The translations under genes were made by a program, and so were the position numbers. The notes below the pieces were generated by a model, which saw only the letters and a program-made list of their open reading frames with translations, was not told where the DNA came from and ran no database searches. This document shows, piece by piece, positions 1 to 32,613 of a DNA stretch of 32,613 nt (position 1 is its first letter; every line of letters begins with the position of its first letter). This DNA is from Ideonella azotifigens (GTDB taxonomy: Bacteria > Pseudomonadota > Gammaproteobacteria > Burkholderiales > Burkholderiaceae_C). The stretch is from positions 1 through 32,613 of the forward strand of contig NZ_VIDT01000009.1 in assembly GCF_006519715.1 (NCBI RefSeq), given 5' to 3'.

Positions 1-134
1 AACGAGCCGCGCTTTGCCGACCTGCCGCCCGCGCGCATCGTGCCAACGCTGGCCGACGAGGGCGTTTACATCGCCAGCGAGTCGACTTTCCAGCGCGTGC
101 TGCATGCGCAGGGGCAGACGCGCCACCGCGGCCG
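1..134 (+). repeat. Direct repeat of IS3 orfB segment (partner at 28781-28914)
   Basis: By eye 132 of 134 bases are identical to 28781-28914 in the same orientation, with mismatches at 66 and 87. The match stops at 134, where the right copy is truncated. The repeat is part of the transposase gene and could serve as homology for recombination that excises or duplicates the intervening 28.8 kb. Confidence 0.9.
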
Positions 135-853
135 TGCCAAGGCCCCCCGCAAGAGCCGTCCGCCGACCACGCACATCGCCACCGCCCCGCGACAACTTTG
201 GTGCTGGGACATGACGTTCCTGCCCACGGAAGTCGCCGGCCGCTGGTTCTTCCTGTACCTGATCCTGGACGTGTACAGCCGCAAGATCGTGGGCTTCGAG
301 GTGCACGAAGACGACCACTCGGACCATGCAGCGCACTGCGCTGGCCGAGGCCATCCACGCGATGCCGCGCGACGAAAGGCCTGTGCTGCATGGCGACAAC
401 GGCGCCACGCTCAAGGCCACCACGGTGCTGGCGATGCTGTGGTGGCTGGGGGTGAAGCCTTCGTACTCGCGGCCGCGCGTGAGCGACGACAACGCCTTCA
501 TCGAGAGCCTGTTCCGCACGGCAAAGTACCGGCCAGAGTTCCCCGCCGCGGGCTTCGCCGATCTTGGCGCGGCGCGCGAATGGGCGCGCGAGTTCGTGCA
601 TTGGTACAACCATGATCACAGGCACAGCGGCATCCGCTATGTCAGCCCGGCGCAGCGCCATGAGGGCCGCGACGTTGCGATCCTCGCGGCCCGGCACGAG
701 GTCTATCAGCAGGCTCGCGAGCGCAACCCGGCGCGGTGGTCAGGCAATACGCGCGACTGGTCGCACATCAAGGCTGTCACCCTCAACCCGGAACGCGACT
801 CGGTCGTCGTCGCGGCATCTCGCCGCGAACCCATTCAGCCGTTGGCTGCGTGA
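1..853 (+). pseudogene. IS3-family transposase orfB, 5' part outside window, frameshifted
   Basis: This is the distal part of an IS3-family DDE transposase. Reading starts in frame at base 1 and runs through the first catalytic Asp (WDMTFLP, near base 210). Near base 325 the frame changes, and the second Asp (HGDNGA) and the Glu (NAFIESLFRTAKYRPEF) lie in the next frame, ending at a TGA at 851-853. The reading frame is therefore broken between the first two catalytic residues. A likely cause is loss of 14 bp between two short GCAGCGCAC repeats. That is inferred from how relatives usually read here, and a 14-bp loss fits the direction of the shift. Bases 1-134 match 28781-28914 almost exactly, so a second copy lies at the other end of the window. 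The protein is probably inactive. Confidence 0.85.
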
Positions 854-855
854 CC

Positions 856-880
856 GAGGCGACAAGTAGCTTGACGCGCA
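856..880 (+). repeat. Right inverted repeat (IRR) of the left IS3-family copy
   Basis: The reverse complement of 856-878 matches 28029-28051 in 20 of 23 positions, with the only mismatches in one three-base block. It lies directly after the transposase stop codon, and the element can be read as ending in the CA dinucleotide usual for IS3 elements at 879-880. This marks the boundary between the IS and the cargo region to its right. Confidence 0.7.
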
Positions 881-1306
881 CCGGAAGGGCCGCGGTCGTC
901 ATTCCCGCCGGCTATGCTGACCTGGTCGTGTTGCGTAAGGGATGGCGGCCCGTCAGGGGCGAGACGCTGGGCCTTAGACAGCGGTTTGCCGCGCAGCGCA
1001 ACAGCCCGGCCCCGCGGTGCGGGGACACGCCCAGGCTCACAATGACCTGGCATCAACAGAAGCTCACCACTCACCACCGCCACCCGCAACAGGCGCTCTG
1101 GCTATGGCTGCCGTTGTCGGCGGCCCGTCGGAATAGACACCGTGGCAGCAATCAGAACCAGACCGCGGGACAAAGGTATGCGTCGGCCAAGTCAAATTGA
1201 ATTGACGTAGCGGGACAAGGATGCTTGTGTCCACGAACAAATGGACATCATCTCGGGTGGTGGCGGGTTTTCAAGATGTGATCGCCGGGTACTTACGATC
1301 ATCCTT
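881..1306. other. Non-coding stretch between IS3 end and possible hypothetical gene
   Basis: No convincing gene is visible on either strand. The open frames here have no recognisable motif and mostly continue or shadow the transposase. No operator, tRNA or clear hairpin with a T-run was seen. It may be decayed flanking DNA. Confidence 0.4.
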
Positions 1307-1690
1307 TTACTCATCGGATCGCGATGTGCGCCTCGAGAGCGCGTGGAGGTAATCGAACTTGTCAACCGGTGGCCAGTGCTGGGAAGAGGCTGTTCTTGGC
1401 ATGCATCTCATCTCGGCCCAGGACTCGACCTGCTCGCGGATCCTCTGCAATGCTGTCTCGGGACATCCCGCCAGCAGGCGCTCCGTCTCGGTCCGATGCC
1501 ACGCGGGAATCTCGAATCCATACGCACGCATCACCAGCAGCCGACGAATCGCGATGCGCCAGTGCCGACGCTTGAGCGCGCGCGAGAGCTGCAGGAGCAG
1601 GACTTTCCGAGTGTCCGGATGAACGCACTGTTCATGGCTGCGCGGACTCGCATGCCTTGACTCCCATTCGAATGGTGTCGTCAAGTTCAA
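1307..1690 (-). CDS. Possible hypothetical protein or fragment, unrecognised
   Basis: An open frame of 127 codons has a plausible protein-like composition, with an Arg-, Leu- and Trp-rich middle (for example RALKRRHWRIAIRRLLVMRA) and little of the Arg/Pro/Gly skew seen in shadow frames of this GC-rich DNA. I do not recognise the family. No good ribosome binding site was found for its start and it has no clear operon partner. It lies between an IS end and a gntR pseudogene, so it could be a fragment of an older gene or a chance frame. Confidence 0.28.
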   Translation of the reverse strand: MNLTTPFEWESRHASPRSHEQCVHPDTRKVLLLQLSRALKRRHWRIAIRRLLVMRAYGFEIPAWHRTETERLLAGCPETALQRIREQVESWAEMRCMPRTASSQHWPPVDKFDYLHALSRRTSRSDE

Positions 1691-1829
1691 TGCGAACCGC
1701 GTTGACGCGTTGGTAAGCGCGGCGGAACGATAGGCGCGATCTCGATCGACGATCTCTGTCGAACGCGAGATAAGCCTGCATTCTGCGCAGGAGACCGGCA
1801 GAGTCCAGCCGCGGCGCGGCCGCAGCGGG

Positions 1830-2541
1830 TCATCCGGCGCTGGCCGCCTGCATGGCGCGCAGGCTCTCGGTCACGTTCAGCTCCGTGGAGCGGATGTGAC
1901 CCTGGATCAGGCTGCACGCCGCATCGACGTTGCGTTGAAGGACGGCATCCACAATGCGTTGGTGCTCCGTACCCTTCGAGCGCTCGCCCGTGCGAAACCG
2001 TGCGGAGAAACGTCGATAGCGTTCGGCTTGGTCGAAGAGTCCTTCGACCATGTTCTTCAGCAATGGCGACGAGCACCCGGCATAGATGCCCAAGTGGAAG
2101 ACGCGGTGCCGGTCGGACTACTTGTCGTCGAGGACGAGCGGGCCTTCGGTGAGCTTCTTCTCGACGGAGGACAGCCCGTGAAACGAGGCGACGACGTCGC
2201 CCTCCCAGTCTTCGGAACCGTTCTGCAGAGCGTCGCGCAGGGTCTCGGTTTCGATCAGCAGGCGCACGCGCGTTAGGTCGGCGATCCCCTGGATGGAGAT
2301 CGGCGCGACGCGGAAACCACGGTTGTCGATGGAACGAACCAGACCCTGATGCACCAGCCGATTGAGTGCTTCCCGTAGCGGGCTGCTGCTCTGGCCGTAC
2401 TGGCGGCTGAGTTCCTCGACGCGCAGACGGTCCGTCCAGCTTGAAATCGCAGCGGACGATCACTCGGCGCAGCTCCTGATAGGCGCGCTCGCCCAGCGGA
2501 AGAGCGTCGACTTCCTTGGTAGGTGCGGTGAGCGTTTCCAT
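1830..2541 (-). pseudogene. GntR/FadR-type regulator, broken by one frameshift and one nonsense codon
   Basis: Read across frames, this is a FadR-subfamily regulator closely resembling the intact gene at 31598-32314: an N-terminal winged helix (VEELSRQYGQSSSPLREALN) and a C-terminal FCD ligand domain (GLFDQAERYRRFSARF). Near 2435 the frame changes after CDFKLDG, explained by one extra base. At 2118-2120 an in-frame TAG replaces the Trp codon of the paralogue (DDK-stop versus DDEW). The frame then continues correctly to the stop at 1830. A paired operator lies 28 bp upstream of the ATG, so the gene was probably autoregulated. Two independent lesions make it very likely non-functional, unless the lesions are sequencing errors. 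Confidence 0.85.
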
Positions 2542-2569
2542 ATACGCTCACTATGCCATAGAGCATGTA

Positions 2570-2599
2570 TTGCGCACAAGACTATCATTTGTGCACAAA
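2570..2599. promoter_or_regulatory. Paired GntR-type operator upstream of gntR pseudogene
   Basis: A perfect palindrome TTTGTGCACAAA lies at 2588-2599 and a near copy TTGCGCACAA at 2570-2579. Their centres are 19 bp apart, the same spacing as at other promoters in the window. The pair lies 28-58 bp upstream of the gntR start. Confidence 0.75.
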
Positions 2600-2637
2600 G
2601 ATATGCGCAGCGGCTTCGCGTGCCGGAGGACATCCGA

Positions 2638-2817
2638 TCAAGACGCCGCCAGGCGTCCCGCGGTTGTCCCGCCGCCGGGCTGGGCCGCCTCCGTCACCGG
2701 CCGCGAAGTCGAAGAGGCCGCCGCGACCACGCTGCCAACTTTGGGCTTCAACAGGAAGCAGGCCAGGGCCGGGATCAGGATCAGGATCAGCATGAACGCT
2801 GATATAGCCTCTTCCTG
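2638..2817 (-). pseudogene. C-terminal remnant of an RND/MMPL transporter
   Basis: A short frame reads ISAFMLILILIPALACFLLK followed by a polar tail and a stop at 2638-2640. It resembles the C-terminal end of the intact RND transporter at 22403-24838 (AFMFLWNMLGALILIPALSH), with a few residues missing between AFM and LILIPAL. A stop codon at 2818-2820 closes the frame upstream, so only about 59 codons remain. It lies just upstream of the gntR pseudogene on the same strand, suggesting an ancestral transporter-regulator order. Short length makes the assignment moderate. Confidence 0.5.
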
Positions 2818-3158
2818 TCAATCGGCAAAGGCATTTCCCCTGCGACACAGATGGGATTGAGGGACCTGTTGCCGGACGGGGAACGCGACGGAGCCGTTGG
2901 ATGCCACCCGTGGGGATGCGCGACGGTTGGTCATGCTGATATGCGCAGGTTGGGTACCGCAAGACAAGTGTTCGTCGCAGGCCTGCCTTCGGTCTAGGGG
3001 CTGAGGTCGCCGGGCCGCATTGCTGCGGTGGCGCTCAATAACGTTGCCGAGGATTGCCCTGATGGCCGTGGCTGCGCCGCGCTCCCGATCCGGCCGCTGG
3101 TTGGGATGGTTCGATGAGACCTCCCGTCTTGAGTTTCAAAGTCAAAAGCAGAGGGTGT
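2818..3158. other. Non-coding stretch between RND remnant and IS110 remnant
   Basis: No gene-like frame, operator or clear terminator was seen. It probably contains the join between the RND remnant and one end of the IS110 remnant. IS110 elements usually lack obvious inverted repeats, so the end cannot be placed. Confidence 0.35.
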
Positions 3159-3620
3159 TCAATGCGCGGGGCCGACCGGGGCTGCAACCGCACTCGCAGG
3201 CAAGCCCCGCCAACCCGAGGCTTGTACCTCGCAGCCAATGGCCCAGACGAAGCCTGCCAGTTCGCGTGCCACGGCGACCACGGCCTTGTTCTTCATCACC
3301 CGCCGTGCGGTAAGCCGCTTGAACTTGCTGGTCAGCCGCAGCTGGGCCTTCCAGGCGATGTCGGTCACCGTGGTGGGCAGCCCGTCCTGGCGCTTGGCGA
3401 TGACCGGGCTGACCCTGGCCTCGTGCTGGTAGTGCCAGGCCACCTCGACCAACATCCGCCGGGCCGCGCTGTTGCCGGCCTTGGTGATGCTGCCCTGGCG
3501 GCGCTTGGGCCTGAGCTGTGCTCGCCCGGCACCAGGCCAACATAGGCCATCAACTGCCGCGGCGAGGCAAAGCGGTGGAAGTCCTGCAACTCGGCGGGCG
3601 CGCGAACGACGGCGGGAAGG
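3159..3620 (-). pseudogene. IS110-family transposase, C-terminal remnant with frameshift
   Basis: The fragment carries the C-terminal part of an IS110-family transposase (Transposase_20 region): HRFASPRQLMAYVGLVPGE in one frame, then RRQGSITKAGNSAARRML and later ARRVMKNKAVVAVARELAGF in the next. The frame changes near 3510, directly after GEHSSG. The N-terminal DEDD catalytic domain is absent, so the element is dead. It lies between the RND remnant and the damaged MFS gene, marking another rearrangement point. Confidence 0.75.
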
Positions 3621-3761
3621 GGCTTGCATGTCTGTCTCCTCGAATAGTTATGGGCGAGCTCGACCAACGCAGGCTTCGACGAAGCCTCACGAAAGGAGCG
3701 TTCTGGCGTGACGCGACCCACTGCTCTGACGGCAGCGTGATCGCTCTCGGGGTACTGCGGG

Positions 3762-4954
3762 CTAGGCCGCCTTGCGGCGCCGCAAGTTCAGTTCGGCCAC
3801 GGGAGCCGACGCCGGCAGCCGGTTTACCGGATCGGTGGCGGCGACGGCCTGCATCGCAGCGAGGCGTCTCACCAGCAGCAAGGTGCAGGTGGCCGCGATC
3901 GCCACGCCCGGGATTGCCGAGGCGATCACCATGCTGGCCGATTGCCCGCCCGCAAGCAGCATGCCGCCGAGCGCCGGTCCGGCCACCGAACCGATGCGCC
4001 CGATGGCAATCGCGGTGCCGACGCCGGTGCCCCGGACATCGACCGGATACGGGCCCGGTGCCAACGCGTAGATCAGCGACTGCGCGCCCAGGACGCAGGT
4101 GCCGGCCAGGAAGCCGATGACGGCCAGGGCGGCGAATCCATCGACCGAGGCGAGCGCGGACAGCGAGGCCAGGATGCCGGCGAACACCAGCACGGATGAC
4201 CCGCTGCGGACGCCAGCGACCCATCAACACCCCCAGCACCGCGCAGCCGATGGCGCCGCCGACGTTGAACAGGATCATGACCGCGCCGGTCATCGGCTTG
4301 GTCAGGCCCTTGCCGATCAGCAGCGACGGCAACCAGTTCAGCAGGAAGTAGACGACGAGCAGCGTGAACAGGAAGCTGGCCCACAACAGCCAGGTCGAGG
4401 CCGCGCGGCCGGGCGCGAAGAGTGCGGACCCCAGCGTCGGCTTGGCGGGTGAACCCAGGCCCGTTCCCGCGGCGGGATGCAAACGTGCGAGCAGTTGGCG
4501 CGACTCGGGCAGGAATGCCATGAGCACCGGTGCCAACAGCAGCGGCGCGATGCCGCCGACGTAGAACACCAACCGCCAATCGCCAGTCGCGTTCAACAAG
4601 CCGATCGCGGCCGCCGTGGCGCCGCCCAGCGGCATGCCGCAGTACACCGTCGTGACCGCGGTGTTCTTCAGGCGAGCAGTTCGGTGTACCCCGGGGCGTG
4701 GGCGGTCAGCAGCGACGCGAGCGCAAAGGCGACCATCTAGCCAAGCAGGATGCGCTTGCGCCCCACGTGATCGGACAGCCACCCGCAGATCGCGGCACCG
4801 GGCAGCAGCCCGATGATGCTTGCGCTGAAGACGAATCCCATTGGGGCCACCGACAGGCCGAACTGCGCGCGCAGGCCAGGCCGCAGAGAAACCAGGTCAG
4901 ACGGGCGTGGCCGTCGAGAGGTTCACGCGAAGCGGCGCGAGCAGAGCTTGTCAT
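3762..4954 (-). pseudogene. MFS permease (aromatic acid/H+ symporter type), multiply broken
   Basis: Read over several frames this is a major facilitator permease. It has a start with a strong GGAGG site 15 bp after the dehydrogenase stop, the motif-A loop GWLSDHVGRKR, and helices such as LLWASFLFTLLVVYFLLNWL and ALFNVGGAIG-like segments. The end reads GPALGGMLLAGGQSASMVIA before the stop at 3762. Lesions seen: a frame change plus probable loss of the first helix near 4880, an in-frame TAG directly after ILLG near 4738, a frame change near 4680, and another near 4200. The resemblance to aromatic acid symporters (AAHS family, as in MhpT or BenK) is a family-level impression. The transporter of this operon has been lost. 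Confidence 0.8.
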
Positions 4955-4969
4955 GATGATGTCCTCCGC

Positions 4970-6079
4970 TCACGGGTTCACGACGAAGTTGCCGAAGCCA
5001 CCGTTGCGGTTCTCGATGCCCGAGATCGCTTCGTTGACCTTGGCCAGCGGGAACTTGACCTGCTCGAACACGGAGAGGTCCAGCAGGCCCGCGGCGGCCA
5101 TGTCGGCCATATCCTGGCCCTCTCCCGCGGAGAACCACAGGGAGCCGGCCAGCGAATGCTGGCAGTCCATCATCGTGTGGATGTCGACCGGTAGCGACCC
5201 GGCCGCGGCGCCGATGTCGATCGTCTGGCCGCCACGGCGCAGCGAACGCATGCCCTGCAGGAACGACTCGTGCGGCGCGCCCGGGCCGCTGGCGTCGATG
5301 AAGATGTCGATGCCTTGACCCTGCGTCACCTCGAGCGCCCATTCATCGATAGAGCGGCCATCTTCCAGCGAGAGCACTTCGATGCGCGACGGCGCGAGCG
5401 CCTTCACACGTTCGAGCAGCCCCTTGTTGCGGGCGGTGCCGAGGATGCGCGTCGCGCCCATCGCGAGGCCGAACAGCGCGCCGCCCAGGCCCAGCGTACC
5501 GCTGATGCCGTTGACCAGCAGGTTCTTGCCCGGCGCGACACCGGCCTTGCGCATGGCCGAGTACGCGGTGCCCAGGTAGCCGAAGCGCGAGGCCTGGTCG
5601 TAGGTGACCGAATCGGGCAGCGAGACCAGCGAATACTGCGGCGCCGTCATGTACTCGCCCAGGCCGCCGTACGGATAGGCCTGGAAGATGGGGAGCGACT
5701 TCTCGGAGAAGCCGAAATAGCCGTTGAACGTGTAGTGCGTGCAGTTGATGTGGTCGCCGTAGCGGCAGGCGCGGCAGCCGCCGCAGTAGCGACCCGGGTT
5801 CACGTAGACGCGGTCGCCGGCCTTCCAGGCGTGCACCTGCGAGCCGACGGCAGCGATCTCGCCTGCCGGGTCGAGGCCGAAGATCGCGGGCAATGGCGGC
5901 AAGGGACGCTCGGGAAACCACGTCGGCCAGTTGGAGAGGATGTTGGCCAGGTTGGGGACGATCCCGCAGGACCGAACACGAACCAGCACGTCCTGAGGGC
6001 CCGGCGTCGGAACGGGAATGTCTTCCAGTTCCATCGGGCAGCCCACCATGTGCATGCGCGCTACTTTCATCGTCTTCAT
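4970..6079 (-). CDS. Zinc-type medium-chain dehydrogenase 1 lacking catalytic-zinc ligands
   Basis: A 369-residue medium-chain dehydrogenase/reductase. The structural-zinc lobe is intact (Cys99, Cys102, Cys105, Cys113 in YCGGCRACRYGDHINC), as is the Rossmann glycine motif (GISGTLGLGG, 191-200). The catalytic zinc site is not: the usual GxCGTD segment reads GIVPNL (39-44) and the usual GHE reads GLD (68-70). The enzyme presumably oxidises an alcohol or reduces a carbonyl or double bond in the pathway, but the altered site makes classical alcohol dehydrogenase chemistry uncertain. The start at 6079 is preferred over 6121 because AGGAGA lies just upstream and the upstream extension overlaps a paired operator. 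The MFS gene follows after 15 bp. Paralogues lie at 16404 and 26688. Confidence 0.88.
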   Translation of the reverse strand: MKTMKVARMHMVGCPMELEDIPVPTPGPQDVLVRVRSCGIVPNLANILSNWPTWFPERPLPPLPAIFGLDPAGEIAAVGSQVHAWKAGDRVYVNPGRYCGGCRACRYGDHINCTHYTFNGYFGFSEKSLPIFQAYPYGGLGEYMTAPQYSLVSLPDSVTYDQASRFGYLGTAYSAMRKAGVAPGKNLLVNGISGTLGLGGALFGLAMGATRILGTARNKGLLERVKALAPSRIEVLSLEDGRSIDEWALEVTQGQGIDIFIDASGPGAPHESFLQGMRSLRRGGQTIDIGAAAGSLPVDIHTMMDCQHSLAGSLWFSAGEGQDMADMAAAGLLDLSVFEQVKFPLAKVNEAISGIENRNGGFGNFVVNP

Positions 6080-6112
6080 CAGCTGTCTCCTGAGGCGCCG
6101 TGTGATTCGGTC

Positions 6113-6143
6113 TATATGCACACTTTTATTTTATGTGCATAAA
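6113..6143. promoter_or_regulatory. Paired GntR-type operator upstream of dehydrogenase 1
   Basis: TATGCACA at 6115-6122 and TGTGCATA at 6134-6141 form a perfect inverted repeat. Each is also the core of a TTTRTGCAYAAA-like palindrome, with TGCA centres 19 bp apart. The pair lies 34 bp upstream of the dehydrogenase start in an AT-rich pocket, consistent with a separate, repressible promoter for dehydrogenase and permease. Confidence 0.8.
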
Positions 6144-6287
6144 GATTATTTCTTTGCGTGAATAGGCGCTTCGCGACGGTCTTCCCCCATCGGGGCTAAC
6201 CCGCAAGACAACGCCAGTAGAAGCGTCGCTCGGGCAGCGCTCCGCCAGCAGCCGCCCGGCCCGATAGGATCGGTGGCTTGTGAGCCT

Positions 6288-7718
6288 TCAGGCCGCGGTG
6301 TAGGCGGTCTTGACGGTGGTGAAGAACTCGGCGGCGTAGCGCCCTTGCTCGCGCGAGCCGTAGCTCGAGCCCTTGCGACCGCCGAATGGCACGTGATAGT
6401 CCACGCCGGCCGTCGGCACGTTGACCATCACCATCCCAACCTCCGCCTCGCGCTTGAATCGGGTCGCGTGGCGAAGTGACGTCGTGCAGATCCCGGCCGA
6501 CAGGCCGAACTCGGTGTCGTTGGCGACGCGAATGGCGCCGTCCACGTCGTCGACCGCGATGACGCACGCGACCGGCCCGAAGATCTCCTCGCGGGCGATG
6601 CGCATCTCCGGCGATGCGTCGACGAACAGCGCCGGCTCGAGGTAGAAGCCCGGCGCGTCCCGCTTCGGTTGCGCGCCGCCCACCACGAGCCGGGCGCCTT
6701 CGCTGCCACCGACGTCGATGTACTGCAGATCCTGCGCGAGCTGGTCGGCGTCGACGACGGGGCCGATGTCGGTGCCGGCCGCGCGCGCGTCACCCACCTT
6801 CAGGGCGCGCAGCCGCTCCGTGACGCCGTCGACGAACGCCGGCAGGATGCCCTTCTGCACGATCAGGCGGCTCGACGCCGTGCAGCGTTGGCCCGTCGAA
6901 AAAAAGGCGCCCTGGACGGCGCACTCGACCGCGGTCTTGAGGTCGGCGTCGTCGAGCACTACAAGCGGGTTCTTGCCGCCCATCTCGAGCTGCACCTTGG
7001 CAAACCGGGCTGAGGTCCCCGCGAGCACGCGTCGACCGGTGTCCACGGAGCCGGTGAACGTCAGCGCGTTGACGTGGCGATGGTCGATCAGCGTCTGCCC
7101 GACACGGCTTCCCGGCCCCATGACGAGGTTGAAGACGCCGGGCGGCAGCCCCGCGCGCGAGATGATCTCGGACAGCGCCCACGCCGAGCCGGGCACGAGG
7201 TCGGCAGGCTTGAACACCACGCAGTTCCCATAGGCCAATGCGGGCGCGATCTTCCAGGCCGGAATTGCGATGGGGAAATTCCAAGGCGTGATGATGCCGA
7301 CCACGCCGACCGGCTCTCGCGTGATGTCGACCTCGACGCCGGGCCGCACGGACGGCAGGTGCTCACCGCCACCACGCACGACCTCGCCGGCGAAGAACCG
7401 GAAGATCTGGCCGGCGCGCGCCACTTCGCCGATAGCCTCGGGCAAGGTCTTGCCTTCCTCGCGCGCCAGCAGGTCGCCGAGCTCGGCCTTCCTGGCGAGC
7501 AGCTCGCTGCCGATCCGGTCGAGCGCGTCGGCGCGGGCCTGCACCGACCCGCGCGCCCAGGCGGGAAATGCCGCATGCGCTGCGGCGATGGCGGCTTCCG
7601 TCTGGGCGACATCGGCATGCGCGTACTCGCCGACCAGGTCGCGCGTGTCGGAGGGGTTGATGTTGCGGCGCACGGCGGCGCCCTCGAGCCACTCGCCCGC
7701 GATGAAGTTGCGATTCAT
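6288..7718 (-). CDS. NAD(P)-dependent aldehyde dehydrogenase
   Basis: A 476-residue aldehyde dehydrogenase of normal family length. Catalytic residues are visible: Asn147 (TPWNFP), Lys170 (VFKPAD), Glu245 (QLEMGGKNP) and Cys279 (GQRCTASSR), with the coenzyme turn FTGSVDTG at 221-228. It oxidises an aldehyde to an acid with NAD+ or NADP+ in the cytoplasm. The N-terminal NINPSDTRD segment recalls alpha-ketoglutaric semialdehyde and related dehydrogenases, so a semialdehyde is a reasonable substrate guess, not a proof. The start at 7718 has GGAG nearby; longer in-frame extension into the hydroxylase gene is rejected. It is the last gene of the FAH-to-ALDH operon, 38 bp after the FAD hydroxylase. 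Confidence 0.93.
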   Translation of the reverse strand: MNRNFIAGEWLEGAAVRRNINPSDTRDLVGEYAHADVAQTEAAIAAAHAAFPAWARGSVQARADALDRIGSELLARKAELGDLLAREEGKTLPEAIGEVARAGQIFRFFAGEVVRGGGEHLPSVRPGVEVDITREPVGVVGIITPWNFPIAIPAWKIAPALAYGNCVVFKPADLVPGSAWALSEIISRAGLPPGVFNLVMGPGSRVGQTLIDHRHVNALTFTGSVDTGRRVLAGTSARFAKVQLEMGGKNPLVVLDDADLKTAVECAVQGAFFSTGQRCTASSRLIVQKGILPAFVDGVTERLRALKVGDARAAGTDIGPVVDADQLAQDLQYIDVGGSEGARLVVGGAQPKRDAPGFYLEPALFVDASPEMRIAREEIFGPVACVIAVDDVDGAIRVANDTEFGLSAGICTTSLRHATRFKREAEVGMVMVNVPTAGVDYHVPFGGRKGSSYGSREQGRYAAEFFTTVKTAYTAA

Positions 7719-7756
7719 GTCCACGTCTCCAGGATGTCCGGCGGCGCCGGCGCGAG

Positions 7757-9325
7757 TCAGGGTGTTGGGGCGAGCCGCTCGCGCAGCCGGGCCAGCAGGC
7801 GCAGTGCGCCTTGAACGTCCCCGGCGGTGCCGAAGACGTAGTGATCGGGACGAACGACTGCGATCATTGCGCCGAGCTGCGCCAGCCAGGGGCCGATCAC
7901 CGGGCCCTCCTCGCGCACCGCGACGACCTCGCCGGGCGGGTCGGCGTCGTCGTCCTCGAGGACGATGAGTCGACCGCCGGCGGGCAGCGCCGCCATGAGC
8001 GCGGCGGCGTCTTCTGGCGCGAGCGGGCCCGCACACGCGACGCGTACGCAGGGTCCCGTGACCTCGTCGAGCAGAACAGGTTCGGCGCCGCGCGCACGGA
8101 TCAACGGCTGCGGAAACAGCGTGCCGGCACCGGACGTGTCCTCCGCCACGAGGTCGCCGGTCAGGTCGGGAATCATGTTCTGCCGGATGGTGGTCCTGAT
8201 CGATCCGCCGTGCTCCTCGAGCAGGCGCGCGTCACGCTCGCGTGCGCGCTGGGGATCGCGCTCGCAGATGACGCGACCGAGTGCGATCGACGCCGCCGTC
8301 GTCGCGCGAACGTGCGGGCGGCGCTCCTTCCCGTAGGTGTCGAGCAGCGCATCCGACGACTCGCCCTTGATCACGCGGCGCAGCTTCCACGCCAGGTTCT
8401 GGGCGTCGCGGATGCCCTGCACCATGCCCTGCGCCATGAACGGTGGCGTCATGTGGGCGCTGTCGCCCGCGAGCAGGACGCGCCCGCTGCGCCAGCGCTC
8501 GGCCACGAGCCCGTGGAAGCGATAGGCGGCGGCGCGCCACAGCTTGACCTCGCCGGGCTTCACCCAACGCGCCAGCAGCGGCCAGAGTTCCTCGTCCGGA
8601 AAGTTGGCCGACAGGCTGTCGCCGGGCAACAGCATCACCTCCCAGCGCCGGTGATTGCCTGGCCCGACGACGAACGTGCAAGGGCGCTCCGGCTCGCAAT
8701 ACTGGACCTGGGTCTGCGGCAGGTCGGCCAGCTTCGCGTCCGGGACGATCGCGTCGACCACCAGCCACGGTTCGTCGAACCCCAGATCCTCGAGCTTGAT
8801 GCCCAGCTTCTTGCGGATCGGGCTGGCGCCGCCGTCGCAGGCCACGAGGTACTTCGCCGTGAAGCGCGTCACGTCGCCGCCGGCCAGGCGGACGTCGGCC
8901 CAGACGTGCCCGTCGCCCTCCCCGCTGTCCTGGATCTCGGCCGAATAGTGCACCTGCGCGAGCTCGAGCTCGGTCAGCCGCTGACGGATCTCGCGCTCGA
9001 ACGCGGGCTGGTCGAACACGTGGTTCGGCGCCCAACCCAGGCGGTGCGGGGCCGGCGCGGAATCGAGCCGCTTGATCAGCGGGCCCTCCACGCCCAGGTA
9101 CTCGCTCGGTCGGTACGGTGCGGAGTGGCGGCACACGCGATCCGCGATCCGGAGTTCCTGCATCACCCGCATGACCTCGTGATCGAAGCCGATCGCGCGC
9201 GGCAACGGGAACAGGTCGGGCAGCTTGTCGAACGCGGCCACGCGCAGGCCGCGCTGAGCCAGCAGGCCGGCCAGCACGGCGCCGGTGGGCCCGAGTCCCG
9301 CGACGATCACATCCGCATCGAACAT
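7757..9325 (-). CDS. MhpA-like FAD-dependent aromatic hydroxylase 1
   Basis: A 522-residue class A flavoprotein monooxygenase (FAD_binding_3). The FAD motif GLGPTG is at 10-15, the DG motif CDGGASPIRK at 163-172, and the FAD-ribityl GD motif LLAGDSAHMTPPFMAQG at 284-300. Members hydroxylate phenols ortho to an existing hydroxyl, using NAD(P)H and oxygen (3-(3-hydroxyphenyl)propionate hydroxylase MhpA is a known example). The ATG at 9325 has GAGAG upstream. Neighbouring VOC and FAH genes fit hydroxylation before ring opening and hydrolysis. It aligns without gaps over at least 300 residues with the paralogue at 24835-26502, and a third decayed copy ends the window. The actual substrate is unknown. 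Confidence 0.9.
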   Translation of the reverse strand: MFDADVIVAGLGPTGAVLAGLLAQRGLRVAAFDKLPDLFPLPRAIGFDHEVMRVMQELRIADRVCRHSAPYRPSEYLGVEGPLIKRLDSAPAPHRLGWAPNHVFDQPAFEREIRQRLTELELAQVHYSAEIQDSGEGDGHVWADVRLAGGDVTRFTAKYLVACDGGASPIRKKLGIKLEDLGFDEPWLVVDAIVPDAKLADLPQTQVQYCEPERPCTFVVGPGNHRRWEVMLLPGDSLSANFPDEELWPLLARWVKPGEVKLWRAAAYRFHGLVAERWRSGRVLLAGDSAHMTPPFMAQGMVQGIRDAQNLAWKLRRVIKGESSDALLDTYGKERRPHVRATTAASIALGRVICERDPQRARERDARLLEEHGGSIRTTIRQNMIPDLTGDLVAEDTSGAGTLFPQPLIRARGAEPVLLDEVTGPCVRVACAGPLAPEDAAALMAALPAGGRLIVLEDDDADPPGEVVAVREEGPVIGPWLAQLGAMIAVVRPDHYVFGTAGDVQGALRLLARLRERLAPTP

Positions 9326-9353
9326 ATGTCTCTCATTGATCTTTCGCGAACCG

Positions 9354-9755
9354 TCAGCCTGGCAATCGCGTCGACTGGAACACCGCGAATCGCCACCCGT
9401 CGCGCCGGACCCAGATCTCGGTCGCCAGGGACTGGACGTCGATCCGCTGCGATTCACCGTGCCGCTGGATGGTCTGCGACAACTGGCCGCGGACCACCAC
9501 CGTGTCCATATCCTCGAAGGTGCAGGCCACCGCGAGCGACACGCGGCGAAATTGCTGTCGGTCTCGGACGAATGCCAGGTACCCTTCGCGATCGTGCGTG
9601 ATGCCGGTCGCGTGCGTGTAGCGGAGTTCCTCGGCCAGCAGCGTGCGCAGGAGCGATCCGTCCCGCGTCTCGAGCGCCTCGGCTCGCTTGCGCGAGGCCG
9701 CGAGCACGCTGGTCACCGACGGACTCGTCGCGCCCTCAAGAGTCGAAGGCGACAT
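9354..9755 (-). CDS. NTF2-like (SnoaL/DUF4440-type) small protein 1
   Basis: A 133-residue protein with the look of an NTF2-like fold: an N-terminal helix with ALETRDGSLLRTLLAEELRY, and a C-terminal WVRRDGWRFAVFQSTRLPG strand pair. These cone-shaped folds include isomerases, dehydratases, ring-hydroxylating dioxygenase beta subunits and proteins with no known activity. The start at 9755 has AAGGA upstream. It lies 28 bp upstream of FAD hydroxylase 1 in the operon. The RND operon carries a second NTF2-like gene (21947) of the same layout together with FAD hydroxylase 2, so a role linked to the hydroxylase product is likely. No catalytic residues can be assigned. Confidence 0.75.
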   Translation of the reverse strand: MSPSTLEGATSPSVTSVLAASRKRAEALETRDGSLLRTLLAEELRYTHATGITHDREGYLAFVRDRQQFRRVSLAVACTFEDMDTVVVRGQLSQTIQRHGESQRIDVQSLATEIWVRRDGWRFAVFQSTRLPG

Positions 9756-9786
9756 CGAGGATTCCTTGCGACGTGAAGTGGGGAGG

Positions 9787-10329
9787 TCAGGCCGACTCGG
9801 CCGAGAACTGCCGTTGCCATTCCTCGCGCGGCAGGAACGTCGGATCTGCGCGGCAGATGCGCTCGGTCTCGGTCCAGATCTCGGCGTCGGCCTTCTCGAG
9901 ATCCAGCGGATCGCCATGCGGTTGCGCGACGTAGTACGGCGTGTCCAGGTACACCTCGACGGTGTTGCCTTCCGGGTCGGAGAAATAGATCGACAGCGCA
10001 TTGCCATGGTTCAGGCCGCGCATCTGGCTCGCGCCCAGCCGCAGCGCGTCCTGCTTGACACGGCGCAGGTCGTCGAGGGCCTGCACTATGAACGAGAGCT
10101 GCATCACGGTGCTGAAGACCGCCTCCGCCGGACGACCCGACGACAGCACGAGCTGATGGTGCTGCTCGGGTCGCGCGCTGAGGAAGACCAGCTCGTTGCG
10201 AAAGGTCTTGCCCATGCCGCGGTCGGTGATCTTCAGGCCGAAGACCGAGGTGTAGAAATCGACCATGCGCGGCAGGTCGTGGACGAACACGCCGACATGG
10301 GAGAGGTTCGGAAGTGCGGAGGCAGTCAT
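9787..10329 (-). CDS. VOC-superfamily protein, possible extradiol dioxygenase
   Basis: A 180-residue vicinal-oxygen-chelate protein. The candidate metal triad is present: His11 (LSHVGVFV), His57 or His58 (EQHHQLVL) and Glu125 (NTVEVYLD), with the YFSDPEGNTVEVY signature typical of the glyoxalase/catechol 2,3-dioxygenase fold. Next to an ortho-hydroxylase and an FAH-family gene, a type I extradiol ring-cleavage role is the simplest proposal. At 180 residues it is shorter than classic two-domain extradiol enzymes, so a single-domain dioxygenase or an isomerase/lyase role remains open. The start at 10329 has a weak GCGAGA site. Spacing to neighbours is 29-31 bp. Confidence 0.82.
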   Translation of the reverse strand: MTASALPNLSHVGVFVHDLPRMVDFYTSVFGLKITDRGMGKTFRNELVFLSARPEQHHQLVLSSGRPAEAVFSTVMQLSFIVQALDDLRRVKQDALRLGASQMRGLNHGNALSIYFSDPEGNTVEVYLDTPYYVAQPHGDPLDLEKADAEIWTETERICRADPTFLPREEWQRQFSAESA

Positions 10330-10358
10330 GAGTTCTCGCTCGTACGGAGTGTGAGCGC

Positions 10359-10901
10359 TCAAGCGGCGCGTTCGGCGCCCACCAGCACGAACAGCATGAC
10401 CGCCGGCGCGTGGCTCTTGTTGCGCCACGCGTGCCGGTTTCCATGCTGCACCACGACGTCGCTGCGCTTCAGGAGAACTTCTTGACCGTCGTCGAGCTCG
10501 AGCGTGATCTCGCCGTCGAGGACGACGTCGTAGTCGATCGAGTCCGTGGTGTGCATCCCGGGACTGTCCATCTCGAACGTCTCGGCCAGGCCCGGCATCG
10601 CGCCGCCGAATTCGGCGCCGAAGGCGGCGGGATCGAAGTCCGCGCGCATCATCACCGCGTCCGGCGGGAAGGTGACGATCATGAGGCGGGTGCCGCCGGC
10701 ACCGGGCGTCCACGTGGCCGTGGGGGTCACGTCGTCGACGCCGGACCGGCCCACCTTCGCACCGCCGTTCGTCGACCACAGCAGCGTTGGCGAAAATCCC
10801 GGAACGCTCTTGAAGTCGGTCGTGCGCGGAGCCGCGCCGTCGGCCAGCACGCGGGACTTTCCGTCGGGCCCGTTGCCCGTGATGACACGTCGAATCTGCA
10901 T
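10359..10901 (-). CDS. Cupin-domain protein
   Basis: A 180-residue protein whose C-terminal half is one cupin barrel. Motif 1 reads GMHTTDSIDYDVVLDGE (about 115-131) and motif 2 DVVVQHGNRHAWRN (148-161), with His117 and His157 as likely metal or ligand contacts. It lacks the two cupin domains of gentisate dioxygenases. Such small cupins in catabolic operons may be dioxygenases, isomerases or sensors, and no specific reaction can be assigned. The start at 10901 has GGAG upstream. It lies between the DUF1185 and VOC genes, 29 and 46 bp away. Confidence 0.82.
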   Translation of the reverse strand: MQIRRVITGNGPDGKSRVLADGAAPRTTDFKSVPGFSPTLLWSTNGGAKVGRSGVDDVTPTATWTPGAGGTRLMIVTFPPDAVMMRADFDPAAFGAEFGGAMPGLAETFEMDSPGMHTTDSIDYDVVLDGEITLELDDGQEVLLKRSDVVVQHGNRHAWRNKSHAPAVMLFVLVGAERAA

Positions 10902-10947
10902 GGCTTGTCTCCGTCTGATTGATTTATGGATGCTCGATCGAGCGAGG

Positions 10948-11529
10948 TCAACGCAGGCCGTCGAGCCCCTTGACGTCCGCCGCCGCCAGGCCGCCGATGC
11001 GGGCGTGGATGCGACCGCCCGTGGCCATCGCGAGGCCGAACGCGATCTCATCGCGGCGCGGCCCGTCCCACACCGTCATCTCCGCGGTACCGAAATGGCT
11101 TCGGACATACGCCGCCTGGGTATGTCCCAGCGGGATCATCAGGCGCGTACCCATGTGGCCGATGGTCTTGGCCGCCGGCACGATCGCTTTGGGCTGGCCC
11201 AGCACCTCACGCATGGCCCAGCCGCCGGCCTCGTGCCAGAGGGCGCCGTGTTCGAGTTCGCCATCCTCGCCGACGATCGCGCCCTTGCCGTAGGCCTGCA
11301 CGCGATCCGCGCCGCCCAGGGCCTCGACCAGCCGCGTCGACAACTGCGTGCCGAGTGCGCGCAGTTCGGCCATGAAGCCCATCAGGTCGGCCTCGTGCCG
11401 TCCCGCGTAAGGGTTGCGGATGATTGCGAGCGCGGTTGCCACGACCAGCGGCTGGGCCGCGCGCGGGCCGCGTTCATGGAATATCTCCTCGACCGCGAGG
11501 TGCGTCTTTCGAATATCTACGAGCGACAT
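10948..11529 (-). CDS. DUF1185 (AA_synth) family protein
   Basis: A 193-residue protein of the family annotated 'amino acid synthesis' (DUF1185). I recognise it by the start ValAspIleArgLys with Glu-Glu-Ile-Phe-His-Glu, by NPYAGR (39-44 region), and by the C-terminal block DEIAFGLAMATGGRIHARIG. The family name rests on weak early annotation; members commonly sit in catabolic operons and their reaction is not established to my knowledge. The start at 11529 has GAGAGAAAA upstream. It is 22 bp from FAH and 46 bp from the cupin gene, so it is part of the same transcript. Confidence 0.8.
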   Translation of the reverse strand: MSLVDIRKTHLAVEEIFHERGPRAAQPLVVATALAIIRNPYAGRHEADLMGFMAELRALGTQLSTRLVEALGGADRVQAYGKGAIVGEDGELEHGALWHEAGGWAMREVLGQPKAIVPAAKTIGHMGTRLMIPLGHTQAAYVRSHFGTAEMTVWDGPRRDEIAFGLAMATGGRIHARIGGLAAADVKGLDGLR

Positions 11530-11551
11530 GGATTTTCTCTCGAATCGGGGT

Positions 11552-12412
11552 TCAAGCTTGATCGACGATCGGGTTGCGGAGCGTGCCGACGGCTTCGATT
11601 TCGACTTCGACGACGTCGCCGCCCTTCATGTACATCGGCGGCTTGCGGCCGAAGCCGACGCCGGCCGGCGTGCCCGTGACGATCACGTCGCCGGTCGCGA
11701 GCGTGAAGATGGTGGACGCGTAGGCGATCAGCTTCGGAATCGAGAAGATCATCAGGCTGGTGTCGCCCGACTGCATGACCTCGCCGTTCAGGCGCGTCTC
11801 AAGCTTGAGCTTGCGGCCGGGCTCGATCTCGTCGGCGGTGACCATCCAGGGGCCGAATCCGCCCGTCGATTCGAAGTTCTTGCCCGAAGCGATCTGCTTC
11901 GCGTGGAACTGCCATTCGCGCACGCTGGCGTCGTTGTAGCAGGCGTAGCCGGCCACGTGCTTGTAGGCGTCCGCCTCCGCGATGTTGCGGCCGCCTTCGC
12001 CGATGATGACGGCGAGCTCGCCTTCCCAATCCAACGTCTCGGACACGCGCGGACGCACGATGGGCGCACCGTGAGCGGTCTGCGAACGCCACACGCGCAG
12101 GAAGACCGGTGGGAAGTCCGACAGCTCGCGCTGCAGGCCGGCGGCCAGCGCCTCCTGGTGGTGATCCATGTAGTTGCGCACGGCGCAGACGATCTTCTCC
12201 GGCCGCGGGATCACCGGCAGGAACTCGATCTCCGAGAGAGCCACCTCGGCGGCCTTGCCCGCGACGAGCGCGTCCCGATCGATGTAGCCGGGGCTGCCGA
12301 TGAACTCGGCGAGCGTGGCACAGCCGGTCGGGCCGGCGAGTTCCACGACGCCGTCACCGACCACGGCGCCCCAAGTTTCACGGCCATCGCGCTTGTAAGA
12401 GAGCAGTTTCAT
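11552..12412 (-). CDS. Fumarylacetoacetate hydrolase-family protein
   Basis: A 286-residue FAH-superfamily enzyme. Metal ligands are visible as Glu130 and Glu132 (DWEGELAVIIG) and Asp161 (YNDASVREWQ). Conserved LNGEVMQSGDTSLMIFSIP and VIVTGTPAGVGFG segments complete the fold. The family hydrolyses or hydrates/decarboxylates products of aromatic ring cleavage, for example fumarylpyruvate or 2-oxo-hept-3-ene-dioate. It is the first gene of the leftward operon. The ATG at 12412 has GAGGAAG at good distance, and a paired operator lies 34 bp upstream. It could process the VOC product; that is inference. Confidence 0.92.
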   Translation of the reverse strand: MKLLSYKRDGRETWGAVVGDGVVELAGPTGCATLAEFIGSPGYIDRDALVAGKAAEVALSEIEFLPVIPRPEKIVCAVRNYMDHHQEALAAGLQRELSDFPPVFLRVWRSQTAHGAPIVRPRVSETLDWEGELAVIIGEGGRNIAEADAYKHVAGYACYNDASVREWQFHAKQIASGKNFESTGGFGPWMVTADEIEPGRKLKLETRLNGEVMQSGDTSLMIFSIPKLIAYASTIFTLATGDVIVTGTPAGVGFGRKPPMYMKGGDVVEVEIEAVGTLRNPIVDQA

Positions 12413-12446
12413 ATCGACTTCCTCGAATGTTCGTTGTCAGTCGAAA

Positions 12447-12477
12447 TTTGCGCATAAAACATTCGACCATGCACAAT
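12447..12477. promoter_or_regulatory. Paired GntR-type operator upstream of the FAH operon
   Basis: TTTGCGCATAAA at 12447-12458 and ACCATGCACAAT at 12466-12477 have centres 19 bp apart. They lie 34-65 bp upstream of the FAH start. This ties the seven-gene FAH-to-ALDH operon to the same regulator as the other operons. Confidence 0.72.
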
Positions 12478-12601
12478 GCTACCGCCGACGCCGGCGCGTG
12501 TCCAGCGAGCATGGAGGGCGAAGGGCAGTGGTTTACCCGAGTGACCTGCTCCCCACAGGCCGTACCAATCTGAAGTAGCAAGGGGTCCGCCATTCAGGAG
12601 A

Positions 12602-13468
12602 ATCGCGGACAAGAGGAAGATCAAGTTCACAAAGGAACAGATCATCGGGTTCCTCAAGCAGGCCGAGGCCGGCATGGCGGTGGCGGAGATCTGCCGCAAG
12701 GGCGGCTTCTCGGACGCCACGTTCTACAAGTGGCGCGCCAAGTTCGGCGGCATGGATGTATCCGAGGCGCGGCGGCTGCGCGAGTTGGAGGCGGAGAACG
12801 GCAAGCTCAAGCACCTGCTGGCCGAGGCCCATCTGGACCTGCATGCGCTCAAGAGCGTGCTCGGGGCAAAAAAGGTAGCCCCACAGGCCAGGCGCGAGAT
12901 GGTCACGCGGCTGATGCATGAGCATCAGTTGTCCGAGCGTCGCGCGTGCTGGCTTGTGGGGCTAAGCCGAGACAGCTTCCGACACCCGCCAGTGCCCAGC
13001 GCGCAGACGCTGAAGGACAAGATCGTCGAGATCGCGCACGTGCGTCGGCGCTTTGGCTACCGGCGCGTGCATGACCTGTTGCGCCTGGACTTCCGGGCGT
13101 CAACCACAAGCGGGTGTACCGGCTCTACAGCGCGGCCAACCTGGCCGTGCGCAGGCGCACGATGGAGCGCACGCCGCTGAACATCGCCCAGCGCATCAAC
13201 GAGGTGTGGAGCATGGACTTCGTCAGCGACAGCCTGGCCGGTGGACGGCGCATCAAGTGCCTGACGGTGGCCGATGACTTCAGCCACGAATGCGTGGAGA
13301 TCGCCGTGGACTACGGCATCAGCGGTTTGTACGTGACCCGGCTGCTGGATCAGGCGGCGCGCTTTCGGGGCTACCCAGCGATGGTCAGAACCGACAACGG
13401 GCCGGAGTTCACGAGCCGGGCCTTCATCGCGTGGACGCAGGAGCATCACATCCGGCACATCCTCATCG
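12602..13468 (+). pseudogene. IS3-family transposase orfA/orfB, 5' part, frameshifted and split
   Basis: An orfA-like helix-turn-helix region (EQIIGFLKQAEAGMAVAEIC, then GGFSDATFYKWRAKFGG) runs through a leucine-zipper-like stretch into orfB in one frame. It passes an A6 run at 12868-12873, where IS3 elements usually shift frame. Near 13092 the frame changes, consistent with one missing C in DFPGVNHKR. The next frame gives the first catalytic Asp (WSMDFVSD) and the second (RTDNGPEFTSRAF). At 13468 IS66 interrupts the codon after HILI. No ATG start is evident in frame at the 5' end. The gene is inactive. Confidence 0.85.
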
Positions 13469-13521
13469 GTAAGCGATCAATAAACCCCGTCCTTGAACTC
13501 CCGGCTGAGAGCTGACAGCCT

Positions 13522-13551
13522 ACGTTCCCACGTAGACGAACGTGGGAACGT
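13522..13551 (+). promoter_or_regulatory. Perfect 12-bp stem-loop covering the tnpA ribosome binding site
   Basis: ACGTTCCCACGT (13522-13533) and ACGTGGGAACGT (13540-13551) are exact inverted complements with a 6-base loop. The right arm contains the GGGAA that would serve as ribosome binding site, and the arm ends one base before the ATG at 13553. Folding in mRNA would hide the site, so translation of the first transposition gene may be held low. Confidence 0.7.
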
Positions 13552-13552
13552 G

Positions 13553-14002
13553 ATGACAGACGAATTGCAAGAGCTCAGGCGCAGGCTGGTGGTAGGCCGC
13601 AAGAACGACGGGCGCAGCGTGTACGACACGCAGGCGAAGGCGGAACTGGTGGCGCTGTGTTTGCAGCCAGGCGCGTCGGTGTCGCGCCTGGCGCGCGAGT
13701 GCGGCGTCAATGCCAATCAGGTCAGCCGCTGGCTGCGCGAGCACGGCCATGTGCGTCGCCCGCGTGTGTCCGTTGCACCCGTCGCACCCGTTGCACAGGT
13801 GACATCGCCGCCGTCGGCATTCATGGCAGTGCCGGTGATGCAGGCCCCGGCGGCGCCGGCCGATGGCAGTGCTGCGATGCACCTGCAGGCCCGTCTGCCC
13901 AACGGCGTGGCGTTCGATCTGCGGGGTGTCGACGCACGACATGCCGGCCATCTGATTGAAGCACTCGGGAGGCTGAGGTGTTCCGGCTCGACGAAGGGCT
14001 GA
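13553..14002 (+). CDS. tnpA: IS66 accessory protein TnpA
   Basis: A 149-residue IS66-type TnpA. Its N-terminal half is a helix-turn-helix of the transposase_8/IS66 orf1 kind (KAELVALCLQPGASVSRLAR followed by ECGVNANQVSRWLREHG). After it comes a Val/Ala/Pro-rich linker and a small C-terminal domain ending HAGHLIEALGR. It is needed with TnpB for transposition in studied IS66 elements, although its role is not settled. The ATG at 13553 is chosen because it follows GGGAA; an upstream ATG at 13493 lies within the inverted repeat. The stem-loop over its leader may control translation. Its end overlaps tnpB by 25 bp. Confidence 0.88.
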   Translation: MTDELQELRRRLVVGRKNDGRSVYDTQAKAELVALCLQPGASVSRLARECGVNANQVSRWLREHGHVRRPRVSVAPVAPVAQVTSPPSAFMAVPVMQAPAAPADGSAAMHLQARLPNGVAFDLRGVDARHAGHLIEALGRLRCSGSTKG

Positions 14003-14328
14003 AGGTCTACCTGCACCGCGCGCCAGTGGACTTCCGGCTCAACATCAACGGCCTGGCTGCCCTGGTGCAGCAAGCACTCGGGCTGGACCCGTTCGCCGCG
14101 TGTGTCTACGTGTTCAGCAACCGCCAGCGCAACCGGGTCAAGGTGCTGGGCTGGGAGCGCAACGGCTTCTGGCTGCTGCTCAAACGGCTGGAGCAGGACC
14201 GGTTCATCTGGCCCAGCGAGCAGGACGTGCCCACGCTGACGGTGGAGCAGTTGCACTGGCTGCTCGAAGGCATTGACATCGGCGTGGTGCAGCGGCACCC
14301 GCGGCGCTTGTACGAGCGGGTCGGCTGA
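13978..14328 (+). CDS. tnpB: IS66 accessory protein TnpB (Orf2-like)
   Basis: A 116-residue IS66 Orf2-like protein of standard length. Hallmarks are the GLAALVQQALGLDPFAACVY segment, VFSNRQRNRVKVLGWERNGF, and WLLLKRLEQDRFIWP. It starts with GTG preceded by GGGAGG inside the tnpA 3' end, the overlapping arrangement usual for these elements. It supports transposition by TnpC, with unknown mechanism. The gene is intact. Confidence 0.92.
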   Translation: MFRLDEGLKVYLHRAPVDFRLNINGLAALVQQALGLDPFAACVYVFSNRQRNRVKVLGWERNGFWLLLKRLEQDRFIWPSEQDVPTLTVEQLHWLLEGIDIGVVQRHPRRLYERVG

Positions 14329-14382
14329 GATCATGCCGGTGGTGTCGCGCCATTGCGGCACATCCGAATGGCGTAGCCGACC

Positions 14383-15891
14383 ATGGGCTGGGACACTGCC
14401 GGGCAGATGGTCAACATGCCCACCCTCGAACAGTTCAACGCCCTGCAGCAGGCGCTGGCCGATGCGCGCCAGCACAACGAAGCCTTGGCTGGTGAGCTGC
14501 GCACGACCACCGGGGAGCTGCGCATCGTGCGCACCGAGCGGGACCTGCTCAAGGAACAGCTCAACAAGTTCAAGCGCCAGCTGTTCGCCGCCAGCAGCGA
14601 GGTCACCGGCCAGCACCAGAAGGACATGTTCTTCGACGAGGCCGAGAGCCTGGGGGCGCAGGCCGAGCCGGCTGCCGAAGAGATCCCTGACGCCGACAAG
14701 GTCGACGTGCCCGGCCACCAGCGCGCCAAGCGCGGGCGCAAGCCGCTGGACCCGGCGCTGCCGCGCGAGGTGGTGCGCCACGAACTGCCCGAGGGCGAGC
14801 GCGTGTGCCCGCACGACGGCGCGGCCTTGCGCGAGATCGGCGTAGAGGCCACCGAGCAACTCGACATCATCCCGCAGGCGAAGTACCTCGACGGGCTGCC
14901 GCTGTACCGCCAGGCGGCGCTGCTGGGCCGCTTCGGCGGCACCGACATCTCGCGCAACACCTTGGCCGGCAGCATCGTGCGGGTGGGCCAGGCCGTGCAG
15001 CCGGTGGTGAACCTGCTGCGCGACGAACTGCTGGACGCACCACTGGTGTTCGGCGACGAGACCGAACTGCAGGTGCTCAAGGAGCCCGGGCGCAGCGCAC
15101 AGGCCAAGAGCTACGTCTGGGCGCAGATGACCGACGGCTCGGGCCGCGACGGCACCGGGCCGCCGATCCGGCTGTTCAGCTACTCGCCCAGCCGCTCGGC
15201 GGCCAACGCGATGACCTTGTACGCCGGCATCCGTGCCGGTGCGGTGCTGATGACCGACGGCTATGACGTCTACGACAGGGTGGCTCAGGCGCAAGGTCTC
15301 GTTCACCTGGCTTGCTGGGCGCACTGCCGGCGCTACTTCCACGACGCTTTGCAGGCATGCCCCAAGAACCAGCGCGGACCAGACCAACTGGCAGCACGCT
15401 TCATCGCGCTGATCGGCAAGCTGTATCACGTCGAGGCCCAGGCCAAGCGCGATGGCGCGGACCCGGCCGAGCGCACACGGCGACGCCAGCACGACAGCGC
15501 ACTGGTGCTCCAGGACATCGAACAACTGCTGCTGGCCAACCTGCACAGCGTGCTGCCCCAGAGCTTGCTGGGCAAGGCGCTGCACTACACGGCCGGGCAG
15601 TGGCACAAGCTCAAGCGCTACGTCGAGGACGGGCGCTACAGCATCGACAACAACGTGCAAGAGAACGCCATCCGGCCGTTCTGCGTGGGCCGGCGCAACT
15701 GGTTGTTCTCCGACACCGTGGCCGGCGCCCACGCCAGTGCGAACCTGTACTCGTTGCTGCAGACCTGCCGGGTCAACGGCATCGACGGCTACCGCTACCT
15801 GCGCTCGCTGTTCAAGGCCCTGCCGATGGCCAGGACGGCCGACGACTACGCGACGCTGCTGCCCTGGCGCATCGACCTGACCACAGACTGA
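14383..15891 (+). CDS. tnpC: IS66 transposase TnpC with internal deletion of zinc-binding segment
   Basis: A 502-residue IS66 DDE transposase. It has an N-terminal coiled coil (LRTTTGELRIVRTERDLLKE region), a QRAKRGRKPLDP linker, and DDE residues in VFGDETELQ, LMTDGYDVYD and NNVQENAIRPFCVGRRNWLF. The zinc-finger region starts normally (ERVCPHDGAALREIG, EQLDIIP) but jumps straight to KYLDGLPLYRQ. In relatives about 45-50 residues holding the second Cys pair lie between these. The frame is kept, so a shortened protein can be made, but DNA binding may be lost. The start could also be the ATG at 14407; neither has a strong ribosome binding site. Confidence 0.88.
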   Translation: MGWDTAGQMVNMPTLEQFNALQQALADARQHNEALAGELRTTTGELRIVRTERDLLKEQLNKFKRQLFAASSEVTGQHQKDMFFDEAESLGAQAEPAAEEIPDADKVDVPGHQRAKRGRKPLDPALPREVVRHELPEGERVCPHDGAALREIGVEATEQLDIIPQAKYLDGLPLYRQAALLGRFGGTDISRNTLAGSIVRVGQAVQPVVNLLRDELLDAPLVFGDETELQVLKEPGRSAQAKSYVWAQMTDGSGRDGTGPPIRLFSYSPSRSAANAMTLYAGIRAGAVLMTDGYDVYDRVAQAQGLVHLACWAHCRRYFHDALQACPKNQRGPDQLAARFIALIGKLYHVEAQAKRDGADPAERTRRRQHDSALVLQDIEQLLLANLHSVLPQSLLGKALHYTAGQWHKLKRYVEDGRYSIDNNVQENAIRPFCVGRRNWLFSDTVAGAHASANLYSLLQTCRVNGIDGYRYLRSLFKALPMARTADDYATLLPWRIDLTTD

Positions 15892-15956
15892 GCGGCGCCT
15901 GCCTCGCCATTGCCGCAGGGGCAAGGACGCGGTTCATTGACCGCTTACCCTCATCG

Positions 15957-16260
15957 AGCCGGGCCGGGCCATACAGAACGGCTACATCGAGAGCTTCAAC
16001 GGCAAGTTCCGAGACGAGTGTCTCAACGAGCACTGGTTCGAGAACCTGCGGCAAGCACGCTCAGAGATCGCGGCCTGGCGCCGGGACTACAACGAGGTGC
16101 GGCCTCACAGCAGCATTGGCCGCGTGCCGCCAGCCCGGTATGCCGAGCAACTGCGCCAAGAAGTCGGCGACGCTGCTCGCCACGCGCCCCCCCCAGATCC
16201 ATTGACCTTCAACCCCAGGACCCCTGACGAATCACTGGTACGGCTGAAGGGGGCAGGTCA
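15957..16260 (+). pseudogene. IS3-family transposase orfB, 3' part after the IS66 insertion
   Basis: This continues the split transposase: EPGRAIQNGYIESFNGKFRD holds the third catalytic residue (Glu of YIESFN), followed by AWRRDYNEVRPHSSIGRVPP and ARYAEQL, the usual C-terminal block of this IS group. The frame runs past the right inverted repeat without a stop near the end, so the natural terminus may be lost. It cannot be expressed with its N-terminal part while IS66 is present. Confidence 0.85.
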
Positions 16261-16346
16261 CACGCGGCGGTCATGTCGCCGCAGTTGCGCATCAGCTCGT
16301 CAGGCTGGACGCGAAGCGAAAGCCTCTCAAAGTCCTGCAAGATCGC

Positions 16347-16372
16347 TGGGCCCGGGTCGCCAGCCGGGCCCA
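16347..16372 (-). terminator. GC-rich hairpin downstream of dehydrogenase 2, possible terminator
   Basis: TGGGCCCGG (16347-16355) and CCGGGCCCA (16364-16372) are perfect inverted complements around an 8-base loop, 32 bp beyond the dehydrogenase stop. No run of U follows in the leftward transcript, so intrinsic termination is uncertain. It could also be an IS-insulating or chance hairpin. Confidence 0.38.
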
Positions 16373-16403
16373 AGGGAGCCTTCTCACTCCCCGCCACACC
16401 GCG

Positions 16404-17519
16404 TCACGGACGGACGACGAAGTTCGTGAACCCCCCGTCGCGCCCATCGACTTCGACCAGGGCAGTGTTCACCTCTTCCAAGGAATAGACCTTGTGTTCG
16501 AAGACGCTGAGATCCAGCGTGCCGGCTTCAACCATCTGCGCCATGTCCTGGCCTTCGCTCGTGGTGAACCACAGCGAACCGACCAGCGATCGCTGCGTGA
16601 TCATCAAGTAGCCGGCATCCACCGCGAGCGCTTCGGACACGCCACCGACGTTCACCGCGACGCCGCCATGACGAAGCGAGTGGAAGGCATCCATCACGCT
16701 GGAGGCTGGAGCCCCCGGGGCCAGAGCCTCCAGCATCGCATCGACACCGTTCCCGCCAGTGGCCTCCATTGCCTGTGCGGCAACGGTGCCGTCCCTGCTC
16801 GACACTGGGACGATCCGGTGAGGGTCCAGCTGGCGCAGCTTTTCAAGCCGATGCGGATCCCGGCCCGTGGCAAAGACCTTCGATGCGCCCATGGCGAGCC
16901 CAAGCAGCACCGCACCGACACCGAGCGTCCCTGTCCCGCCGTTAACAAGGAGGCGCTGGCCAGGCTTGAAGTTTGCCTTGCGAAGGCCAGCGTAGGCTGT
17001 GCCGAGATAGCCAAAACGAGACGCCTGCTCGAAGGACAGGTTGTCGGGAAGCTTGACGACGTTGCCGACCGGACAGGTAGCGTATTCAGAGAAACCGCCG
17101 TACGGATAAGCGTCGTACTGGTTCTGCGATTCGGGGCCGAAGCCGAAATACCCCATGAAGGTGAAATTCCGACAGTTGGTCGGGTCGGCCCTGCGACATG
17201 CTTCGCACGAACCGCATGAAAGGCCTGGATTGACGTAGACGCGGTCGCCCACCTTAACGTCGGTCTTCACCAACGAGCCGACGCTTGCAACCACCCCGGT
17301 GGTGTCCAACCCGAAGATCGCCGGGAGCTTGGGCAGCGGCAGAAACGGCGCCACCTTAGGGTATATCGTCAGCACATTGCGCAAGTTGTGCACCAAGCCC
17401 GCCGCCGCCACCTTGACCAGCACGTCGGTGGGACGCGGTTCGGGCACTGGAATGCGATCAATTTGAAAACGGCCGTCCAGCTCGTGCAGCCGCGCTGCTC
17501 TCATCAGCTTTTCATTCAT
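16404..17519 (-). CDS. Zinc-type medium-chain dehydrogenase 2 lacking catalytic-zinc ligands
   Basis: A 371-residue medium-chain dehydrogenase related to dehydrogenases 1 and 3 but more divergent. The structural-zinc lobe is present (CGSCEACRRADPTNC) and the Rossmann motif reads NGGTGTLGVGAVLLG. As in the other two copies, catalytic-zinc ligands are missing: GLVHNL replaces GxCGTD and FGLDTTG replaces the GHE segment. It is the last gene of the DUF1302-DUF1329-YCF48 operon, 45 bp after the YCF48-like gene. The ATG at 17519 has GAGAG upstream. The substrate is unknown; presence in both enzyme operons suggests two related oxidation or reduction steps. Confidence 0.87.
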   Translation of the reverse strand: MNEKLMRAARLHELDGRFQIDRIPVPEPRPTDVLVKVAAAGLVHNLRNVLTIYPKVAPFLPLPKLPAIFGLDTTGVVASVGSLVKTDVKVGDRVYVNPGLSCGSCEACRRADPTNCRNFTFMGYFGFGPESQNQYDAYPYGGFSEYATCPVGNVVKLPDNLSFEQASRFGYLGTAYAGLRKANFKPGQRLLVNGGTGTLGVGAVLLGLAMGASKVFATGRDPHRLEKLRQLDPHRIVPVSSRDGTVAAQAMEATGGNGVDAMLEALAPGAPASSVMDAFHSLRHGGVAVNVGGVSEALAVDAGYLMITQRSLVGSLWFTTSEGQDMAQMVEAGTLDLSVFEHKVYSLEEVNTALVEVDGRDGGFTNFVVRP

Positions 17520-17564
17520 CTATGTCTCTCAATTGGTTCAAAGTCAGTGAAGGTGGCACTTGGA

Positions 17565-18617
17565 TCAAGTCAAGGCCGAACGAAGGCTGAGGCGCTGCAC
17601 GCCGCGCAAGCTGGTCGCCACCAATGCACCATTACGCCCTAGCGCCATCGCGGTAATGGGCAATCCCGTCGGATTTGAAACCGCACGGAAGCTCTTGCCA
17701 TCATCCTGGCTCATCAACAGCTCGCCCGCCTGAGAAGCGAGGAGCAGCGACCCGTTGTCAAGCGCGAGGCCTGCGCTGATCGATGCAGCGCTTCCTGTGG
17801 GCACTTCGCTCCAGGTACCGGCCGCATCCCGGGATACGAAGACACGACCCCTCAGGCCATACAGCACCAGTTCGCCTTTCTGGCCGGAGACTAGACCGAA
17901 GTACGAGCCTTTGGAGGGCGCCTGCAGCGCTTCAAAGTGCTGCCCATGGTCATCCGATCGAAGCAGCAGACCTTGCTCGCCCGTGATGTAGATCGAACGA
18001 CCGACCTCACGCACCGCGTAGAGATGCAGTCCTTTCGGGTTGGGCAAGCGCGGCATCACGCACTCCCAGGAACTCCCACCATCGTTGGTGAGGAATGCGA
18101 GGTTGTAGGCGCCGATCACCCACCCCACGTTCTTGTCCTGGAAATACAGGTCCAAGAACGGCTTGTCCGGGCCGTCCTCCAGCAACCGGCTTGCGACAGC
18201 GGCCTGGCCTGCGTCGGTTGCGGCTTTGGCCGCAAGTGCTGCGGCCCGGATTCCGTCGAACTGAACAGTCCAGGTTTCTCCGTTGTCACCGGTCCGCAGG
18301 ACCACCCCGAGATGCCCGACGGCCCAGCCCGTGTGGTTGTCCACGAACTGGACGGCCGTCAGCGAGACACTAACCGGAACACGGGCTTGGCGCCAACTCA
18401 CGCCCTCGTCGTCCGACAGCAGCACGATGCCCCGTTCGCCTACGGCCACTAGGCGGTTTCCGGACCGTGTCACTGCGAGAAGGGCCGCACTCGCCGCCTT
18501 GCGGGTTGCGAGTGCCGGTTGTTGCAGGACATCGAAGCGGGGCAAGGACGCGGCCCGCGCCAGCGACATCCCCGCCCACGCACCAGCCGTGAGCAACTTC
18601 AGAAACCGACGACGCAT
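17565..18617 (-). CDS. YCF48/BNR-repeat beta-propeller protein with Tat-like signal
   Basis: A 350-residue exported protein. The N-terminus MRRRFLKLLTAG with a following hydrophobic stretch and ARA looks like a twin-arginine signal. The rest consists of repeated blade motifs of the YCF48/BNR kind: LLSDDEGVSW, RTGDNGETW, TNDGGSSWE, RSDDHGQHF, SRDAAGTW, SQDDGKSF. Related proteins (photosystem II assembly factor HCF136/YCF48 type) often accompany DUF1302, DUF1329 and RND genes in degraders of hydrophobic compounds; their role there is unproven. The start at 18617 is chosen for the signal; a longer in-frame start near 18662 is possible. It lies 97 bp after DUF1329. Confidence 0.85.
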   Translation of the reverse strand: MRRRFLKLLTAGAWAGMSLARAASLPRFDVLQQPALATRKAASAALLAVTRSGNRLVAVGERGIVLLSDDEGVSWRQARVPVSVSLTAVQFVDNHTGWAVGHLGVVLRTGDNGETWTVQFDGIRAAALAAKAATDAGQAAVASRLLEDGPDKPFLDLYFQDKNVGWVIGAYNLAFLTNDGGSSWECVMPRLPNPKGLHLYAVREVGRSIYITGEQGLLLRSDDHGQHFEALQAPSKGSYFGLVSGQKGELVLYGLRGRVFVSRDAAGTWSEVPTGSAASISAGLALDNGSLLLASQAGELLMSQDDGKSFRAVSNPTGLPITAMALGRNGALVATSLRGVQRLSLRSALT

Positions 18618-18714
18618 GACAACACCAGAAACACCGAAAAAAACAATCCAGCCACCGGGCATCGCACAAGGGTCGCAATAACGCCCGCCCCCCAGAGGGG
18701 CTGATGCAAATCGG

Positions 18715-20079
18715 TCATCGCGCACCTTCTGTGAGGGAATCCGGGGAGAAAAATTCAGGCGGACGACGGCTGGTGACCTCGTACTGCCGAGGCGACCCGA
18801 GCGTGGAAACGCTGAGGTAATACTCGCCCGTCTGGACGTTGTAGCCGCCCCAATTGACCAGATTGCCAAGCAGCGCGGGGATGTCGGGCGCTAGCAGGGT
18901 CAGCGAAAAGTACCCGCGCCACAGCGAGCCCTTGGCATCCCAACCATCCGTCAGCAGAACGCACCAGGTGTCCTCGTCGAGATAGTATGTTCGCTTGGGC
19001 ACGACGTGCCGTTTGCCCTCGCGCAGAGTCGCTTCCACCACCCACACGCGGTGCAGTTCCCACCGCACGAGGCTGGGGTTCAGAAAGTTTGGCTGAACGA
19101 GTTCTTCAGGCGACGCAGCCGCTGCCTTATTGTTGTTGTAGGGAACCAGCATCTCCTGTTTACCGACCAACTTTAAGTTGTGTCGACTCAGCGCTCCCGC
19201 AGCACCGAATGCCTCGTCGAACAGGCCGATGCCAGAGGTGATGAAGTTCGGCGTGTCATAACCGACCGACGGAGACCGCCGCACGCGCCGCTGGCCCACC
19301 AGGTACTGCCACGCAGAGCCCTTTTCGCTTTCGAAAGCCTGCCAGGCGAGCAATGCCTCGCCTGCCTTCGAAGCCGGCTCCAGGGTCAGCACCTTCGTTT
19401 TGTAGTACTGTCCGTCGAAGTTACTCGCTGCGCCATCCTTGTAGTAATACGGATTGGCAAACCATTCATCGTACTTCGTCGCCATGATGCGCTTGCCTTG
19501 GCCGGTAACAACCCAGGTCGTGTACTGTCCCTGCGCATCTTCACCGGCCCATGCCATTCGGCTATTCCACATGGCCTCGGAGCCATCTTTAGGAATGGGA
19601 AACGGAATACCGCCAAAAGCGCCTTCAATGCTGTCGCCCTCCTGAAACGTCTTCGCGCGCGTGGCATTCTTGAAAATATTGTCGTAGACCAACTGCGGCG
19701 CAGAGGCGGTGCGGTGCGTCGGATAGACATCCAGGCGATAGTCCGGATGCTTCTTCAGCATCGCCTTCGTGACCTCGCTAAGCTTATCCGCGTACTGATC
19801 AATGTTCTTGGAAGTCACCGAGTACAACGGCTTTTCCGACGCAAAAAAATCCGGACGCGGCTGCCCCTGCTTGTAGCCGGCAGGTACCTTGCTGAAGCCG
19901 CCGTCCCAGGCAGGGATGGAGCCATCTTTGTTGCCCGACTTTTCCGCGCCCATTGGCGTTAGCGTTGACTTCAACTTGGCAGCCTCGTCGGCTGAGACCG
20001 CAGCCCAGACAGACCCAGAGCCAACCACAACCGCAGTTGCCAGCGCCGTTCGCGCAATCAATGAAAGGGAATTCTTCAT
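18715..20079 (-). CDS. DUF1329 family exported protein
   Basis: A 454-residue protein with a clear signal peptide (ALATAVVVGSGSVWA, cleavage near residue 27). The mature part begins AVSADEAAKLKSTLTPMGAE and carries the family-typical NKDGSIPAWDGGF, QPNFLNPSLVRWELHRVWVV and KRTYYLDEDTWCVLLTDGWD segments. DUF1329 proteins have been compared with LolA/LolB-like lipid or lipoprotein carriers, and they usually accompany DUF1302. A periplasmic or outer-membrane carrier role for a hydrophobic substrate is inference. The ATG at 20079 has GAGG upstream. The DUF1302 gene ends 17 bp earlier, so the two are cotranscribed. Confidence 0.92.
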   Translation of the reverse strand: MKNSLSLIARTALATAVVVGSGSVWAAVSADEAAKLKSTLTPMGAEKSGNKDGSIPAWDGGFSKVPAGYKQGQPRPDFFASEKPLYSVTSKNIDQYADKLSEVTKAMLKKHPDYRLDVYPTHRTASAPQLVYDNIFKNATRAKTFQEGDSIEGAFGGIPFPIPKDGSEAMWNSRMAWAGEDAQGQYTTWVVTGQGKRIMATKYDEWFANPYYYKDGAASNFDGQYYKTKVLTLEPASKAGEALLAWQAFESEKGSAWQYLVGQRRVRRSPSVGYDTPNFITSGIGLFDEAFGAAGALSRHNLKLVGKQEMLVPYNNNKAAAASPEELVQPNFLNPSLVRWELHRVWVVEATLREGKRHVVPKRTYYLDEDTWCVLLTDGWDAKGSLWRGYFSLTLLAPDIPALLGNLVNWGGYNVQTGEYYLSVSTLGSPRQYEVTSRRPPEFFSPDSLTEGAR

Positions 20080-20096
20080 ACAAACCTCGTTGTCAA

Positions 20097-21755
20097 TCAG
20101 AAGGTGCGCTTGATGTTCAGCGACAGAAAGTCGCGATCCTTCAGGCTCTGTCCGTAAGACAGCACTGCGGAGTTCGAATTGGGAGGAGAGAGATAGGTAG
20201 ACTCTTTGCCCAAGTACTTCACGTAGTTGATCCCGAACGTCCAGACGCTTTCATACTCGCCCGTCAGGCCGATGGAGATATCGCCGCCGTGCTCGACGCC
20301 GCCATTGAAACCGAAGACCGCAGAAGATCGGCCCTTGGGGTTGTAGCCTAGGCCGATCGGCAGACTCAAATCGAGCCCTGGCAGGACTTGGTAATAGGAC
20401 GGCGTGAACAATATTCGCAACGCCAAGGCGTCCCGCGTCGTGTTCGGGTCCAGCGCACCGGAATTGCGCGTGATGCTGAGTGTGCGGTTCCACGCCACCT
20501 CGGCCAGGAGGAAGGCCCCTTGCCACAGGGTCCCGGGGCCCATGGAATAAATGCCAGACACCTGGGCATGCGCCGTCTTGCCGACGGGGTAAGCTGGGTT
20601 ATGGACGTTGTCGGCCCCTGCGTTGTACTGAACTAGCGCCGCGTCGCCGACGAGCGGCGCGTTGTTCCGCACCGAGACCTCGCCCGCGAGGTTCAGTTCA
20701 CCGAGCACCGTGCTTGCGCTCGCGCCGTAGGTCTGGATCCCTTCCGGATAGACGTTCACGAAGTTGTGGGGCGTGCCCAACCCCGGGATTTGCGGCGTCG
20801 TGAAGTCAGTGGTGAGGTAGATCTGCGGCGTCTTATCGTGATAGCGCACAGCGTAAAGACCGAATTCGGTGTCGATGGAGCTGGCGCGGTAGCGCAGTTG
20901 AATACCGCCCTGACCACTGTTGCGCGGCTTGATATCCGCGCCGCGCGGCCACGGCCCCAACCGCTCCCCCCCTTCGCCGACGAAATCGAGCGTGCTGAGG
21001 TAACTGCCGGCTGGCGGCAGAATGGATTCCTTCCACTCAAACTGGTAATAGGCGCCGATCGACAGGACGGGGGAAATCTGCAGTTGTCCCGACACCTGAT
21101 TGACCGGCCTCAACACCTCCTTGAACTGACTGCTCGGTACACTCACAAGCTTGACAAGATCAAGCGGGCCCTGTGCATTGGCGATTCCGTTCTGACCGAA
21201 GAACAGGCTTTCTCCGAAAACGAGGGAGTGTCGTCCCAGTCGCAAGGTCCCTTTCATGTCAGCGACAGATCCGTTGACGAAACCGAACGCATCGAGTAGC
21301 TCCCCTTTGCGGCCCATGCGGTTACGAGTCTCCCGCGTGAATTCGTTATATGGAACGCTGACGTTGTTGCTCGTAGCAGGACTGTTGTTGTCGTTCTTGC
21401 TGTTGTAGACGGTGTCGTACCACGCTGCGCCGCTCAGCCGAACGCCAACGTTCTTGTACGAAGCATCCAGCTCGGAAAAGATGTCGAGCCGATTGGAAAT
21501 CAGTCCCCTTGCGAAGTTGCGGTCGCCGTCGTCGCCGCCCGCGTCTTCCATGATGACGTTGGAGCGCTCCTTCAGACGGGTCGCAGCGCTGTACTTGAAG
21601 GTGTTATCCCACCGCAGCTTGACATCCGGACTACCGGTATCAAACGAGAAAGCGTGAACGCCAGAGGCCGCCGCCGCGCATGCGATCACGATTGCCTTCG
21701 GAAAGACCGCCACCCGCGCGTCTTCGACTCTGCGGATGTACTCGCCATTCTTCAT
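20097..21755 (-). CDS. DUF1302 family outer-membrane protein
   Basis: A 552-residue predicted outer-membrane beta barrel. The signal sequence ends near SGVHA (VFPKAIVIACAAAASGVHA), after which the mature start FSFDTGSPDVKLRWDNTFKY is typical of DUF1302. Alternating strands with aromatic girdles run throughout, and the last residues SLNIKRTF end in Phe, as expected for outer-membrane insertion. It may let a hydrophobic substrate in or out. The start at 21755 has GGAG five bases upstream and is preferred to the longer frame that runs into the operator. It is first in the operon with DUF1329, YCF48 and dehydrogenase 2; a paired operator lies about 107 bp upstream. Confidence 0.92.
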   Translation of the reverse strand: MKNGEYIRRVEDARVAVFPKAIVIACAAAASGVHAFSFDTGSPDVKLRWDNTFKYSAATRLKERSNVIMEDAGGDDGDRNFARGLISNRLDIFSELDASYKNVGVRLSGAAWYDTVYNSKNDNNSPATSNNVSVPYNEFTRETRNRMGRKGELLDAFGFVNGSVADMKGTLRLGRHSLVFGESLFFGQNGIANAQGPLDLVKLVSVPSSQFKEVLRPVNQVSGQLQISPVLSIGAYYQFEWKESILPPAGSYLSTLDFVGEGGERLGPWPRGADIKPRNSGQGGIQLRYRASSIDTEFGLYAVRYHDKTPQIYLTTDFTTPQIPGLGTPHNFVNVYPEGIQTYGASASTVLGELNLAGEVSVRNNAPLVGDAALVQYNAGADNVHNPAYPVGKTAHAQVSGIYSMGPGTLWQGAFLLAEVAWNRTLSITRNSGALDPNTTRDALALRILFTPSYYQVLPGLDLSLPIGLGYNPKGRSSAVFGFNGGVEHGGDISIGLTGEYESVWTFGINYVKYLGKESTYLSPPNSNSAVLSYGQSLKDRDFLSLNIKRTF

Positions 21756-21861
21756 CTTGTCTCCATTTGCTTGGTACTGAGGGAGTCCTGGATCAGCGGC
21801 GTTCCCAAAACACTGCCTCACGGCAGTCACGTCACGCCGCCGATCTCCAGCGACCACCTGT

Positions 21862-21892
21862 CTCATGCATATTATCTATCTTTATGCATAAA
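21862..21892. promoter_or_regulatory. Paired GntR-type operator upstream of the DUF1302 operon
   Basis: TTTATGCATAAA at 21881-21892 is a perfect palindrome, and CTCATGCATATT lies at 21862-21873, with centres 19 bp apart. It is in the gap between the NTF2-like gene and DUF1302, so DUF1302 likely has its own controlled promoter. Confidence 0.8.
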
Positions 21893-21946
21893 GAGCAGTC
21901 GGTAGGAACCCGATACGCCACGGAGGGCCGCTGTCACCCAGTGGTA

Positions 21947-22324
21947 TCAAGCCTTGGGCAAGCTCGTTGACTGCCAGTTGACCACCTGCCACAGCCCGTC
22001 TGATTGTTGGGCCCACAGGATGGTGAACCGGTTGTTGAGGGTCCGTTTCTCGCCTGCGATCTCTACCTGCATATCGGCGACACCGCTCACCGCTGCGACG
22101 CTTCCAAACAAGCGGACGGACTCATCGCTGCATTCGATGGATCGGTACTTGGTCTTGCCAGAACCGATGGTGTTCAGAATGCCAAGCTTGGAGTCGATGC
22201 GCCCATTGCCGTGAATCCATAACAGCTCGTCATTGAAGAGCCCCTCAAGGGAGGACAGGTCGGCCTCGATCATTGCGCGTCGACGGCGTTGATCGAGCGC
22301 CAGAATCTCTTGTTTCCCAGTCAT
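21947..22324 (-). CDS. NTF2-like (SnoaL/DUF4440-type) small protein 2
   Basis: A 125-residue protein with the NTF2-like pattern: EILALDQRRRRAMIEADLSS, LEGLFNDELLWIHGNGRID, and the C-terminal pair NNRFTILWAQQSDGLWQVVN ending STSLPKA. The layout and end match the protein at 9354 (FQSTRLPG versus WQSTSLPKA), so the two are probable paralogues. The ATG at 22324 has GGAG upstream. It is the last gene of the operon with FAD hydroxylase 2 and the RND transporter, 78 bp after the latter. The function is not known. Confidence 0.78.
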   Translation of the reverse strand: MTGKQEILALDQRRRRAMIEADLSSLEGLFNDELLWIHGNGRIDSKLGILNTIGSGKTKYRSIECSDESVRLFGSVAAVSGVADMQVEIAGEKRTLNNRFTILWAQQSDGLWQVVNWQSTSLPKA

Positions 22325-22402
22325 ATCGTTTTCTCCAGAAAGTTGGGTTGGCGACCGTTCTCGCCGCACGCTAGCGGTGTCAATAGATCGACGCAGGGCC
22401 GC

Positions 22403-24838
22403 TCAACCAACCGCCTTCATGAGGGACGCCTGCGGCTCCCGGTTGGCAGCAGTCGTCGACTTTCGAAGCAAGAAATGCGAAAGCGCAGGAATGAGAATGA
22501 GCGCTCCGAGCATGTTCCAGAGGAACATGAAGGCCAGGAGGATGCCCATATCGGCCTGGAACTTGATGTCCGAGAAGGACCACGTCAGGACGCCGACCGC
22601 CAGCGTGAAACCCGTCAGCAGAACGACCTTGCCGGTAAACAGCAATGCCTTGTAGTAGGCCGTCGACAGGCTGCTGCCCTGGCGCAACTGCTGCAGCGTC
22701 ACACTGAGGATGTAGAGCGCGTAGTCGACACCGATACCCACGCCCAGGGCGATGACCGGGAGCGTCGCGACCTTGACGCCCATGTTCAACTTCACCATCA
22801 ATGCCTCTGCCAAGACCGAGGTCAGCATCAACGGTAGGACGGCCACCAAGACGGCGCGCCAGGACCGGAACGTCAGAAAGCAGAGGATCGTGACGGCCGC
22901 ATAGACCAACAGCAGCATTTGCGTCCACGCTTGCTTCACAACGATGTTCGTAGCGGCCTCGATCCCTGCGCCGCCAGCAGCGAGCACGAACTTGGCCTCC
23001 GGTGTGTCGTTCGCTTTGGCATACGCCTCCACCTCGGCGACGACACGGCTGAGCGTCTCCGCCTTGTGGTCCTTGAGGTAAACGTAGAGCGACAGCAGCG
23101 AGCACCCCTGGTTCAGCAACTCGCGAGGTGCACGCGTCTGCACGGCCCCGATTGCTCCCTCATTGGGGATCAACTCATACCACTTGAACGCGCCTTCATT
23201 GAACCCGACCATGGAAAACTTCGACAGCATGGCCATGGAGTTGGTGGATTCGACGCCGGTCAGTTGCTCGATCTGCCACGCCAGGCGGTCGACCTTGGCC
23301 AAGGTGCCATATGCTCCGCATCGGTCCGGTTCAGTGGGAACCATCACGACCAGGATGTCGGAACTGGCGGCGTAGTTGGCCGAGATGTACGCGTTGTCCT
23401 TGTTGTAGCGGGAATCGGGACGCAGCTCGGGCGCCCCCGCGTCAAGATCACCGATCTTGAGCTGGGTAGAGACCGCGACCCCCCCCACCGCCAGGACGAC
23501 CGCTGCGACTATCGCCGCGGCTGCGGCGCGTCGCTGGGTGAACGCATCGAGCCAGCGCCACAGACGGTGCTTCGCTGCGCCGCCGCTGTCTCGATCCGCA
23601 TGTTCGGTGCGCAGGCTGCGGTGAGCAGCCGAGAGGCTGACCCCGGTGTAGCTCAGCAGAATGGGAAGGAGGATCAAGTTGGTGAAAATGAGCATCGCCA
23701 CGCCGATGCTCGCCGCCACCGCAAGCTCCTTGATCACCGGAATGTCGATGACCAGCAACACGGCGAATCCGACAGCGTCGGCGAGCAGCGCGGTCAGGCC
23801 CGCCATGAACAGACGTCGGAAGGTGAATCGTGCCGCAACAAGCTTGTGCACGCCTCTCCCGATGTCCTGCATGATCCCGTTCATCTTCTGTGCCCCATGG
23901 CTCATGCCTATGGCGAAAACGAGAAACGGCACCAGCACCGAGTAGGGGTTGAGCTCGTATCCCAACGTTGGCAACGCCCCCAACTGCCAAACAACCGCAA
24001 CCAGCGAGCTGGCCATTACCAGCAACGTGCTACGCACGTCGCGATTGAACCAATAGATCATTCCCGTCGCGATGCCGATGGCTACGGCGAAGTACCGAAG
24101 CACTTCGCGCAAACCCGCAATCAGGTCGCCCACGACCTTGGCGAATCCGGTGATGTGCAGGTCGGTCGCCTCGTCCTGGTACTTCGCCCGGATCTCTTCG
24201 AGACCCTCGGAGAACTTCCGGTAGTCGAGCTTTTTTGCGGTCTGCGGATCCTTGTCGAGCAGCGGCACGAAGATGATGGAGGAACGGAAGTCGGCCGCAA
24301 CCAGCTGGCCAATCTCGCCGGAGCGTTCCACGTTCAGCCGCACCTGCTGAAGTGTGCGCTCCGAGCCGTCATAGTCTTCCGGAATCACGGCGCCGCCGTC
24401 CACCCCGTCTTCTGTCACTGCCGACCATCGGACGTTCGAGGTAACCATCGACTTCATGAACGACCGGTCGACCCCCGGGAGCAGAAACACCTCGTCGTTG
24501 ATCTTTGCAAGCTTCGAGAGATAGTCCTTGTCAAAGACCGTTCCGCGCTTATTGACTACGGCGACCCGCACAACATTCTCAAGTCCCGTCAAGTCTTCTT
24601 TGTGCGACAGGAAGTTGACGATGTACGGATGCGAGGTCGGGATCGTCTTCTCGAAACTGGCGTTCAGTTGCAGCTTGGTGGCCTGGAACCCGAACACCAC
24701 GGTGAAGATGAGGCAAAGGATCAGCACGATCCGCCGGTGATTGAAGAGCGCACGCTCGATGAGCGAGCCGGACCGAGGATCGAAGTCTTCCAGCCGCTGA
24801 ATTTGGCCGGGCGTGTCGGAGAGGGAGGCAGGATTCAC
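22403..24838 (-). CDS. RND/MMPL-family membrane transporter
   Basis: About 811 residues, an RND-superfamily protein of the MMPL type (COG1033-like). Helix 1 is RIVLILCLIFTVVFGFQ near the N-terminus, then a large periplasmic loop, a helix bundle (VLVPFLVFAIGMSHGAQKMN, FMAGLTALLADAVGFAVLLV), a second loop, and a second bundle with VIALGVGIGVDYALYILSV and FMFLWNMLGALILIPALSHF. It would move a hydrophobic compound across the inner membrane, driven by protons. Unlike AcrB it lacks adaptor and outer-membrane genes beside it; the DUF1302/1329/YCF48 set may take that place. The GTG at 24838 overlaps the hydroxylase stop (GTGA); a further GTG at 24904 is possible. Confidence 0.9.
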   Translation of the reverse strand: MNPASLSDTPGQIQRLEDFDPRSGSLIERALFNHRRIVLILCLIFTVVFGFQATKLQLNASFEKTIPTSHPYIVNFLSHKEDLTGLENVVRVAVVNKRGTVFDKDYLSKLAKINDEVFLLPGVDRSFMKSMVTSNVRWSAVTEDGVDGGAVIPEDYDGSERTLQQVRLNVERSGEIGQLVAADFRSSIIFVPLLDKDPQTAKKLDYRKFSEGLEEIRAKYQDEATDLHITGFAKVVGDLIAGLREVLRYFAVAIGIATGMIYWFNRDVRSTLLVMASSLVAVVWQLGALPTLGYELNPYSVLVPFLVFAIGMSHGAQKMNGIMQDIGRGVHKLVAARFTFRRLFMAGLTALLADAVGFAVLLVIDIPVIKELAVAASIGVAMLIFTNLILLPILLSYTGVSLSAAHRSLRTEHADRDSGGAAKHRLWRWLDAFTQRRAAAAAIVAAVVLAVGGVAVSTQLKIGDLDAGAPELRPDSRYNKDNAYISANYAASSDILVVMVPTEPDRCGAYGTLAKVDRLAWQIEQLTGVESTNSMAMLSKFSMVGFNEGAFKWYELIPNEGAIGAVQTRAPRELLNQGCSLLSLYVYLKDHKAETLSRVVAEVEAYAKANDTPEAKFVLAAGGAGIEAATNIVVKQAWTQMLLLVYAAVTILCFLTFRSWRAVLVAVLPLMLTSVLAEALMVKLNMGVKVATLPVIALGVGIGVDYALYILSVTLQQLRQGSSLSTAYYKALLFTGKVVLLTGFTLAVGVLTWSFSDIKFQADMGILLAFMFLWNMLGALILIPALSHFLLRKSTTAANREPQASLMKAVG

Positions 24839-26502
24839 GGAGTACTCGTAGTCGCGGGTTGGATCTGCAGAGTCAAAGGCGGGTGCTCTCGCTCTGGTTC
24901 GCACGGCGTGGTAACGCTTCCAGGATCGCCGCAGTTCTTGTTCTTAATTCGTTCGCGCAATTGGTCAACCAGCGCGAGTCCGGCTTCAACCCCAGCAGCT
25001 GTGCCGTACACGTAATGGTCCGGTCGGACGATGGCGACGTCGGCACCGAGACCGTGCAGCCAGGCTTGCAAGAGCGGAGTCTCCTCTTCAACCGAAAAGC
25101 CCAGGCCGGCATGGCGTTTCGCGTCCGGACCGACGAAGACCGCACAGCCCTTGAGCGCTGCCGCCATCACGGCCACCGCGCCGGCTTCGTCGTCGGTGAG
25201 CCGTTCGGTCACGACGATGCGGAAGCACGCACCGGTGATGTCGTCCAGCAGCTTCGACACTCCACCCGGCGTGATGACGGTCGGCTGGGGAAGCGGTTCG
25301 CCGGCGCCCGGCGTCCCTGTGGCGATCAGTCCGTCTCGCAGCGGCGGAATCATCGACTGGCGAAAGGTCGTTTTCACCACCCCGCCCTGCTCGGCCAGCA
25401 TCCGCGCATCGCGGGAACGTGCCTTGACGGGATCGCGCTCACAGATCACACGCCCAAGCTGGATAGCCGCGCGGGTGGTCGCCGTCACGTGCGGACGCCG
25501 TTCTACCCCATAGTCGTCGAGAAGACGATCAGTCGAGGCTCCGGACAGCACTCTTTGGAGACGCCAAGCCAGTCCGTGAGCATCCCGGATCCCCTGAACC
25601 ATGCCCTGCGCCATGAATGGAGGCGTCATGTGCGCAGCATCGCCCGCCAATAGCACGCGGCCCTTGCGCCACTGTTCGGCCACCAGACCGTGGAAGCGAT
25701 AGGCTGCTGCGCGCCGCAATTCCGCGTCTCCCGGCTTGATCCAGCGCGACAGTAACGGCCATAGCTGATCGGGCGGAAAGTCGCTCGAGAGGCTGTCGAC
25801 CTCGAGCAACATCACCTCCCAACGGCGGTGATTACCGGGCCCGACCACGAAGGTGCATGGCCTCTCGGGCTCGCAGTACTGGACTTGCGTTGTCGGCAGA
25901 TCTGCGATTTTGTGGTCATGAACATCGGCATCGACAACTAACCAATGCTCATCGAAGGCAAGGTCTTCCAGCTTGATGCCCAAGGCCTTGCGGATGGGAC
26001 TGGAGCCACCGTCGCATGCGACCAGATAACGAGCCATCCATTGTTCGATTTCCCCGTCGGCGTTCTGCACCTCAACCTCGACACCCTCCCGGCTCTGCGT
26101 ATGCGACAGCACCTGGCAAGAGAGGAACACACGCACGCCGGCCAGCTCGCTCAGACGTCCACGGATCTCGCGCTCGAAGGCGGGTTGATCAAAGACGTAA
26201 TTGGGCGCCCAGCCGAGCCGATGCGGCGGAGGCTCCGTGTCGAGCTGCTTTATCAACTGACCTTCAACGCCACGATATTGGCTGGGCCTATAGGGCGCCG
26301 CATGCGTCAGCACGCGGCTTGCAATGCCGAGCTCCTGCATCACACGCATCACTTCGTGGTCGAAACCGATGGCGCGCGGCAGAGGAAACAGGTCAGGCAT
26401 CCGATCGAAAGCCGCGACGGTCATACCCCGCTGAGCCAGCAAAGCCGACAGCACGGCACCTGTAGGACCTAACCCAACGACAATGACATCTGCGCTATTC
26501 AT
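24835..26502 (-). CDS. MhpA-like FAD-dependent aromatic hydroxylase 2
   Basis: A 555-residue class A flavoprotein monooxygenase. FAD motifs are GLGPTG (10-15), CDGGSSPIRK (163-172) and LLAGDAAHMTPPFMAQG (284-300), at the same positions as in hydroxylase 1 with no gaps over the first 300 residues. A C-terminal extension of about 35 residues (after LRERIKNKNCG) is absent from hydroxylase 1 and overlaps the start of the RND gene. It probably hydroxylates a phenolic ring using NAD(P)H and oxygen. First gene of its operon; a paired operator lies 27 bp upstream. Two near-identical motif sets with differing surfaces suggest two related substrates or two rings of one substrate. Confidence 0.9.
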   Translation of the reverse strand: MNSADVIVVGLGPTGAVLSALLAQRGMTVAAFDRMPDLFPLPRAIGFDHEVMRVMQELGIASRVLTHAAPYRPSQYRGVEGQLIKQLDTEPPPHRLGWAPNYVFDQPAFEREIRGRLSELAGVRVFLSCQVLSHTQSREGVEVEVQNADGEIEQWMARYLVACDGGSSPIRKALGIKLEDLAFDEHWLVVDADVHDHKIADLPTTQVQYCEPERPCTFVVGPGNHRRWEVMLLEVDSLSSDFPPDQLWPLLSRWIKPGDAELRRAAAYRFHGLVAEQWRKGRVLLAGDAAHMTPPFMAQGMVQGIRDAHGLAWRLQRVLSGASTDRLLDDYGVERRPHVTATTRAAIQLGRVICERDPVKARSRDARMLAEQGGVVKTTFRQSMIPPLRDGLIATGTPGAGEPLPQPTVITPGGVSKLLDDITGACFRIVVTERLTDDEAGAVAVMAAALKGCAVFVGPDAKRHAGLGFSVEEETPLLQAWLHGLGADVAIVRPDHYVYGTAAGVEAGLALVDQLRERIKNKNCGDPGSVTTPCEPEREHPPLTLQIQPATTSTP

Positions 26503-26528
26503 GTGGACCTAACACCTTCGAAGGCTAG

Positions 26529-26559
26529 ATTGTGCACAAAGATATGTCGAGTGCATAGA
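26529..26559. promoter_or_regulatory. Paired GntR-type operator upstream of FAD hydroxylase 2
   Basis: ATTGTGCACAAA at 26529-26540 and a weaker CGAGTGCATAGA at 26548-26559 have centres 19 bp apart. The site lies 27 bp upstream of the hydroxylase start. Confidence 0.75.
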
Positions 26560-26619
26560 TTTTCCCAGGTCCTCATTCCCAGTGGAAACCCGGATGCGCA
26601 AGGCTTTCATCGCTGCTTA

Positions 26620-26649
26620 AATATGCACGAATCTGGTTTTGTGCATTAC
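26620..26649. promoter_or_regulatory. Paired GntR-type operator upstream of dehydrogenase 3
   Basis: AATATGCACGAA at 26620-26631 and TTTGTGCATTAC at 26638-26649 have centres 18 bp apart. They lie 38 bp upstream of the rightward dehydrogenase start, back to back with the hydroxylase 2 operator 60 bp away. Confidence 0.7.
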
Positions 26650-26687
26650 TTTGCAATCAGATGTAGCCGGAGACGAGAGTGAGCACC

Positions 26688-27450
26688 ATGAAGGCCGCAC
26701 GCCTGCACGCCGTAGGCGAATCGATGCGCATCGAAGAGGTACCGCGCCCGGATCCCGGACCGAATGACGTGCTCGTCCGGGTACGGTCTTGCGGCATCGT
26801 GCCCAACCTCGCGAACATCCTCGCCAACTGGCCAACCTGGTTCCCCGAACGACCACAGCCGCCGTTGCCCGCGATCTTCGGGCTCGATCCGGCCGGCGAA
26901 ATCGTCGCGGTGGGCCGCCAAGTCCATGCGTGGAAGGCGGGCGATCGCGTTTACGTGAACCCCGGCCGCTACTGCGGCGGTTGCAGAGCCTGTCGCGCCG
27001 GGGACCACATCAACTGCACGTACTACACGTTCAACGGCTACTTTGGCTTCTCCGAAAAGTCGCTCGCGATCTTCAAGGATTACCCCTACGGCGGGCTGGC
27101 CGAGTACATGACGGCGCCGCAGTACTCGCTTGTGCCCGGGCGCTCCGCACGAGGTAATTCTGCAAGGGATGCGTGCGCTCAAGCGAGGCGGTAAAGCGGT
27201 TGACATCGGCGCGATCGCGGGAGCGCTCCCAATCGACATCCACACGATGATGGATTGCCAGCAGTCTTTGAGCGGATCGCTTTGGTTTACCGCCACGGAA
27301 GGTGAGGACATGGCCGACATGGCGGCTCGTGGCCTGCTCGACCTATCGATCTTCGAACAGGTCAAGTTCCCACTCGACCGCGTCAACGAAGCTATCGCCG
27401 GAATCACGAACCGAAACGGCGGGTTCAGCAACTACGTGATCAATCCCTGA
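26688..27450 (+). pseudogene. Zinc-type medium-chain dehydrogenase 3, internal deletion removes Rossmann domain
   Basis: The N-terminal half matches dehydrogenase 1 closely (RVRSCGIVPNLANILANWPT, structural Cys in YCGGCRACRAGDHINC, YGGLAEYMTAPQYSLV). It then jumps at about 27139 to PGAPHEVILQGMRALKRGG in another frame and continues to the end (NRNGGFSNYVINP, stop at 27450). Compared with dehydrogenase 1 about 113 residues, including the whole nucleotide-binding glycine motif, are missing and the frame is shifted. It cannot bind cofactor. Its promoter, with a paired operator, is intact. The start is taken at the ATG at 26688; a GTG at 26679 is also in frame. Confidence 0.9.
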
Positions 27451-27639
27451 TCTCAGCCGGCGGCCGCAAGGTTCGCTGGCGTCCGCGGCTTGCAAACCCG
27501 GCAGCGGATTGTTCGGCTCCTACAGGGCCAGGCGATCTTGCGCCTGGTGCAGTCATTCAGACATTGCCCCCACGGCATGCGTGCTGGCCGAGGAGACGCC
27601 CAATTCCGGCGGGCACACCAGAACGGCCATGGGCGCAGT

Positions 27640-27740
27640 GTTGAACCGTGGGGCCAGTTGATCCGGTCCGCGCTGGCTCTTGGGCAGCGCCTGCAGAGCG
27701 TCGTGGAAGTAGCGTCGGCAGTGCGCCCAGCAAGCCACCC
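27640..27740 (-). pseudogene. IS66 transposase scrap
   Basis: On the minus strand about 33 codons read VACWAHCRRYFHDALQALPK followed by SQRGPDQLAPRF. They match the TnpC segment LACWAHCRRYFHDALQACPK at about 15307-15405, with small differences. Nothing else of IS66 is recognisable on either side. It is a relic of a second, distinct IS66 element. Confidence 0.8.
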
Positions 27741-27910
27741 TCGTGCAGTTGCGCTTCACTTCGTTCGTCGTGATCAACTTACGGCGGGACTTGCACCCGC
27801 AAGAGTGCGCCCATGCTGGGCGCACAACGGAATCAGAACCTGCGCACAGGTCCTGATGGGGTGGGTCTGGGTGTGTGGCCGATGCCTTTGGGCATGGCCG
27901 GTGCGATGGG

Positions 27911-28021
27911 CTAGAACGGCTCGTCGGGATCGAACTCAGGCGGTGCCTGGTCGGGCATGAGTTGTTCGCGCCACGCCTGCTGTATCTGTGGCCCGTAGGC
28001 GGCCCACAGTGCCTGGCGCAT
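27911..28021 (-). CDS. Short unrecognised frame with gene-like C-terminus
   Basis: A 36-codon frame reads ALWAAYGPQIQQAWREQLMP followed by an acidic end (PPEFDPDEPF) and a stop at 27911. The composition differs from shadow frames around it and looks like the C-terminus of a real protein. I do not recognise the family. It begins just beside the left inverted repeat of the IS3 copy at 28029, so it may be a gene cut by that insertion. Confidence 0.25.
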   Translation of the reverse strand: MRQALWAAYGPQIQQAWREQLMPDQAPPEFDPDEPF

Positions 28022-28028
28022 GGCCCCC

Positions 28029-28051
28029 CGCGTCAGAATACTTGTCGCCTC
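28029..28051 (+). repeat. Left inverted repeat (IRL) of the right IS3-family copy
   Basis: It matches the reverse complement of 856-878 in 20 of 23 positions (shared core TACTTGTCGCCTC). Upstream bases do not clearly give the 5'-TG usual for IS3 ends, so the exact tip is uncertain. Confidence 0.68.
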
Positions 28052-28088
28052 CGTAGAACCATGAACCCGGGGGCGCAGAGAGAACGAG

Positions 28089-28553
28089 TTGGCTCGATAC
28101 GGACAAGCATTCAAGGACCGGGCGGTAGCGCGCATGCATCGCCGGAAGCGGTGGCGCGTGAGATTGGCGTCGGGGTGGACACGCTGGAGCGCTGGCGCTC
28201 GGAGTCGTTGTCCAGGCCGGTCAAGGACGGGTCTGGACGGCCGCAGCGCGGTTCGAGGCGGTGATCGCCACCGCTGCCATGGACGAGGCCACGCGCAGCG
28301 CGTGGTGTCGCGAGAACGGCGTGTACCTGCAGCAGTTGCAGCAGTGGAGGGCCAGTGCGACGCAGGCGCTGGCAGCGCCCGAGGAGGCGCGCGCGAGCCC
28401 CTCACAGACCAAGGAAGACAGGCGTCGCATCAAAGAACTCGAGCGCGAAGTGCGTCGCAAGGACAAGGCCCTGGCGGAGACGGCAGCACTGCTGGTGCTC
28501 TCAAAAAATGCGAGGCGATCTTCAAAAGGAACACGCAGGGCGAGGACGAATGA
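28089..28553 (+). pseudogene. IS3-family orfA with several frame changes
   Basis: OrfA is read in three frames: LARYGQAFKDRAVAR from the TTG at 28089, then SPEAVAREIGVGVDTLERWR in the next frame, then FEAVIATAAMDEATRSAWCR through RRIKELEREVRRKDKALAET, a typical IS3 helix-turn-helix plus coiled coil. The last part meets an A6 run at 28503-28508 where reading moves back one frame into KKCEAIFKRNTQGEDE, ending at 28553. The stop overlaps the orfB start (ATGA). The last step may be natural -1 frameshifting or a lost A. The first two breaks make orfA a pseudogene. Confidence 0.72.
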
Positions 28554-28914
28554 TCGGCCTCGAAGATCGCCAGGAACATGCCCGAGACATCGAAGTGGCC
28601 CGCAAGGCGGGCGCGCGGTTGCACCAGGCCTGCGGGATCGTCGGCATCACGGCACGCACGCTGCAGCGCTGGAAGGCGCACCAAGGCCTGGAATCGGGTG
28701 ATGGCAGGCCAAACGCGGTGCGGCCGATGCCCAGCCACGCGCTGAGCGAAGCCGAGCGCGCGCAGATCCTGAGCGTGGCCAACGAGCCGCGCTTTGCCGA
28801 CCTGCCGCCCGCGCGCATCGTGCCAACGCTGGCCGACGAGGGCGTCTACATCGCCAGCGAGTCGACCTTCCAGCGCGTGCTGCATGCGCAGGGGCAGACG
28901 CGCCACCGCGGCCG
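28550..28914 (+). pseudogene. IS3-family orfB, N-terminal part only
   Basis: The frame reads MIGLEDRQEHARDIEVARKA, GARLHQACGIVGITARTLQR, then ARIVPTLADEGVYIASESTF, the N-terminal HTH_21-type region of IS3 orfB. Its 3' portion continues in the left-edge copy (from base 1) but is lost here after QTRHRGR at 28914. No DDE catalytic residue remains. Confidence 0.85.
28781..28914 (+). repeat. Direct repeat of IS3 orfB segment (partner at 1-134)
   Basis: By eye 132 of 134 bases agree with 1-134 in the same orientation. The break at 28914 is the truncation point of this IS copy, 48 bp before the reductase stop codon. Confidence 0.9.
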
Positions 28915-28961
28915 CCGAGTCAGATTGGCAGAGAAGCATCAGCAATGCAATGATGGCCGAT

Positions 28962-29921
28962 TTACAAATCGAGCTCTAGCACCGGCGACATCGCTCGGGA
29001 GACGCACACCATCATGCTCTGACCGGCTGCACGCTCCGCCTTCGTCAAGACATGGTCGCGATGATCGACGACGCCTCCGCAGACGGCGGTCTCGCACGCT
29101 CCGCAGATGCCCTCGCGGCATGAATTGGCCACAACCACGCCATTCGCATCTAGAACGTCCAACACCGACCGGTCCTCAGGAATCGAAAGGCGCAAGCCGC
29201 TCCTCTTCAAGACCACCTCAAACTCCGCCGGCTCGGCCTGGTGGACGTTCGACGCGTCGGCGCTGAACCATTCGAAGTGAACAGTGTCCGGGTCACGGTT
29301 CAAGCAGAGGCTCTCGACCGCCTTCATCAACGGGGAAGGTCCGCAGCAGTAAACGTGCTCCCCCGGCTTCGGGTCTGAGAGCTCCGCCTGCAGATTGGGC
29401 AGGCCGGACTCGTCGTCGAAATGGAATCGCACCGACTCGCCCATGCCATTCAGTTCCTCGAAGAATGCGGCGCGCACCTTCGATCGAACGCAATACAGCA
29501 GCGACCACGCTTTTCCGGCTGCTATGCACCATCGAATCATTGACAGGATCGGCGTGATGCCGATGCCACCGGCGATGAAGCGGTAAGAGGCCGCCTCGCG
29601 GGTGAGCGGGAAGTTGTTACGCAGAGCCCGGACGTTGACCGATGTGCCAACCTTCACGAGGTCGTGCAAAGCCGCAGAGCCGCCACGACTTGCGGCCGCC
29701 CGCGCCACCGCAATGACGTAGCGGTCCGCCTCCGCACTGTCATTGCAGATCGAGTAATGGCGAACGAGGTGTCTACCCCCTCCGGACTGCAGAACGTCGA
29801 TCTCTAAATGAGCACCGGGTTCGAACGGCGACAAGTCCTTGCCGTCGTGAGAGCGCAGCTCCACCGAAATAATGTCGAGGGCTTCCGCTCTGATGGCAGC
29901 AACGGATAATGTAAACGTCAT
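28962..29921 (-). CDS. Rieske oxygenase reductase (FMN, NAD and 2Fe-2S; phthalate dioxygenase reductase/VanB type)
   Basis: A 319-residue class IA reductase. Domains run FMN-binding barrel (RHYSICN, 54-60), NAD-binding domain (AGGIGITPILSM at 117-128; CCGPSPLM at 192-199), and a C-terminal plant-type ferredoxin with cluster ligands Cys268, Cys273, Cys276 and Cys306 (CREGICGAC). It passes electrons from NADH to the Rieske oxygenase encoded upstream. The start at 29921 has GCGGAG close by. The gene ends 48 bp from the IS3 truncation, so the insertion nearly reached it but left the C-terminus intact. It is 90 bp downstream of the oxygenase in the same direction, probably cotranscribed. Confidence 0.93.
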   Translation of the reverse strand: MTFTLSVAAIRAEALDIISVELRSHDGKDLSPFEPGAHLEIDVLQSGGGRHLVRHYSICNDSAEADRYVIAVARAAASRGGSAALHDLVKVGTSVNVRALRNNFPLTREAASYRFIAGGIGITPILSMIRWCIAAGKAWSLLYCVRSKVRAAFFEELNGMGESVRFHFDDESGLPNLQAELSDPKPGEHVYCCGPSPLMKAVESLCLNRDPDTVHFEWFSADASNVHQAEPAEFEVVLKRSGLRLSIPEDRSVLDVLDANGVVVANSCREGICGACETAVCGGVVDHRDHVLTKAERAAGQSMMVCVSRAMSPVLELDL

Positions 29922-30011
29922 GAAACTCCGCTCTTCAATGCCGATACACCGAAGGGCAGAGCATCTGCCCTCCTGTGAGTCGGCTATGAAATCAAATCAC
30001 CGAAAACCAAC

Positions 30012-31289
30012 TCAGCCTATGCTGTCCCACTCAGGCGTGATTCCTTTAATCATCTTGTGCGTTTGAGGATCCAGAAACGCGTTACCAGACTTGACTTCGA
30101 TGAGTCGCTTGACGCCGGCACCTGCACCGACGGGGCTCTTGCCGCTCGCCACCGCGAGCCCCTGCTTCTTGAACATCCGGCGCGCCATGCCAATTGCGGT
30201 ATCAGGCACAGTGAGATGCTCTTCCGAATGCAGCGTGATGTCGCCCTGCCCCTTTTGAGAAGCGTAGTCAGTCTGCCAGTTCTGATGATCTTCAAGCGAC
30301 CATTCGCGGAACGGCCTGCCATGCTTGGGGCCCCAGTTGTCCTTCAAGAAACCCAACAATTCAAGGTTCGCGATGGCATCGTTGTTCGGTCCCATGCGAT
30401 AGAGCACGTAGTGGCGATAGCTGGTGTCGTCCGCCGGCACGAGCCAACCGATGCTCGAATAGGACATATCCTCGTCGGTCACGCCAGGGGTGCAATGCAG
30501 GTTCGGCATGATCACTTGGGCGATCCGCTGATGGAGACGCCCATCTGGCAGACGACGTAGAGAGCGGTTCACCACGCCGTCGTCGGTGTACTTGGTCTCC
30601 ACTTCCGGCATGATGCCGAAGCTCTCGGTGAACTGCATACCGTTGATCGCGTAATGTGTGATCGCGACATGGAACGGGTCTGCGAAGTTGTCAAACAACT
30701 GGAACCAGTTATAGTCGTTGCTGGCCGCGATCTTCGGGTGTGGCCCGTTGGGTCCCGAAGTGTTTTCCTTCGCAACCAGGTACTCCCCCTCCTGCATGTC
30801 CAGTTCAAGGGAAATGGTCGGAAACTCGGGCTGCTCCGCCGGGGGGCCCATGTAGGCGAACACCATGCCGAACTTCTCCACCACGGGATACCAGGGCTGA
30901 CGGACCCGGTTCTTCGTGTCACTGCTCGGCTCGCAAGGCGTTTCCAGACACGTTCCGCACGGGCTGAAGAGCCATCCGTGATAGCAGCACCGGATCCCCT
31001 TTTCTTCGACCTTCCCATAAAGCAGCGACGTGCCGCGATGCGCGCAACGAGGATAAAGGAGACCCACTTCCCCCTCCGCGCTCCGGAACAGCACCAGCTC
31101 CTCGCCGAGCGCCTTGATCAGCTTCGGGCGAGACGTCGCATCTTCGGCCATGGCGATTGGCTGCCAATACCGGCGAAGCAGTTCGCCACCTTTCGTTCCG
31201 GGCCCGCAGCGAACCAAGTCTTCGTCTGGCTTTCCCGCAATATGGCCATAGGCGCGACCATCAGTGTCGTGGTTTGCTTGCATTGTCAT
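30012..31289 (-). CDS. Rieske non-haem iron oxygenase, phthalate dioxygenase-like
   Basis: A 425-residue Rieske oxygenase alpha subunit. The 2Fe-2S ligands are Cys82-His84 and Cys101-His104 (CAHRG, CCYHGW). The mononuclear iron motif is NFADPFHVAITH with Asp204, His207 and His212. The C-terminal EDHQNWQTDYASQKGQGDIT and SEEHLTVPDTAIGMARRM blocks are typical of the phthalate 4,5-dioxygenase/aryl-ether demethylase group, which needs no beta subunit. It may dihydroxylate or O-demethylate an aromatic ring. The ATG at 31289 is chosen for AGGA upstream; a longer frame to 31412 covers promoter DNA. A single operator-like palindrome lies 124 bp upstream, shared with the divergent gntR region. Confidence 0.92.
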   Translation of the reverse strand: MTMQANHDTDGRAYGHIAGKPDEDLVRCGPGTKGGELLRRYWQPIAMAEDATSRPKLIKALGEELVLFRSAEGEVGLLYPRCAHRGTSLLYGKVEEKGIRCCYHGWLFSPCGTCLETPCEPSSDTKNRVRQPWYPVVEKFGMVFAYMGPPAEQPEFPTISLELDMQEGEYLVAKENTSGPNGPHPKIAASNDYNWFQLFDNFADPFHVAITHYAINGMQFTESFGIMPEVETKYTDDGVVNRSLRRLPDGRLHQRIAQVIMPNLHCTPGVTDEDMSYSSIGWLVPADDTSYRHYVLYRMGPNNDAIANLELLGFLKDNWGPKHGRPFREWSLEDHQNWQTDYASQKGQGDITLHSEEHLTVPDTAIGMARRMFKKQGLAVASGKSPVGAGAGVKRLIEVKSGNAFLDPQTHKMIKGITPEWDSIG

Positions 31290-31413
31290 GCGAGGATCCT
31301 TCGTTTGAGCAGCGACCAAAATAATGCAAGAGCGCATCAAAGAACGTCGCGATCCACTTGTCGTGAAGCAGCCCGCGCGATCCGGAGCGCCCTTAATTTC
31401 CATGTTCTGCACT

Positions 31414-31425
31414 TTTGTGCACAGA
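31414..31425. promoter_or_regulatory. Single GntR-type operator upstream of the Rieske oxygenase
   Basis: TTTGTGCACAGA fits TTTRTGCAYAAA in 11 of 12 positions. No convincing partner at 18-19 bp on either side was seen, unlike the other promoters. Confidence 0.6.
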
Positions 31426-31525
31426 AAAGATGTTCACACATTTCTATGGGCGACACCTTAGGGCTTGTACTAACGCATGCCGCGGTGCAGCTGTCGCCTC
31501 GCCCAGCAGCCCAGCTGCATGCTTT

Positions 31526-31555
31526 TTTGTGCGGTTCCGGAATAGTGTGCACAAA
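31526..31555. promoter_or_regulatory. Paired GntR-type operator upstream of the intact gntR
   Basis: TTTGTGCGGTTC at 31526-31537 and AGTGTGCACAAA at 31544-31555 have centres 18 bp apart. They lie 42 bp upstream of the gntR start, pointing to autoregulation. Confidence 0.7.
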
Positions 31556-31597
31556 AATCGATTGTTCGCAAGCAAGGTCTCTGGCAAAATCTCGTGA

Positions 31598-32314
31598 ATG
31601 AGAAACGATGCCCCCATCGCGTCCGCGCCGCCGGAAGCCCCGTTGGTCGAACAGGCCTACGAGGCCTTGCGGCGTTCGTTAATCCGCTGCGAGTTCGAGC
31701 CCGGCCAACGGTTGCGGGTTGAGGAACTGCAGCGTCGGTACGGGTTCTCGAGCAGTCCACTGAGAGAAGCGCTCAATCGTTTGGTGCAACAGGGGTTCGT
31801 CCGTACGCTGGAACATCGCGGCTTCCGTGTGGCCCCACTGTCGATTGAGGGCATCACCGACCTGACCCGGGTGCGTCTGCTGGTGGAATGCGAAGCATTG
31901 CGCGACGCGATGCGCCACGGCGACGACCGCTGGGAAGCCGGTCTAGTTGCCGCTTTACACGCACTGTCGCTTGTCGAGAAACGCCTGGGCACCGGCCCGG
32001 TGGTTCTCGACGACGAATGGACCTCGCGCCACCGCGCCTTCCACTTAGCCATATACAGCGGCTGCACCTCGCCGCTGCTCACGGAGATGGTCGACGGCCT
32101 GTTCGACCAGGCTGAGCGGTTCCGCCGTTTCTCCGCGCGACTCCGCACCACTCACCGTGCGAAGAACAACGAGCACCAGCGACTGTTCAACGCAGTTTTG
32201 GCACGCGACGAGGTTCAAGCGCTGGCACTGCTGGAGCAGCACATTCGCAGCACCGAGCGCAACGTAACGACCGCGCTTCGCACGCTGGCGGCCGGCAATA
32301 GCGGCCCGCATTGA
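31598..32314 (+). CDS. GntR/FadR-family transcriptional regulator
   Basis: A 238-residue FadR-subfamily (FCD) regulator. The winged helix spans about 38-80 (VEELQRRYGFSSSPLREALN, then HRGFRVAPLS). The all-helical FCD ligand domain follows, with candidate metal-binding His149, His193 and His215 (FHLAIY, NEHQRL, EQHIRST). Such regulators usually repress catabolic genes until a pathway acid binds. It is intact, whereas its close paralogue at 1830-2541 is dead, so it is the best candidate to read all the paired palindromes in the window, including one at its own promoter. It ends directly beside the stop of a convergent hydroxylase remnant. Confidence 0.92.
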   Translation: MRNDAPIASAPPEAPLVEQAYEALRRSLIRCEFEPGQRLRVEELQRRYGFSSSPLREALNRLVQQGFVRTLEHRGFRVAPLSIEGITDLTRVRLLVECEALRDAMRHGDDRWEAGLVAALHALSLVEKRLGTGPVVLDDEWTSRHRAFHLAIYSGCTSPLLTEMVDGLFDQAERFRRFSARLRTTHRAKNNEHQRLFNAVLARDEVQALALLEQHIRSTERNVTTALRTLAAGNSGPH

Positions 32315-32613
32315 TCACTGGCCGCGCCGCCTCAAGCGCTCAAGTAGTCCCGGTAGCTCTTCAGCGGCGCAGAGTGCCGACACGTGGTGATCAGACCGCA
32401 CCACTGCGATGCGCGCTCCGTGCGCCTGCAGCCAGAGGCGGATCAGAGGTACGGTCTGGTCCACCGCCCACACCCGTGCTACGCGGTACTGCGGCGCACC
32501 AGGCGGTGCGCGACGATGGCTGCGGGAACGGCGATTCATCGTCGGCACTGTCGGCAGAGAGCGTGCACCAGGAACGGGGTCATCGCCCCTTATGCCTGAG
32601 CGACGATCGGGTT
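32315..32613 (-). pseudogene. C-terminal remnant of a third MhpA-like FAD hydroxylase (runs off window)
   Basis: The last 45 or so codons (TVPLIRLWLQAHGARIAVVR, then SDHHVSALCAAEELPGLLER) match the C-terminus of hydroxylase 1 (PVIGPWLAQLGAMIAVVRPD). Further upstream GDDPVPGARSLPTV resembles the segment before it in hydroxylase 2 (GAGEPLPQPTV), but about 60 residues between the two are missing. The rest lies beyond the window. It abuts the convergent gntR stop with no spacer. It may be a deleted remnant or a divergent family member. Confidence 0.5.

Follow-up and report, generated by a model that had tools for sequence, protein, structure and literature searches.

An AmeABCD-like cassette of permuted gene order in Ideonella azotifigens appears to share a regulator with a neighbouring aromatic-degradation pathway

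The window, by which we mean the whole stretch of 32,613 nucleotides that was analysed, carries seven genes on the minus strand that run in one direction from 26502 to 16404, as seen from their open reading frames and profile matches. FAD hydroxylase 2 (24835..26502), a group A flavoprotein monooxygenase of the PRK06183.1-3 subfamily, comes first; it is followed by an AmeD-like, HAE3-like RND/MMPL transporter with a GTG start (22403..24838), an NTF2-like DUF4440 protein (21947..22324), an AmeA-like DUF1302 protein predicted to reside in the outer membrane (20097..21755, with a longer open reading frame from ATG 21866), an AmeB-like DUF1329 protein predicted to be periplasmic (18715..20079), an AmeC-like YCF48/PSII_BNR protein with the N-terminus MRRRFLK (17565..18617), and the Zn-dependent dehydrogenase 2 (16404..17519). 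With the chosen starts, the intergenic distances from hydroxylase 2 to dehydrogenase 2 are -4, 78, 191, 17, 97 and 45 bp. The gene content and order given in the original prediction are thus confirmed, with family matches for the parts. The DUF4440 protein has no relatives at E 1e-4 across 40 cassette loci from the family, and is a distant paralogue (25%) of the DUF4440 protein next to a second hydroxylase, hydroxylase 1; dehydrogenase 2, searched at E 1e-90 in 200 family genomes, turned up in its own genome alone and therefore gave no neighbourhood evidence.

The DUF1302, DUF1329, YCF48 and RND proteins together make up a four-part cassette of the AmeABCD type, a likeness that is judged by protein families and by relatives within the bacterial family. 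DUF1302, DUF1329 and YCF48/PSII_BNR score 427.9, 409.1 and 78.6 bits against their Pfam models, each above the cut-off; the RND protein exceeds the cut-off for MMPL, and its top NCBIfam match is TIGR00921 (HAE3), at 145.4 bits against a cut-off of 351.9. What sets the window apart is the order, which reads D-(DUF4440)-A-B-C, with the RND gene first and directly behind hydroxylase 2. In 39 of 40 fetched family stretches the genes are co-linear as A-B-C-D, and YCF48 precedes RND in all 40; these stretches cover 41 of the 76 RND relatives outside the own genome (53-69% identical), and the remaining 35 are for the most part less similar. Across the taxonomic order, DUF1329 lies upstream of RND in 25 of 31 places and downstream in one, is absent within 5 kb in three, and is in mixed or opposite orientation in two. 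As the conserved A-B-C-D organisation is absent here, we did not assign the module strictly to AmeABCD, but filed it as "AmeABCD-like, permuted". A search of plasmid DNA with the whole module returned just pieces annotated as MMPL transporter, in five records.

Hydroxylase 2 scores 493.8 bits against the PRK06183.1-3 model (cut-off 390). It is not MhpA proper, as it falls below the equivalog cut-offs of PRK06183.1-1, -2, -4 and -5 (226.2/966, 226/853, 194.3/1135 and 325.8/546, score/cut-off). At E 1e-160, an order-level search of 300 genomes found relatives in its own genome only. The GTG start of the RND gene at 24838 overlaps the hydroxylase TGA, and the two genes share 4 bp (GTGA), just as had been predicted. 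This overlap was rejected as strong proof of coupling, since hydroxylase 2, at 555 residues, has a longer tail than all of 22 relatives (497-538 residues, each translated up to its stop codon), and residues 522-555 are disordered in the predicted structure, which was made for hydroxylase 2 only. The length comparison rests on these stop-codon-read relatives because the relatives in the structure alignment were trimmed to their matched ranges, so that the absence of the tail, and in part its low confidence, are built in. The overlap seems to be the product of a hydroxylase tail that extended into the RND start.

To the left of the module lies a second set of genes on the minus strand (7757..12412), an aromatic ring-cleavage module whose genes encode a FAH hydrolase, an AA_synth protein, a cupin, a VOC (glyoxalase-type) enzyme, a DUF4440 protein and hydroxylase 1, which is 64% identical to hydroxylase 2. 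Zn-dehydrogenase 1 of this left module (4970..6079, minus strand, open reading frame from GTG 6121) is 50% identical to dehydrogenase 2. A literature search for this gene combination gave no match, and a flavonoid substrate was not kept as a claim, only as a lead. A GntR/FCD regulator, identified by profile match (31598..32314, plus strand), is proposed to serve both modules. Mobile DNA flanks the cassette module on both sides, IS66 being present as an element at 13493-15891 and as an inverted remnant at 27642-27737; the remnant of a dehydrogenase 3 and a broken GntR copy are marks of past rearrangement.

The main link between these genes is a set of tandem TTGTGCACAA-like dyads, spaced 18-19 bp apart, upstream of hydroxylase 2, the ring-cleavage operon, dehydrogenase 1 and GntR, which we take to be the operator type of the GntR/FCD regulator family. 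The pair ahead of hydroxylase 2 (TTGTGCACAA / GAGTGCATAG, 19 bp apart, 26530..26558) lies 27 bases before the gene, and the 10-base dyad consensus was derived from it. Further pairs, each given with the gene that it precedes and the distance to it, are found at 26621..26648 (dehydrogenase 3 remnant, 30 bases), 12448..12476 (FAH hydrolase, the first gene of the left module, 35 bases), 6114..6142 (dehydrogenase 1 with ATG 6079 as its start, 34 bases), 31527..31554 (intact GntR, 43 bases) and 2570..2598 (broken GntR copy, 28 bases); the last is the top pair, at 19/20. In total, seven pairs score at least 15/20 in the window, compared to 0.13 across 200 resamplings, none of which gave more than 2. 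Six of the seven sit 27-43 bases ahead of a start codon and one lies inside dehydrogenase 2; once the 26530 pair is set aside, being the source of the consensus and so no independent case, five of six stand at starts.

Similar pairs are present at GntR/pathway promoters of hydroxylase-bearing relatives. Pairs of at least 15 occur in 10 of 11 relatives (L004-L014), as well as on two near-identical Variovorax plasmids; spacings of 18 or 19 account for 25 pairs in these 10, and no other spacing between 11 and 30 is seen more than 3 times. In the divergent region between regulator and pathway, each of eight scored relatives has a pair of 16-18, equalled in 0-2 of 2000 resamplings. No pair of at least 15 is found in 789,812 bp around 40 ordinary cassettes used as a control, where other spacings give 0-3 pairs each. 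Against this stands the lack of dyads at one locus of Mesorhizobium (L014) and one of Massilia (L097), and a few pairs in relatives lie away from promoters, namely inside a dehydrogenase in L008 (2700-2718) and at 20235 in L010. A search of the whole assembly with the ideal pair and up to 3 mismatches returned the 2570 site alone at a spacing of 19 and none at 18; this limit misses weaker sites such as 26530, and further members of the regulon may exist. These sites, at which we infer GntR binding, are the main support for the link between oxidation and envelope genes that had been proposed, the overlap itself being weak evidence. They support the view that both sets of genes belong together at this locus, and the rearranged pump genes appear to share their regulator with the neighbouring aromatic-degradation pathway.

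The 191-bp gap upstream of DUF1302 holds a perfect 16-bp palindrome, TCTTTATGCATAAAGA (21879..21894), of a type similar to the pathway sites, 123 bases before ATG 21755 and 12 before ATG 21866. Together with its neighbour it reaches a tandem score of 14/20, and 19 pairs of at least 14 occur in the 40 control cassette loci. Its 14-base core, with up to 3 mismatches, has three further matches in the window (0.25 expected), all of them operator sites (2588, 6130 and 26529), the core being taken from the DUF1302-upstream site itself. The palindrome is a possible candidate for a second promoter/operator before DUF1302, and the cassette perhaps consists of two transcription units. A single seven-gene operon with one promoter ahead of hydroxylase 2 is quite possible, if on balance not what we expect: the genes are all co-directional, the gaps other than the 191 bp are short, and a consensus scan found no minus-strand terminator-like site in any intergenic gap, the four within the operon span all being inside coding sequence; against it stands the operator-type palindrome, since transcription starting from it would define a second unit, even if read-through were still to occur. 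In 16000-32613, scans for sigma-70 promoters (3 vs 3.5 in shuffles) and terminators (8 vs 13) showed no excess. The cotranscription originally suggested is putative, and an internal promoter in the largest gap is possible.

Tat signals combine RRxFLK with a downstream hydrophobic stretch and AxA, and the YCF48 N-terminus MRRRFLKLLTAGAWAGMSLARA has all of these elements (RRxFLK as MRRRFLK). Tat export, as predicted, is plausible for this protein from its sequence; as a conserved trait of YCF48 it was rejected, since many relatives are without such a motif and a crude RR-hydrophobic pattern is found in just 16 of 40, a count that misses at least two (L070 and L079, twin-arginine by eye) and may include false ones.

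We suggest, and on balance think it probable, that the GntR/FCD regulon of a pathway for aromatic ring hydroxylation and ring cleavage has taken in an AmeABCD-like cassette, which would be induced with the pathway and would limit the substrate or product in the inner membrane. DUF1302 would be the outer-membrane part, DUF1329 and YCF48 the periplasmic parts and RND the inner-membrane pump, and together they may form a complex. The genes would form a first group of hydroxylase 2-RND-DUF4440 and a second of DUF1302-DUF1329-YCF48-dehydrogenase 2, with an operator-like site ahead of the first and probably also ahead of the second; when an aromatic inducer is present, GntR would release both groups along with the ring-cleavage operon. 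On this view the pump, more likely working outward, would keep a hydrophobic substrate or its reactive hydroxylated product from building up in the inner membrane beyond what the cell tolerates, and the two hydroxylases would consume it together with the ring-cleavage enzymes. We consider it a long shot that the Ame-type pump is a modular, splittable unit whose RND part is coupled transcriptionally and translationally to the hydroxylase under GntR operators, forming an inducible "hydroxylate-and-move" unit with the hydroxylated product, rather than the parent compound, as its main cargo.

The cassette could instead be an uptake path, in which DUF1302 and DUF1329 bring a poorly soluble aromatic or its ester inward from the outer membrane, driven by RND, as the substrate of hydroxylase 2; we regard this as doubtful, with several published observations in its favour. 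PP_0765, PP_0766, PP_2018 and PP_2019 of P. putida are required for use of Tween 20, with some mutual contacts predicted (PMC10866462), and deletion of DUF1329 in Delftia hampered growth on phenanthrene (cited in PMC13101534); both phenotypes fit uptake as well as export, as does co-regulation with a catabolic pathway. In Castellaniella defragrans, an ameB insertion reduced growth on monoterpenes, and real-time Nile Red efflux was nearly equal with and without ameABCD (PMC6394551). The same source, however, reports export-like effects of the ameABCD deletion, namely decreased monoterpene tolerance and increased Nile Red accumulation in CCCP-treated cells, and states that HAE3 pumps carry substrates into the periplasm (PMC6394551).

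Among 200 family genomes, such hydroxylases occur in 22 and such RND pumps in 48; both are found in 5 (own genome included), where 5.3 are expected, so that co-occurrence across the family is at chance and the link is a feature of this locus and a few more rather than a trait of the enzyme family. The covered flanks of the 10 closest hydroxylase loci (L004-L013) hold no cassette genes. That rearrangement merely placed the cassette beside a duplicated hydroxylase/dehydrogenase set, with the pump serving another substrate, would agree with this chance co-occurrence, the IS66 sequences and the gene remnants, yet it is unlikely given the pathway operator-like dyads ahead of hydroxylase 2 and, less surely, DUF1302, and given that a related hydroxylase clusters with a canonical cassette in another genome (G045, locus L075) and on a Massilia putida plasmid. 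The originally suggested tie between oxidation and envelope genes is supported for this locus and not in general; the substrate or a toxic product may be what is moved, and sequence fits either direction.

DUF1302/DUF1329/YCF48/RND cassettes are found near hydrocarbon and aromatic pathways, and the export/uptake idea itself is already published and not new. A sequence-based tie to one regulator and one hydroxylase would make inducer, cargo and direction testable together at one locus, and the operator also predicts which genes belong to the pathway. What is unusual here is the gene order, with RND first and behind the hydroxylase, and the proposed regulation by tandem dyads. The closest known system is AmeABCD of Castellaniella defragrans, an HAE3-type RND with DUF1302, DUF1329 and COG4447 proteins, in which the same four families adjoin genes for the breakdown of hydrophobic compounds and for which the A-B-C-D organisation is given as conserved (PMC6394551); in contrast, the window has RND first, DUF4440 between, dehydrogenase last, proposed GntR operators, and probably an aromatic substrate in place of monoterpenes. 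The P. putida genes likewise tie DUF1302, DUF1329, a periplasmic protein and an efflux-type transporter together by fitness phenotype and predicted contacts, but their locus numbers suggest two separate pairs, their phenotype concerns Tween 20, and the available excerpt mentions no hydroxylase (PMC10866462). The ifc (Variovorax V35) and fde (Herbaspirillum) flavonoid pathways are also based on a group A FAD hydroxylase, and ifc shares the glyoxalase-type ring-cleavage enzyme and cupins with the left module; this is a likeness by description and not by sequence, and the available excerpts mention no Ame cassette (PMC11069340, PMC11303751). In regulation, the nearest parallel is formed by the COG4447-COG1033-PF07044-DUF1302 operons predicted in AphS/AphR/AphT aromatic regulons of Betaproteobacteria, where the same four genes stand under a predicted aromatic-pathway regulator; those regulators are others and serve phenol-type pathways, whereas for the window we propose GntR/FCD acting through tandem dyads (PMC6449761).

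All seven genes of the module lie co-directionally on the minus strand from 26502 to 16404: FAD hydroxylase 2 (24835-26502), the RND/MMPL transporter (22403-24838), an NTF2-like DUF4440 gene (21947-22324), the DUF1302 (20097-21755), DUF1329 (18715-20079) and YCF48/PSII_BNR (17565-18617) genes, and the Zn-dehydrogenase, dehydrogenase 2 (16404-17519); with the starts chosen, the successive gaps are -4, 78, 191, 17, 97 and 45 bp. The window corresponds to contig C1109, one of 1219 that make up a 6.26 Mb assembly. The GTGA overlap between hydroxylase 2 and RND, from which the original prediction derived a tight coupling of oxidation and transport, is present in the sequence; given a long hydroxylase tail, however, it is by itself no evidence of a functional link. 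Read to stop codons, hydroxylase 2 has 555 residues vs 497-538 in 22 relatives, and its predicted structure (mean pLDDT 83.7) is disordered at residues 522-555, a result favored by the use of trimmed relatives in the underlying alignment. Against solved structures, the 50 best matches of this model are flavoprotein monooxygenases (16-24% identity). Most simply, the hydroxylase 2 frame would now extend into the region before RND and end at the RND start codon; the overlap seems to be a by-product of this tail, and RND would then have been placed behind hydroxylase 2 secondarily.

The order of the cassette genes in the window is unusual. At E 1e-100, RND is matched in 48 genomes out of 200 in the family, the own genome among them, and at 76 places outside it; 40 stretches, most of ~20 kb, were fetched and cover 41 of these places at 53-69% identity, the 35 outside the set being mostly less similar. 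YCF48 directly precedes RND in all 40 stretches, and DUF1302-DUF1329-YCF48-RND are co-linear in 39; the exception (L089) has DUF1302 and DUF1329 on the opposite strand, and L072 carries, in addition to the full set, a second YCF48-RND pair with no DUF1302 or DUF1329 detected beside it. At the order level (300 genomes), 25 of 31 places have DUF1329 upstream of a same-strand RND; in the rest it is downstream (one, 36% identity), mixed or opposite (two), or not within 5 kb (three). Writing A to D for DUF1302, DUF1329, YCF48 and RND, the two odd order-level places that were fetched read A-D-C-B (G363) and A-B-C-D with a second B (G468). The window order, D-(DUF4440)-A-B-C, was not seen at any family or order place examined. 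Elsewhere in the own genome there are two further DUF1302 copies (contigs C565 and C802; L002, L003), one of them beside a DUF1329 gene (57%). The genome as a whole yielded a single AmeD-like RND at E 1e-100, so several outer-membrane proteins may share the one pump.

The distribution of hydroxylase and transporter speaks against a general coupling: of the 200 family genomes, 22 have hydroxylase matches (E 1e-100) and five have both genes (the own genome G000, G045, G097, G116 and G170) vs 5.3 expected, and the fetched flanks of the hydroxylase relatives L004-L013 hold no cassette genes. Co-clusters do occur: in G045 (L075), ~8 kb separate a 46% hydroxylase from a canonical cassette, and a Massilia putida plasmid carries DUF1302-DUF1329-YCF48-MMPL and, ~11 kb away on the same strand, a 48% hydroxylase. 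This plasmid region (NZ_CP019037.1, 375220-417479; L097, L107) is a long catabolic cluster with porins, VOC, FAH, hydroxylase and the complete cassette.

Mobile DNA is also present in the window. An IS66 transposase stretch flanks the module twice, in inverted orientation (15308-15403 and 27642-27737; 88% over 96 nt), the left copy within a longer IS66 element (13493-15891). The left contig end (1-134) is repeated at 28781-28914 (98.5%), perhaps as part of an insertion sequence where assembly stopped.

Judging from sequence, the real link of oxidation with the envelope genes would be a set of putative operators, tandem dyads common to pathway and module. A palindrome, TTGTGCACAA, lies upstream of hydroxylase 2 at 26530; ten-base matches with at most one mismatch number 6 in the window vs 0.73 expected, and are arranged as tandem dyads 18-19 bp apart. 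Seven pairs score at least 15/20 (2570, 6114, 12448, 17368, 26530, 26621 and 31527), vs 0.13 upon resampling (200 sequences, maximum 2); at any other spacing the window has 0-3 pairs. For six of the seven, a start codon follows 27-43 bases downstream, namely that of a broken GntR copy, dehydrogenase 1, FAH, hydroxylase 2, a dehydrogenase 3 remnant and GntR; since the consensus was taken from the 26530 site, the independent pairs at promoters are five of six. The pair at 17368, inside dehydrogenase 2, is probably due to chance.

The broken GntR copy (1851-2541, minus strand) is 65% identical to the intact regulator, is disrupted by a frame change plus an in-frame stop codon, and retains the best tandem pair (2570-2598) upstream. 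The dehydrogenase 3 remnant (26679-27447, plus strand) is oriented divergently to hydroxylase 2 and has a pair of its own; its two ends match dehydrogenase 1 at 84% and 77% identity, and ~113 middle residues are missing. Rieske oxygenase and ferredoxin reductase genes adjoin GntR (28962-31412, minus strand), with a single operator-like site upstream at 31415.

Pairs scoring at least 15 recur in 10 of the 11 relatives L004-L014, as well as on two near-identical Variovorax plasmids; they are absent from the Mesorhizobium (L014) and Massilia (L097) loci scanned. In the divergent GntR-FAH (seven relatives) or GntR-dehydrogenase (one) region, every pair has a score of 16-18, a level that 0-2 out of 2000 resamplings attained. 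Outside promoter regions the relatives have a few pairs as well (L008 at 2700-2718, L010 at 20235). Counted over the ten relatives, 25 pairs are spaced by 18 or 19; among the other spacings between 11 and 30, none has more than 3. Around 40 cassettes (789,812 bp) there are none at spacing 18-19, with 0-3 at each other spacing; a looser threshold of 14 gives 19 pairs.

The gap before DUF1302 holds a 16-bp perfect palindrome, TCTTTATGCATAAAGA (21879-21894); its core, TTATGCATAA, recurs among the relatives as a variant of the site. The palindrome reaches a tandem score of only 14; further matches to a 14-base pattern read from the palindrome itself fall at three operator sites. Because a palindrome of operator type occupies this gap, we propose two putative units, hydroxylase 2-RND-DUF4440 and DUF1302-DUF1329-YCF48-dehydrogenase 2. 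We lean towards the view that the GntR regulon serving an aromatic pathway has captured a rearranged AmeABCD-like cassette, in which case GntR would bind these sites and the module would be inducible.

This pathway, in the left half of the window, comprises FAH hydrolase, AA_synth, cupin, VOC enzyme, DUF4440, hydroxylase 1, aldehyde dehydrogenase and dehydrogenase 1. GntR, FAH, AA_synth, VOC and hydroxylase recur together in nine of the ten loci L004-L013, L007 being without FAH and VOC within the fetched stretch. Hydroxylases 1 and 2 share 64% identity; the tree places hydroxylase 2 with L013 (support 93/91) and hydroxylase 1 elsewhere, in an unresolved fork. An MFS transporter resembling MhpT (3550-4782, minus strand) was matched by models only over residues 36-199 of a 410-residue ORF, and may therefore be truncated or frame-shifted. 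The VOC enzyme (9787-10335) has a 59% identical relative on plasmids of the actinobacterium Rhodococcus opacus PD630 (hits H49, H50), which may point to widespread transfer of this ring-cleavage function.

The N-terminus of the window YCF48 protein fits a Tat signal, as had been predicted, with folding before export as the consequence. A crude twin-arginine pattern, which misses at least two relatives (L070 and L079, twin-arginine by eye) and may include false ones, matches 16 of 40 YCF48 relatives; many are without the motif, and pre-export folding is therefore no general need of this protein.

The cassette itself is of a known kind: DUF1302, DUF1329, COG4447 (YCF48-type) and the HAE3-type RND are AmeA, AmeB, AmeC and AmeD of Castellaniella defragrans. 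There, ameABCD deletion lowers monoterpene tolerance, Nile Red accumulation is slightly increased in CCCP-treated deletion cells, and an ameB insertion reduces monoterpene growth (PMC6394551). Relatives of the cassette proteins are required for Tween 20 in P. putida (PMC10866462), a Delftia DUF1329 deletion impairs phenanthrene growth (as cited in PMC13101534), and the four genes are predicted members of aromatic regulons, where they may help the cell cope with toxic aromatics (PMC6449761). In light of these phenotypes and regulons, the original prediction that the module moves a substrate or toxic product is sound, but not new. In the same Castellaniella text, real-time Nile Red efflux is almost identical in wild type and ameABCD mutant (PMC6394551), which weakens the export half of our explanation and strengthens a rival in which the cassette works in uptake, a rather doubtful option all the same. 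For the captured cassette that we favor, gene content, order, the hydroxylase tail and the operator-like sequences are what was observed; complex formation, direction and cargo are what we infer. On the pathway side the likeness to known systems is one of gene types, from which we claim no substrate: like flavonoid/isoflavone clusters, the window pathway uses a FAD hydroxylase of group A together with cupins and a ring-cleavage enzyme of the glyoxalase type (PMC11069340, PMC11303751).
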